In this document: in pieces, positions 1 to 48,582 of the stretch
How positions within the stretch are numbered: the stretch's first letter is position 1
Layout: every line of letters begins with the position of its first letter
Assembly (NCBI GenBank): GCA_028285315.1
Contig: JANQPU010000156.1
Span: 1-48,582 of the forward strand
Direction of reading: 5' to 3'
Source of the DNA: Acaryochloris sp. IP29b_bin.176
GTDB lineage: Bacteria; Cyanobacteriota; Cyanobacteriia; Thermosynechococcales; Thermosynechococcaceae
DNA length: 48,582 nucleotides
Notes under the pieces: generated by a model
Seen by the model: the letters and a program-made list of their open reading frames with translations, nothing else
Database searches by the model: none
What the model was told of the DNA's origin: nothing
Program-made: the position numbers and the translations under genes

Positions 1-221
1 AAGTCTCCAAGAGTGTAATTTTGATTAGTGACTAAAGTAGGCTAGGAGAGGATTTCACAGATTTGAAAATTACGCTTGCAGGCACAGTTTGGTATCAAAT
101 AGGCAGAATAATAAAGGCTATCATCGGAGTCCTTTTCGATCATGATATGCAATGGATGCAGACCCTTGAATATGGAGACCAATATTCCGGTCTGTTACTC
201 TAGATAGCCTTAACCAGTAGC

Positions 222-725
222 CTATTCAACCAGATCTTTAATTTGGTCAATAATTTGAGGCGGGACCTGGGGAATAGGATCTGCAGCAGCAGGAGTGGGT
301 TCGGGTTCTGGTGGCTCAGCGGCTGCAGGACGAACTGGGCCGTTATAGCCGATAGCGACAGTGCCTGCAGGAGAAACGGTGGCTACGGTTTCTAGCGTAG
401 GTGTCGCAAATCCAGGAGGCCCCCCTTTGAAGGAGAACGTGATGCTGCCATCATCATTTTCGACATGGGGGGAGTCAATGGCGGGGCCATACATTGAGGC
501 TTCTGCTCGATAATTGCTCAGGCCACCGTTTTCTCGCTCTGCGGCCTGTCGTGCTAAATTCTTGGCGCGGGTTAGAAAGAATGGATCTGCTTTGGCTGCA
601 TCTTGAGCAAGGAGCAAGGGTTGAGAAAAGTGATTTTGAGAAGACAAGGGCTCCTGAGCCTTGAGAGCTGTTGTAGCTGCCAAGGAGGCTAGAAGCATGG
701 ATGAAAACAGCAGAAATTTTTGCAT
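222..725 (-). CDS. secreted small protein of unknown function
   Basis: I do not recognise the family. The protein (167 residues from the chosen start) opens with MQKFLLFSS, followed by a hydrophobic stretch ending in an Ala-rich site (TTALKAQ), a typical Sec signal peptide, so it is probably periplasmic or secreted. The middle is hydrophilic and the C-terminus is Pro/Glu/Ala-rich (PEPEPTPAAADP), a likely disordered tail. An upstream in-frame ATG at 791 would add 22 residues with a second hydrophobic patch; I chose the inner ATG because it puts a signal peptide at the N-terminus. It is transcribed divergently from ispF. No catalytic motif is visible. Confidence 0.6.
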   Translation of the reverse strand: MQKFLLFSSMLLASLAATTALKAQEPLSSQNHFSQPLLLAQDAAKADPFFLTRAKNLARQAAERENGGLSNYRAEASMYGPAIDSPHVENDDGSITFSFKGGPPGFATPTLETVATVSPAGTVAIGYNGPVRPAAAEPPEPEPTPAAADPIPQVPPQIIDQIKDLVE

Positions 726-1015
726 AAGTTGTGATTTGAAAAACAATAACAGTAATTGTAGGGAAACTGAGTTTGTATGCTTCTTGGGCATAACATTTTG
801 ATTGCTTAGACGACGACTCTCTAAACCTGTTCCGAGTCCAAAAAGTGACCTGGGCGGTTGTAACGGTTATAGGGAGCAGATCACCAACGACTGATTTCCT
901 CCAAATTATGCCACTGCCACCACAAGAGTATTTTCGTGAATAAAGGAAAGGGACATCGTCATAGTATGGTACGAGAGCATTGAACCGTTTTTCAATTCAT
1001 TTCTGCAAGAAGACT

Positions 1016-1501
1016 ATGACATCCATCCGTATTGGTAATGGTTATGATATCCATCAACTGGTTGAAGGCCGCCCTTTGATTCTAGGGGGTGTCCACATTG
1101 ATCACTCTCTAGGGCTAAAAGGCCATAGTGATGCGGATGTATTGACCCATGCAATTATGGATGCTCTTCTAGGAGCCTTAAGCTTAGGAGATATCGGTCA
1201 TTATTTTCCACCCACGGATCCTCAATGGGCGGGAGCAAATAGTCTTAAGTTGCTGGGGCAAGTTCACGGTTTGATCCTGGACCGGGGATGGCGGATTGGC
1301 AACATTGACTCGGTGGTGGTGGCGGAGCAGCCGAAGCTGAAGCCTCATATTGAGGCAATGCGCGATCGCATTAGCCAAGTCTTAAACCTTAGTCCTGATC
1401 AAATAGGCATCAAAGCCACAACCAATGAAAAACTGGGGCCTGTGGGACAAGAGCAGGGAATTTGCTCCTATGCAGTGGCTCTATTAACCTCAAACTCGTA
1501 G
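1016..1501 (+). CDS. ispF: 2-C-methyl-D-erythritol 2,4-cyclodiphosphate synthase
   Basis: IspF converts CDP-methylerythritol 2-phosphate to methylerythritol cyclodiphosphate with release of CMP, the fifth step of the MEP isoprenoid pathway that feeds carotenoid, phytol and quinone synthesis. The 161-residue product has the family's usual length. The conserved start [12 protein letters not shown] supplies metal ligands Asp11 and His13, and HSDADVLTH supplies His45; TTNEKLG near residue 130 is the conserved C-terminal motif. An in-frame TTG lies 36 bases upstream, but the ATG at 1016 has an AAGAAG ribosome-binding site just before it and matches where family members start. The ROK kinase gene follows 28 bases downstream on the same strand. 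Confidence 0.95.
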
Positions 1502-1529
1502 ATCGGTATCGAAGATTGAAGGATCTGCG

Positions 1530-4472
<2,943 letters not shown>

Positions 4473-5570
4473 TTAGGGTTTGGACATGACAAAATTAGCG
4501 TAGCTGAGATCATTCACTTGATTCCACTGGTAAACCTGCTCACGAAAGGCTTTCCAGGGCTCGTATATGCTCTTAAAACTCGCCTCTTTGGCAGCATTTT
4601 CTTCATAGATCTCAAAAGAGATTTTCTGAGCTGCCTTGAGGATATCGTCACTATAGCGCGTCAGCTCTGTGCCACCAGAAACGAGCTGAGAGATGACTTC
4701 GCGATTCAAAGCATCATAGGCTGCCAACATATTGATATTGGCTTCATAGGCCGCAGTTTTGAAGATTTCTTGATATTCCTTGGGTAATTTATCCCAAGCT
4801 TGACGGTTCACCAGAACATCTAAAGTGGGTCCGGGCTCCCACCAGCCGGGGTAGTAGTAGTATTTCGCGGCTTTTTGTAAACCCAGTTTTTGGTCGTCAT
4901 AGGGACCAACCCATTCGGCAGCATCGATAGTGTTTCGCTCTAAGGCGAGGAAAATATCGCCGCCAGGCAGCACCTGAACGTTAACGCCTAGACGCCGCAT
5001 CACTTCACCTCCCAGGCCGGGAATACGCATTTTTAGTCCTTTGAGGTCGCTAGCAGTTTTGATTTGGCGCTTAAACCAGCCCCCCATTTGGGCACCTGTA
5101 TTTCCTGCCGGAAAGTTGATCACACCAAAATCGGCATAAACTTTTTGCATAGCCTCTAGTCCACCGCCGTGATAGAGCCAGGCATTTTGCTGTTGAGCCG
5201 TGAGGCCGAAGGGGACGGCAGTCGCGAATCCAAGAGCTGGGTTTTTACCAATGTAGTAGTAGCTGGCAGTATGTCCGCATTGGACGCTGCCGGAGCGAAC
5301 GGTATCTAGCACTTCTAAGGGAGGTGCAATTTCGCCACCGGGTGACACCTGGATTTGAAACCGGCCGCCAGTCATCGCACTCACGCGATCGCTAATGGTT
5401 TTGGCACCCCCAAAGATGGTATCCAAGGATTCTTGCCAGCTGGTGGCCATCCGCCAGCGAATTCTGGGTAGGGCACCCGAGCTGCTGGTGGAGGAACGCC
5501 GACAGGCCGCTAATGTGGTAGTTGTGATCGCACCCACTGCCGAATTCCGTAATAACTTGCGTCGTTTCAA
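4473..5570 (-). CDS. TRAP-transporter-type solute-binding lipoprotein (DctP/TakP-like)
   Basis: TRAP solute receptors capture organic acids outside the membrane and pass them to DctQM-type membrane subunits. The 365-residue protein begins with a twin-Arg-containing basic stretch (MKRRKLLRN) and a lipobox LAAC at residues 20-23, so it should be a membrane-anchored lipoprotein. The core carries the DctP-family pattern ([26 protein letters not shown] with the family Arg for the carboxylate; [12 protein letters not shown]), closest to 2-oxoacid binders of the TakP kind. The start codon is TTG, supported by AGGAG 7 bases upstream (5578-5582). No DctQ or DctM gene is next to it, so its membrane partner must be elsewhere. 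The ligand is inferred from resemblance only. Confidence 0.85.
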
Positions 5571-5900
5571 CTTTCAGCTCCTGAACCCTACGTAGGTCAT
5601 CTCGGAAATAATGATGTAGGAAGACTTTGGACGAATCCTGAGAGAGATGACCGCCTCCAATCCTACCGATAAATGAATCCCCTACTGGAAAACGCAACAG
5701 AATGTTGCCATTCCTGCCCAATTTCACGGAATTCCAAGACAGAAGAGTTGATCGTCAGCTAAGACTATCGCTTCATCCAAATGTGAGGGCACTCTAGGGC
5801 CATCAATGGCCCCATCGCTATGGTCCGTTTTTGCATGAGAGTGCTATGAAGCGTCAACCCACCGAATGCTATCTTGAAGCATACTGGAACTCTGGATACT
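5571..5900. other. divergent intergenic region with a short GC-rich hairpin
   Basis: This region separates the lipoprotein gene (minus) from the membrane hydrolase-like gene (plus). A compact hairpin, GGGCCAT-CA-ATGGCCC, lies at 5797-5812, about 90 bases before the plus-strand start. It has no U-tract and could be an operator or leader stem. ORFs readable on the minus strand here look like chance frames. Confidence 0.4.
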
Positions 5901-6506
5901 GTGAATACGCCTAGCCACGCGATTGTTAACCTTGCCCTGCTGATGAATTCGACGGAACAGCCGATGTTGTTGGCTGTTGTCTCGGGGGCCATTGCCCCGG
6001 ATTTGCCCATGTTTGTGTTTTATGCTTGGGTCAAAGGAGTCCGACGATTACCGGAAGGTCAAATTTGGACAGAAGCCTACCATCATCCCTTTTGGCAAGG
6101 CTGGATTGATCTGTGCCATTCTATGCCGTTAGCGGGCTTGGCAGCTTGGGGCTGTTGGCGCATAGATTGGATGCCTGCGGCGCTATTTTTCATCAGCATG
6201 ATTCTGCATTCATTGGGAGATCTGCCCGTCCATAATGATGATGCGCATAAGCATTTCTTGCCCCTGAGCCAATACCGTTTGATTAGTCCACTTTCTTATT
6301 GGGATCCGAGACACTATGGTCGGCAAGTGGCTTTTGTGGAGATGCTATTAGTGTTGGGGACCTCAGGATTTATTTTTCCAGTGTTAGGCAATGCTTGGGG
6401 TCAAGGCTTGGTAGTTTTAGTGAACGGCTTTTATTGGTTTACATTTGGCTATACGTTTTTGCGGAGACAGCTTCCCAATTTGTTCTGCCGGGCGCGGAAT
6501 GTTTGA
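5901..6506 (+). CDS. membrane-embedded metal-dependent hydrolase-like protein
   Basis: This is a polytopic protein of about 201 residues with the general look of the YdjM/DUF457-type membrane hydrolases. It has an early His in NTPSHAI, an Asp in APDLPMF at the end of the first membrane segment, and a later His/Asp-rich block HSLGDLPVHNDDAHKH that could bind metal. About four or five hydrophobic segments are visible, the last near FYWFTFGYTFL. I start at the GTG giving MNTPSHAI; a TTG at 5874 would add nine residues, and neither has a strong ribosome-binding site. It stands alone, with non-coding DNA on both sides. Substrate unknown. Confidence 0.65.
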   Translation: MNTPSHAIVNLALLMNSTEQPMLLAVVSGAIAPDLPMFVFYAWVKGVRRLPEGQIWTEAYHHPFWQGWIDLCHSMPLAGLAAWGCWRIDWMPAALFFISMILHSLGDLPVHNDDAHKHFLPLSQYRLISPLSYWDPRHYGRQVAFVEMLLVLGTSGFIFPVLGNAWGQGLVVLVNGFYWFTFGYTFLRRQLPNLFCRARNV

Positions 6507-6920
6507 AGATTAGACAGCATTGAAGGACCGTTTGGCAAAATGCTCTTGCGAGTATTGGGTGTACAAAAACTTAGCCGCGCAGTCATTAGACTTTGAGTTG
6601 TGTATCCGCTTGAGTTAATATAAGCGCTGAATTTGGTACAGAATTTTTGATAAAAAATCGAACAGATGGACGGGTATTAATATGAATTTGCTCGGATTAC
6701 GCCAATATTCAATATCCATACAGTAAGGTATTAGTAATAGAAATAGGGGTTTGAATTGGGGTAAGCATCTCAATTTCTCGAACAGACTAATATTCCAAAA
6801 CATGGTACTTCAGTATTTCACGGGACTGTTGGATGTAGCGCGCAAATTAATACCTGAGCAATAAGCTATCTAAGTGTGCTGAGCGATTCTTTTCGATTGA
6901 TTCCTATGTATATCTAAGCA
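6507..6920. other. AT-rich intergenic region
   Basis: These 414 bases between the membrane protein and the kinase-fold fusion hold no convincing gene. The only ORF, on the minus strand at 6615-6803 (62 codons), is low-complexity and lacks a ribosome-binding site. The DNA is clearly richer in A and T than its surroundings. The promoter of the downstream gene probably lies here, but I cannot define it. Confidence 0.5.
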
Positions 6921-8783
6921 ATGGTTTGTTGTCTCAATCCTAAGTGTGAGAAACCTCTAAACCCAGACACCAGCAATTTTTGTCAACAGTGTGGCACCCC
7001 ACTAACGCTGTTGCGGCAGCGCTTTAAGATGGTTCGTCTGTTAGGTAAAGGCGTATTTGGCAATACATATCTCGCAGAAGATCGAGATAATTTGTATGAG
7101 CCCTGCGTTGTCAAGCAACTTATTTGTCAAGCACAAGGAACAGAGACGAGTCAGACCGTCGTCGAACCTTTTTTACAAGGGGCTGAGCAACTGAGACGGC
7201 TGAAAAAAAGCCAGCATATCCCTAGTATTTTGGCTTACTTTGAAGAAAATTATATTCCCTATTTAGTACAGGAATATATCAATGGCCAGGACTTGCAGCA
7301 AGTCATTGAGAGTCAAGGTCCCTTCAGCGAGAATCAAGTGCGGTCATTATTATTAGAACTACTGCCTGTATTGCAGACTATCCATGACCAAGGAGTGATT
7401 CATCGCGATCTCAAACCCGCCCACATTATGCGTCAGCATAGCGATGGCAAACTCATTCTGGTGGGTTTTTGTGTCTCTAAGCAAATTAATTTGTCTCGAT
7501 TACAGCAAACAGACAGCGTGCGAGAAAATAACAGCTACGCTCCCCCAGAAGTCTTTGCAGTGGATAAAGCACGTCCAGGCAGCGACCTCTATAGTTTAGG
7601 TGCAACCTGTGTTCATCTATTGACGGGAGTCGCTCCTCACGCCCTCCCCATTCAAGGGGGAGAGGTGTGGGTGGATCACTGGCAACAGCATCTCTCTCAA
7701 CCTCTGAGTGCTGAATTACGGCCTATCCTAGAGAAGTTATTGCAAACAGATCTGGCAGAGCGATATACCTCCGCCTTGGAGGTGCTCAGAGAGGTACGAG
7801 GGATTACGCAAGGAATATCCCTTCCGCTCCCGCAAGCCCCTTCTGCTCAAGCTTCACAGACAGCCTCGTCTTCACCTAGTTTCCGTCCGCAGTCCAAGAC
7901 ACAAAGACCGCAACAGACCAAACCGAAGCCTTCCTTACCTGTCTTCCAAGCTGAAGTGGCTCAGGTTGATGCCAACGGCCAACTCATCAACCACCAAAAT
8001 CTTGACATTAGCTATATCCAAGAGGATCTCGGCAAGGGTGTCACTTTGGAGGTGGTTCACATTCCTGCGGGTCGCTTTTCGATGGGGTCCCCGCCCAACG
8101 AACAACATAGACAGCAGACAGAAAGCCCCCAGCATATTGTGACAATCCCTGAGTTTTATTTAGGCAGATATCCTGTCACTCAGGCCCAATGGCGTTTGGT
8201 CGCAGCATTACCTGCCGTTAAGCGCGAGATAGATGCCATGCCCTCTACCTTTACTGGCGATAATCGTCCTGTGGAAGGAGTGTCTTGGTTTGATGTAGTC
8301 GAATTTTGTAACCGACTTTCCCAGTTAACGGGTAAGGACTATCACTTACCCAGTGAAGCAACCTGGGAATATGCCTGTCGAGCGGAAAGTAAAACTCCTT
8401 TCGCGTTTGGAGAGACGCTGAGTACAGAAATTGCCAACTATGATGGTACGGTTGCCTATGGCAATGGCCCCACTGGTCGCTTTCGTCAACAAACGACCTC
8501 TGTGGGTAAATTTCCTGCCAATCAGTATGGTCTCTACGATATGCATGGCAATGTGTGGGAATGGTGTGCCGATCATTGGCATGGAAGCTATGGCAATGCC
8601 CCTGTTGACGGCAGTGTGTGGCAAGACCAATATTTCTTCGCTTGTGTGCTTAGGGGAGGGGCGTGGAATACCCAAGCCATGAGTTGTCGTTCTGCCTCCC
8701 GCATTTGGGAGGCGGCATCTGAACAAAGCAATCACATTGGTTTTCGGGTTGCTTGTTCGTTAGCTAAACCAGTGAGCCAGTAA
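6921..8783 (+). CDS. zinc-ribbon / (pseudo)kinase / FGE-sulfatase-fold fusion protein
   Basis: Three parts are visible in 620 residues. Residues 4-27 are a four-Cys ribbon (CLNPKC...CQQCG) typical of cyanobacterial '4-Cys' Ser/Thr kinases. Residues 35-295 are a protein kinase fold with intact glycine loop (LGKGVFG) and Lys65, and HRD at 161-163. However, the Asn of HRDxxxxN is His168, the DFG motif reads GFC (182-184), and the helix-C Glu position is Gly87. Catalysis is therefore doubtful. After a Gln/Pro/Ser-rich linker, residues 370-613 are an FGE-sulfatase/SUMF1-type fold (IPAGRFSMGS, DMHGNVWEWC, RGGAW, IGFRVA). Of the two FGE active-site Cys only Cys589 remains; the other position is Thr584. 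It is likely a signalling or binding scaffold rather than an enzyme. No ribosome-binding site is obvious. Confidence 0.87.
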   Translation: MVCCLNPKCEKPLNPDTSNFCQQCGTPLTLLRQRFKMVRLLGKGVFGNTYLAEDRDNLYEPCVVKQLICQAQGTETSQTVVEPFLQGAEQLRRLKKSQHIPSILAYFEENYIPYLVQEYINGQDLQQVIESQGPFSENQVRSLLLELLPVLQTIHDQGVIHRDLKPAHIMRQHSDGKLILVGFCVSKQINLSRLQQTDSVRENNSYAPPEVFAVDKARPGSDLYSLGATCVHLLTGVAPHALPIQGGEVWVDHWQQHLSQPLSAELRPILEKLLQTDLAERYTSALEVLREVRGITQGISLPLPQAPSAQASQTASSSPSFRPQSKTQRPQQTKPKPSLPVFQAEVAQVDANGQLINHQNLDISYIQEDLGKGVTLEVVHIPAGRFSMGSPPNEQHRQQTESPQHIVTIPEFYLGRYPVTQAQWRLVAALPAVKREIDAMPSTFTGDNRPVEGVSWFDVVEFCNRLSQLTGKDYHLPSEATWEYACRAESKTPFAFGETLSTEIANYDGTVAYGNGPTGRFRQQTTSVGKFPANQYGLYDMHGNVWEWCADHWHGSYGNAPVDGSVWQDQYFFACVLRGGAWNTQAMSCRSASRIWEAASEQSNHIGFRVACSLAKPVSQ

Positions 8784-8872
8784 GTTCTTACGGTTATGCC
8801 CTAAGCCGGAGCGCGAAAAAACCGCAATAATGATGTGAATGCTCATTCTCATGAGGTGCAACATCCGGTCGG

Positions 8873-11614
8873 ATGGAAGTTCTCTCTGTTACGCTAAAAA
8901 ACTTTAAGGCCCATCGCGATCGCTACTATGAGTTCCGACCGGGGGCCAATGCGATTTGTGGTGAAAATGGGTCGGGGAAAACCAGCATCCTAGAAGCGAT
9001 TGCCTGGGTTCTATTCGATCACAGCGAATATAAGCGAGTCGAACTGATTAGTGTGGGGGCTAAAAGTGCTCAGGTGAGCGTCAGTTTTGTCTCTCACCTA
9101 GATGGACGCGTCTACGATGTCCGTCGCTGTACGAGTCGTGGCTATGAAGTTCACGACCCCCAGCTCAATCGCAAGCTGGAACTCAAAAAACTGGATGATG
9201 TCCGTTGCTGGCTCTGTGAGAATTTGGGTGTGGGCGTCCATACGGAACTTGCCAAGCTATTTGCAGAAACCATTGGTATTCCCCAGGGCACCTTTACGGT
9301 GGATTTCCTGAAGTCAGCGGGCGATCGCAAAAAGGTATTCGATCCCATCTTGAAGGTGGAAGAGTACAAACAAGCCTACGATCAAGCTCAAAAATTAACC
9401 AGCTATGCTCAGGCCCAGGTCCAACAGCTAGAGCAAAAGTTACAGAGCTACGACCAACAGTTAGAGGGGTGGGAAGAACTCAAGCAACAGCAGGTAGAGC
9501 TAGCCCAAACTCTAGCTCAGCATCAGGCACAGATGAAAGCGCTAGCCCAGCAGATGATTGAGATCCAGGCTGAGCTGATGGATTTAAAGGCGCAAGATCA
9601 AGCCTTGCAAACCCTGGAAAAACAGGTTCAATATTTACAAACCCAGTGGACGAGTAAACAGGAAATTTTACAGCTCTTAGAAGAAAATTGGCAGCAAGCC
9701 GAACAAGCGGTCCAGACTTGTCGCCAGCATCGACCTCAGTTTCAAGCCTATCAACAAGCCCAAGAGACCCTGAAGACCTTAGCGCAACACCAAAAGCAGC
9801 GGCAGCAACTGCTGCAAGAGCGAGATCGCATCCACAATACCCTCCGCGATCAGCAAGTCCTGCTCTCTCAAAACCAAGGCCAATTCTCCACCTTTGCCAA
9901 GACGAAGACCGAACTCCAGGACTGGCAAACCAAGGTCCCACAGCAACAGCAGCTCGAACAAGAAAAGACCACTTGCCAACAGGCCCTCCAAACCCTAGCC
10001 TTGGAACAGCAACATCTGCAACGACTGCAGGAACAAATCCACAAACAGCAGCAGAATCGGGAAACCCTCAATCAAACCATTAGCCAACTGGTCGCCCTAG
10101 AAACACAAGTTCAGGCTATTCCTAACTTTGAAGCTCAGCAGCAGAAGATTCAAGAAAGACTGGGACGGATTGCCGCCGCCCAGCAATTTGCTACGGAATT
10201 ACAGACCTTAATCACCGAGGCTGAACCCCAACAGCAGCAATATCAACAGCAAGTGGGCAAAGCGAAGGATCTGCTTAGTCGTCTGTCCCTGACCAAAGCC
10301 CAGACCACTCAACTAGCCAACATTTTGGACCAAGGGGCTGCCCTGACCCACCAGATTATTCAGCAGCTCCAAACGGCTTTCGCCGACATTATTGATCCAC
10401 AGGCGGTCACCAAGCTCAAGCAACAGCTTCAGCAGATCAAAACCCAACTCAAAGCCGCCCAAAAAGCCCAGACACAATGGCTAATGCTAGATGCCAAACA
10501 GCAGCAGCTATCAGAGCTAGAGCAAGGGATAGCGTCACTGCAGCAAGAGTGCGATCGCATCCACACCACCCTTAACCAAGAATCCCAACTCCAGAACCAG
10601 CTCGCACAGCTCAACACCCAACTGACCGCGCTCAACAATCCCCAAGGCCATGTCCATATCTTGCAACAACAGCTGCAAGGCGCAGCCCAACTGGAAGCCG
10701 AAATCACGCGCCTCCAACAGGCTTGTCAACGTTATGAGCAGTCCCTCACCACTTTTGAAACCCAGATCCAATCTTTGGGCGATCTAGAAGCCCAATTCGA
10801 TGCCCAACAGCAGATCCAGCAAGAGCATCAGGAGGTGTATCAGCTCTATTTACGCCATCGGAATCAGGCCAATTCCTTCAAAGAGCTGGATCAGCAACGC
10901 CGAAGTGCGATCGCAACCCAAACCCAACTGTACACTCAGTTGACCGAAGCTCAAGCCCAATGGCAGGAGAAAGCCCAACAGCATAATCCTGAGCGGCTGG
11001 CTGAACTCAGCCAAACCTATGAGCAACTACAGCGGCAACAGGATCAGCTTCAGGGTGGACTAGCTCCCCAACAGGCTCAGCTTCAATATTTAAATCAGCA
11101 ACTGCAAGCCAAACAAGCCCTCGCCCAAGAACGAGAGCAGATGTTGGTGGCCTTAGAAGACAAGCGTCAGGTCTCACAATTCGTCACTGATGCACGCAAT
11201 ATCTATAAGCAAAGCGGTCCAAGGATCACCAAATTTTATCTAACGGAAATCTCTTGGGAGGCGGATCGACTCTATCGGGAGCTGCTAAATCGACCCGATG
11301 TAGCCTTACAGTGGACCGAAGATTATGAAATTCAGGTGCAAGAGCAAGGGCATTGGCGCGGCTTCAAGAGCCTTTCGGGAGGGGAGCAAATGTGTGCGGC
11401 TTTAGCGGTCCGCCTGGCTTTGCTCAAAGTATTAGTGGATATCAATATTGCGTTTTTTGACGAGCCTACGACCAACATGGACGAACTCCGTCGTCGGCAG
11501 TTGGCCGAAGCCCTAGGACATCTCAAATCTTTTCATCAGCTCTTTGTCATCAGTCATGATGATACGTTCGAGAGCGTCACAGAAAATATTATCCGAGTGG
11601 AGCGAGTGACCTAA
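8873..11614 (+). CDS. SbcC/Rad50/SMC-like ATPase with long Gln-rich coiled coil
   Basis: The 913-residue protein has split ABC-type ATPase halves at its ends: Walker A GENGSGKTS at 30-38, ABC signature LSGGEQ at 834-839, and Walker B FFDEP at 861-865, followed by SHDD. Between about 165 and 770 runs a very Gln/Leu-rich coiled coil. The layout is that of SbcC/Rad50, which works in double-strand break and hairpin processing with the SbcD nuclease. No CxxC zinc hook is present in the coiled coil, and no sbcD gene is nearby, so it may be a different branch of SMC-like proteins. The ATG at 8873 is the natural start for MEVLSVTLKNF. The repetitive CAA/CAG-rich coding DNA creates long false ORFs in other frames. 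Confidence 0.87.
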   Translation: MEVLSVTLKNFKAHRDRYYEFRPGANAICGENGSGKTSILEAIAWVLFDHSEYKRVELISVGAKSAQVSVSFVSHLDGRVYDVRRCTSRGYEVHDPQLNRKLELKKLDDVRCWLCENLGVGVHTELAKLFAETIGIPQGTFTVDFLKSAGDRKKVFDPILKVEEYKQAYDQAQKLTSYAQAQVQQLEQKLQSYDQQLEGWEELKQQQVELAQTLAQHQAQMKALAQQMIEIQAELMDLKAQDQALQTLEKQVQYLQTQWTSKQEILQLLEENWQQAEQAVQTCRQHRPQFQAYQQAQETLKTLAQHQKQRQQLLQERDRIHNTLRDQQVLLSQNQGQFSTFAKTKTELQDWQTKVPQQQQLEQEKTTCQQALQTLALEQQHLQRLQEQIHKQQQNRETLNQTISQLVALETQVQAIPNFEAQQQKIQERLGRIAAAQQFATELQTLITEAEPQQQQYQQQVGKAKDLLSRLSLTKAQTTQLANILDQGAALTHQIIQQLQTAFADIIDPQAVTKLKQQLQQIKTQLKAAQKAQTQWLMLDAKQQQLSELEQGIASLQQECDRIHTTLNQESQLQNQLAQLNTQLTALNNPQGHVHILQQQLQGAAQLEAEITRLQQACQRYEQSLTTFETQIQSLGDLEAQFDAQQQIQQEHQEVYQLYLRHRNQANSFKELDQQRRSAIATQTQLYTQLTEAQAQWQEKAQQHNPERLAELSQTYEQLQRQQDQLQGGLAPQQAQLQYLNQQLQAKQALAQEREQMLVALEDKRQVSQFVTDARNIYKQSGPRITKFYLTEISWEADRLYRELLNRPDVALQWTEDYEIQVQEQGHWRGFKSLSGGEQMCAALAVRLALLKVLVDINIAFFDEPTTNMDELRRRQLAEALGHLKSFHQLFVISHDDTFESVTENIIRVERVT

Positions 11615-11819
11615 AGGATCTATCGTCGAAGTGGGCGGTCGTACTCTAGATGTAGGGATGCAAGAACAGCAAAATAGGGCTTGCAGCAGCGAATATCATT
11701 ACTGATGGAGGACTACCGTGGGTAACGCCCTCAGTAACGCCTTTCAGAGTCTGCCAATTTTGAAGTTGCGTTAAAGTGAAGCTGTGTATCGTGTTTTGGT
11801 TAACGAGAGCAGTCATCTT

Positions 11820-12125
11820 ATGGCTCCCAGACAAACGCCTTCTACCAAGAGTTTGAGTCAATCTGACCGTCCTGAACTTCAGCAAAGGGTCATTAGCGCA
11901 TTCAAGAATTTCTGTATCGGCACTGTGCTAACAGGACTTCCCATCTTCGTCTATTTTTCTCTATCGTTGGAGATGACCCATGCGACCTTAGCTCAGGTGG
12001 GTAGGTCCAAACTCATCATTTCCACCGCTATCCCGATCATTTGTGGCTTATTGGCAGTCCTACTGGGTCGGCGCTTCACCGATCCCATCAGCGATGTCTT
12101 CGAGTCTCTGAATCTTCCATTTTGA
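11820..12125 (+). CDS. small two-helix membrane protein, unknown function
   Basis: This is a 101-residue protein with a polar N-terminus (MAPRQTPSTKSLSQSD) and two hydrophobic segments (around FCIGTVLTGLPIFVYFSL and LIISTAIPIICGLLAVLLG), likely a small inner-membrane or thylakoid hairpin. I chose the ATG at 11820, which has GAGAG about 10 bases upstream, over a GTG at 11784. It is convergent with the next gene, and a modest stem (GGGTGG/CCACCC, 12142-12169) lies between their stop codons. No family is recognised. Confidence 0.6.
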   Translation: MAPRQTPSTKSLSQSDRPELQQRVISAFKNFCIGTVLTGLPIFVYFSLSLEMTHATLAQVGRSKLIISTAIPIICGLLAVLLGRRFTDPISDVFESLNLPF

Positions 12126-12198
12126 GATTGTAGCTAGATGTGGGTGGAGAATTCAGAAGATACCCACCCCTGAGACGCAGACTGATGAAAGTGGTGAG

Positions 12199-12690
12199 CT
12201 AAGGCGTGGCCCATTGAGTCATGGGGGCAGCAAGTTGTTGCCGTTGCTGGTAAGCCGCCACCTCTTTCTGGCACATGCCTAAGCTGTTATGTTCGCTGCT
12301 ACCAACTGATGGAATGCGATGCATTGTGGTGAGGGGAACTTCGACTTCAATCACATTTTCATGGGGCATGCCCAGGGACAGTACCTCTAAGCGCTGATTC
12401 TTGACCGTTCCGGTAAAGCAGCTGAACTCTGATTGAGGGTAGTAAAACGCACCCGTTACAGTCTGGCCCTGTTTTCTAAACACCACATAGCCTTGACCAA
12501 TTTGATTGGCCTTGGTGGTCTCACCATACAGATAGGTGCCATCAGCCAGGGGTGTAGAATTGCTGGAGGCAGCGATATTGGTGGGTTCTGCAACAGCGAT
12601 GCTAGTGCTTCCTAAGACCAGGGCACTACTGAGCGCTAGTGCAGCTTTGACGGAACCCGAGAGGATTGGAGCTTGGGAAAATCTTTTCAT
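12199..12690 (-). CDS. secreted protein of unknown function
   Basis: The 163-residue product has a clear signal peptide: basic start MKRFSQ, hydrophobic core AALALSSALVLGS, and likely cleavage after SIAVA before EPTN. The mature part (about 129 residues) contains the pattern LADGTYLYGET...GQGYVVFRKQGQTVTGAFYYPQ, suggesting a small beta-rich domain, and two Cys that could form a disulfide in the periplasm. I know similar cyanobacterial proteins only as conserved hypotheticals. A CRP-like palindrome centred about 107 bases upstream of the start (12790-12805) may control it. Confidence 0.6.
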   Translation of the reverse strand: MKRFSQAPILSGSVKAALALSSALVLGSTSIAVAEPTNIAASSNSTPLADGTYLYGETTKANQIGQGYVVFRKQGQTVTGAFYYPQSEFSCFTGTVKNQRLEVLSLGMPHENVIEVEVPLTTMHRIPSVGSSEHNSLGMCQKEVAAYQQRQQLAAPMTQWATP

Positions 12691-13402
12691 CGTTTACAGT
12701 CTCACTACCACTTGCTTCATCTTCAGTGAAAAACTTGAGAAAATCCGTGATCTGGCTATTCCTAGATGGTGTTCTGAATCAATCATCTATGTGATTAGAA
12801 TCACTCACCCAACCTAATCAACAGCTATTGCATTAGGGGTAAAAAGTGGTCTTGACTCAGCAACATCATCAAAGCAGCCTTTGAAGACTTGAGGTCTCCG
12901 TAAAATTGCGTACTCTTAACTGTTACAGGTGCGTCATTCCCCCAGCAATGGTGGATATACTGAGCCTACTGAGCCCAGATGAGTAGGGCCTGGGAGGAGC
13001 ACATACATTGGATGAAAAGTCCGTAAATCTACGGTTGCCCGATCATCAAACATCACTGGGAAAACTAAGCTCTGTCGTTGCCACCCAGGCTGGGTTAAAA
13101 AGATTGAATTTGCCCTAGTGCGGCTCACTGACAAGGCGATGAAATGCTCTTACAGTAAAGAAAATTAACCGTAGCGGACATCATTGATTGAGATCACACT
13201 TGTTAAGTGTTCATGATCATTACAAGTCCTGATGTACGTTACAGCACAGAGATGGGCAAAAGAAGAATATAACTTTGTGAGTTAGATTCCTCGTGAGTTT
13301 AACGCTAGGTCAGGTGATATCGACAAGAGTAAGTCCACTGTAGTTTCGCTTACGTCAGTTTCATTCTCTATCGCTCTATCTTTTGCCAGGAGGGTAACCC
13401 CC
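12691..13402. other. large divergent intergenic region
   Basis: There are 712 bases between the divergent genes at 12690 and 13403. Apart from the CRP-like dyad at 12790-12805 I see a weaker half-matching site (ATTGATTGAGATCACA, 13183-13198) and a small ACACTT-GTT-AAGTGT stem nearby. A 66-codon minus-strand ORF (12934-13134) has no ribosome-binding site or recognisable product, and I do not call it. Confidence 0.45.
12790..12805. promoter_or_regulatory. CRP/SYCRP1-like operator
   Basis: TGTGATTAGAATCACT matches the cyclic-AMP receptor consensus TGTGA-N6-TCACA in 9 of 10 positions and holds a perfect GTGATT-AG-AATCAC dyad. It is centred about 107 bases upstream of the secreted-protein start at 12690. 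Cyanobacterial SYCRP1 uses this type of site. Binding is inferred from sequence only. Confidence 0.4.
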
Positions 13403-13954
13403 ATGACTCCAGAAGCCAAGCAAATCCTTGTCCAACTACGAGAAACCTTTTACGCTCAGTTTGCCGCAGCGATGAAATGGGAAGTGTCTGTTACCAAAGA
13501 CAACTCTCTTATTTTTAGCCCTTCACTTGCTGCGATCGCATCTTGGGTAGATGACCAACAGCGCTTTAACTATCTCAGTGTCCAGGCCCATACTTGCCCC
13601 GATCCGCTCTTCCCCCATCGGCCTCTAACGTTACGGATTGCCATTAATCCACCCAGTGGTGTGATCACCAATACCAAGACGGTGAAAAAGAAAACAGGGC
13701 TGAATCTTAATTCATCTTGGAGTTTCAACTTAACGGTGTTGCCCGAAGAAATTGTCGATATGGCGCACTGGGTTGCTAGCTGGATTCATTCCCAAGATAA
13801 CGACAGCGTTGCCATTGCTGCCCCGTATCGATTGAAAGTGGCACCTACTGAAGACGACAGTGACTATCAAGTCTGGACTCAAACCGCTTGGGATTGCTTG
13901 AATCCAGAAGAGCAGCCCGTTGCTCCTATGGATCAGCCCTACCACGCAGCTTGA
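13403..13954 (+). CDS. conserved hypothetical soluble protein
   Basis: The 183-residue product has no signal peptide or membrane segment. A strong ribosome-binding site (AGGAGGG, 13388-13394) precedes the ATG and argues that the gene is real and well translated. The sequence has an N-terminal helix (TPEAKQILVQLRETFYAQFAAAM), a central beta-rich part with basic VKKKTG, and an acidic, Pro-rich tail. The gene ends 190 bases before the best start of the CPBP protease and may be co-transcribed with it. I do not recognise the family. Confidence 0.65.
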   Translation: MTPEAKQILVQLRETFYAQFAAAMKWEVSVTKDNSLIFSPSLAAIASWVDDQQRFNYLSVQAHTCPDPLFPHRPLTLRIAINPPSGVITNTKTVKKKTGLNLNSSWSFNLTVLPEEIVDMAHWVASWIHSQDNDSVAIAAPYRLKVAPTEDDSDYQVWTQTAWDCLNPEEQPVAPMDQPYHAA

Positions 13955-14144
13955 TTACACCTGAACTCCATTGCAATCCATCGGTAAAGTGCCGATAGAG
14001 TCGGCTATTCATCCGATTGAGGCCATCGCCAAGCCCTCAAGGTATGGCTACTTCCACAACTACTTGCACAATTCCAGAGCCAGCCATGGCAAAGTCAACT
14101 CACCGCGCTACAGTGGTGACGACTCTGCTTGTCAAACAGCGCTT

Positions 14145-14882
14145 GTGAAACCGTCAGATCCTTTTCCTGTGAACCCTTGGAACGCCTGGGAAACGGTGGG
14201 ACTAACGATCCTGATTTTGGTGGTCTTCTTTAGTATCAGTAGTGCGATCTCACTCTTCTTCGTCATCTTGCGGTTGGTGCAAGACCCCAGCCTTACCCCT
14301 CAAGCAGTAATGGAGGCCATTGAAACAGATGGCCTAGTGTTATCCATTGCAACCCTCATTGCGGGTATCTGTGCGAGTGGCCTGATTTACGCGCTGTTAA
14401 AGGTGCGCCCCGCCTTAACCGTTAAACACTATCTTGCCTTACGGCAACCGCGATGGACGGCTTGGATTATCTGGAATGGGCTGCTACTTGCCCTGATTCT
14501 GCTGTCAGACTCCGTTCTGCGATTCTTTGAGCATCAAGAAACCTTCACCACCAAACTCTATCAAACAGCTCAAATTCCCATGCTTCTCTACATTGCCATT
14601 GTGGGAATTGCGCCATTGTTTGAGGAATTGCTCTTTCGGGGGTTCTTATTTCAGGGACTCCAGTCTTCCCGACTGGGGTCTGGCGGAGCAGTACTGATCA
14701 CGGCTGTAGGATGGTCCATCTTGCATGTTCAATATAGTGCCCTAGTCATTAGCCAAATCGTTTGTTTTGGCCTTCTGTTTGGGGTGGCCCGCTGGAAAAC
14801 CCATTCTCTGCTCATTCCCCTATCCATGCATTGTCTCAACAATTTTTTGTCTCTGTTGATCACAAGTTTGCAGCTTCCTTAA
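14145..14882 (+). CDS. CPBP-family intramembrane metalloprotease (CAAX protease-like)
   Basis: CPBP/Abi proteins are polytopic membrane proteases related to eukaryotic Rce1. The glutamate motif EELLFRGFLF lies around 14620-14650. It is followed by the second-motif His in GWSILHVQY and the third His in MHCLNN at the C-terminus, which together form the expected metal site. Six to seven hydrophobic segments are visible. The reading frame is open back to a TTG at 13971, but that extension is polar and unlike the family. I prefer the GTG at 14145 (VKPSDPFPVNPWNAWE), which puts the first membrane helix near residue 16; no start has a strong ribosome-binding site. Substrate unknown. Confidence 0.82.
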   Translation: MKPSDPFPVNPWNAWETVGLTILILVVFFSISSAISLFFVILRLVQDPSLTPQAVMEAIETDGLVLSIATLIAGICASGLIYALLKVRPALTVKHYLALRQPRWTAWIIWNGLLLALILLSDSVLRFFEHQETFTTKLYQTAQIPMLLYIAIVGIAPLFEELLFRGFLFQGLQSSRLGSGGAVLITAVGWSILHVQYSALVISQIVCFGLLFGVARWKTHSLLIPLSMHCLNNFLSLLITSLQLP

Positions 14883-15038
14883 CTGCACGGCCCCAAAGCA
14901 CCGTAAAACAGGACTGTCACCGCTAGGGTATGACACTCGATTCATCCGAAAGACTACTGCTAAACTAAAGTACGAACGCTTTTAATCACGCGATATCCAT
15001 TTACGTCTGATTCAAGTCTTACAACGGTTGAAGTCATT

Positions 15039-15539
15039 ATGCCTAGCGACAATTTTATAGATAAAGCTTTTTCAGCAATGTCCGATGTCGTCATGAAAGT
15101 CATTCCCACGGATCAAAAGTCCAAAGATGCTTTCAAATACTATCGGTCAGGGATGGCTGCCCAGGTAGATGGCAACTATGCAAAAGCACTGGGCAACTAC
15201 ACCGAAGCACTCGCATTAGAAGAAGATCCCTTTGACAAAAGTTATATCCTCTACAACATGGGCCTGATTTTTGCCAATAACGGTGATCATGAAAAAGCCT
15301 TGGACTATTACCATCAAGCGTTAGAGTTAAACCCCAACCTAGTTCAAGCCCTATATAATACTGGGGTCATACTCCATTACAAAGGCGAGCAGGCGGAAGA
15401 AGCCTCAGAATTAGATGAAGCAGAGCGCTTTTTCGATTTGGCTGCCGATTTTTGGAAACGAGCAATTAAAATTGCCCCAAACAACTACAGTGAAGTGCAA
15501 AATTGGTTGAAGACCACTGGTAGAGTTGGTGTTGGCTAA
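15039..15539 (+). CDS. ycf3: photosystem I assembly protein Ycf3
   Basis: Ycf3 is a TPR chaperone on the stromal/cytosolic face of the thylakoid that helps assemble PsaA/PsaB into photosystem I. The 166-residue product matches the family from [10 protein letters not shown] at the N-terminus to [10 protein letters not shown] at the C-terminus. Three TPR units are readable: around residues 30-65 ([21 protein letters not shown]), 68-101 ([26 protein letters not shown]) and 105-150. The length is slightly below the usual 170 or so because of a shorter N-terminus. It is a single gene, convergent with the EamA permease, with a perfect palindrome between their ends. Confidence 0.95.
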
Positions 15540-15616
15540 CTGAGCTGCTGTTCACCCGGTCTGTCAAAATCCTAATCTTATCCTGACCTCTCTAGCCGCG
15601 TTCAATTGACGTCCTC

Positions 15617-15642
15617 CCTGAGCCGTAGATCTACGGCTCAGG
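15617..15642. repeat. 26-bp perfect palindrome between convergent genes
   Basis: The sequence starting CCTGAGCCGTAGA at 15617 is followed at once by its exact reverse complement ending at 15642. It sits between the stops of ycf3 (15539) and the EamA gene (15683). In RNA it would form a tight hairpin on either strand, but no U-tract follows in either direction. It is probably a bidirectional 3'-end structure, or alternatively a protein-binding site. Confidence 0.55.
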
Positions 15643-15682
15643 AAGAGCTTGATATAAGTGTTTAGAGTTGAGGCCACTCTCA

Positions 15683-16564
15683 TTAAGTTTGTGCCAATAG
15701 CAATCCCACTCCAATCACCGCAATGGTGGCTCCTAGCCATGCCCGTGAACTGATGCGTTCGCCCAGCAGGGCAGCAATGGGTAACACAAACAGCGGGCTG
15801 GTGGCATTCAAGGTTTGGGAGATCCCCGTTACCGTGTACTTGAGGGATAGCTGCTGTAGCCAAATACCTAAATATGTCCCCGCAAACGATGCTGCAAACA
15901 ATCGCAAGAGTAAATCGGTGGTGTTCACCGCCTGCCACCAAGCTTGTAGTTGATGTCGCAACACACCCCATCCCCCAACCACAACTATCCCAGCCACCAG
16001 TCGTAACAAAGCCCCCCATTGCGGGCTAACTGCCGTATTGTCTAAGGCCGTCCGCGATAGAATCGCCCCAATCGCCTGAGCCAAGGACGCCAACAGCGCA
16101 TAGAGTAACCCAAGCCCTTGACGTTCCGCAGCATGGGTTTCAGCAGCTCGCTCACTAATCACCCACACAATTCCCATAATGGTGACAGCAATCCCCAACC
16201 AAGCGAAAGGGGATAGCTGTTCTCGTAAAAACCATAGTGCCAAACAGGCCGCCATCGGTGGGGCAAGGGTGCCTAACAACAGCGTCCGTCGAGCCCCCAA
16301 GTACCGTAATGCTTCAAGATAAACCGTATCGCCAAACCCAATGCCAATCGCGCCACTCAGTAATAACAACAAGCTACTTCTTCCCGCCAAGGATGGCGCG
16401 GTGAGTCCTTGGAGAATGATGGTCATCCCCAGCAGTACAATCGCAATGACGCCTTTTCCTAAGTTCAAGGCTAGGGCAGGGGCTTGACGGCCCAAGGTCG
16501 CATAAATCGCGGACGCAACCGCCCACAAGAACGCTGCACTGACAGCCGCTATTTCTCCAATCAT
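15683..16564 (-). CDS. EamA/DMT-superfamily permease
   Basis: The 293-residue protein is almost entirely hydrophobic, with about ten transmembrane helices arranged as two EamA repeats (roughly 3-137 and 151-291). Short basic or polar loops separate the helices, and the pattern LLGTLAPPMAACLALWFLRE, characteristic of the family, precedes the middle of the protein. Drug/metabolite transporters of this family export amino acids, nucleobases or other small metabolites, and the substrate cannot be read from sequence. The gene is monocistronic, converging on ycf3 and divergent from the DUF389 gene. Confidence 0.88.
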   Translation of the reverse strand: MIGEIAAVSAAFLWAVASAIYATLGRQAPALALNLGKGVIAIVLLGMTIILQGLTAPSLAGRSSLLLLLSGAIGIGFGDTVYLEALRYLGARRTLLLGTLAPPMAACLALWFLREQLSPFAWLGIAVTIMGIVWVISERAAETHAAERQGLGLLYALLASLAQAIGAILSRTALDNTAVSPQWGALLRLVAGIVVVGGWGVLRHQLQAWWQAVNTTDLLLRLFAASFAGTYLGIWLQQLSLKYTVTGISQTLNATSPLFVLPIAALLGERISSRAWLGATIAVIGVGLLLAQT

Positions 16565-16768
16565 GGTGTCAGTTCCGTTCGATTGCTGAGTAAAGAAATT
16601 GTCATTTTGTCAGGGAATCACTCATGGCTGATGTAGGGGGCAAGAATGTGCAACCTAGCTATCTTTGATCTCTCAACTGGGAAGACTGTCAAATATGATG
16701 CGCCTGCATTTCCAAAATAGATCCGCAAGAGCTTAGGCTTAACAGTGGTATATCGTGGGGAGTGATTC

Positions 16769-18538
16769 GTGGCAATACACCTTCGTAATTGGCTGGCCGA
16801 TCATCTGGAGATCAGTCCTCGCCGGAAAGCAGAAATCTATCGGAGTCTCCTCGATTCAGTTAGTTTAGGGGATATTAGCTACTGGCTACAGGTCTTTTTC
16901 TCTGCGGGCATTGCGACGTTAGGGTTGGTCTTAAATAGTCCGGCGGTCATTATTGGCGCTATGCTCATCTCGCCCCTAATGGGGGGTATCCTGGCCAATG
17001 GCTTGGCCTTTGCCGTCGGTGATCTGGTCTTAGGAACACGGGCTATCGTCAACTTGGCTGTCAGTTGTATCGCTGCCATTGCCTTTGCGGTCTTAATTAT
17101 TGCCCCGATCCCTTTCAAAGAACTGACACCTGAAATTGCGGCCCGAACCCAGCCCAATGCCTTAGATTTATTCATTGCATTGTTCTCGGGTGCCTTAGGG
17201 TCGATTGCTACGGCGAAGGAGCCAAAGGGGGTTGTCACCTCCATTCCGGGGGTTGCGATCGCAGTCGCGCTCATGCCACCACTCTGTGTGGTCGGTTACG
17301 GCATTGGGATCCGTCTCAGCCCTGATGTGGTTGGCATCGGCGGGTTTCAAGTCGCCCGTGGAGGTGCGCTATTGTTTTTGACCAATCTGGCGGCCATTAC
17401 CTTAATGTCCATGTTGGTTTTTCTCGCTCTGAATATCGGCATGCCAGAAGTCAAATCCCAGGCCATCGAATGGCATGAGCAGGATCCAGAAAGCCAATGG
17501 GTCCAAAAGGTATTAACGCGGCTACCCGTCACCAATCAGCTCCAAAAAATTGGCAGCTTACCCAGCCGATTAGTGGTAATGCTACTCCCCATTCTGCTCT
17601 TACTCATTCCCCTCAATCAGTCCTTTTTACGATTACAGGCAGAGCTGGCTCAGAAACAGGAAGACAATAAACTCCGCCGTTTGGCCACTACGCTATGGCA
17701 ACGTAATTTTGCCAATACATCCACTGGAGAACCCCGATCCTACATTAGCCAGTTGAATACTGCCGTCATCGAAGACAAACTGACCGTACAGTTGACGGTT
17801 TTCACCAGCGATCCTTATACCCTTGACGATCGGCAGCAGTTTAGAGAAATCCTTGCTCGCCAATTAAATTGCCCAACAGATGCTCTAGAGATTCAGTTGA
17901 TTGAGATTTTAACGGCGTCTAATGAGCTGCTAGCTCGACTCTCCGATGATCCGGTGGTGCTAGAGCCATTAACCCCAGAAATGCCACCACTCAGCGTGTC
18001 CCAGGCTCAGGTCAATTTGCTACAAACCGTAGATACTGCCCTCGGCACCATGGTGCTACCGACTCCTGCCCAACCCCTACGCCATGAAGTCAGCACCAGT
18101 GCCATTACCCCTCTCACCCTCAAAATTTTCTACCTAAGCGATCGCGATATTGATCGCGATGCTCAAACCTTGCTGCGTGAAGATCTACGTAATCGCCTCA
18201 ATTCACCGATGACCCAAGTGGTGTTGGAACGAGTACCGACTTTTCCAACACCACTCACCTTCGAATTCGATCTTTCGACGCTTTCCCCTGAAAATCAACG
18301 AATCTTAAATCAAGTGGGCACCATTCTGCAACAGCAGCCCAATTTGTCTGTGGATATTGTGGCCCGGGCAGAGATCTTAGAAAATCCCGTCATCAACAGC
18401 AACCGTATCAAGGCTGTCCAAACGGCATTGACGAAAACTTGGCAAATCGATGAGCGTCGAATCAACAGCAGAACGGGACCAGTCTTGAGGCAGGGAGAAC
18501 GTCCTACTGTTTTGCTCAAACTTAACCTACGACCATAG
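16769..18538 (+). CDS. DUF389 membrane protein with OmpA-like C-terminal region
   Basis: The 589-residue protein opens with the DUF389 membrane domain (about residues 30-290): SYWLQVFFSAGIATLGLVLNSP, then GAMLISPLMGGI, a series of helices, and ALMPPLCVVGYG. A last helix near 267-285 is followed by a soluble region of about 300 residues. The final 90 residues (FEFDLSTLSPENQRILNQ... SNRIKAVQTALTK) resemble OmpA/MotB peptidoglycan-binding domains, though the fit is loose. The GTG start has GGGGAGTG just upstream. Function of DUF389 proteins is not established. It stands alone, divergent from EamA. Confidence 0.82.
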   Translation: MAIHLRNWLADHLEISPRRKAEIYRSLLDSVSLGDISYWLQVFFSAGIATLGLVLNSPAVIIGAMLISPLMGGILANGLAFAVGDLVLGTRAIVNLAVSCIAAIAFAVLIIAPIPFKELTPEIAARTQPNALDLFIALFSGALGSIATAKEPKGVVTSIPGVAIAVALMPPLCVVGYGIGIRLSPDVVGIGGFQVARGGALLFLTNLAAITLMSMLVFLALNIGMPEVKSQAIEWHEQDPESQWVQKVLTRLPVTNQLQKIGSLPSRLVVMLLPILLLLIPLNQSFLRLQAELAQKQEDNKLRRLATTLWQRNFANTSTGEPRSYISQLNTAVIEDKLTVQLTVFTSDPYTLDDRQQFREILARQLNCPTDALEIQLIEILTASNELLARLSDDPVVLEPLTPEMPPLSVSQAQVNLLQTVDTALGTMVLPTPAQPLRHEVSTSAITPLTLKIFYLSDRDIDRDAQTLLREDLRNRLNSPMTQVVLERVPTFPTPLTFEFDLSTLSPENQRILNQVGTILQQQPNLSVDIVARAEILENPVINSNRIKAVQTALTKTWQIDERRINSRTGPVLRQGERPTVLLKLNLRP

Positions 18539-18927
18539 ACTGAGCCACGGTCTGTACATAACACCTGCAAAACCTGCTGTCAACTTTTTCATATCTTTAT
18601 AAAAGGGGAATGAATTCGGCCTAAAGCCCTAATTATTAGCTATAAAAGCCTATATAGCCAGAAAAATGTTGATTTATTGATGCAGTTGTCTTAAATTGAG
18701 TTATATCTCGTCATGACTCATATTTTACTCGTTTGTTGAAATTAATAGGCTTCATTTGGGAAAAATAACACGAGAGATGCGTGATCAAGATCACAGTTAT
18801 AGACGGTTGTTGTCACTGTTGGCAGAGTGTAGAGCTGGCATTCTGAGCAGCAAGTCTGTGTATCGGCTCCGCAGAGATTGTCATCGTTGGGTGTCGATCC
18901 TAAATCACATCGTAGGGGGAAAGAATC
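18539..18927. other. AT-rich intergenic region with CRP-like site
   Basis: There are 389 bases after the DUF389 gene. The first two thirds are AT-rich with no coding signal. The CRP-like dyad at 18780-18795 is the main element. A 68-codon TTG-started ORF (18756-18962) runs through that dyad, is Arg/Cys-rich and overlaps the better-supported small gene at 18928, so I do not call it. Confidence 0.45.
18780..18795. promoter_or_regulatory. CRP/SYCRP1-like operator
   Basis: CGTGATCAAGATCACA matches TGTGA-N6-TCACA in 9 of 10 positions and contains the perfect dyad GTGATC-AA-GATCAC, close to the optimal CRP site. It is about 140 bases upstream of the small gene at 18928 and about 400 upstream of the secreted protein at 19186. 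Regulator and target are inferred. Confidence 0.45.
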
Positions 18928-19113
18928 TTGTCTGTTGTTCTAGCAGAGCGATTTGTGCATAATCCAGATTGGTCCAAAATTCAGCCGCACGATTGCGATC
19001 GCGCCCAAGAATTGGTGGCTTTAATCAAACCTCACATTCATCGGGATCGAACAACCCTCGCTGATGACTACTACGGTTGGATTTATGAGTTAACTAAGCT
19101 ATTAAGTGCTTAG
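18928..19113 (+). CDS. small conserved-looking protein, unknown function
   Basis: This is a 61-residue soluble product starting MSVVLAERFVHNPDW and ending DDYYGWIYELTKLLSA. The start is TTG, but AGGGGGA (18914-18920) sits 7 bases upstream, a good ribosome-binding site that decides the call. The composition is balanced and protein-like (His/Asp-rich centre, amphipathic C-terminal helix). It lies downstream of the CRP-like site and 72 bases before the next gene, so it may share that promoter. No family recognised; it could still be a chance ORF. Confidence 0.45.
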   Translation: MSVVLAERFVHNPDWSKIQPHDCDRAQELVALIKPHIHRDRTTLADDYYGWIYELTKLLSA

Positions 19114-19185
19114 CTTTTAGCTAGCCTCTAACCCTGCGTGTCGTTCCTTTCAGGTCATATGCAAGTCACGTTAGAGTGAGATGAC

Positions 19186-20748
19186 ATGTCAGTTAACCTT
19201 CGCCAACCGTCTAGGTCTTCAGCCCTAATAGCGATTGGCATTGCCCTTACCCTGCTCTTACCCGTAGAACGAGCGCGGGCCGATAGCCCTCTGACCTCCA
19301 CCAATCTCGCTGATGCTTACCGAGAAATGCCTGAAGTACAGCTTGCTCAACGCACCAAAGTCGCTGAGGGCAAGGTATTATCGTTTCTCTTGAGCGATGC
19401 ACCAACGGATCAAAAAGCAGCGGTGATTAATGCCTTGGGCTGGAACGTTCAAGGTCAACGGAATGGCTATCGATTTTTGACTGGTTTAGCCGCAGCCCAG
19501 GGGCTCACGGTCCAAGAGATTCAATTACATCATTTACGTGCCGTAGACCGCTTTGTCTTGGGGTATTTGCTGGCAATGGATGATTATTTTCAACTATCGC
19601 CCTTGTCAAACACAGCATCCGAAGACCTATGGCAAGCACACCCTCTGCAGTTAATCAGTCAGGCTGCCTATGCATTACCAAATGATTTTACGGTTCAGTT
19701 TGTACGGGCGGTTGTCCAAGGGCAAGGCGAATTTTCAAAGTCTTGGTGCTCGATTTACCTAGGGCTACAACAAGTTCTTAACCAATTCCCAGTGGAGAAA
19801 CGGAATTTGCGATCGCAGGCCGTAGCCCAAGCCATGCAGTATCTCCAGAACTATAAGTCTTACTGTCAACAGCCCGCTCTCCCGAATGAGCAACAGTCCA
19901 CGAACCCCGAACTCAACCAAATCTACAAAATTGCTGAGTTTCAGGATCAAATAGTGACGGCAACTCAAGGGGGGATTGTCTTTTGGGATCCTCAAACACA
20001 GACTGCCACTGCAACCCGGCAAGAAAGACTCTGTACTTCCCTAGCCGTCTGGTCAAACTCCCTATGGGTGGGATGTCAACACCGGCTATTACGCTTTAAT
20101 GGCAACACCTGGAAACTGTATCGCTACGACCCTCAAACCGTCGAAGAGGGCTTTCAGTTGGTCAAAGGTCCACAAGGGGAGTTATTAGCCCGCCACCGGA
20201 GCCAACTCTGGCAATTTGATGCTAACCGCGATCGCTTTGTCACTGCAAATCCTCAGTTCGGATCGGGGCAGGGCTACGATCTCATCTATCGCCAGAATGG
20301 AGAACAATGGCGCATTGATTTTCTCAAGGCGATTTGGCGCAATCAACAACAGTTCTCCCTCAAGTCTAAAGCCTATCCTGGTGAGGATCCTCGGTCTTTT
20401 TATGAAGATGCCGAGGGGCAGTTGTGGGTGGTGGACTTTAAGCAGGGCTTTTTTCGCTTCGATGATACGACCCAAACCTTCCAGCCCGTGGTAGATATTA
20501 GCGGTAAGGGATCTGCGATCGCGGTCGATCAAAACCGCACCTATTTTTTGCACTACACATCAGGATTGTCCATTCGTGAGCAGGGCAGCTCCAAACCCAG
20601 ATTCATTAACCTATCGGAGTTGCGCTATATGCGCCATCTTCTCATTGACTCCAAAGGCGATATTTGGGTAGCAGGATGGAATCAGCTCATTCGGCTACGT
20701 CAGCAAGGAAATAACTGGCTTAAAGACGTTTATCGTCTATCTAGCTAG
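19186..20748 (+). CDS. secreted protein with C-terminal beta-propeller-like repeats
   Basis: The 520-residue protein has a signal peptide (hydrophobic ALIAIGIALTLLLPV, likely cleavage after RARA before DSPL). Residues about 60-225 are alpha-helical with no recognised domain. From about 250 on, the chain shows repeated short segments of the 'two-component regulator propeller' kind: GGIVFWDPQTQTAT, NSLWVGCQHRLLRFNGNTWKLY, EGQLWVVDFKQGFFRFDDTTQTF, KGDIWVAGWNQLIRLRQ. This suggests a partial or complete beta-propeller in the periplasm, but no kinase or regulator domain is attached. The last codons form one arm of a long inverted repeat that spans the stop codon. Confidence 0.7.
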   Translation: MSVNLRQPSRSSALIAIGIALTLLLPVERARADSPLTSTNLADAYREMPEVQLAQRTKVAEGKVLSFLLSDAPTDQKAAVINALGWNVQGQRNGYRFLTGLAAAQGLTVQEIQLHHLRAVDRFVLGYLLAMDDYFQLSPLSNTASEDLWQAHPLQLISQAAYALPNDFTVQFVRAVVQGQGEFSKSWCSIYLGLQQVLNQFPVEKRNLRSQAVAQAMQYLQNYKSYCQQPALPNEQQSTNPELNQIYKIAEFQDQIVTATQGGIVFWDPQTQTATATRQERLCTSLAVWSNSLWVGCQHRLLRFNGNTWKLYRYDPQTVEEGFQLVKGPQGELLARHRSQLWQFDANRDRFVTANPQFGSGQGYDLIYRQNGEQWRIDFLKAIWRNQQQFSLKSKAYPGEDPRSFYEDAEGQLWVVDFKQGFFRFDDTTQTFQPVVDISGKGSAIAVDQNRTYFLHYTSGLSIREQGSSKPRFINLSELRYMRHLLIDSKGDIWVAGWNQLIRLRQQGNNWLKDVYRLSS

Positions 20749-20778
20749 GTCTTTGTCTCTCTTTAAGCCAGTTATTTC
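20708..20778. repeat. 19-bp perfect inverted repeat spanning the stop codon
   Basis: GAAATAACTGGCTTAAAGA (20708-20726, inside the coding sequence) is repeated as its exact reverse complement at 20760-20778, 33 bases apart, with the stop codon in the loop. In mRNA this would form a strong 3' stem. No clean U-tract follows, so it may protect the 3' end or help stop transcription. Confidence 0.6.
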
Positions 20779-20818
20779 TTACTTATTGAGACTTGAGCTT
20801 TCCAGGCTTCATTTTTTT

Positions 20819-20832
20819 GTATCTACCAATAC
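20819..20832. promoter_or_regulatory. NtcA-like binding site upstream of guanidine operon
   Basis: GTATCTACCAATAC fits GTA-N8-TAC, and the flanking bases give the fuller TGTA-N8-TACA form. NtcA is the global nitrogen regulator of cyanobacteria. It lies about 90 bases before the riboswitch. Candidate -10 elements downstream (TATAGAT at 20864, TAATCT at 20874) are further away than the usual 22 bases, so class and activity are uncertain. Confidence 0.45.
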
Positions 20833-20907
20833 AACAGGGAAGATATGAGCTTGATATCTCTGGTATAGATACCTAATCTATATACTAGTAATAATTCTTT
20901 AAAAACA

Positions 20908-21045
20908 CGTGTTTCTAGGGTTCCGATTTAAGGTCAGTCTGAGCTTAAATGTCTGGTCCGAGAGAAACAGCTAGTTACCCTGCCTGCCTGCATTTGCGTG
21001 GGTTTGTGACTAGTGACACGGAGGGGAAAAAGCCCGGGAGAATCA
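20908..21045 (+). promoter_or_regulatory. guanidine-I (ykkC) riboswitch
   Basis: The three conserved blocks of the guanidine-I aptamer are present in order: CTAGGGTTCCG (20915-20925), GTCTGGTCCGAGAG (20951-20964) and ACACGGAGGG...AAAAAGCCCGGGAGA (21017-21041), with a variable hairpin between the last two. This class binds free guanidinium and turns on guanidine detoxification or degradation genes. The downstream gene is a guanidine hydrolase, which agrees. The 3' end of the aptamer overlaps the 5' arm of an intrinsic terminator, the classic layout of a transcriptional ON switch. Confidence 0.93.
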
Positions 21046-21094
21046 ACATTAACGCCTCATGCGTTGATGATTGTCTCTTCGGGTTTTGTTTTTT
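21033..21094 (+). terminator. riboswitch-controlled intrinsic terminator
   Basis: CCCGGGAGA (21033-21041), which is also the conserved 3' block of the aptamer, can pair with TCTCTTCGGG (21074-21083) with G-U pairs and one bulge. An inner stem (CATTAACGC/GCGTTGATG) stacks on top, and TTTTGTTTTTT follows at 21084-21094. Ligand binding would hold CCCGGGAGA in the aptamer and prevent termination. Confidence 0.8.
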
Positions 21095-21192
21095 AAATGG
21101 ACAATGCTCATATTCCTCTAAAATGGCGGAGAAGAAACATGATGAATTAAGACATTAACGTGAAGAAGTAAAAACCTCGTTTTCTCGACATT

Positions 21193-22389
21193 ATGGCTGA
21201 AAATTCGACCTTTGGTCCTCCTAACTCTAATCCTGACTTTTCTTCGACTGAGGCCAACCGTGCATTGGAAAAAGAAGCACAATTGCCCCTCACGGGCTGG
21301 CAACAAGAAGTGGATCGAGGATTAGAGCTGGGGTTAGAAGCGGCAGCTAGCATTCGCGATCGCAGTATCCCCACCTTCTCTCGCGGGGAGCTGCCCCACT
21401 ATGCAGGCATCAATACCTTCCTAAAAGCCCCCTATCTAGAAGATGTCCGTAAAGTGGGTGAGTATGATATTGCGGTCATGGGTGTCCCTCACGATTCTGG
21501 TACCACTTACCGTCCCGGCACTCGTTTTGGTCCCCAGGGTATCCGTCGGATCTCAGCTTTATATACGCCCTACAATTTTGAGATGGGCATCGATCTTCGC
21601 GAACAGATTACCCTCTGTGATGTGGGTGATGTGTTTACCATCCCTGCCAATAACGAGAAATCCTTCGACCAAATTTCCAAAGGGGTTGCCCATGTTTTTA
21701 GTTCTGGGGCTTTCCCGATTATTTTAGGGGGGGACCATTCCATTGGCTTCCCCACCGTTCGCGGGGTCTGCCGTCACTTGGGGGATAAGAAAGTTGGTAT
21801 CATCCACTTCGATCGCCATGTGGATACCCAAGAAACGGATCTAGACGAGCGCATGCATACCTGTCCTTGGTTCCATGCCACCAATATGACCAATGCACCC
21901 GCCAAAAACTTGGTGCAGCTTGGCATTGGCGGTTGGCAAGTGCCTCGGCAAGGGGTCAAGGTCTGTCGAGAGCGAGCTACTAATATCCTTACGGTCACCG
22001 ATATTACCGAAATGGGGTTAGATGCTGCCGTTGATTTTGCCCTAGAACATGCCCTAGATGGCACAGACTGCGTCTATATCAGCTTTGATATTGACTGTAT
22101 TGATGCCGGATTTGTCCCCGGTACCGGCTGGCCAGAACCAGGGGGTCTTCTTCCGCGAGAAGCCCTCTATATGCTGGGCAAAATCATCCGAAAAGCTCCC
22201 GTCTGTGGCCTGGAAGTCGTGGAGGTATCCCCTCCCTACGACATTAGCGATATGACGGCCTTGATGGCGACACGGGTAATCTGTGATGCCATGGCCCATC
22301 TGGTGCTCTCTGGACAGTTACCTCGCCAGCAGACCCCAGCCTATATCCATACCGAAGCCAATATGGATGTGGGATCCGAGTGGGTTTAG
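21193..22389 (+). CDS. gdmH: guanidine hydrolase (Ni-dependent ureohydrolase, GdmH type)
   Basis: The 398-residue protein belongs to the arginase/agmatinase superfamily. Metal motifs are visible: GGDHS (His182), FDRHVD (Asp207, His209, Asp211; most relatives have DAHxD, here Arg replaces Ala) and SFDIDCID (Asp299, Asp301) followed by PGTGWPEPGG. A riboswitch for guanidine upstream and two HypA/HypB-like nickel chaperones directly downstream match the characterised Synechocystis guanidine hydrolase (Sll1077) locus rather than an agmatinase. The reaction is guanidine + water to urea + ammonium. The long N-terminal extension (about 90 residues before YDIAVMGVPHDSG) is also typical of GdmH. No strong ribosome-binding site precedes the ATG. 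Older annotation would call it agmatinase/speB. Confidence 0.9.
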   Translation: MAENSTFGPPNSNPDFSSTEANRALEKEAQLPLTGWQQEVDRGLELGLEAAASIRDRSIPTFSRGELPHYAGINTFLKAPYLEDVRKVGEYDIAVMGVPHDSGTTYRPGTRFGPQGIRRISALYTPYNFEMGIDLREQITLCDVGDVFTIPANNEKSFDQISKGVAHVFSSGAFPIILGGDHSIGFPTVRGVCRHLGDKKVGIIHFDRHVDTQETDLDERMHTCPWFHATNMTNAPAKNLVQLGIGGWQVPRQGVKVCRERATNILTVTDITEMGLDAAVDFALEHALDGTDCVYISFDIDCIDAGFVPGTGWPEPGGLLPREALYMLGKIIRKAPVCGLEVVEVSPPYDISDMTALMATRVICDAMAHLVLSGQLPRQQTPAYIHTEANMDVGSEWV

Positions 22390-22392
22390 GCC

Positions 22393-22773
22393 ATGCATGA
22401 GACAGATATGACTAAGGCTCTAATCATGACAGTCAAAGACTGGTATGACTCCCAGCCAGAAGATCCGCAAATCACCAAAATTCACTTGGTGGTGGGTCGA
22501 TTTACCTGTGTTGAACCCATGAGTTTACAGTTTGCCTATGAAGTCCAAACCCGTGACACTTTTTTGGCAGGCACTGAACTGGTGATTCGGGAAACCCCTT
22601 TGATTGCGTTTTGTCATCCTTGCCAGCAGGACTATGCACCTGAAATCGGGTTGCGGTACGCCTGTCCCGATTGTGGTACCCCTATGGAAGATATCCGCTC
22701 CGGTCGCGAACTCAAGATTGATCACATCGAATATTGTTCTGATTCAGCCCAAGCCTATGCACCAAACCGTTGA
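22393..22773 (+). CDS. ghaA: HypA-like nickel chaperone for guanidine hydrolase
   Basis: This is a 126-residue protein of the HypA/HybF family. It has the nickel-binding N-terminus Met-His-Glu (His2) and a zinc site of two CxxC pairs (Cys74/Cys77, Cys91/Cys94). It starts 3 bases after the gdmH stop and overlaps the next gene by 17 bases, so translation of all three is probably coupled. HypA normally serves NiFe-hydrogenase maturation. Here the neighbours and the riboswitch indicate a role in loading nickel into GdmH, as for the accessory protein GhaA. It is slightly longer than housekeeping HypA (about 113-118 residues) and ends in an acidic/Tyr-rich tail. Confidence 0.87.
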
Positions 22774-23455
22774 CGCCGCCCTAGGCATTAACCTTCTACA
22801 TGCCAATCAAGAAGGAGCCGATCACAATCGAGACCACTTTGACGAATGGGGGGTGACCTGTTTTAACGTCATGAGCAGCCCCGGTGCAGGCAAAACCGTG
22901 CTGCTAGAGAAAACCCTGGCCGCCCTCAGCCCAGAGCTAAAACTCGCCGTCATTGAAGGTGACATGACCACCGAACTGGATGCCGATCGCTTGCGAGCCT
23001 ACGATGTCCCCGTGGTGGCGATTAATACCGGGCGATCTTGCCATCTCGATGCCCAGATGGTTGCGGGTGGCATCCACCAATTAGAGCATTGCACCCATCC
23101 TGGGGAGCTGGATTTAGTGCTCGTAGAAAATGTCGGGAACCTCGTGTGTCCGGCAGAGTTTGAAGTCGGGGAACATGCCAAAGTTGCCCTACTCAGTGTG
23201 ACAGAGGGGGAAGATAAGCCGCTGAAATATCCGGTGATGTTTCAAGCAGCCGATTGTTTGTTAGTAACCAAGATAGATTTAGTTCCCTATCTGAATATTG
23301 ACATTGAGCAGATCACCCAGAATGTGCGTCAGCTCAATCCCCATGCCACGATTATTCCGGTATCTGCCCAAACAGGTACAGGGCTAGCTGAATGGTTTGA
23401 GTGGGTGCGTCAGCAGGTTGCAACACCCAGTCGGACTGTGGTCGGCAGTCACTAG
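22757..23455 (+). CDS. ghaB: HypB-like GTPase nickel chaperone for guanidine hydrolase
   Basis: This is a 232-residue G3E-type GTPase. The P-loop SSPGAGKT is at 40-47, the switch region [12 protein letters not shown] follows, and TKID and SAQTG complete the guanine site. The metal ligands of the HypB G domain are intact: Cys95-His96 in GRSCHLDA and Cys131 in ENVGNLVCP. The His-rich stretch and the N-terminal CxxCGC site seen in some HypB proteins are absent. The start is the ATG inside the end of ghaA; an upstream in-frame ATG at 22604 lies fully within ghaA and is rejected. It likely couples GTP hydrolysis to nickel insertion into GdmH. Confidence 0.88.
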
Positions 23456-23487
23456 TTATTTGTGTTTGTTTGCAGGTGAAAGACTTT

Positions 23488-24516
23488 ATGAAGCGACGAA
23501 ATTTCCTATCTTTATGTTTGGTATTTGTCTGTAGTTTGCTACTGACGGTCAGTTGTAATCCGTCACCCAATACCACCACTGATTCTTCTACCGGATCGGG
23601 TGAGCCAGTGGTCATTGGCTATAGTAACTGGGCTGGTTGGTGGCCATGGGCCATTGCCGAACAAGAAGGGTTGTTTGAAAAAAATAAAGCTAATGTCCAG
23701 CTCAAGTGGTTTGATAACTACACTACCTCCATGGAAGCACTGGCAGCAGGTCAACTGGATGGAAATTGCCAAACCCTCAACGATACGATTTCCTTCGCTG
23801 GCAACGCCGTCAAGGGAGAAGTGGCTGTCTTGGTCAATGACAACTCCGCAGGCAATGACAAGATTATCGTCTCTGCCGAGATTAATAGCATCCAAGACTT
23901 GAAGGGCAAAAAAGTAGCTATTGAAGAGGGCGTGGTTGACGACTTTTTGTTGACCTTAGCCTTAGAAGAGAATGGCATGACGCGAGACGATGTTGAAATT
24001 GTGGGTCTGGAGACGGGTAAAGCAGTGACTGCTTTTGTGGCAGGACAAGCCGACGCAGTTGGAGCATTTCCTCCCTTTTGGGCAACGGCCTTGCAGCGAG
24101 AAGGCAGTAAAGAACTCATCTCATCCAAAGAGTTTCCAGGTGCCATTCCTGACTTGCTGGTTGTGACTCAAGACATGGTGGATAATCGCCCCGATCAAGT
24201 GCAAGCTCTTGTAGATACTTGGTTTGATATCTTGGCTTTTATGGAAGAAAATCCGCAAAAATCAGATGAAATCATGGCGAAGCGGGCAGGCATCTCCCTA
24301 GAAGAAATGAAACAATTCAAAGAGGGGACACGCTTTTTTACCCTTGAAGATAATTTAGAAGCTTTCTCAGAGGGTGATGATATGAAGCATATGCCCTTTG
24401 CGGCTAAACGTATGGCTAAATTTATGGTTGATGTGGGTTTCATAGACAAAGCACCTGACTTAACCAAAATTCTGGACGACCAATTTGTCAAAGAGTACAA
24501 AGCAAAGCAGGCTTAA
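23488..24516 (+). CDS. ABC transporter substrate-binding lipoprotein, probable guanidine importer
   Basis: This is a 342-residue protein of the NitT/TauT-type (SsuA/TauA-like) binding proteins. It has a hydrophobic leader with a lipobox-like TVSC site, then VIGYSNWAGWWPWAIAEQEGLF and a second lobe starting near DLKGKKVAIEEGVVDDF. The start ATG follows AGGTGA 8 bases upstream; the frame is open further up only because it runs into ghaB. The Trp-rich stretch WAGWWPW could line a pocket for a planar cation. Gene order gdmH-ghaA-ghaB-binding protein-permease-ATPase is, from memory, the same as Synechocystis sll1077-1082. Guanidine as ligand is an inference from riboswitch and neighbours; taurine/nitrate names would come only from family. 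Confidence 0.85.
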   Translation: MKRRNFLSLCLVFVCSLLLTVSCNPSPNTTTDSSTGSGEPVVIGYSNWAGWWPWAIAEQEGLFEKNKANVQLKWFDNYTTSMEALAAGQLDGNCQTLNDTISFAGNAVKGEVAVLVNDNSAGNDKIIVSAEINSIQDLKGKKVAIEEGVVDDFLLTLALEENGMTRDDVEIVGLETGKAVTAFVAGQADAVGAFPPFWATALQREGSKELISSKEFPGAIPDLLVVTQDMVDNRPDQVQALVDTWFDILAFMEENPQKSDEIMAKRAGISLEEMKQFKEGTRFFTLEDNLEAFSEGDDMKHMPFAAKRMAKFMVDVGFIDKAPDLTKILDDQFVKEYKAKQA

Positions 24517-24525
24517 GACCTGATG

Positions 24526-24555
24526 TTTCTGGAGCTAGCACGCTAGCTCCAGAAA
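24526..24555. terminator. strong hairpin between binding-protein and permease genes
   Basis: TTTCTGGAGCTAGC (24526-24539) and its exact reverse complement (24542-24555) form a 14-bp stem with a 2-base loop, 10 bases after the stop codon of the binding-protein gene. No U-tract follows. Such intra-operon stems usually stabilise the upstream message or cause partial termination, giving more binding protein than permease. Confidence 0.65.
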
Positions 24556-24583
24556 GGCCATCTTCTATTTACCCGTAGTGGTT

Positions 24584-25429
24584 ATGACCTCAGACGCATC
24601 AGCTTCCACTCCCAAAAATAGCCAACAGCCCGGTGGACTAAAGCCCACTATTTTTTGGCGTATTGCTGAAGATATTCCAGCAAATTTAAAGTGGGCGTTA
24701 ACTGCGATTTCTATTGTTGTACCCTTAGGAATTTGGTGGGGAGTTTCTAGCTTAGGTATCGTTAATCCCAAATTTTTGCCCTCCCCTATGACGGTGGGTC
24801 AAGCAGCGCTTGACCTACATGCCGATGGCTTTCTGGTGCAAGATACGCTGATGAGTTGTTTTCGGGTCGGGGTGGGCTTTTTCCTGGCTGCGCTTATCTC
24901 TGCTCCCATTGGAGTGGCAATGGGGACGTTTACCAGTATCCGGTCTTTATTAGAGCCGATTATTGGTATTGTCCGTTACATGCCTGCTCCCGCGTTTATC
25001 CCTCTGTTATTGATTTATTTAGGTGTAGAAGAACCCCCCAAAATCGCCCTCATTTTTATCGGTACTGTGTTCTTTAACGTCTTGATGATTATGGACGCAG
25101 TGAAGTTTATTCCGCAAGAATTGTTGGAAACCACGTATACCCTAGGAGGACAACGGCATCAGGTCCTCTTTCAAGTGATTACCCCCTATGTGATTCCCAA
25201 TATTCTGGATGCCTTTCGAGTAAATATGGCGGCCTCTTGGAATTTAGTCGTCGTCGCTGAATTGATTGCGGCAGACGAAGGCTTAGGCAAGCGTATTTCA
25301 CTAGCCCAACAGTTTTTCAGAACCGATGATATTTTTGCCTGTCTGATTGTGTTGGGGCTCATTGGGTTTTGTATAGATTTATTGTTCCGCTGGCTGCTCC
25401 GCATATCTTGTCCATGGGCCATAGACTAA
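24584..25429 (+). CDS. ABC transporter permease, probable guanidine importer
   Basis: This is a 281-residue binding-protein-dependent permease with about six membrane segments. The cytoplasmic EAA-like loop reads ELLETTYTLGGQRHQVLFQV, where the conserved Gly contacts the ATPase. The protein resembles SsuC/TauC/NrtB permeases. I start at the ATG giving MTSDASAST; a GTG two codons earlier is possible. The gene sits 9 bases before the ATPase gene and after the binding-protein gene, making a complete importer under the guanidine riboswitch. The N-terminal 30 residues are polar and cytoplasmic. Confidence 0.87.
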   Translation: MTSDASASTPKNSQQPGGLKPTIFWRIAEDIPANLKWALTAISIVVPLGIWWGVSSLGIVNPKFLPSPMTVGQAALDLHADGFLVQDTLMSCFRVGVGFFLAALISAPIGVAMGTFTSIRSLLEPIIGIVRYMPAPAFIPLLLIYLGVEEPPKIALIFIGTVFFNVLMIMDAVKFIPQELLETTYTLGGQRHQVLFQVITPYVIPNILDAFRVNMAASWNLVVVAELIAADEGLGKRISLAQQFFRTDDIFACLIVLGLIGFCIDLLFRWLLRISCPWAID

Positions 25430-25438
25430 ACGGTAATC

Positions 25439-26215
25439 ATGCATCTAGAAGTTTCTCATTTGTATAAGCACTTCTCGACCCGTCAGGGTCAACTGCTAGT
25501 CCTCAAAGATATTAACTTGCATGTGGAGACAGGGGAGTTTGTCTGCGCGGTGGGAGCATCGGGGTCTGGCAAGACAACCCTCCTGCGCATGGTGGCAGGC
25601 TTAGATACCCCCACCTCTGGCAAAATCACCGTCGATGGCCAACCCGTGATTGGTCCTGGCGCGGATCGCGGCATGGTGTTTCAGAGCTATAGCCTCTATC
25701 CCTGGATGACTGTGGCAAAAAACGTGGGATTTGGATTAAAGCTACAGGGAATGGCCATGCCGCTACGTGCTCAGCGAGTTGCTGAGTATCTAGATGTTGT
25801 CGGGTTGTCTCAGTTTGCCAATGCTTATCCGAGAGAGCTATCTGGAGGGATGAAACAGCGGGTCGCCATTGCCCGTGCTTTAGCCTCGCAACCCAAAGTT
25901 TTACTGATGGATGAACCCTTTGGGGCATTAGATGTGCAGACCAAAGAGACGATGCAACAATTTTTGCTCGATTTGTGGCGACGAACAGGCACCAGTATCT
26001 TGATGATCACCCATGATGTGGAAGAAGCCATTTTCCTGTCTCAGCGCATTTATGTCCTCACCGCTCGTCCAGGTTCAGTCCAACGAGAAGTCTTCGTCGA
26101 CTTACCCTCAGAACGGACCTATACCATCAAACGCCAGCCTCTCTTTCAAGGCTATCGAGATGAAATTATGGATCTGCTGCGTGAAACAAGTAGATTGGGT
26201 GTGGTTGTTGAGTGA
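25439..26215 (+). CDS. ABC transporter ATP-binding protein, probable guanidine importer
   Basis: This is a 258-residue nucleotide-binding subunit of the NrtD/SsuB/TauB type. Walker A GASGSGKTT is at 39-47, Q-loop Gln82, signature LSGGMKQ at 134-140, Walker B VLLMDEP with Asp158/Glu159, and the switch His in MITHDVEEA. It has no C-terminal regulatory domain. It is the last gene of the riboswitch-headed operon; its stop is 7 bases from the stop of the convergent gene, leaving no room for a separate terminator. Confidence 0.9.
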   Translation: MHLEVSHLYKHFSTRQGQLLVLKDINLHVETGEFVCAVGASGSGKTTLLRMVAGLDTPTSGKITVDGQPVIGPGADRGMVFQSYSLYPWMTVAKNVGFGLKLQGMAMPLRAQRVAEYLDVVGLSQFANAYPRELSGGMKQRVAIARALASQPKVLLMDEPFGALDVQTKETMQQFLLDLWRRTGTSILMITHDVEEAIFLSQRIYVLTARPGSVQREVFVDLPSERTYTIKRQPLFQGYRDEIMDLLRETSRLGVVVE

Positions 26216-26222
26216 ACTCCCA

Positions 26223-26753
26223 CTACCCAGGTTGTCGCTCTAAGGTCGCTTCCATGGTATTAAGCAAGTAATGATCGCTCATCATGCCGCTGGATAAGCG
26301 ATAGATGTTATCGGCAATGCGATGAATCGTTTCAAAGCCGCTGCGGCGATCGCGATCGCCCAGTACCCAAAAACGCTGAACAATTGATTGGGGGCCAATC
26401 CAGCCTTCCCCTTCGACTTGGCCTAGTTGGCTATGCTTCAGAACGTAGGTATAACGCTGGTCGTTACTCCCTAAACGTCCACGAGACTGCATGATAATTT
26501 CTGAGGTTCCTTGACGAGCCATAGCAGACTCTTCGGGAAACAGCAGCTTGGTTGCCATCGTAAACCAGGTGTCACAGTTCCAAGCCACTAGGGTGCGGCC
26601 ATGTATGGCAACGGGGTCTTGGTTACGTTCCATCCAAGTTCCTTTAAAAGTCCATCGGCCCGCATCCATCAGAAAGGTGTGCGGCACAGTGCCTCTATTC
26701 TCTGGCATCTCGTTAATGTAGGTGAATCCTTGTCCTACGCTTAGGATGCCCAT
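26223..26753 (-). CDS. conserved hypothetical protein, possibly beta-barrel fold
   Basis: The 176-residue soluble protein is rich in alternating hydrophobic/polar segments and Trp (WTFKGTWMERN, VAWNCDTWFTMATKLLF, GWIGPQSIVQRFWVLGDRDR), which suggests a calycin-like beta-barrel, but I cannot name the family. The C-terminal part (HRIADNIYRLSSGMMSDHYLLNTMEATLER) is helical. It starts 17 bases after anmK ends and is probably the last gene of the minus-strand run from 33421. No signal peptide is seen. Confidence 0.6.
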   Translation of the reverse strand: MGILSVGQGFTYINEMPENRGTVPHTFLMDAGRWTFKGTWMERNQDPVAIHGRTLVAWNCDTWFTMATKLLFPEESAMARQGTSEIIMQSRGRLGSNDQRYTYVLKHSQLGQVEGEGWIGPQSIVQRFWVLGDRDRRSGFETIHRIADNIYRLSSGMMSDHYLLNTMEATLERQPG

Positions 26754-26770
26754 CTGGCCGATGACCTGGA

Positions 26771-27910
26771 TCAGGCGAGATGCAATTCTCCCAGGAGAAT
26801 GGGGCCTTTGGCCCCTGTCACTGCAGGCACATTGCCAGAAATGCCGAGCTGTCGCCAGTAGGCCAAAACGGCAAATGCGATCGCTTCCTTGGCATCAGAA
26901 CTGAGTCCCAAATCATCAGTCGTCAAGACTGGCGTGCTGCCAAAGCGATTTTTAAGACAGCGAAATAAATACCGATTGCGATGCCCACCCCCACAGAGCA
27001 CTACTTGATCGGGGCGCAGGGGCAAAAATTGGTCATAACTATCGACAATGGTGGCCGCGGTGAAGTCCGTCAGCGTGGCCACCATATCTGCTGGACTCAG
27101 GTGATAAGGAGCTGCGGTTTGCAAACACATCTGTAAATAGTCGGGACCAAATAACTCTCGGCCTGTCGATTTGGGGGGAGGCTCCTGAAAAAAAGGATGG
27201 CGCAGCCATGCTGCAATCAAGGGTTGGCAGGGGGTGCCTTGGGCTGCCCAGGCACCATTGGCATCGTAGGTCAAGTCACCACTAGAGAAGTGAGCCACAG
27301 CCAAGTCAATCAGCACATTCCCAGGTCCCGTATCCCAGCCTTTGACGCCCATGCCCAGTTGATGGGCCTCTGCTAGAGGCGGTAAATAGGTGACATTGCC
27401 GATGCCACCGATATTCTGAACACAGCGATAGAACTCGGGATGGCTCAGTAAACAGATATCTAGTTTGGAGACGAGGGGCGCGCCCTGACCGCCTGCCGCT
27501 ATATCCGCTACTCGAAAATTGCTGACCGTGTTTGTGTGGGTCTGGTGGGCAATGACAGCTCCCCGACCCAATTGTAGGGTGTAGCCCAGGTCGCTGTGGG
27601 GCGGACGATGGAAAACAGTCTGGCCGTGAGAGCCAATCAATTCGGCAATCGGAGCTATATCAGTCTGAATGGACTGGGCCGCTTGGGAAAATTGGGTTGC
27701 GATCGCATCATCCAAGACCGCCAATTCTTCAATACTCAACGGCTGGCCGGCACAGACCGCCAGAATTTGCTCTCGGAGGGTATCGGGGTAAGGATAGGTC
27801 TGAGATGCGATCAGATCAACCTGTAAATCGAGTTCTTGGCCAGAAATATCCACGAGGGCGGCATCAATACCATCGATGGAGGTGCCACTCATCAAGCCAA
27901 TCACGCGCAT
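26771..27910 (-). CDS. anmK: anhydro-N-acetylmuramic acid kinase
   Basis: AnmK phosphorylates and opens 1,6-anhydro-MurNAc to MurNAc-6-phosphate in peptidoglycan recycling. The 379 residues match the family in length and motifs: N-terminal phosphate loop [39 protein letters not shown], the catalytic-region [12 protein letters not shown], and the C-terminal adenosine motif [13 protein letters not shown]. It starts 2 bases after the kinase/TPR gene ends, with GGAGAAGGG in the end of that gene as ribosome-binding site, so the two are translationally linked. The etherase MurQ that would act next is not in the window. Confidence 0.95.
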
Positions 27911-27912
27911 GA

Positions 27913-30342
27913 TTACCCTTCTCCTAAAGAACGTAGAACACTGAGAACGTTGTTATAGTCATCGGTGCGGCCTTGCTTGGCATAGAGATCGGCCGCTTTT
28001 TTTAGATCTGTAATAGCCTCCTGTCGTTTGTTCTGCAACGAATAGAGCAAGCCCCGTTTGTAGTAATCTTCAGCGGCATCGGGCTTGAGGCGAAGAGCCT
28101 CATTAAGATCGCTCAAGGCCCCGTCCCAATCTTTGAGCTTGATTCTAGCGCTGGCACGATTAGAGTAAGCTGCTTGGCTGCGACTTTCACTGTTGCGAGC
28201 AGCGTTAATTTCAATCGTGCGCCCATAATCTTGGATAGCGCCTGTCGTATCTTCCAAACGCAGTCGAATATTACCGCGTGCATTATACAGGGCTGCACTA
28301 CTGGGATTGATCTCTAATCCCTTGTTGCAATCTTCAAGGGCACGCTGTAATTCATTGAGAGACAATAAGGTCCCACAACGGTTGTTGAGGACAAAGGGAT
28401 CATTAGGATTAATGGCGATGGCCCGATCATAAGCTTTGAGCGCCTCTTTACGATCAGACTGTTGGCCTTGATAAGCCCGCAACTCGCCTCTGAGCATGTG
28501 GGCAGTTGTAGAGTTGGGATTAGTTGCCAGGGCCTGATTAATCGCTTTATGGGCCTGCTCTGTTTCACCTTGTTCGTAGAAGATGATACCTAGATTGGTA
28601 TGAGCCCGAGTGAGTTTTGGATTAATGCTGAGGGCCTGATTGTAATCTGCGATCGCATCTTGCTTTTGACCCAGCCTAGATTTAGCATAGCCCCGACTTG
28701 CATAGTCTTTCGCAGTCCGCACAGGAAGCTCTAGGACACGGTTCCAGTCTTGTTTAGCCCCGTCTTGATCACCGAGGAGCGAACGATAACTCCCCCGATT
28801 CACATGGGCTGATAAATGGTTTGATTCCGCTTGGATGGCCTTATCTAGTTCTTTCACTGCAGCTTCCAGTTTGCCCTGGATGAAAAAGACGGCGGCTAAG
28901 TTGATATAGCCTTCGGCCTGTTTGGGCTGTAGGCGAATTGCCTGGCGATGATCTGCGATCGCCTCCTCATACTTGCCCAGTTCTTCTCGGACATACCCTC
29001 GATGGTTGTAAGTTTCAGCGTCCTTGGGGTCAAGTTTGAGGGCTTCGTTATAGTCTGCGATCGCAGCTTGGTATTCCCCAGTGGCAAAGCGAATTTCACC
29101 TCGCTCTCGATAGGCCGCCGCTGTTTTTGGCTGCTGTTTTAATAAACTACCGAACTGGGTTATGGCCTCCTCATACTTGCCAATTTCGGCATAGGTCTCA
29201 CCCAGTTTCAGAGCTGCTTCTGTATAGTCTGCTTTTAGCGCTAATGCCTGCTCAAAATTCTCTGTGGCAGACTGCCAGTTGCCCGCTTGGGCTGCCTGTT
29301 GGCCCCAAAAATAATGCCATTGGGGCCGGAAGAGGAAAAAGAGACTTGTGGATGCGATCGCAATGCCACTTGCCGCCAGCCCAATCCATTGCCACCGATG
29401 TTTGGGCGGCGGCTGGGACTGATTAGCAAGAGAGGACTTATCTTCAGCGGGAGATGACTCAGGTGTTATAGGAGAGGTTTCATCTTTGGCAGATGGATGG
29501 GATAGCATCGTACTGGCTTGGGTGATAGATTGTAGCGCAGTCCGCATGGCTGCAACTGTGGCAAATCGATGTTTAGGATGAGGTTTAACCAGTTGATCCA
29601 GCAAACTTTTAAAGGGGGGGCTCAGGTGCTCACAATCCTGCTTCCATTGCAATCGCCCCGTTGAACTGTCCGTCTCAAATTGGTCGGGGAACTTGCCCGT
29701 TAACAAATAAATCGCCGTTAGGCCCAAACTATAAAGATCGCTAGCAAAAGTAGGTCGACCCGCCGCCTGTTCTCTGGGCATAAAGCCAAGGGTGCCAATC
29801 ACAATTGAGCGGCTGGGCTGTCCCTGGGCATTAATTTGGGTGGCCATCACTTCCTTGACTGCACCAAAATCAATCAGACAAGGCAGTTGATCGGCAGCGC
29901 GAACAATAATATTGTCGGGTTTAATATCCCGATGGATAATATTGTGCCCATGAATGTAATTGAGGACATTAAGGATCTGATAGAGCAGCTTGATCACGTC
30001 AGCTTCATTCAGTGGGCCTTGAGTTTTGACAATTTCGGTAAGGGTCTGACCTTCTATCCATTCCTGTACTAAATTAAATTGTCCAGCTTCTTCAAAATAG
30101 GCAAATAAACCGGGAATTTGAGGATGGCCTTGGCCAATTCGCTCTAAAATTGCTGCTTCCCGTTGAAATCGTTCAAGGACGATTTTCTGGACCCGATCAT
30201 TATTGAGTACTGGTTTGAGCTGCTTAATCACACAAAATCGCCGGGATGGCATCTGCACATCTTCAGCTAAGAAGGTTTTACCGAATCCGCCCTCAGTTAA
30301 TGCCTTGAGGATACGATACCGGCCATTAACAAGTCCTACCAT
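27913..30342 (-). CDS. membrane-anchored Ser/Thr protein kinase with TPR domain
   Basis: The 809-residue protein has an N-terminal Hanks-type kinase domain (about 8-275) with all key residues: TEGGFGKT loop, Lys40, HRD at 137-139, Asn144, DFG at 158-160, and activation segment ending [11 protein letters not shown] Pro/Ser-rich linker leads to one transmembrane helix (about 318-338). The rest, on the other side of the membrane, is about a dozen TPR units. It should phosphorylate cytosolic targets in response to an extracytoplasmic or thylakoid-lumen partner bound by the TPRs. It is coupled to anmK, which hints at a cell-wall link. Its start is only 53 bases after the end of the upstream gene cassette. 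Confidence 0.92.
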
Positions 30343-30395
30343 TTATTTTGCAATGTGCGGTATTCGTCTGAACAAGCAAGATAAACCCTGTTTTC

Positions 30396-31280
30396 TCATG
30401 CCGCTAGGGTAACCTGCATTCGCTTCTGTTGGCGTAAATAGCCATGCAAAATTTCAGCATCCATGCCATGAAGCATCAACCGAAAGCCAGCATGCAAAGT
30501 AATTAAAGGGATACAGGGATGGCGATTGTTGACCAAACTTAAGGCCATCGGATCTTGCAACAATTTACTGATATAAATCGCGATCGTTTCATCCAACTGT
30601 AATGAATTGGTAGCTCGCCAGAAATCGTGATCGGATAAAAATAAGGCATAGACTGGCGTATACACCTCAATTGCTGATTGCAAATCGACAAAATTCGTCC
30701 ATCGCTTGCGCCCAGGGTTGATCTCAAATTCACCATCCGTAATTGCGTCGAAGTTGAGCCGTTTCGGTGCTTCCAAGGTCCGATTCTCAGCCTTCAACTT
30801 TTGATTCAGCTCAATAATAAAGTTATATATGTTCAAGTCATGAATCAGGAAGGTGTTGTCCTTTAAATCTTCTAAACAGGTGGGGCGTAAAGATTGTGTA
30901 GACGTGATCTCAATTCCAGCATTATCTGCAATAAAATTGAGAATTTCTGTGCCAATGACAAAGTGCCGCAAAATCAGATAGTTGCTATCAGGCGTGACAA
31001 AATACTTCAATCCCCAATAGATCAACTGATGCAGTAGTCTAGACGAGCTTAACCATTCTGGAATAACAATCCGCAGCAGCTTCACCCCCACAATCATCAG
31101 CTTGGCAAAGGGACGCACTAACGGTAGAAAGATACGGCGGGAGCGGCTGTTATGGCCCCTCAGAAGGGCTCGCTTTGCTTGATCATGGAGGGGCAGACTG
31201 GCATCTAGATAGAGCGCCAACCAGGGATTGGGGTCGTTAATATTAATGATTTGTTGATCAAACGCTGTCTGCCAACTCAT
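30396..31280 (-). CDS. unknown protein in ketosynthase/HDO cassette
   Basis: This is a 294-residue protein I do not recognise. The N-terminal half has an amphipathic to hydrophobic region (PLVRPFAKLMIVGVKLLRIVIPEW; LLHQLIYWGLKYFV) that may be a membrane surface or lipid-binding segment. Several His are conserved-looking (ILRHFVIGTEILNFI; LHAGFRLMLHGMDAEILHGYL). No signal peptide. Its ATG overlaps the stop of the preceding HDO-like gene as TGATG, so it should be made together with that protein and act in the same pathway. A TTG one codon earlier is also open. Confidence 0.7.
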   Translation of the reverse strand: MSWQTAFDQQIININDPNPWLALYLDASLPLHDQAKRALLRGHNSRSRRIFLPLVRPFAKLMIVGVKLLRIVIPEWLSSSRLLHQLIYWGLKYFVTPDSNYLILRHFVIGTEILNFIADNAGIEITSTQSLRPTCLEDLKDNTFLIHDLNIYNFIIELNQKLKAENRTLEAPKRLNFDAITDGEFEINPGRKRWTNFVDLQSAIEVYTPVYALFLSDHDFWRATNSLQLDETIAIYISKLLQDPMALSLVNNRHPCIPLITLHAGFRLMLHGMDAEILHGYLRQQKRMQVTLAA

Positions 31281-31981
31281 CAATAATGTCCTAGTTCTTC
31301 TAGCTGTAAGAGGTATAACCGAGCGGTGACTTTGGCGGTGCGAACAATCGCCTCATCCATTCCTGTTATATCCAAAATTGAGCTAGTCAGCAGGTCTTCC
31401 AGTTCCTGGAGATGATCTTCGTCGTGGGCCGCATGGTAGCGATAGAATTCTAACTGATCGGGATCCGTGATTAAGGGGTTCTCGTCCAAGGCATTGGCAA
31501 AGGTTTGGGCAAAGCGTTTGCCTAAGCCCTCAATAATAAACATGGCCCCCAATAGATCAAAGGGGTTGGGCTGGGAGGCCCGGTGATACATCCAGGCCGA
31601 GAGGGCTTCGGAGCCAATATTTTTGCGGGCACTGATCAACTCTGCTGGTTGGCCCCCGGACGCCAGATAGCTTTTCTCCAACATTTGATAGTCAAGATGT
31701 TCAGTGGCCGCATGACGGATAAAAACAGAGCGCTGATCTAAATAGGGGGCCGTAATCGAAGAGGCGGCACGGCTAATCCAGCCACTGCCTTCCACGACTT
31801 GCTGGTAATGATCGCTAATTAAGGTGAGATAATCCGCTAACCGGAGCTGCTGCTGCATGGCCCGAGCCACAATCGGCACCTTCAATAACCGACTTTCAAA
31901 ATCGGCCCACACCATCGTCAGTTGCCGGAGGACGCGTTGGGCCTGGGTAACGTTGCTCTGAAGTCGGGGTTGAGTTTGCAT
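31280..31981 (-). CDS. heme-oxygenase-like diiron oxidase (HDO)-type protein
   Basis: This is a 233-residue all-helical protein of the 'iron-containing redox enzyme'/TenA-PqqC-like superfamily. The C-terminal motif HAAHDEDH (His183-x3-Asp187-x2-His190), together with Glu151 (FIIEGLG) and His95 (ATEHLDY), lines up in spacing with metal ligands of known HDOs such as CADD. The sixth, acidic ligand is not clear (Glu64 or Glu94). HDOs use iron and O2 for difficult oxidations, for example fatty-acid decarboxylation by UndA. It lies between a ketosynthase-like gene (4 bases upstream) and an unknown protein (1-base overlap), pointing to an acyl or acyl-derived substrate. Activity is inferred. Confidence 0.78.
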   Translation of the reverse strand: MQTQPRLQSNVTQAQRVLRQLTMVWADFESRLLKVPIVARAMQQQLRLADYLTLISDHYQQVVEGSGWISRAASSITAPYLDQRSVFIRHAATEHLDYQMLEKSYLASGGQPAELISARKNIGSEALSAWMYHRASQPNPFDLLGAMFIIEGLGKRFAQTFANALDENPLITDPDQLEFYRYHAAHDEDHLQELEDLLTSSILDITGMDEAIVRTAKVTARLYLLQLEELGHY

Positions 31982-31985
31982 GGAA

Positions 31986-33116
31986 TTACACCACGGTTAA
32001 ATGCATAAAAGCCGCAATACAGCGCCCACTTTCGGGCACAAAGCAGAGGATCCGCTGTCCGGGCTGTAAGGGATGTTGCTGAACTAGCTCTTCCAGCATG
32101 ATAAAAATAGAGGCAGTGCCCGTATTGCCATAGCATTCTAGGTTATTGCACCATTTCTCTTCCGCAATCATGGCCCCGGTTCGGCGTAGCAATCGCTTCA
32201 TTTCTTCGCCTAAGGAGTGGGAAGAGTAGTGGGGCAAAAAATAGTCGATGGCATTGGGATCCAGATCGTATTTCTCTAGCAGTTCCAGATAATAGCCGAC
32301 CCAAATCGGGAACATGGCATAGAGAACCTCGAAGTCTTGTTTGAGTGCGATCGCACCAGCTTCATAGGCCGCTTGGGGAGACTCATACAATCCCCACCCT
32401 AAATCATCTGCCCCAGTATTGCTCTTGGCTCCAGCATACATACAGGGTGGGAAACGATCGGCAAAGGACTTCAACTGAATCCAATCAATCCGCAACGATA
32501 CCCCATCGGGTTTAGGGTGAGGTTCCAAAACCACAGCCCCTGCCCCATCCGATAAAGTCCACCGCAAAAACTCAATTTGAGGATCGGGCTTGGCATCTTG
32601 GTCATAAAAAGGCTGATAAACCGCAGGTCGAAACCAGCGGCTAGCAAATTCACTCCCACTCGCCACCGCCAGTTGGGATTCGCCTATTTTGACATTGAGC
32701 CAGGCATTTTTGACGGCCATAAGGCTACTGGCGCACACACTCTGAAACGAGAAAATGGCTAAGGGGGGAATTCCCAACTCGGCATGAACCGAACTCGCGA
32801 ACCCTGGTACCAGGTAATCGCCTTGGGTGGTACTGGCTGCCAGCAGATCCACCTGTTCCGGCTGGCAGCGAGCATGCTTGAGGGCATTATGGATGGCATT
32901 CGCGGCCATGGCGGCATTGGTATATCGGTAGCCACCCTTCGGATCTAGGGCATAGAAGCGGTGCTTAATCCCATTCTTACGTAAGATGGCGGACCCTAGC
33001 GTTGAGCTACGCTTACTAATACAACCGATGTACGCCGCCATGTCAGCGTTAGTAACGGGTTCTCCCGGTAGAAACTTACCAACTCCAGTAATGTAAACGT
33101 CTTGACAGGAAGGCAT
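31986..33116 (-). CDS. beta-ketoacyl synthase III-like enzyme
   Basis: The 376-residue thiolase-fold protein has a complete KASIII-type triad: Cys128 in FQSVCASSL, His296 in LPHYSSHS and Asn331 in YGNTGTAS. It is longer than FabH (about 320), and the usual HQAN around the His is absent. It is therefore more likely a specialised ketosynthase or acyltransferase (as in DarB-, PqsD- or OleA-related pathways) than housekeeping FabH. I start at the ATG giving MPSCQDVYITGVG; a TTG two codons earlier is open. Gaps to neighbours are 8 and 4 bases. Together with the HDO-like gene it suggests condensation of acyl units followed by an oxidative step. The product is unknown. Confidence 0.87.
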   Translation of the reverse strand: MPSCQDVYITGVGKFLPGEPVTNADMAAYIGCISKRSSTLGSAILRKNGIKHRFYALDPKGGYRYTNAAMAANAIHNALKHARCQPEQVDLLAASTTQGDYLVPGFASSVHAELGIPPLAIFSFQSVCASSLMAVKNAWLNVKIGESQLAVASGSEFASRWFRPAVYQPFYDQDAKPDPQIEFLRWTLSDGAGAVVLEPHPKPDGVSLRIDWIQLKSFADRFPPCMYAGAKSNTGADDLGWGLYESPQAAYEAGAIALKQDFEVLYAMFPIWVGYYLELLEKYDLDPNAIDYFLPHYSSHSLGEEMKRLLRRTGAMIAEEKWCNNLECYGNTGTASIFIMLEELVQQHPLQPGQRILCFVPESGRCIAAFMHLTVV

Positions 33117-33124
33117 GGGCAAAG

Positions 33125-33421
33125 CTAGCTCAGCTGCATATAGACTGACGACTTGCCCATGATAGGTACAGTCACCGCATCTACAGCTGCATCATAGCCT
33201 GCCGCTGTTCTACAATAACCAAATATTTCAATGCGTCGATCATCATCCTTGCATCCATACTGATTGAGGTAAACCCCAAACACGGCATTAGCCGTATAGC
33301 AGACTTGACTTAAGCCATCGGTCATACTCGCTACATTAGCGACAGTATTTGCTATTTTATTGTCAAAGAATGATGAAACAGCATCAATTGGGAGATTGCT
33401 CAGATAAACGGCCAAATCCAT
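33125..33421 (-). CDS. small unknown protein heading ketosynthase/HDO cassette
   Basis: This is a 98-residue protein starting MDLAVYLSNLPID, with three Cys (CYTANAV, YGCKDDD, FGYCRTA). No clear helix-turn-helix or acyl-carrier DSL motif is seen, so it is not an obvious acyl carrier protein or regulator. It starts a divergent promoter region and ends 8 bases before the ketosynthase ATG, so co-expression is very likely. No ribosome-binding site is obvious, and the N-terminus may be wrong. Function unknown. Confidence 0.55.
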   Translation of the reverse strand: MDLAVYLSNLPIDAVSSFFDNKIANTVANVASMTDGLSQVCYTANAVFGVYLNQYGCKDDDRRIEIFGYCRTAAGYDAAVDAVTVPIMGKSSVYMQLS

Positions 33422-33674
33422 GCTTGTTAATAGATTTACCGATTACAGCCTATAAGTTTGGTATCAAAATGGGCACACTACAGTCATCAGTGTTGATGGA
33501 GATTTGATATCCAGGCTGCCTGCAGCAATCGGCTGTGGTAGCTGTGTTCTAGCACATAGTGAGTGCAAGTCTGACTTGTGGTCTCAGCGGTCGGGGGATC
33601 CTGCATTGAGTTGCAGTAGGCCATCGCTTTTGCAGCAATAGAGTCACGTCCTCTTTCGAGATATAAGTTTTTCA

Positions 33675-34598
33675 GTGGTGTTTTTTCAAAAATTATTTCG
33701 TCAGCCTCAGCGTCCTTATAATGCTACTTCTTCTGAGAGCCTAGAAGCTTGTCTAGCTCAGTATGATCAGGCCATCGCGCATGGGACAGATAATAACGAA
33801 GTGTGGTTTGGGCGAGGGTGCGTCCAAGTTGAACTCAAACGTTATCAAGAGGCCATTCGCAGCTTCGATCGGGCGTTGGCCCATCGTCCCAACCATCTAG
33901 ATGGTTGGCATAATCGGGCGTTAGCGTTTTGTCAATTGGGCCTCTATGAAGAAGCGGTCAGTAGCTATGAGCAGGCGCTCAAGTTTGGGGGTGTGCCGTC
34001 TCAAGATTGGTATTTCCACGGGACGTTGCTGGCTCAACTTGATCGCTATGAAGGGGCCATCAACAGTTATGAGCAAGCCCTAAGTCTGGATCCTGATCGG
34101 GCGCTGATTTGGTACGACCGAGGCATTGCTCTGTCCTGGCTGGGGCATTTTGAAGATGCGATCGCAAGTTACGATCAAGCCTTAAATCTGGATCCTAATC
34201 TCCATCAAGCTTGGTTCCGTCGTGGCTTAGCGTTCAATCAATGCCAAAATTATGCTCAAGCGTTGCGGTCTCTTGATAAAGCTTTATCGATTGATACCAA
34301 GAGTGCCGAAGTATGGGCAGCTAAGGGATTAGTACTACTGCAACTTCAGCAATATGAAGAGGCTATTGCAGCCCATGAAAAAGCGATCAAACTTAATGCC
34401 AAGGATGATCAAGTTTGGTACAACAAGGCGTGCTGCCATGCCCATCACCAGCAGCTTGATCAAGCTATTGCCAGTCTTGAGCAAGCTATTTGCCTGAATC
34501 CAGAGGCTATTCGCGAACTTGCTAGCACCGATCCTGACTTACAGCTATTGCATCAACAACCTGCTTTTCAAAAGCTCATGGGAGTGTGGAACCAGTGA
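33675..34598 (+). CDS. tetratricopeptide repeat protein
   Basis: This is a 307-residue soluble protein made of about seven consecutive TPR units (from residue 27 to 280), with the regular pattern WYDRGIALSWLGHFEDAIASYDQAL and close copies. The start is a GTG (two GTG codons in tandem), and the N-terminus (FFQKLFRQPQ) is short and basic with no signal peptide. TPR proteins of this kind are protein-binding scaffolds, and the partner cannot be deduced. It is divergent from the ketosynthase/HDO cassette and shares a 253-base promoter region with it. Confidence 0.82.
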   Translation: MVFFQKLFRQPQRPYNATSSESLEACLAQYDQAIAHGTDNNEVWFGRGCVQVELKRYQEAIRSFDRALAHRPNHLDGWHNRALAFCQLGLYEEAVSSYEQALKFGGVPSQDWYFHGTLLAQLDRYEGAINSYEQALSLDPDRALIWYDRGIALSWLGHFEDAIASYDQALNLDPNLHQAWFRRGLAFNQCQNYAQALRSLDKALSIDTKSAEVWAAKGLVLLQLQQYEEAIAAHEKAIKLNAKDDQVWYNKACCHAHHQQLDQAIASLEQAICLNPEAIRELASTDPDLQLLHQQPAFQKLMGVWNQ

Positions 34599-34614
34599 CT
34601 AGCTAACAGAAATA

Positions 34615-35001
34615 CTATCCTGAGGCTGCGACTTGCTTGAGGTGATTTAAGAACCAGTTTACTGCCGTAGCCCGTCGGGTGCGGCGAGGGTTCAGTTCAT
34701 CCACGGTATATCCACCAAAGCCTAATTCTTCTTTTAGCAATTGCTTACCCTCTTTGGGAATTGAGCGGGTAAGCTTAATCGTGGCGGGACGACTCCCAAT
34801 AAAATCTGGGGGTTCTGGGTAGGTCTCTATCCACAACTCATCGACTTGCGAAACCTCCCAGCAATGGGAGGTTTGATCATAGCGATATCCTAAGTGATAC
34901 CACAGCATCTGGTTGACCGTCTGATCAGGAATCTTATCTTCCAAGATCGCCCAGAAAGTCTCTGATGTTAATACAGGTAAGTCAGATTCTGTAACTGACA
35001 T
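34615..35001 (-). CDS. conserved cyanobacterial protein (DUF1823-like)
   Basis: The 128-residue protein begins MSVTESDLPVLTSETFWAIL and contains the pattern ILEDKIPDQTVNQMLWYHLGYRYD, which I associate with DUF1823, a cyanobacterial and plastid-lineage family of unknown function. The ATG at 35001 has AAGGGG upstream and starts 4 bases after the preceding gene ends; a longer frame from 35082 would overlap that gene. It is the last member of a minus-strand run beginning with the Rieske oxygenase, but its connection to chlorophyll metabolism is only positional. Confidence 0.75.
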   Translation of the reverse strand: MSVTESDLPVLTSETFWAILEDKIPDQTVNQMLWYHLGYRYDQTSHCWEVSQVDELWIETYPEPPDFIGSRPATIKLTRSIPKEGKQLLKEELGFGGYTVDELNPRRTRRATAVNWFLNHLKQVAASG

Positions 35002-35005
35002 GAGA

Positions 35006-35590
35006 TCATCCCCTTGGACGTTGTTGAGTCGTGCGCTGAAGGAGCCACAGAGAAGCAACCACTCCTGCGAACTGTCCAGCAATCGTATTAATGCAAGCTT
35101 GAATTACAAACAGATCGATAGGTTCAACCAACTGATTGGGATTGAGGCTAAAAACCGCGACCCCTTGGGAAATGGCCTTACCGATAATCGCACCCACAAA
35201 CCATTCCCCCCCGATCACGGTAACCAAAATGCCCACTAGATCCGTGAGCAACACCATTTTAATCAACCTGAGGGTGTCGGCTTTGGAAGGCACACCACCA
35301 GCAGGGACTAAAAACCGACGTCCCCAGCGGGTATAGCGAAAACTCCAGAAAACGCTTACTCCCAAGAGCAAGATACCCCCGACTGTAAACAGCAATCCTA
35401 AACCACTAATCGTGTTGCCTGCTTGATTGGGATTACTGGCCCGACTGAAAAACGCAAATAAGACCGTCACCCCCGAAATAATGCCTAATACCGCTTTAAT
35501 CCAAAAGCTAATCCAGCCGACAATGCGAAAAGCACCGCCCAAGTCCTTGAGATTGGGCGACCGGGATAGAGCGTCAGACGGTCGGGTCAT
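35006..35590 (-). CDS. conserved membrane protein (DUF3611-like)
   Basis: This is a 194-residue protein with four transmembrane segments (around 22-48, 60-85, 105-135 and 155-182). A conserved-looking RWGRRFLVPAGGVPSKADTLR sits between segments two and three. It matches what I know of DUF3611 proteins, found in cyanobacteria and chloroplasts with no assigned function. It starts 9 bases after bciB and ends 4 bases before the next gene, so it is probably co-transcribed with bciB. Confidence 0.72.
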   Translation of the reverse strand: MTRPSDALSRSPNLKDLGGAFRIVGWISFWIKAVLGIISGVTVLFAFFSRASNPNQAGNTISGLGLLFTVGGILLLGVSVFWSFRYTRWGRRFLVPAGGVPSKADTLRLIKMVLLTDLVGILVTVIGGEWFVGAIIGKAISQGVAVFSLNPNQLVEPIDLFVIQACINTIAGQFAGVVASLWLLQRTTQQRPRG

Positions 35591-35599
35591 GAATCAGAT

Positions 35600-36793
35600 T
35601 TAGTCCGGTAAGTCGTATTGACTAACAATGCGCTTAGCGTACTCAGGCACATGGGCATCCACTTTATCAGGATAGTTACGCTTTACGTAGAGGTAGTTAC
35701 GAGTAAAGTGCGAATCAATCGAGAACCGCGCATATTCTAAACCTCGGGGACCAATCTTGTCGATGACCACCCCCATCAGCTTGGCCGCCCACATGGGCAG
35801 CGTCACGCCTTTGTCATAGGCAGGGATACTATTTTGAACTGCTGCATGGCGATCACCTTCAGATATGACAGGCTGGGTTTCCAACTGATCCATCACCAGA
35901 TCCAGCATTTCTTGGCCCGTCTCGTTGCGGACCACAATCCACTGCCAGCCAAACGGAGAGCCCATATAGCCCACCACCAGATCCGCCAGGGAGTTGGTGT
36001 AGTCAAAACAGCTCATGCAGGAAGGCGCAAAAATATCCTTGAGCTTATTGGTCTTGAGGCCAAAAAAGGGCACCGTCTCAGTCGAGCCATCTTCATGCTT
36101 GAAGTGGATGCGGAAGTCCTGCATGAATTCGTAATGGACAACCGTATCGGGGGAGCGGCTGGTGGTTTCCAAAAACGTCTGCAACCCGGCTCGATTAACA
36201 TTGTCTACACAGGGTGTCCCCAAGACATAGAGTTTCTCCAGCCCTAAACTATCCTGAACGGCCCGTAGCGCTTGGGTTTGGCACCCCACCCCAATCACGC
36301 AGAGACGCTTCATTCCTGACTGCTCAATCTGCTCCAGCACAGAGAGGTTAGGCGAGAGGGTAGGCTTGTTCACCCGAGCGGCTAACACCTCTTCAGGGGT
36401 GCGGGCAATGATGGGTTTGGGTTGAAACCGATCTTCATCTGTATTTTGGATGCAGACCACACCCTCGACTTTGCCCTGCTTCAGCATTTCCATACCGATG
36501 GTGCTAACAATCCCCGTCCATTGGGCACCGGGAATCGGATCAATTTTGCGGGCGGTCATCATTTGGGTGCTGACCCCAAAATACCAGTCATCCTCGTTAT
36601 CCAAGTCTCGGCTGCGGCCATGAGCCTTTTCTTCCAGCTCAGCCACCTGCTGATTCAAAAAGGCACAGGCTTCTTTGACGTAATGAATATAGTAGGTATC
36701 GCAAAGACCACATTCACTACAGAGTTCCTTGGCAGGTCGAGGACTGGTCGCCTTCAGGGCTTTGGCTTTTTTGTGGGGTTGTACCGAGGTCAT
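35600..36793 (-). CDS. bciB: ferredoxin-dependent 8-vinyl chlorophyllide reductase
   Basis: BciB reduces the 8-vinyl group of divinyl protochlorophyllide/chlorophyllide to ethyl, using Fe-S clusters and flavin with ferredoxin as donor. The 397-residue protein belongs to the F420-hydrogenase beta-subunit/HCAR family. It has an N-terminal Cys cluster (CSECGLCDTYY: Cys25, 28, 31, then Cys43), a central domain, and Cys259/Cys262 in APSCMSCFDYTN. It corresponds to Synechocystis Slr1923. I start at the ATG giving MTSVQPHKK; a TTG two codons earlier is open. It lies downstream of a Rieske oxygenase of the chlorophyll-degradation family. 7-hydroxymethyl chlorophyll a reductase is the nearest alternative. 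Confidence 0.9.
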   Translation of the reverse strand: MTSVQPHKKAKALKATSPRPAKELCSECGLCDTYYIHYVKEACAFLNQQVAELEEKAHGRSRDLDNEDDWYFGVSTQMMTARKIDPIPGAQWTGIVSTIGMEMLKQGKVEGVVCIQNTDEDRFQPKPIIARTPEEVLAARVNKPTLSPNLSVLEQIEQSGMKRLCVIGVGCQTQALRAVQDSLGLEKLYVLGTPCVDNVNRAGLQTFLETTSRSPDTVVHYEFMQDFRIHFKHEDGSTETVPFFGLKTNKLKDIFAPSCMSCFDYTNSLADLVVGYMGSPFGWQWIVVRNETGQEMLDLVMDQLETQPVISEGDRHAAVQNSIPAYDKGVTLPMWAAKLMGVVIDKIGPRGLEYARFSIDSHFTRNYLYVKRNYPDKVDAHVPEYAKRIVSQYDLPD

Positions 36794-36932
36794 AGTCAAA
36801 TTAGGCTTTCAGCACCTGGAAGCAAGCACAAGGCACCGATTTAAGGTTATCTAGCATTCCGATTGTAAACAGTTTCGGGGCAGCAGCAAAAGAACCGACA
36901 TTTTTTTCTCTTATGGCTGGGTTTGGTAGAGG

Positions 36933-38474
36933 TCAATCATTATGGGCATGATCAAACTCATAGACATAAAACAGGCGGCTAAATCGTTGCAGTAAATAGC
37001 CACCCGCTGCTAAGACCACACTACAGAGCCATAACTCCCAAAATTCCGGTGGGGGAACCATTAAGAGTAAAGAAGTATCAGGAGTAGCGATCGCATGAAG
37101 GGCTTGCGATCGCGCATCCAGCATTATTCCCAGACCAAAGCAGACCACTGCTCCGATATACGCCACCCTCTTAAGCTGTTGAATGCGGTTCAAAGCCTGA
37201 CGACAGACCTGACAATCTTTGGTGTGCGTATGCCAGACATCAAATAACTTTTCTTTCTCTGTTTGAGAGGGAGGAAGTTGAGTATCACATTGCCAGGGAA
37301 TACCTTTGCCTGCTCGGGTTTTGAGCCACTGTCGCAGGGTAATCACCATCTTGTCTTGGGGATTCGGTGTATAAACTGTCTCCAACCAATTTCCCTGTTC
37401 TTGATATTCAATTCGTTGTTCTTGGTAGTGCAGAAAAACTAAATCTTGATGGAGAAAGAGGGGAGATAGGACATGCCCCAGCCACACAGGCATAGGCCAG
37501 GCAAAAAAGCCTAATCCTGGAGGTATTTTCCCTTGGGTATCCTTTACCAAGACTTGACAACCAATGTGGCGGCACCAGCCTGGGCGGGTGGGGCTGGCAT
37601 AAAGAGCCAAGATCATTTGCCCTCCGTTCTTATAAGTCGTGACGACGCGCATATGGCAGGGGGGTTGAAAGTCGTGCAGCGTCTGTTTAACACCACTAGG
37701 GACTGGGTGGATGTCAAAGGCAAACCCCTCCTGAGTTGACATCTTTCGCACAGTATTCATGGTGAAATAGTTGGCATCCCGATAGCGATTACCCACAATG
37801 CCGTGATGAGAAACCGGAACATGAGCTGGGTCAGCAACGTTTTCCATAAAAAAGTCCCAGCCATAGGGCAGATCACGAACATACCAATATCGCTTAACAA
37901 CGCGATCGGAAAGTTCCTCCAACTCAGGAATAATTCGGGGAGAACGCTCCTGACTGAGAGACTGAGACGTCTCGCTGTGATCAGGCCACACCCAAATCAA
38001 GCCTTGCCGAACTTGAGTCGGATATGCGATCGCACAAGACCGCGGATTGGCTCGATGTTGTTTGGCAGTGTCCAGATCGAGACTTTGAGGGATATCTAAG
38101 CAATGCCCCTCAGCATCAAACCGCCAGGCATGATACGCACACATTAAGGTGCCATCCACTTCGACCCGTCCTTCGGATAAGGGGGCGAGGCGGTGAGGAC
38201 AGCGATTCTCAAAGCAATGCCATTCTCCGAGCTGGTCGCGCCACATCACCAGCTCTTTTCCTAACAATTGGATTGCATGTGGGCTTTTCGGGTCAAGGAA
38301 CTCCACGACCGCAACCGGATACCATTGCTGTGTCCATTGAAATTGTTCAGGTGCGGTGGGAGAGGTCTCAACATCTGCGACGGACGGTGTTACCTCTACC
38401 GATTGGGACGATGTGGGCTTGGGATCAAGGGACAAGCGGTTTTGAGTCGTCACTGTCTTAACAATTGCGCTCAC
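36933..38474 (-). CDS. pheophorbide a oxygenase-like Rieske monooxygenase
   Basis: The 513-residue protein has a Rieske [2Fe-2S] site (CPH at 92-94, CAYH at 112-115) and a mononuclear iron site in the pattern ENVADPAHVPVSHH (Asp215, His218, His223). It also has the C-terminal CxxC (Cys421/Cys424) diagnostic of the PAO/PTC52/Tic55 family, and two C-terminal membrane helices (about 434-453 and 476-495). Plant PAO opens the chlorin ring of pheophorbide a; PTC52 acts on protochlorophyllide a. The cyanobacterial homologues (lethal-leaf-spot/Slr1747 type) have no settled substrate. The start codon is GTG. It is located 133 bases upstream of bciB on the same strand, which fits a role in chlorophyll side-chain or ring chemistry. 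Confidence 0.88.
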   Translation of the reverse strand: MSAIVKTVTTQNRLSLDPKPTSSQSVEVTPSVADVETSPTAPEQFQWTQQWYPVAVVEFLDPKSPHAIQLLGKELVMWRDQLGEWHCFENRCPHRLAPLSEGRVEVDGTLMCAYHAWRFDAEGHCLDIPQSLDLDTAKQHRANPRSCAIAYPTQVRQGLIWVWPDHSETSQSLSQERSPRIIPELEELSDRVVKRYWYVRDLPYGWDFFMENVADPAHVPVSHHGIVGNRYRDANYFTMNTVRKMSTQEGFAFDIHPVPSGVKQTLHDFQPPCHMRVVTTYKNGGQMILALYASPTRPGWCRHIGCQVLVKDTQGKIPPGLGFFAWPMPVWLGHVLSPLFLHQDLVFLHYQEQRIEYQEQGNWLETVYTPNPQDKMVITLRQWLKTRAGKGIPWQCDTQLPPSQTEKEKLFDVWHTHTKDCQVCRQALNRIQQLKRVAYIGAVVCFGLGIMLDARSQALHAIATPDTSLLLMVPPPEFWELWLCSVVLAAGGYLLQRFSRLFYVYEFDHAHND

Positions 38475-38820
38475 AGATAGGGTTCATCCTCCCCAATATA
38501 ATCCTCTATGCCCAACGGGTTCATTAATTCATGCTGAGCTTGTCAATAAACGGTTGCTTTGCAACCCGACTCCTCTTATCCATCGGACCCAAAAGCGAGG
38601 TACAGTCAGGAAGCCGAGAACCTCTGGCCTTGCTCACACGTCAGTGGACTCAAAGTGATGGCAAACAACCGTCATCGTTTGACAAAAGACCAAAGAATGC
38701 GAATTATAATCCCCAGAAGCTTTGACAAGAGTCCTAGGAATACTGAACTCGATTTGTCTCCGGTTGGTTTAGACCCGCTTATTCTCTATTTCGTTGCCCA
38801 CCCTCTACTCCATGTGATTC
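38475..38820. other. divergent intergenic region
   Basis: There are 346 bases between the Rieske gene (minus) and the HpsJ-like gene (plus). A tight stem GGTTGC-TTT-GCAACC lies at 38552-38566. A TTGACA (38679-38684) and a TATAAT (38705-38710) are present on the plus strand, but their 20-base spacing is longer than optimal. Two overlapping plus-strand ORFs of 64 and 91 codons here lack protein-like composition and are not called. Confidence 0.45.
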
Positions 38821-39630
38821 ATGACCGTCTCTGAGAACCGCCCTAACTTGCCGCCCTCATCCCGGGTTCTGACCTTGGTAGGTCTGATTCTAATCTTGAC
38901 CTTCTTTCTGGATTTTCTGGTCCGCTTAACTTCCCCACAGTTAGGGGATGCGGAGGTCCAACTCACTTTGCTGAATGACCTCATCGATCGAGGTGTGATT
39001 CCGCTGATCGGTTTATCCCTGATTTATGCAGGTTTCTGGTTTCATTTGTATACGAAGCCACCTATCACCTCTGACTCCCAAGATGACAAAGACCTGCGAG
39101 CCGCTTGGCAGGATCCCAAATTCTGGACGTTTGTCTTCGCCAGTCTACTGGGACTCATGTTTCTGCTCATTATTCCCTTTCACTATGCCAAAACCGGAGA
39201 TGTGATCCAAAAGGCATTGGATCAAGTCGAAGCTGAATGGACCCGCAACAAGGCAACGATTGATCAACAGCTCAATCAAGTCAAATTAGAAGAGCAGCAA
39301 TGGCAAGCCATCGGCAAGGATCCAACTCAGCTCGATCAACTGTTGAAAAATCCACAAATGCCACCGCAACAAAAAGCCGCTCTCACCCAGCTCAAAGAAG
39401 ATCCGCAGATATTGAAACAAAATGTGGATGCTCGTGTACAGCAACTGCAACAACAGCAAACCCAGGTGGCTGGGCAGTTAGTAGATGCTGAAAAACGGAA
39501 GGCTGAGGTCGTCAAACGAGCCGAAGGGGAACGATCGATGACGCGGCTACGGGCAGGGATTCGAAGTATCTTGTTAGCGATCGCATTTGCCAGTATCGGC
39601 TGGACGGGCCTACGCGATTCTTCCAACTAG
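38821..39630 (+). CDS. HpsJ-like membrane protein with coiled coil
   Basis: This is a 269-residue protein with membrane segments near residues 18-35, 58-76 and 96-115, then a long Gln-rich coiled coil (about 125-235) and a final hydrophobic segment (about 245-263). The order fits the HpsJ family, which takes part in hormogonium polysaccharide secretion in filamentous cyanobacteria but also occurs in unicellular ones. I assign it by topology and by the N-terminal pattern, not by a catalytic motif. It is 88 bases upstream of murF and could be co-transcribed. Confidence 0.55.
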   Translation: MTVSENRPNLPPSSRVLTLVGLILILTFFLDFLVRLTSPQLGDAEVQLTLLNDLIDRGVIPLIGLSLIYAGFWFHLYTKPPITSDSQDDKDLRAAWQDPKFWTFVFASLLGLMFLLIIPFHYAKTGDVIQKALDQVEAEWTRNKATIDQQLNQVKLEEQQWQAIGKDPTQLDQLLKNPQMPPQQKAALTQLKEDPQILKQNVDARVQQLQQQQTQVAGQLVDAEKRKAEVVKRAEGERSMTRLRAGIRSILLAIAFASIGWTGLRDSSN

Positions 39631-39718
39631 TGGCGTTAGCGACCATTAAGAAACGGCATGGCAGCTAACAGGGTTTAGGGGATAATGACTAGCAGTCTTT
39701 AGAGTTGCATCATCCCCC

Positions 39719-41080
39719 ATGACCTTGCAGGCTCCCCTCACCCAATTGATCGAGCTCCTATCCGCAGAGACCCTTTACATCCCCAGCCCTGTAACCGCCC
39801 AGCAGGTCCAAGGCGTTAACACTGACACGCGTCGCTTGAAGCCTGACGAGATTTTTCTTGCCCTATCTGGAGAGACCTTTGATGGGCATCGGTTTGCGGA
39901 ACAAGCGGTGCAGCAGGGTGCGATCGCAGCCATCGTTGACCATCCGCTTGATGCATCCATACCCCAGCTAGTGGTCAAAAATACCCTTGCCGCCTATCAA
40001 CGCTTGGGGCAGTGGTGGCGTCAGCAGTTCAAAATTCCGATCATTGCCATTACTGGGTCTGTGGGCAAAACTACGACCAAAGAGCTGATTGCGGCTGTCC
40101 TCGGGACTGCGGGGTTAGTGCTCAAAACGGAAGCCAACTATAACAACGAGATTGGCGTTCCCAAAACCTTGCTGGGGCTAACTCCTAACCATGACTATGC
40201 CGTTGTGGAGATGGGGATGCGAGGACCAGGCGAAATTGCCGAGTTGGCCCAGATTGCCCAACCGACGATCGGAGTGATTACCAATGTTGGCACCGCTCAT
40301 ATTGGCCGCTTAGGCTCCAGAGAAGCGATTGCTAACGCTAAATGTGAACTGCTGGCTCAGATGCCTGCCGAGAGTCTCGCGGTTCTCAATGCCGATAATC
40401 CATTGTTGCTGGAAACCGCCAAAACGGTCTGGAAGGGGTCGCAAATCACCTATGGACTGGAAGCTGGAGATTTACGAGGGCAATGGGTTGAGCCTCAAAC
40501 GCTACAGGTAGAGGGCACCGCGTTTCCGTTGCCACTGCCGGGGAAACACAATGCCTTGAACTATTTGGCGGCATTTGCGATCGCACGTCACCTCGATCTT
40601 GATTTAACTCCCTTGCAACAAGGCATCTCTCTGCAATTACCCACAGGTCGGGCACGCAAACTTACCCTAGCCAATGACGTGGTGATTTTGGATGAAACCT
40701 ATAATGCGGGCTTGGAATCGATGCAGGCGGCCCTACATTTACTTGCCCAAACCCCAGGTCAGCGACGGATTGCCGTGCTGGGTCCGATGAAAGAATTAGG
40801 GAACTATGCTCCCGAACTACATCGCCAAGTAGGGAACCTGGTGCAAAAACTGAATATCGATCAGCTTTTGATCTTGGATACAGGGCCAGAAGGAACAGCC
40901 TTAGCAACTGGAGCGACTGCTACCCCCACCAAACAATTTGCCGAACATCAAGCCCTAATCGACTATCTCGATCAACATATTCAACCAGGCGATCGCTTGC
41001 TCTGCAAAGCCTCTCACTCCGTCGGCCTCGATCGCATCGTAGCGTATCTCACCCAATCAAGCAGCCCATCACGAGGCTAA
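39719..41080 (+). CDS. murF: UDP-MurNAc-tripeptide--D-Ala-D-Ala ligase
   Basis: MurF adds D-Ala-D-Ala to UDP-MurNAc-tripeptide, finishing the cytoplasmic peptidoglycan precursor. The 453 residues show the three Mur-ligase domains: an N-terminal uridine-binding part ([17 protein letters not shown]), a central ATPase with P-loop [12 protein letters not shown] near residue 117 followed by [13 protein letters not shown], and a C-terminal domain with [15 protein letters not shown] and VLGPMKELG. Length is as usual for the family. The last four codons overlap the end of rph on the opposite strand by 12 bases. Confidence 0.96.
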
Positions 41081-41788
41081 AGTTTGGCGTTGAGCCGCAA
41101 TGAGCTGTTGGATCCCAATTTCTGCAAGATCGAGCATTTGATTCAGCTGCGAGCGGGGTAAAGTTCCTTCTTCGGCAGTCCCTTGCACCTCTAACAGCTC
41201 CAACTGCTCCGTCGCCACCACATTCAAATCCACAGCAGCGCCCACATCTTCTGGATAATTGAGATCCAAAAACGGCTTCCCTGCGAGCAACCCCACAGAG
41301 ACGGCTGCCACATGGTGACGAATAGGAGACTGGGACAGCTCTCCTTTGCTCACCAATTGATTCACAGCATCTACAAGGGCGACAAACCCACCCGTAATGG
41401 CTGTGGTGCGTGTGCCAGCATCGGCCTGTAATACATCAGCATCGACCACCAAGGTCCGCTCTCCTAGCACCTTTAAATCGAGTGCAGCACGCAAACTCCG
41501 GCCGATCAACCGCTGAATTTCTTGGGTTCGCCCTGATAATTTCATTAATTCTCGGCGTTGCCGTTCTGGGGTTGCTCCTGGCAACATGCGATATTCCGCC
41601 GTTAACCAGCCTTGGCCCGTCTCTTCGAGGAACTTAGGTACACCAGACTGTACAGAAACGGTGCAAAGCACTTTTGTCTGCCCACATTCAGTCAGTACAG
41701 ATCCAGCAGCAAAGCGGGTATACTCTCGTTGAAACCGAATAGGACGGAGCTGATCCGGTTGACGACCATCAGAACGTTGCCAAGTCAT
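41069..41788 (-). CDS. rph: ribonuclease PH
   Basis: RNase PH is a phosphate-dependent 3'-5' exonuclease that trims tRNA 3' ends. The 239-residue protein has the family's full length and motifs: [13 protein letters not shown] at the N-terminus, [71 protein letters not shown] (with the catalytic Asp and phosphate-binding Arg-Thr) and [17 protein letters not shown]. It converges on murF with a 12-base overlap and is divergent from the CobO-like gene. Confidence 0.96.
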
Positions 41789-42032
41789 GTATGCTTATTC
41801 TCAACTACATAGGGGTCAGCATCGCCCACCAGTGGGTATACTTTGCGGGATAGCCAGTTTGAACCCCAATCAGCATACTCTAGAGATTACCCAAAAGATA
41901 TCCGGGGCCAGGTGAAGGATTCTTTCAAAACTTAATACTTCTGATGAAAATGTTGACGAATCCTGTAGATATGGTGTTGACTGTGGGGGAAAGTTACAGG
42001 TGAACGCTACATCTGTTGTTAGCATCTAAACT

Positions 42033-42569
42033 ATGATAGCCCAGCTAGATACACCTCCCCACGCAATTGATTCCCCTTCACGCCATATCATTGAAGGCTT
42101 GGTCCAAATCTTTACAGCGCCTCATCGCAGTTTTTTTACTTCTGTGATGGCGCAAGCATTACGGGAGGCTGGGCAAGGGACTCGGGTGCTCGTGGTCCAA
42201 TTCCTGAAAGGGGGCATCAATATGGGCCATCAACATCCCATGCACCTCTGTCAACATCTAGACTGGTATCGCTGTAATCTGCCCCGCTGTATTGATACTC
42301 CAGAGCTAGGGACAGAAGAAATGCAGGCGATGCAAGACCTGTGGCAGCATACGCAAACTGCGATCGCAAATGGGACGTACTCCCTCGTGATTTTGGATGA
42401 ACTCAGCTTGGCCCTCCATCTCAATCTCATTCCTGAATCAGAAGTCCTATCGGTGATTGAGCAGCGCCCCCGGCATATTGATATGATTCTGACAGGGCCG
42501 AATATGCCTTCGTCACTGATGGATGTCGCTGACCAAATTACGGAGCTGCGACGCAACATTTGCCCTTAA
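42033..42569 (+). CDS. CobO-like P-loop-family protein lacking the P-loop
   Basis: This 178-residue protein aligns by eye with corrinoid adenosyltransferases of the CobO/BtuR type. It keeps the pattern ALREAGQGTRVLVVQFLKGG (residues 42-61), the Walker B-like LVILDEL (118-124) and a C-terminal DVADQITELR. At the Walker A position (normally GDGKGKTTA), however, it reads APHRSFFTS (29-37), without the Gly-Lys-Thr needed for ATP binding. It is therefore probably not an ATP:corrinoid adenosyltransferase and may have another binding role. The dcd gene follows 16 bases later. Confidence 0.75.
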   Translation: MIAQLDTPPHAIDSPSRHIIEGLVQIFTAPHRSFFTSVMAQALREAGQGTRVLVVQFLKGGINMGHQHPMHLCQHLDWYRCNLPRCIDTPELGTEEMQAMQDLWQHTQTAIANGTYSLVILDELSLALHLNLIPESEVLSVIEQRPRHIDMILTGPNMPSSLMDVADQITELRRNICP

Positions 42570-42585
42570 TCCCCACGAGGTTCCC

Positions 42586-43182
42586 GTGATCAAAAATGAT
42601 GTCTGGATAACCCGGATGGCTCATCAAGGGATGATCAGTCCCTTTGAGCCCCATTTGGTGCGGGAAGTTGAAGAGAAGTCAGGGTTACCTCATCGCGTCA
42701 TCAGTTATGGCTTGTCATCCTACGGCTATGATTTGCGACTGAGTTCGAAGGAATTTCGGGTATTTCGCCATATCCCTGGCACCATCGTTGATCCCAAACG
42801 ATTCAACTCGGCCAACCTTGAACCAGCGGATCTACACACAGATGAAAATGGCAGCTATTTTATCTTGCCTGCCCATTCCTATGGGTTGGGGGTAGCGCTG
42901 GAACGCTTGGCAGTGCCAGAGAATGTCACCGTTATCTGCATTGGCAAAAGCACCTATGCCCGCATTGGTCTGATCGCTAATTTGACGCCAGCTGAAGCAG
43001 GCTGGCGGGGTCATTTGACCCTAGAATTCTCTAACTCATCCAGTGCTGATTGTCGAATTTACGCCAATGAAGGGATTGTGCAATTGCTATTTTTTGAAGG
43101 CGAGCCCTGCACGGTCAGTTATGAAGCTCGCCAGGGTAAATACCAAGACCAAAATGAGCAGGTCACGCTAGCGAGATTGTGA
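42586..43182 (+). CDS. dcd: dCTP deaminase
   Basis: Dcd deaminates dCTP to dUTP, the main route to dTTP precursors in many bacteria. The 198-residue product contains the family signatures SYGYDLRLS, GKSTYARIGL, TPAEAGWRGHLTLEFSN (with the catalytic Glu) and IYANEGIVQLLFFEG. The GTG at 42586, giving an N-terminus like other cyanobacterial Dcd proteins, has GAGG just upstream; the frame is open back into the preceding gene, but that extension has no homology I recognise. It is probably co-transcribed with the CobO-like gene. A bifunctional dCTP deaminase/dUTPase cannot be excluded. Confidence 0.93.
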   Translation: MIKNDVWITRMAHQGMISPFEPHLVREVEEKSGLPHRVISYGLSSYGYDLRLSSKEFRVFRHIPGTIVDPKRFNSANLEPADLHTDENGSYFILPAHSYGLGVALERLAVPENVTVICIGKSTYARIGLIANLTPAEAGWRGHLTLEFSNSSSADCRIYANEGIVQLLFFEGEPCTVSYEARQGKYQDQNEQVTLARL

Positions 43183-43193
43183 TCCCCACCCGG

Positions 43194-44054
43194 TTAACGA
43201 CGAATCCAACCATTGATCGTAAAGCGACTGTCGGAAAAATTTTGAGAGGGACAATTTACTGGTAGAACCTCATGCATGTAGCGACTGAGGAAGAAGACGA
43301 TGCTGTTATTGCGGGGATTAACGGTTTGAAAAGACTCAGCCGCGACGTAAAAGTTATTTTCAATTTTGCTGTCGTAGACCCGCAATTCACCACCTGAAAA
43401 AGGTTTGGGATCCTTGTAAAAATAATAGACGTAGGTCAGTTCCCGTGTGGCCGTATCGGGACTACCGCTATCGTTATGTAGCTTATAAAAGTTGCCATGA
43501 TTATGAGAGGTGAGTTGGGTTTCGATCTCCGATGGCTTAAAGGTAGGGAGATTGAGTTGTTTCAGCACTTCTGGCAAGACTTGTTCAATCCGCTTCAAAA
43601 CGTGATCCGCTAATCTAGATAGATTAGGCAGAATCATAGACTGGCGGTAGTTGGGGGTATCCGTTGTGGTTTGAGTGGGCACGAACAAGGCTTGTTGCTG
43701 AATAGCTGCTCGCAATAAGGTCTGATGTTCTTCTGTTGTTAAGAACTCATCCATCTGGACATAGGGAGATGGGAGAATCTCTGGTGCTGGGGTCTGGGCA
43801 GCGTCAAGCACAGACTGAATATACAGGGGTGGTTCCGTTACTAGGCCCACCAAATGCTGACTGGAAAAACAGAGTCCCGCATGGCCCGCCTGTAAGGGGA
43901 TTTGAAATAGTTCTGGAGGGCGTGCAGGCTGAGAGGGAGGCAAAATCGCCTGAAACAGGCGCTGTAAAAGTGGATCGCTGGACTGTAGATAGATGGTTTG
44001 GTGATGTCCACCCTGAAGGAGCAACTCAACTTTAACGGTAGAAGGTGGGTTCAT
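43194..44054 (-). CDS. 2-oxoglutarate/Fe(II)-dependent oxygenase (prolyl 4-hydroxylase-like)
   Basis: The 286-residue protein carries a C-terminal P4Hc-type double-stranded beta-helix domain (about 180-285) with the iron triad His193-x-Asp195 (KLHNDSG) and His261 (RYMHEVLPV) and the 2-oxoglutarate Arg277 (SRFTINGW). The N-terminal 95 residues (VKVELLLQGGHHQTIYLQS...) form a separate, small unknown domain. Substrates in this family include prolyl residues and small molecules, and none can be assigned here. It is 55 bases downstream of cobK on the same strand and ends 11 bases from the dcd stop. Confidence 0.87.
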   Translation of the reverse strand: MNPPSTVKVELLLQGGHHQTIYLQSSDPLLQRLFQAILPPSQPARPPELFQIPLQAGHAGLCFSSQHLVGLVTEPPLYIQSVLDAAQTPAPEILPSPYVQMDEFLTTEEHQTLLRAAIQQQALFVPTQTTTDTPNYRQSMILPNLSRLADHVLKRIEQVLPEVLKQLNLPTFKPSEIETQLTSHNHGNFYKLHNDSGSPDTATRELTYVYYFYKDPKPFSGGELRVYDSKIENNFYVAAESFQTVNPRNNSIVFFLSRYMHEVLPVNCPSQNFSDSRFTINGWIRR

Positions 44055-44109
44055 AGCTGCAAGTTAGTTCAAATCATGGAATCCCCAGCAGATGCCTGGC
44101 ATCACCTCT

Positions 44110-44901
44110 CTAGATCTGCTTCTGTTTCAGAGCAGTCTGGCAAAACTGCAGCGCAGTTGCCAAATCGCTGGTCTGTTGAGGATAAGCTAAGACGGGACGC
44201 TTGATTATGATCAAGGTTACCCCCAAGGCTTGGGCGACTCGACGCTTAATTTCTTCACCGCCGGGTTGACCGGATGCTTTCGTGACGACGACAGAAATCT
44301 GCCATTGTTGCCAAAGGGCTTTTTCCAGCTCAAAGGAAATGGGAGGGCGCAGTGCAATGATGCGATCGCACCCAAATCCCGCCTCAACTGCCGCCTGCAA
44401 TGCTTGAGGCTGTGGCAGAATTCTCGCAAATAACGTACTAGTAGGGTGAAAATCTTTAAAGTGCTGCAGCCATTTGCTACCAATGGTTAACAGCACCCGC
44501 TGTTGTTGTAAATATTGAGCTGTCAGCAGCTGTGAGATCGCCTCTACCTCAACTATCCTGGGATTTTCCACAGTAGAGGTTAAGGCAACGGCAGACCGCT
44601 CAAACCGCAAGTAAGGGAGTTGGAGCTGTGTGGATGCCAGCATTGCTAATTTTGAAATCTTTGTGGCATAGGGATGAGAAGCGTCTAAGATCACCCCAAT
44701 CTGGTGGTCATGGCAGAAGGTTTGCAGGGTCTGGCCAGTCAAGGCTCCCGCACAAACGGTTATCCCCAACGACTGAGGATAAAGAGCCTGGGCCGAGGCA
44801 GAAAGGACTGTAACCACACATGGAAGTCGGTAGCAACTTAACGCAGCAGCCAATTCGACACTTTCTGTGGTACCCCCAACTAACCAAATTTGAGATTGCA
44901 T
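44110..44901 (-). CDS. cobK: precorrin-6A reductase
   Basis: CobK/CbiJ reduces (cobalt-)precorrin-6A with NADPH during corrin ring synthesis. The 263-residue product begins with the dinucleotide-binding motif IWLVGGTTESVELAAAL and has the family's DASHPYATKISKLA in the middle and VTKASGQPGGEEIKRR near the C-terminus. I start at the ATG giving MQSQIWLVGG, because the GTG-started extension to 44949 places 16 unrelated residues before the nucleotide-binding strand. Other cobalamin genes are not present here apart from the CobO-like protein about 1.5 kb away on the other strand. I see no B12 riboswitch upstream. Confidence 0.92.
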   Translation of the reverse strand: MQSQIWLVGGTTESVELAAALSCYRLPCVVTVLSASAQALYPQSLGITVCAGALTGQTLQTFCHDHQIGVILDASHPYATKISKLAMLASTQLQLPYLRFERSAVALTSTVENPRIVEVEAISQLLTAQYLQQQRVLLTIGSKWLQHFKDFHPTSTLFARILPQPQALQAAVEAGFGCDRIIALRPPISFELEKALWQQWQISVVVTKASGQPGGEEIKRRVAQALGVTLIIIKRPVLAYPQQTSDLATALQFCQTALKQKQI

Positions 44902-45163
44902 CCTAGATAAGCCAAATTGATGGTAATGGGCTTTAACATAAATGGACACCCAGTCTGTGACTATACTGCTAATTCAATGCTTGAAGCACAATGCAATTTA
45001 AACGGGCTTTTCTGGGCATCCTAGATACAAGAACCAATTCGTTCTACCTCAAGGGGGGAACCTAGCGATAGGTGGTGAGGTTGTCGATTTCAGTGCAGAT
45101 ACCTAGCAAGTAGGCTCTGCTTTCAAAATCCTTTTTACAACTCTCGATAGACTTGAGTGCGAT

Positions 45164-47863
45164 TTGGTTGTGGAAATCAATCAGAAAAAACAGGCCCGAC
45201 ATTTACTCATTTTTGAAGACAAAGAAGGGTTAAGGTTGGTGCCTCTAGAGGCATCTTCACATTCTTTAGGGCGTGATCCAACCAACTCTATTGTGCTGCA
45301 CTCCAAAGCAGTATCCCGTCAGCATGCCTTATTGCTGCGGGTGACCAGCTCCGATCCCAATAACTATGGTTTCTTGCTGATCGACGGAGACTTGCAAGGC
45401 CAACGTAGCACTAACGGGATTAAAGTGAATGGCGTTAAATGTCGTTCTCGCCGTCTTCAAGATCAGGATCTGCTAACTTTCGGTAACCACATTAAAGCCA
45501 GATATATTGCGGTCGTTCCCCAATCAGACGAGGAGTTTGAGGAGTATTGCCGCACCGCCGATCGCCAAGTGCTTTTTTCTCCACCCGCGTCTCAATCGAC
45601 CGTCGTCCCTGAACAACCATCAGCGCTAGAAGAAGAAGGCTTAGATGAAGCACCCCTGATCCGGCTAGCCTCGTTTCCTGAAATTACACCAAGCCCCATG
45701 TTGGAAATTAACCTAGATGGGGAACTGACTTACCTAAATCCAGCAGCCGTTAATGCCTTCCCAGAATTGCCTTTGCTAGGGATGCAGCATCCTACCTTAA
45801 ACGGCTTATTGAACTTAATTCAAACCTCTGATACCAACATCTTGGTCCGAGAAATTACCGTTGCAGACAAGATGTATGAGCAATCGATCCACTTTATTTC
45901 CGAAAGCGATCTAATTCGCTGTTGTGTGTTTGATATTACTGAGCGCAAATTGGCAGAAGCCGAACTTCGCAAACGAGATCGCCTCCTCCAGAGCGTGGCA
46001 CAGGCCACCACCCATCTTCTCGAAAATGTCGGTTATGATGCCATCGACACTGCTTTAGCCATTTTAGGGGAAGCAGCAGGTGTTGATCGCATTTGTATTT
46101 GCAAAAATCATACCCTACCTGGCACCGGTGAAAGTGCTACTAGCATGCGATTCGAATGGACTCGCGATTCTATTGAGCCTGTTCGGCATCGCCCCCATCG
46201 TCAAGAACAAAGCTATCACTCCCCCCATCTGAAGCGATGGTATCACTCCCTCACAGATGAAGTGACGATTCGGAGCTTGGTTCAAGAGTTACCAGAAGTC
46301 GAGCAAAATGTCTTAGCGCAAGACAATATCTTATCCATTTTGGTGGTTCCGATTATTGTCAATCATCGCTTTTGGGGTTTTATCGAACTTCATAATTGCA
46401 CCCGAGAATATCACTGGTCTTTACAAGAAGAGTCCATCTTGTTTGCCATGTCTGCCAGCATCAGCGCTGCTTTGCAACGCCAAGACAAAGAGGAAATTAT
46501 TCGTCATCAAGCCTTTCATGATGCCCTGACGGATCTGCCAAACCGAGTCTTATTTAATGATCGACTGAATCTTGCCTTGGCCTCTGCCCAGCGGAACAAT
46601 GGCAGTGTTGCCGTGATGTTTATGGATTTAGACCGCTTCAAGCTGATCAATGATACTTTAGGCCACTCAATTGGCGATGAGCTTCTCAAAGAGGTCGCGC
46701 TACGTCTGCAAGATTGCTTGCGGGATGGAGACACTGTTGCTCGGTGGGGTGGCGATGAGTTTACGGTTCTCTTGCCTAAAATTGATTCAGTGAACGACGC
46801 GATCAATACAGCTTACAGAATTTTAGACTCTTTAAAAGCTGCGTTCCTGATTCGTCGCCATGAATTATTTGTGACGACCAGTATTGGTATTGCCATTTAT
46901 CCGGAAGATGGCCAAGAGGCAGAAATTTTATTGCAAAATGCGGATGTCGCCCTGTATCGCAGCAAAGAATATGGGAGAGGAACTTGTCAGCTCTACAATC
47001 CCACCATGAATGCGAAGGAACAATTTGTTCTAGAAAATAGTTTGCGTCATGCCTTGGATAGAGATGAATTTATTCTTCACTATCAACCTAAGGTGAATAT
47101 TTGCACAGGTGAGATTGTCGGCCTAGAAGCCCTCGTGCGTTGGGAGCATCCAGAAATGGGCTTAGTCTCGCCAGCCACTTTTATTCCCATTGCTGAGGAA
47201 ACTGGCCTGATTGTGGAGCTAGGGGAATGGGTGTTGAGAACGGCCTGTCAACAAGCCGTCCGTTGGCATCAATTGGGATTAGCACCTTTATCCGTTGCCA
47301 TTAATCTATCTGCTCGGCAATTTTATCAACCCAATCTGGTCGAAATTGTCGCCCAGGTCTTAGAAAGTACGGGCCTAGATCCCGAACAACTAGAATTGGA
47401 AATTACCGAAACGATTGCGGTCAAAAATATGGAATTTGCCCAATCAATTCTCTGTAATTTGCAAGCGCTTGGCGTCCATATTGCAATGGATGATTTTGGT
47501 ACGGGTTATTCTTCTCTCAATTATCTGAAGCAACTGCCCTTCAACACTCTCAAAATTGATCAATCTTTTATTCAAGATTTAAAACCTGCTTCTAAAGATG
47601 TCGAAATTATCAACGCAGTGATTGCCTTAGGCAAAGGACTGGATTTGAAAGTTGTCGCTGAGGGTGTTGACAACGAAGAGCAGCTGGAACTGCTGAGGTC
47701 CCTTAACTGTGAAATTGTCCAAGGCTATTTGTTTAGCCGTCCCCTCAGCGTGGATAATATGACTGATATTTTGCAAGCCAACTGGCTACAACGCAATCAA
47801 TCTAAGTCGATGTTGCGGGCATTTGTGTCCAGTTCAGAATTGAGTCAATCGTCACCTCTTTAA
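45164..47863 (+). CDS. FHA-PAS-GAF-GGDEF-EAL cyclic-di-GMP signalling protein
   Basis: The 899-residue protein combines an N-terminal FHA phosphothreonine-binding domain (about 17-115: LGRDPTNS, SRQHALL, RSTNGIKVNG), a PAS-like segment (about 172-270), a GAF domain (about 280-435), GGDEF (about 445-605) and EAL (about 620-880). The cyclase motif GGDEF is intact at 529-533, with an RxxD inhibitory site (RDGD) five residues before it. The EAL motif is intact at 655-657, with DDFGTGYSSL later. It could therefore both make and degrade c-di-GMP, gated by a phosphorylated partner at the FHA. TTG and GTG starts two codons apart are both possible. It has its own 5' region. Confidence 0.92.
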   Translation: MVVEINQKKQARHLLIFEDKEGLRLVPLEASSHSLGRDPTNSIVLHSKAVSRQHALLLRVTSSDPNNYGFLLIDGDLQGQRSTNGIKVNGVKCRSRRLQDQDLLTFGNHIKARYIAVVPQSDEEFEEYCRTADRQVLFSPPASQSTVVPEQPSALEEEGLDEAPLIRLASFPEITPSPMLEINLDGELTYLNPAAVNAFPELPLLGMQHPTLNGLLNLIQTSDTNILVREITVADKMYEQSIHFISESDLIRCCVFDITERKLAEAELRKRDRLLQSVAQATTHLLENVGYDAIDTALAILGEAAGVDRICICKNHTLPGTGESATSMRFEWTRDSIEPVRHRPHRQEQSYHSPHLKRWYHSLTDEVTIRSLVQELPEVEQNVLAQDNILSILVVPIIVNHRFWGFIELHNCTREYHWSLQEESILFAMSASISAALQRQDKEEIIRHQAFHDALTDLPNRVLFNDRLNLALASAQRNNGSVAVMFMDLDRFKLINDTLGHSIGDELLKEVALRLQDCLRDGDTVARWGGDEFTVLLPKIDSVNDAINTAYRILDSLKAAFLIRRHELFVTTSIGIAIYPEDGQEAEILLQNADVALYRSKEYGRGTCQLYNPTMNAKEQFVLENSLRHALDRDEFILHYQPKVNICTGEIVGLEALVRWEHPEMGLVSPATFIPIAEETGLIVELGEWVLRTACQQAVRWHQLGLAPLSVAINLSARQFYQPNLVEIVAQVLESTGLDPEQLELEITETIAVKNMEFAQSILCNLQALGVHIAMDDFGTGYSSLNYLKQLPFNTLKIDQSFIQDLKPASKDVEIINAVIALGKGLDLKVVAEGVDNEEQLELLRSLNCEIVQGYLFSRPLSVDNMTDILQANWLQRNQSKSMLRAFVSSSELSQSSPL

Positions 47864-47986
47864 AGGCTATGACCACTTCGCTGCTCTATATCTAACCTAT
47901 CCATATCCCTAAAAAGCAGGAATGGTTATAGACGTTTGACAAGGAAATATAGTATCCTTGGATCTTGTGACTTTTTGTGAAAAATT

Positions 47987-48349
47987 ATGCACGCTGAGGA
48001 GATCATTCGCTCAATTGAAGCGGAGCATTTCAAAGAAAAATTACCAACCATCTATGTTGGTGATACTGTCCGAGTCGGAGTTCAAATCCGAGAAGGCAAT
48101 AAAGAGCGAACCCAGCCCTATGAAGGAACCGTCATCGCTAAGCGGCATGGTGGTATCAATGAGACCATCACTGTTCGGCGGATTTTTCAGGGTGTTGGCG
48201 TAGAGCGGGTTTTTCTCATTCACTCGCCTCGTATCACCAATATTAAGGTGGTCCGTCGAGGGAAGGTGCGCCGAGCCAAGCTGTATTATTTACGCGATCG
48301 CGTCGGCAAGGCAACTCGTGTCAAGCAACGGTTTGATCGAGAGCTGTAG
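47987..48349 (+). CDS. rplS: 50S ribosomal protein L19
   Basis: The 120-residue protein is full length, with the conserved core [55 protein letters not shown] and [24 protein letters not shown]19 sits at the 30S-50S interface. A TTGACA lies at 47936-47941 upstream, but I cannot fix the -10. In cyanobacteria rplS is commonly followed by tRNA-Trp and secE-nusG, and a tRNA-Trp is indeed next here. A small stem (TACCTT-AGC-AAGGTA, 48406-48420) lies between them. Confidence 0.97.
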
Positions 48350-48484
48350 AGGGTGTTTGATGTCATCGGTGCATTGCCCAACCAGCCTTGACCATCCACG
48401 AGTGCTACCTTAGCAAGGTAAACTTGAGAAAGTAGATAGGTCACATAAAACCCAAAACTACTCAGTCCACCTAGGTAGCCCCGT

Positions 48485-48557
48485 GCGCCTTTAGTTCAGT
48501 TGGTAGAACGCAGGTCTCCAAAACCTGATGTCGGGGGTTCGAGTCCTCCAGGGCGCG
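48485..48557 (+). tRNA. trnW: tRNA-Trp (CCA anticodon)
   Basis: The 73 bases fold as a tRNA. The acceptor arms are GCGCCTT (48485-48491) and AGGGCGC (48550-48556), with discriminator G. The D-arm contains AGTTCAGTTGGTAGAAC, the anticodon stem-loop is CAGGTCTCCAAAACCTG with anticodon CCA, and the T-loop has GGTTCGAGTCC. The 3' CCA is not encoded. Its place after rplS matches the usual cyanobacterial order before secE. Confidence 0.97.
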
Positions 48558-48582
48558 CTCAATTCAGATAGGTGTAGATGGG

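Follow-up and report, generated by a model that had tools for sequence, protein, structure and literature searches.

What could a ketosynthase (KS), a heme-oxygenase-like dimetal oxidase (HDO) and a protein of the orphan Pfam family DUF6999 do together when their genes lie side by side? This question is raised by a locus of Acaryochloris sp. IP29b_bin.176 on contig JANQPU010000156.1, in a window, i.e., the whole stretch of DNA that was analysed, of 48,582 nucleotides. A preliminary description of the locus had proposed that a KASIII-like enzyme and an HDO lead to an acyl-derived metabolite. This core idea holds, as far as sequences and structure models can tell, on the co-occurrence of the genes, the predicted fold and residues of the HDO, and the grouping of the KS. 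A search of the open-access literature, outside which most subscription papers lie, found no description of a KS-HDO-DUF6999 unit.

Gene organization of the locus

The locus comprises the following features.

33125..33421, minus strand: 98-aa ORF upstream of KS, probably neither a gene nor part of the cassette
31986..33122, minus strand: KS, ketosynthase of predicted StlD/DarB type, 378 aa from TTG at 33122 or 376 aa from ATG at 33116
31280..31981, minus strand: HDO, heme-oxygenase-like dimetal oxidase, 233 aa, PF14518
30396..31280, minus strand: DUF6999 protein, 294 aa, all-helical model, PF22523

All four ORFs that had been described are present on the minus strand with the spacings given for them: 8 bases separate the stop of the 98-aa ORF from the ATG of KS, 4 bases lie between KS and HDO, and HDO and DUF6999 overlap by one base (TGATG). 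However, the claim of a four-gene cassette stands only for KS, HDO and DUF6999, which have family matches and are under purifying selection, and not for the 98-aa ORF, which is not conserved. When the window was compared with two other Acaryochloris, dN/dS was 0.025–0.054 for the three genes (six comparisons) and 0.061–0.113 for two flanking genes (four comparisons), ratios that are rough because dS exceeds 1 in several comparisons. The 98-aa ORF has no match among Pfam and NCBIfam profiles at E ≤ 0.1, and the six other genomes of the genus yielded none at E ≤ 0.01; G002, a sister genome, has two weakly aligning pieces (E 9e-6) in a frame interrupted by stops. Non-conservation in the genus and these stops led to its rejection as a fourth component; an ORF that arose by chance or has decayed, lying in the leader, is the best reading. 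No regulatory RNA was found in 29500–34000 at gathering scores, and neither promoter-like sites (4 vs 5.7) nor terminator-like sites (4 vs 4.0) are above shuffled sequences.

Three genes as a proposed unit

Both KS and HDO are also present in 79 of the 80 kept loci with a DUF6999 relative, the sole exception (L055) being ended by a contig end. In 68 of these 79 loci they are a single polypeptide with HDO as the C-terminal part, 67 of them as one open frame and the remaining one (L127) on the other strand, which argues against chance neighbours. In an even draw of 292 cyanobacterial genomes, DUF6999 was found above its cut-off in 7, KS (E ≤ 1e-60) in 10 and HDO (E ≤ 1e-20) in 8, and in all seven DUF6999-bearing genomes the three genes lie side by side. 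The co-occurrence check that had been suggested is thus borne out for three of the four genes, KS, HDO and DUF6999.

The cassette is rare among cyanobacteria, occurring in 7 genomes of the even draw and in 10 of 58 when near relatives were drawn. When an empty site was sought in a cassette-less congener (G005), only AnmK and its neighbour, among the window genes tried, matched within 18 kb round AnmK, which is uninformative on such a site. In another genome (G150), where no DUF6999 was found, the KS-HDO copy carries an internal stop and lacks the HDO end. The cyanobacterial setting in which the cassette had been pictured is not specific to it, as it is spread over five other phyla, Pseudomonadota, Bacillota, Bacteroidota, Bdellovibrionota and Acidobacteriota. 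Horizontal spread is suggested by a careful KS tree (a 35-row subset without OleA; a quick tree has 76 rows), in which Acaryochloris KS groups with Microbulbifer. A search of plasmids for DUF6999 matched one record, and 50,697 phage records gave no match at E ≤ 1e-5. A plasmid locus of Pseudoalteromonas sp. THAF3 (NZ_CP045419.1) has the same order of KS, HDO and DUF6999 as three separate genes, flanked by 185-aa and 634-aa proteins without assigned function. Its DUF6999 protein scores 321.9 bits on PF22523 and yet is only 28% identical to that of the window, and its HDO gene is annotated as an iron-containing redox enzyme, with no Pfam match at E ≤ 0.01.

The ketosynthase resembles StlD and DarB

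To which kind of ketosynthase does the window KS belong? It matches Pfam ACP_syn_III_C and NCBIfam models of the StlD/DarB family, scoring 365.5 bits on NF005293 and 306.6 bits on NF053539, under the curated cut-offs of 450 and 550, respectively; the former is passed by 4 of 10 cyanobacterial cassette KS. The StlD structure 5gk0 matches residues 7–378 of the window KS (E 1.7e-75), and identity to DarB-like and StlD rows is 38–41%. The full Cys-His-Asn triad that had been claimed for the KASIII-like protein is found as C130, H298 and N333 (numbered from the TTG start), invariant in 58/58 aligned rows (the window and 57 of the 80 loci). Furthermore, 20 positions are identical in all 64 cassette KS and in 4/4 DarB/StlD, yet are shared by at most one of seven FabH rows. 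StlD and DarB are thus like the cassette KS in full-length homology, catalytic triad and diagnostic positions.

The careful tree separates FabH at 100/100, and rooting on FabH places DarB/StlD inside the cassette KS family. A FabH-type gene is present elsewhere in the window genome, on contig C26. The tree, the 20 diagnostic positions and this separate gene rule out that the KS is a housekeeping FabH, an identity against which the preliminary description had set its proposal; the KS groups with StlD/DarB instead. Judged by its sequence, it is StlD/DarB-like, of the kind that makes dialkyl-cyclohexanediones. The products of DarB and StlD are (4-carboxy-)2,5-dialkylcyclohexane-1,3-diones (PMC5515871).

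Does the locus then belong to an ordinary dialkylresorcinol DarA/DarB cluster? A DarA-like gene was found in none of 20 cassette-only genomes, the window genome among them, as against 3/3 genomes with a DarB-like KS, in a search with one query protein that was named by its position beside darB, had no family-model match and could let a distant homologue escape. NF053540, tried as a DarA model, is LolB2_flexi; it had no match in 12 genomes and is uninformative on DarA. The three DarB-like genes (G129, G144, G334) encode frames of 383–386 aa, score 503–506 bits on NF053539, under its cut-off of 550, and adjoin a DarA-like gene without an HDO. In contrast, the cassette KS has HDO as its fusion partner or neighbour and is accompanied by DUF6999, with no DarA-like gene found. 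One genome, Parazoarcus G334, carries both systems, the cassette and a DarB-like KS with a DarA-like gene. An ordinary DarA/DarB cluster, or a housekeeping FabH with an unrelated HDO as its neighbour, would therefore be a highly improbable account of the locus: the former would suit a KS of the StlD/DarB kind but is rejected since no DarA-like gene was found in the window genome (an assembly of 87% completeness), and the latter is at odds with the KS-HDO fusion and with the distance in the tree between the KS and the FabH-type gene of C26.

An HDO with an unusual set of putative ligands

The HDO matches PF14518 with 36.6 bits (cut-off 28.9), and its AF2 model (pLDDT 92) has a heme-oxygenase-like helical fold. 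In a Foldseek search the best match of the model was CADD 8va9 (TM 0.80/0.87), and UndA 4wwj also matches by fold (TM 0.71/0.66), whereas by sequence no UndA chain in the PDB matches the HDO (E ≤ 1; also E ≤ 0.1) and the NCBIfam CADD model TIGR04305 gives 16.2 bits, far under its cut-off of 200. H90, E94, D97, E151, H183 and H190 are invariant in 59/59 rows, and D187 is kept in 55 rows and replaced by Asn in the other four. The metal site that had been expected is therefore supported at the level of a predicted CADD/UndA fold and an invariant His/acid set.

E151 and H183-x3-D187-x2-H190 fit the ligand pattern of α2 and α3, respectively, in published accounts of the superfamily (PMC11611611, PMC11363339). 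Five positions of the motif E-H-E-H-(D/E)-H are kept as E94, E151, H183, D187 (55/59) and H190, while the first-His position is D97, which aligns where 3dde has its first His, and H90 is an extra invariant His. The aligned ligand set would be 2H/4C, or 3H/4C if H90 binds, compared with the usual 3H/3C of such accounts. Thus, the cassette HDO differs from CADD, UndA, SznF, AetD, BesC and FlcD by D97, H90 and the ketosynthase fusion. The carboxylate of the substrates of UndA and AetD binds Fe1 (PMC11611611).

UndA converts fatty acids to 1-alkenes, according to the 2026 review. An OleA/UndA-like route without ring formation can be envisaged, in which simple head-to-head condensation by the KS gives a 2-alkyl-3-keto acid, the substrate for an oxidative decarboxylation by the HDO that yields an enone, ketone or alkene. 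The fold match to UndA and the lipid-modifying neighbours described below favour this route, which we nevertheless regard as unlikely: the KS has the 20 DarB/StlD positions absent in FabH, DarB/StlD fall inside its family (in the tree without OleA), and no obvious Ole partner was seen among the few neighbour genes scanned.

DUF6999 and lipid-related neighbours

The DUF6999 protein scores 395.7 bits on PF22523 (cut-off 27), a Pfam entry that gives no function, and the term DUF6999 was not found in the open-access literature. Its AF2 model is confident and helical (pLDDT 89.9); the fold has no match at E ≤ 0.001 in the PDB (best E 1.8) or among viral structure models, and the sequence has none in the PDB at E ≤ 10. 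In 62/62 rows, 24 residues of the H/D/E/C/Y/K/R/Q/N kinds are invariant. A hydrophobic stretch lies near residues 50–75, and the highest 19-residue hydropathy mean is 1.59.

Within 1.5 kb of the cassette, homologues of PF04116 FA_hydroxylase occur in 23/80 loci and those of FA_desaturase in 8/80, with none elsewhere in the fetched flanks, although near hits are favoured because the neighbour queries came from genes found near the cassette. An SDR adjoins the cassette in some lineages, and a DAGK gene lies directly downstream of it in L061; at the window locus itself, hydroxylase and desaturase are not adjoining. Might the unit then make or repair a structural long-chain lipid, with the hydroxylase, desaturase and DAGK in the same pathway? 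These neighbours and the hydrophobic stretch of DUF6999 would suit such membrane-lipid remodelling, but the patchy occurrence among cyanobacteria and the apparent horizontal spread suit an accessory metabolite better, and we consider remodelling quite improbable.

A model for the cassette pathway

Our working model, held tentatively, is that of one biosynthetic unit in which the KS joins two acyl thioesters, the HDO oxidises the product and DUF6999 is a third enzyme. Initially, the KS would condense two acyl thioesters in the manner of DarB and StlD, to a 2,5-dialkyl-cyclohexane-1,3-dione, its 4-carboxy precursor or a close β-keto acid. Then the HDO, which we infer to act on this product, would use O2 and Fe (or Fe/Mn) to oxidise it. 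The most parsimonious chemistry would be an oxidative decarboxylation of the UndA type: if a 4-carboxy-cyclohexanedione lost its C4 carboxylate and its C5 hydrogen, a 2,5-dialkylresorcinol in its keto tautomer would remain, and the HDO would thereby stand in for the missing DarA aromatase. Finally, DUF6999, whose linkage is tight and whose many invariant residues include His, Asp, Glu, Arg and Asn, may act on the hydrophobic product as a third enzyme. Resorcinol as the product, and any role of DUF6999, are conjecture. A KS-HDO pair that made the resorcinol by itself would leave it unexplained why DUF6999 is constantly present.

How far can this model be extended? In its boldest form, a bifunctional KS-HDO, with a dimetal HDO of unusual ligand set aromatising the KS product by oxidative decarboxylation, would provide a second route, dependent on O2, to dialkylresorcinol-type lipids. 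DarB/StlD would have arisen from it later by loss of HDO and DUF6999 and recruitment of DarA, and the product would also be acted on by DUF6999, an enzyme with a new helical fold; taken as a whole, this is a rather doubtful proposition. A different outcome is that the KS makes a cyclohexanedione like DarB and the HDO inserts oxygen into it, yielding a signal or antioxidant lipid of hydroxylated or quinone type that DUF6999 tailors further. The varied oxidations by HDOs in the review, the carboxylate-rich ligand set unlike the usual one and the regular presence of DUF6999 would all be in keeping with this, but the oxygenations named for HDOs in the accounts drawn on here are N-oxygenations, and oxygen insertion seems improbable to us.

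Implications

Three loose ends meet in the cassette: a Pfam family that is an orphan, an HDO subgroup that is distinctive, and the many ketosynthases that databases label only "StlD/DarB family". As KS and HDO often share one polypeptide, one small construct allows all three to be tested. The three-gene set has the look of a small, uncharacterised machinery for linking two fatty-acid chains and then oxidising what results. The words "ketosynthase" and "fused" are absent from the main text of the 2026 review, and, within what that text covers, the fusion of a ketosynthase with an O2-activating metal oxidase would couple two activities in a way new to HDO chemistry. The tree hints at an origin of DarB/StlD within the broader cassette system, and thus the chemistry of the cassette may bear on the origin of bacterial cyclohexanedione and resorcinol biosynthesis.

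Gene organization of the cassette

The cassette comprises three genes, encoding a StlD/DarB-type ketosynthase (KS, 378 aa from a TTG at 33122), a heme-oxygenase-like dimetal oxidase (HDO, 233 aa) and a protein of the DUF6999 family (294 aa):

31986-33122, minus strand: KS, with the likely start at the ATG at 33116
31280-31981, minus strand: HDO, 4 bases after KS
30396-31280, minus strand: DUF6999, overlapping HDO by 1 base

The preliminary description had included a fourth gene, a 98-aa ORF whose stop precedes the KS ATG by 8 bases. The other three genes hold together: among the best 80 of 202 relatives found by scanning genome contigs with a DUF6999 alignment, KS and HDO share the locus with DUF6999 in 79 (tblastn, E ≤ 1e-4), the exception being a locus (L055) in which a contig edge falls inside HDO. 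The 98-aa ORF is not conserved in Acaryochloris. Its product matches no Pfam or NCBIfam family at E ≤ 0.1, and a search of six congeners at E ≤ 0.01 found no counterpart. In the sister genome (G002) two weakly aligned pieces (E 9e-6) lie in a frame interrupted by stops. The ORF was left out. The dN/dS values of KS, HDO and DUF6999 (0.025-0.054, six comparisons) are below those of two neighbours (0.061-0.113, four comparisons), all being rough because dS exceeds 1 in several comparisons. DUF6999 was found in four of seven Acaryochloris genomes, several of these being incomplete.

Linkage, fusion and co-occurrence

KS and HDO lie in a single frame without an intervening stop in 67 of the 79 loci, and a further locus on the other strand (L127) has both in one 594-aa ORF, giving 68/79. 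The 11 non-fused loci, some of which may be frameshifted assemblies, are those of Acaryochloris sp. IP29b_bin.137 (L054), Microbulbifer (L056-L060) and Caulobacter (L094), together with L080, L095, L104 and L110. Five of the six loci first found in cyanobacteria outside Acaryochloris are fused, the sixth (L052) having overlapping frames, and in four further such genomes the KS and HDO matches share an open frame (607-633 aa). Among 14 control genomes, DUF6999 is present in that of Caulobacter vibrioides alone.

Co-occurrence was surveyed in an even draw of 292 cyanobacterial genomes, with scoring limited in each genome to the top 6 to 10 candidates and with cut-offs (KS, E ≤ 1e-60; HDO, E ≤ 1e-20) set to exclude FabH and other HDOs. 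DUF6999 was above cut-off in 7 genomes, KS in 10 and HDO in 8; an eighth DUF6999 match, below cut-off and containing stops, was dropped. All seven DUF6999-bearing genomes carry the three genes together, which bears out the association across cyanobacteria; independence would predict 0.007 such genomes, a figure made too small by relatedness. The three additional KS-only genomes are two with DarB-like clusters containing a DarA-like gene (G129, G144) and one with a decayed KS-HDO copy (G150; L157, G150:C1:5334000-5346000), in which the KS frame has one internal TAG, HDO is cut after about 60% and DUF6999 was not found. Intact copies are present in two genomes of the same genus as G150. KS, HDO and DUF6999 very probably constitute one biosynthetic unit.

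The ketosynthase and its relation to DarA/DarB clusters

Among NCBIfam models, KS scores best against the StlD/DarB family (365.5 bits, below the cut-off of 450) and then against DarB (306.6 bits, below the cut-off of 550); FabH-type models score far lower (101.5 and 85.9 bits). The nearest solved structure is StlD (E 1.7e-75, residues 7-378). Twenty positions are identical in 64/64 cassette KS and 4/4 DarB/StlD rows; each of them recurs in no more than one of the seven FabH rows. KS does not group with housekeeping FabH: in a careful 35-row tree, the outline of which matches that of an earlier quick 76-row tree, support of 100/100 sets FabH apart, and DarB/StlD form a single clade at 100/99. 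Cassette KS are monophyletic in 0/200 bootstrap trees. When rooted with FabH, the tree places DarB/StlD within cassette KS, as sister to an Acaryochloris-Microbulbifer-Caulobacter group with modest support (85/90), the root being distant, DarB/StlD having four rows and two rows being of odd composition.

Three KS of G129, G144 and Parazoarcus (G334), which we read as DarB-like from their scores, reach 503-506 bits, above the FabH background and below the NF053539 cut-off of 550; that of G129 passes NF005293 (551.4 bits; cut-off 450). The adjacent protein, which matches no family model, was named DarA-like in G129 and G144 from its position beside the DarB-like KS and its homology to the Parazoarcus counterpart (36% identity). 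Among 23 genomes searched, it is present in all three with a DarB-like KS, whereas no match was detected in the 20 cassette-only genomes with a single query, which a remote DarA could escape. The Parazoarcus genome carries both a DarB-like KS (503.5 bits) and a cassette KS (278.1 bits): in P. communis the former has a DarA-like neighbour (G334 C220, L162), and the KS-HDO-DUF6999 cassette lies elsewhere (L132).

HDO and DUF6999

HDO matches PF14518 (36.6 bits). Its AlphaFold2 model, built like the residue counts on 59 rows (the window and 58/80 loci), has a pLDDT of 92 and matches CADD (TM 0.80/0.87), the unassigned Shewanella protein 3dde and UndA (0.71/0.66). Among residues of the H/D/E/C/Y/K/R/Q/N kinds, Q61, H90, E94, D97, N121, E151, Y182, H183, H190, Y223 and Q226 are invariant (59/59); D187 is kept in 55 rows and is Asn in four. 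In the alignment with 3dde, E94, E151, H183, D187 and H190 fall on Glu, His and Asp residues, as would be expected of ligands; D97 occupies a His position. According to the literature, described HDOs have mostly three His and three carboxylates; since D97 replaces a His, the predicted set of this subgroup is either 2H/4C or, if H90 binds, 3H/4C.

The DUF6999 protein scores 395.7 bits against PF22523. Its model, based with the residue counts on 62 rows (the window and 61/80 loci), is nearly all helical (pLDDT 89.9), with no match at E ≤ 0.001 among solved structures (best E 1.8) or viral models; a profile search of PDB sequences gave nothing at E ≤ 10. Twenty-four residues of the same kinds are invariant in 62/62 rows, a pattern that may reflect an active site more than a structural scaffold.

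Neighbouring genes and possible horizontal transfer

Within 1.5 kb of the cassette, homologues of PF04116 fatty acid hydroxylase occur in 23/80 loci (sharing its strand in 19), of fatty acid desaturase in 8/80 and of SDR in 6/80, the Pfam names being taken from three, two and one proteins, respectively. Elsewhere in the fetched flanks, no hydroxylase or desaturase and two SDR matches were found, with queries that were taken from genes near the cassette and are thus biased toward near matches. In L071 (10973-12361) a protein combining PF04116 and PAP2 phosphatase domains is encoded immediately downstream of the cassette, and in a Bdellovibrionales MAG (L131, 10842-12345) two consecutive hydroxylase-like ORFs of one cluster lie downstream. 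On a Pseudoalteromonas plasmid (L134) the cassette is flanked on the same strand by a 185-aa protein (9681-10238) without a Pfam match and a 634-aa protein (12885-14789) with an Ig-like match below cut-off only. Two metagenome bins titled Bordetella parapertussis (L104, L112) have cassettes; the title of L112 may be wrong, as its KS clusters with uncultured Betaproteobacteria in the quick tree.

The window cassette adjoins no hydroxylase, desaturase or SDR gene. Its neighbours, a Ser/Thr-kinase-like protein with repeats, AnmK and a TPR protein, are syntenic in other cassette-bearing Acaryochloris. Also in the window are a gene whose product combines protein kinase and FGE-sulfatase (SUMF1-like) domains (6921-8783, plus strand) and, on the minus strand, adjacent genes for FrhB-type (F420 hydrogenase beta-like) and Rieske/pheophorbide-a-oxygenase-like proteins (35600-36799 and 36933-38474); this pair, which recurs in syntenic stretches of two other Acaryochloris, possibly has a role in chlorophyll metabolism.

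Acaryochloris KS clusters with Microbulbifer KS at 100/99 in the 35-row tree, and Acaryochloris DUF6999 is 66-70% identical to that of Microbulbifer, compared with 30-37% to other cyanobacteria. This likeness suggests horizontal transfer.

Proposed working of the cassette

KS would join two acyl thioesters in the DarB/StlD manner, and HDO, often on the same polypeptide, would oxidize the product released; that HDO acts on the KS product is likely. According to PMC5515871, DarB produces 4-carboxy-2,5-dialkylcyclohexane-1,3-diones and StlD a related dione. If the cassette product were a 4-carboxy-cyclohexane-1,3-dione, UndA-like loss of CO2 and an adjacent hydrogen would, by our chemical reasoning, lead directly to a 2,5-dialkylresorcinol in its keto form. 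Such a route would account for the KS-HDO fusion, the missing DarA and the lipid-type neighbours; resorcinol chemistry is nevertheless a tentative and rather doubtful assignment. In the open-access literature searched, we found no description of the KS-HDO-DUF6999 combination or of the HDO residue set. KS and HDO are of known kinds and DUF6999 is an orphan family, the constancy of which is left over by the resorcinol route and suggests at least one further step beyond KS and HDO.
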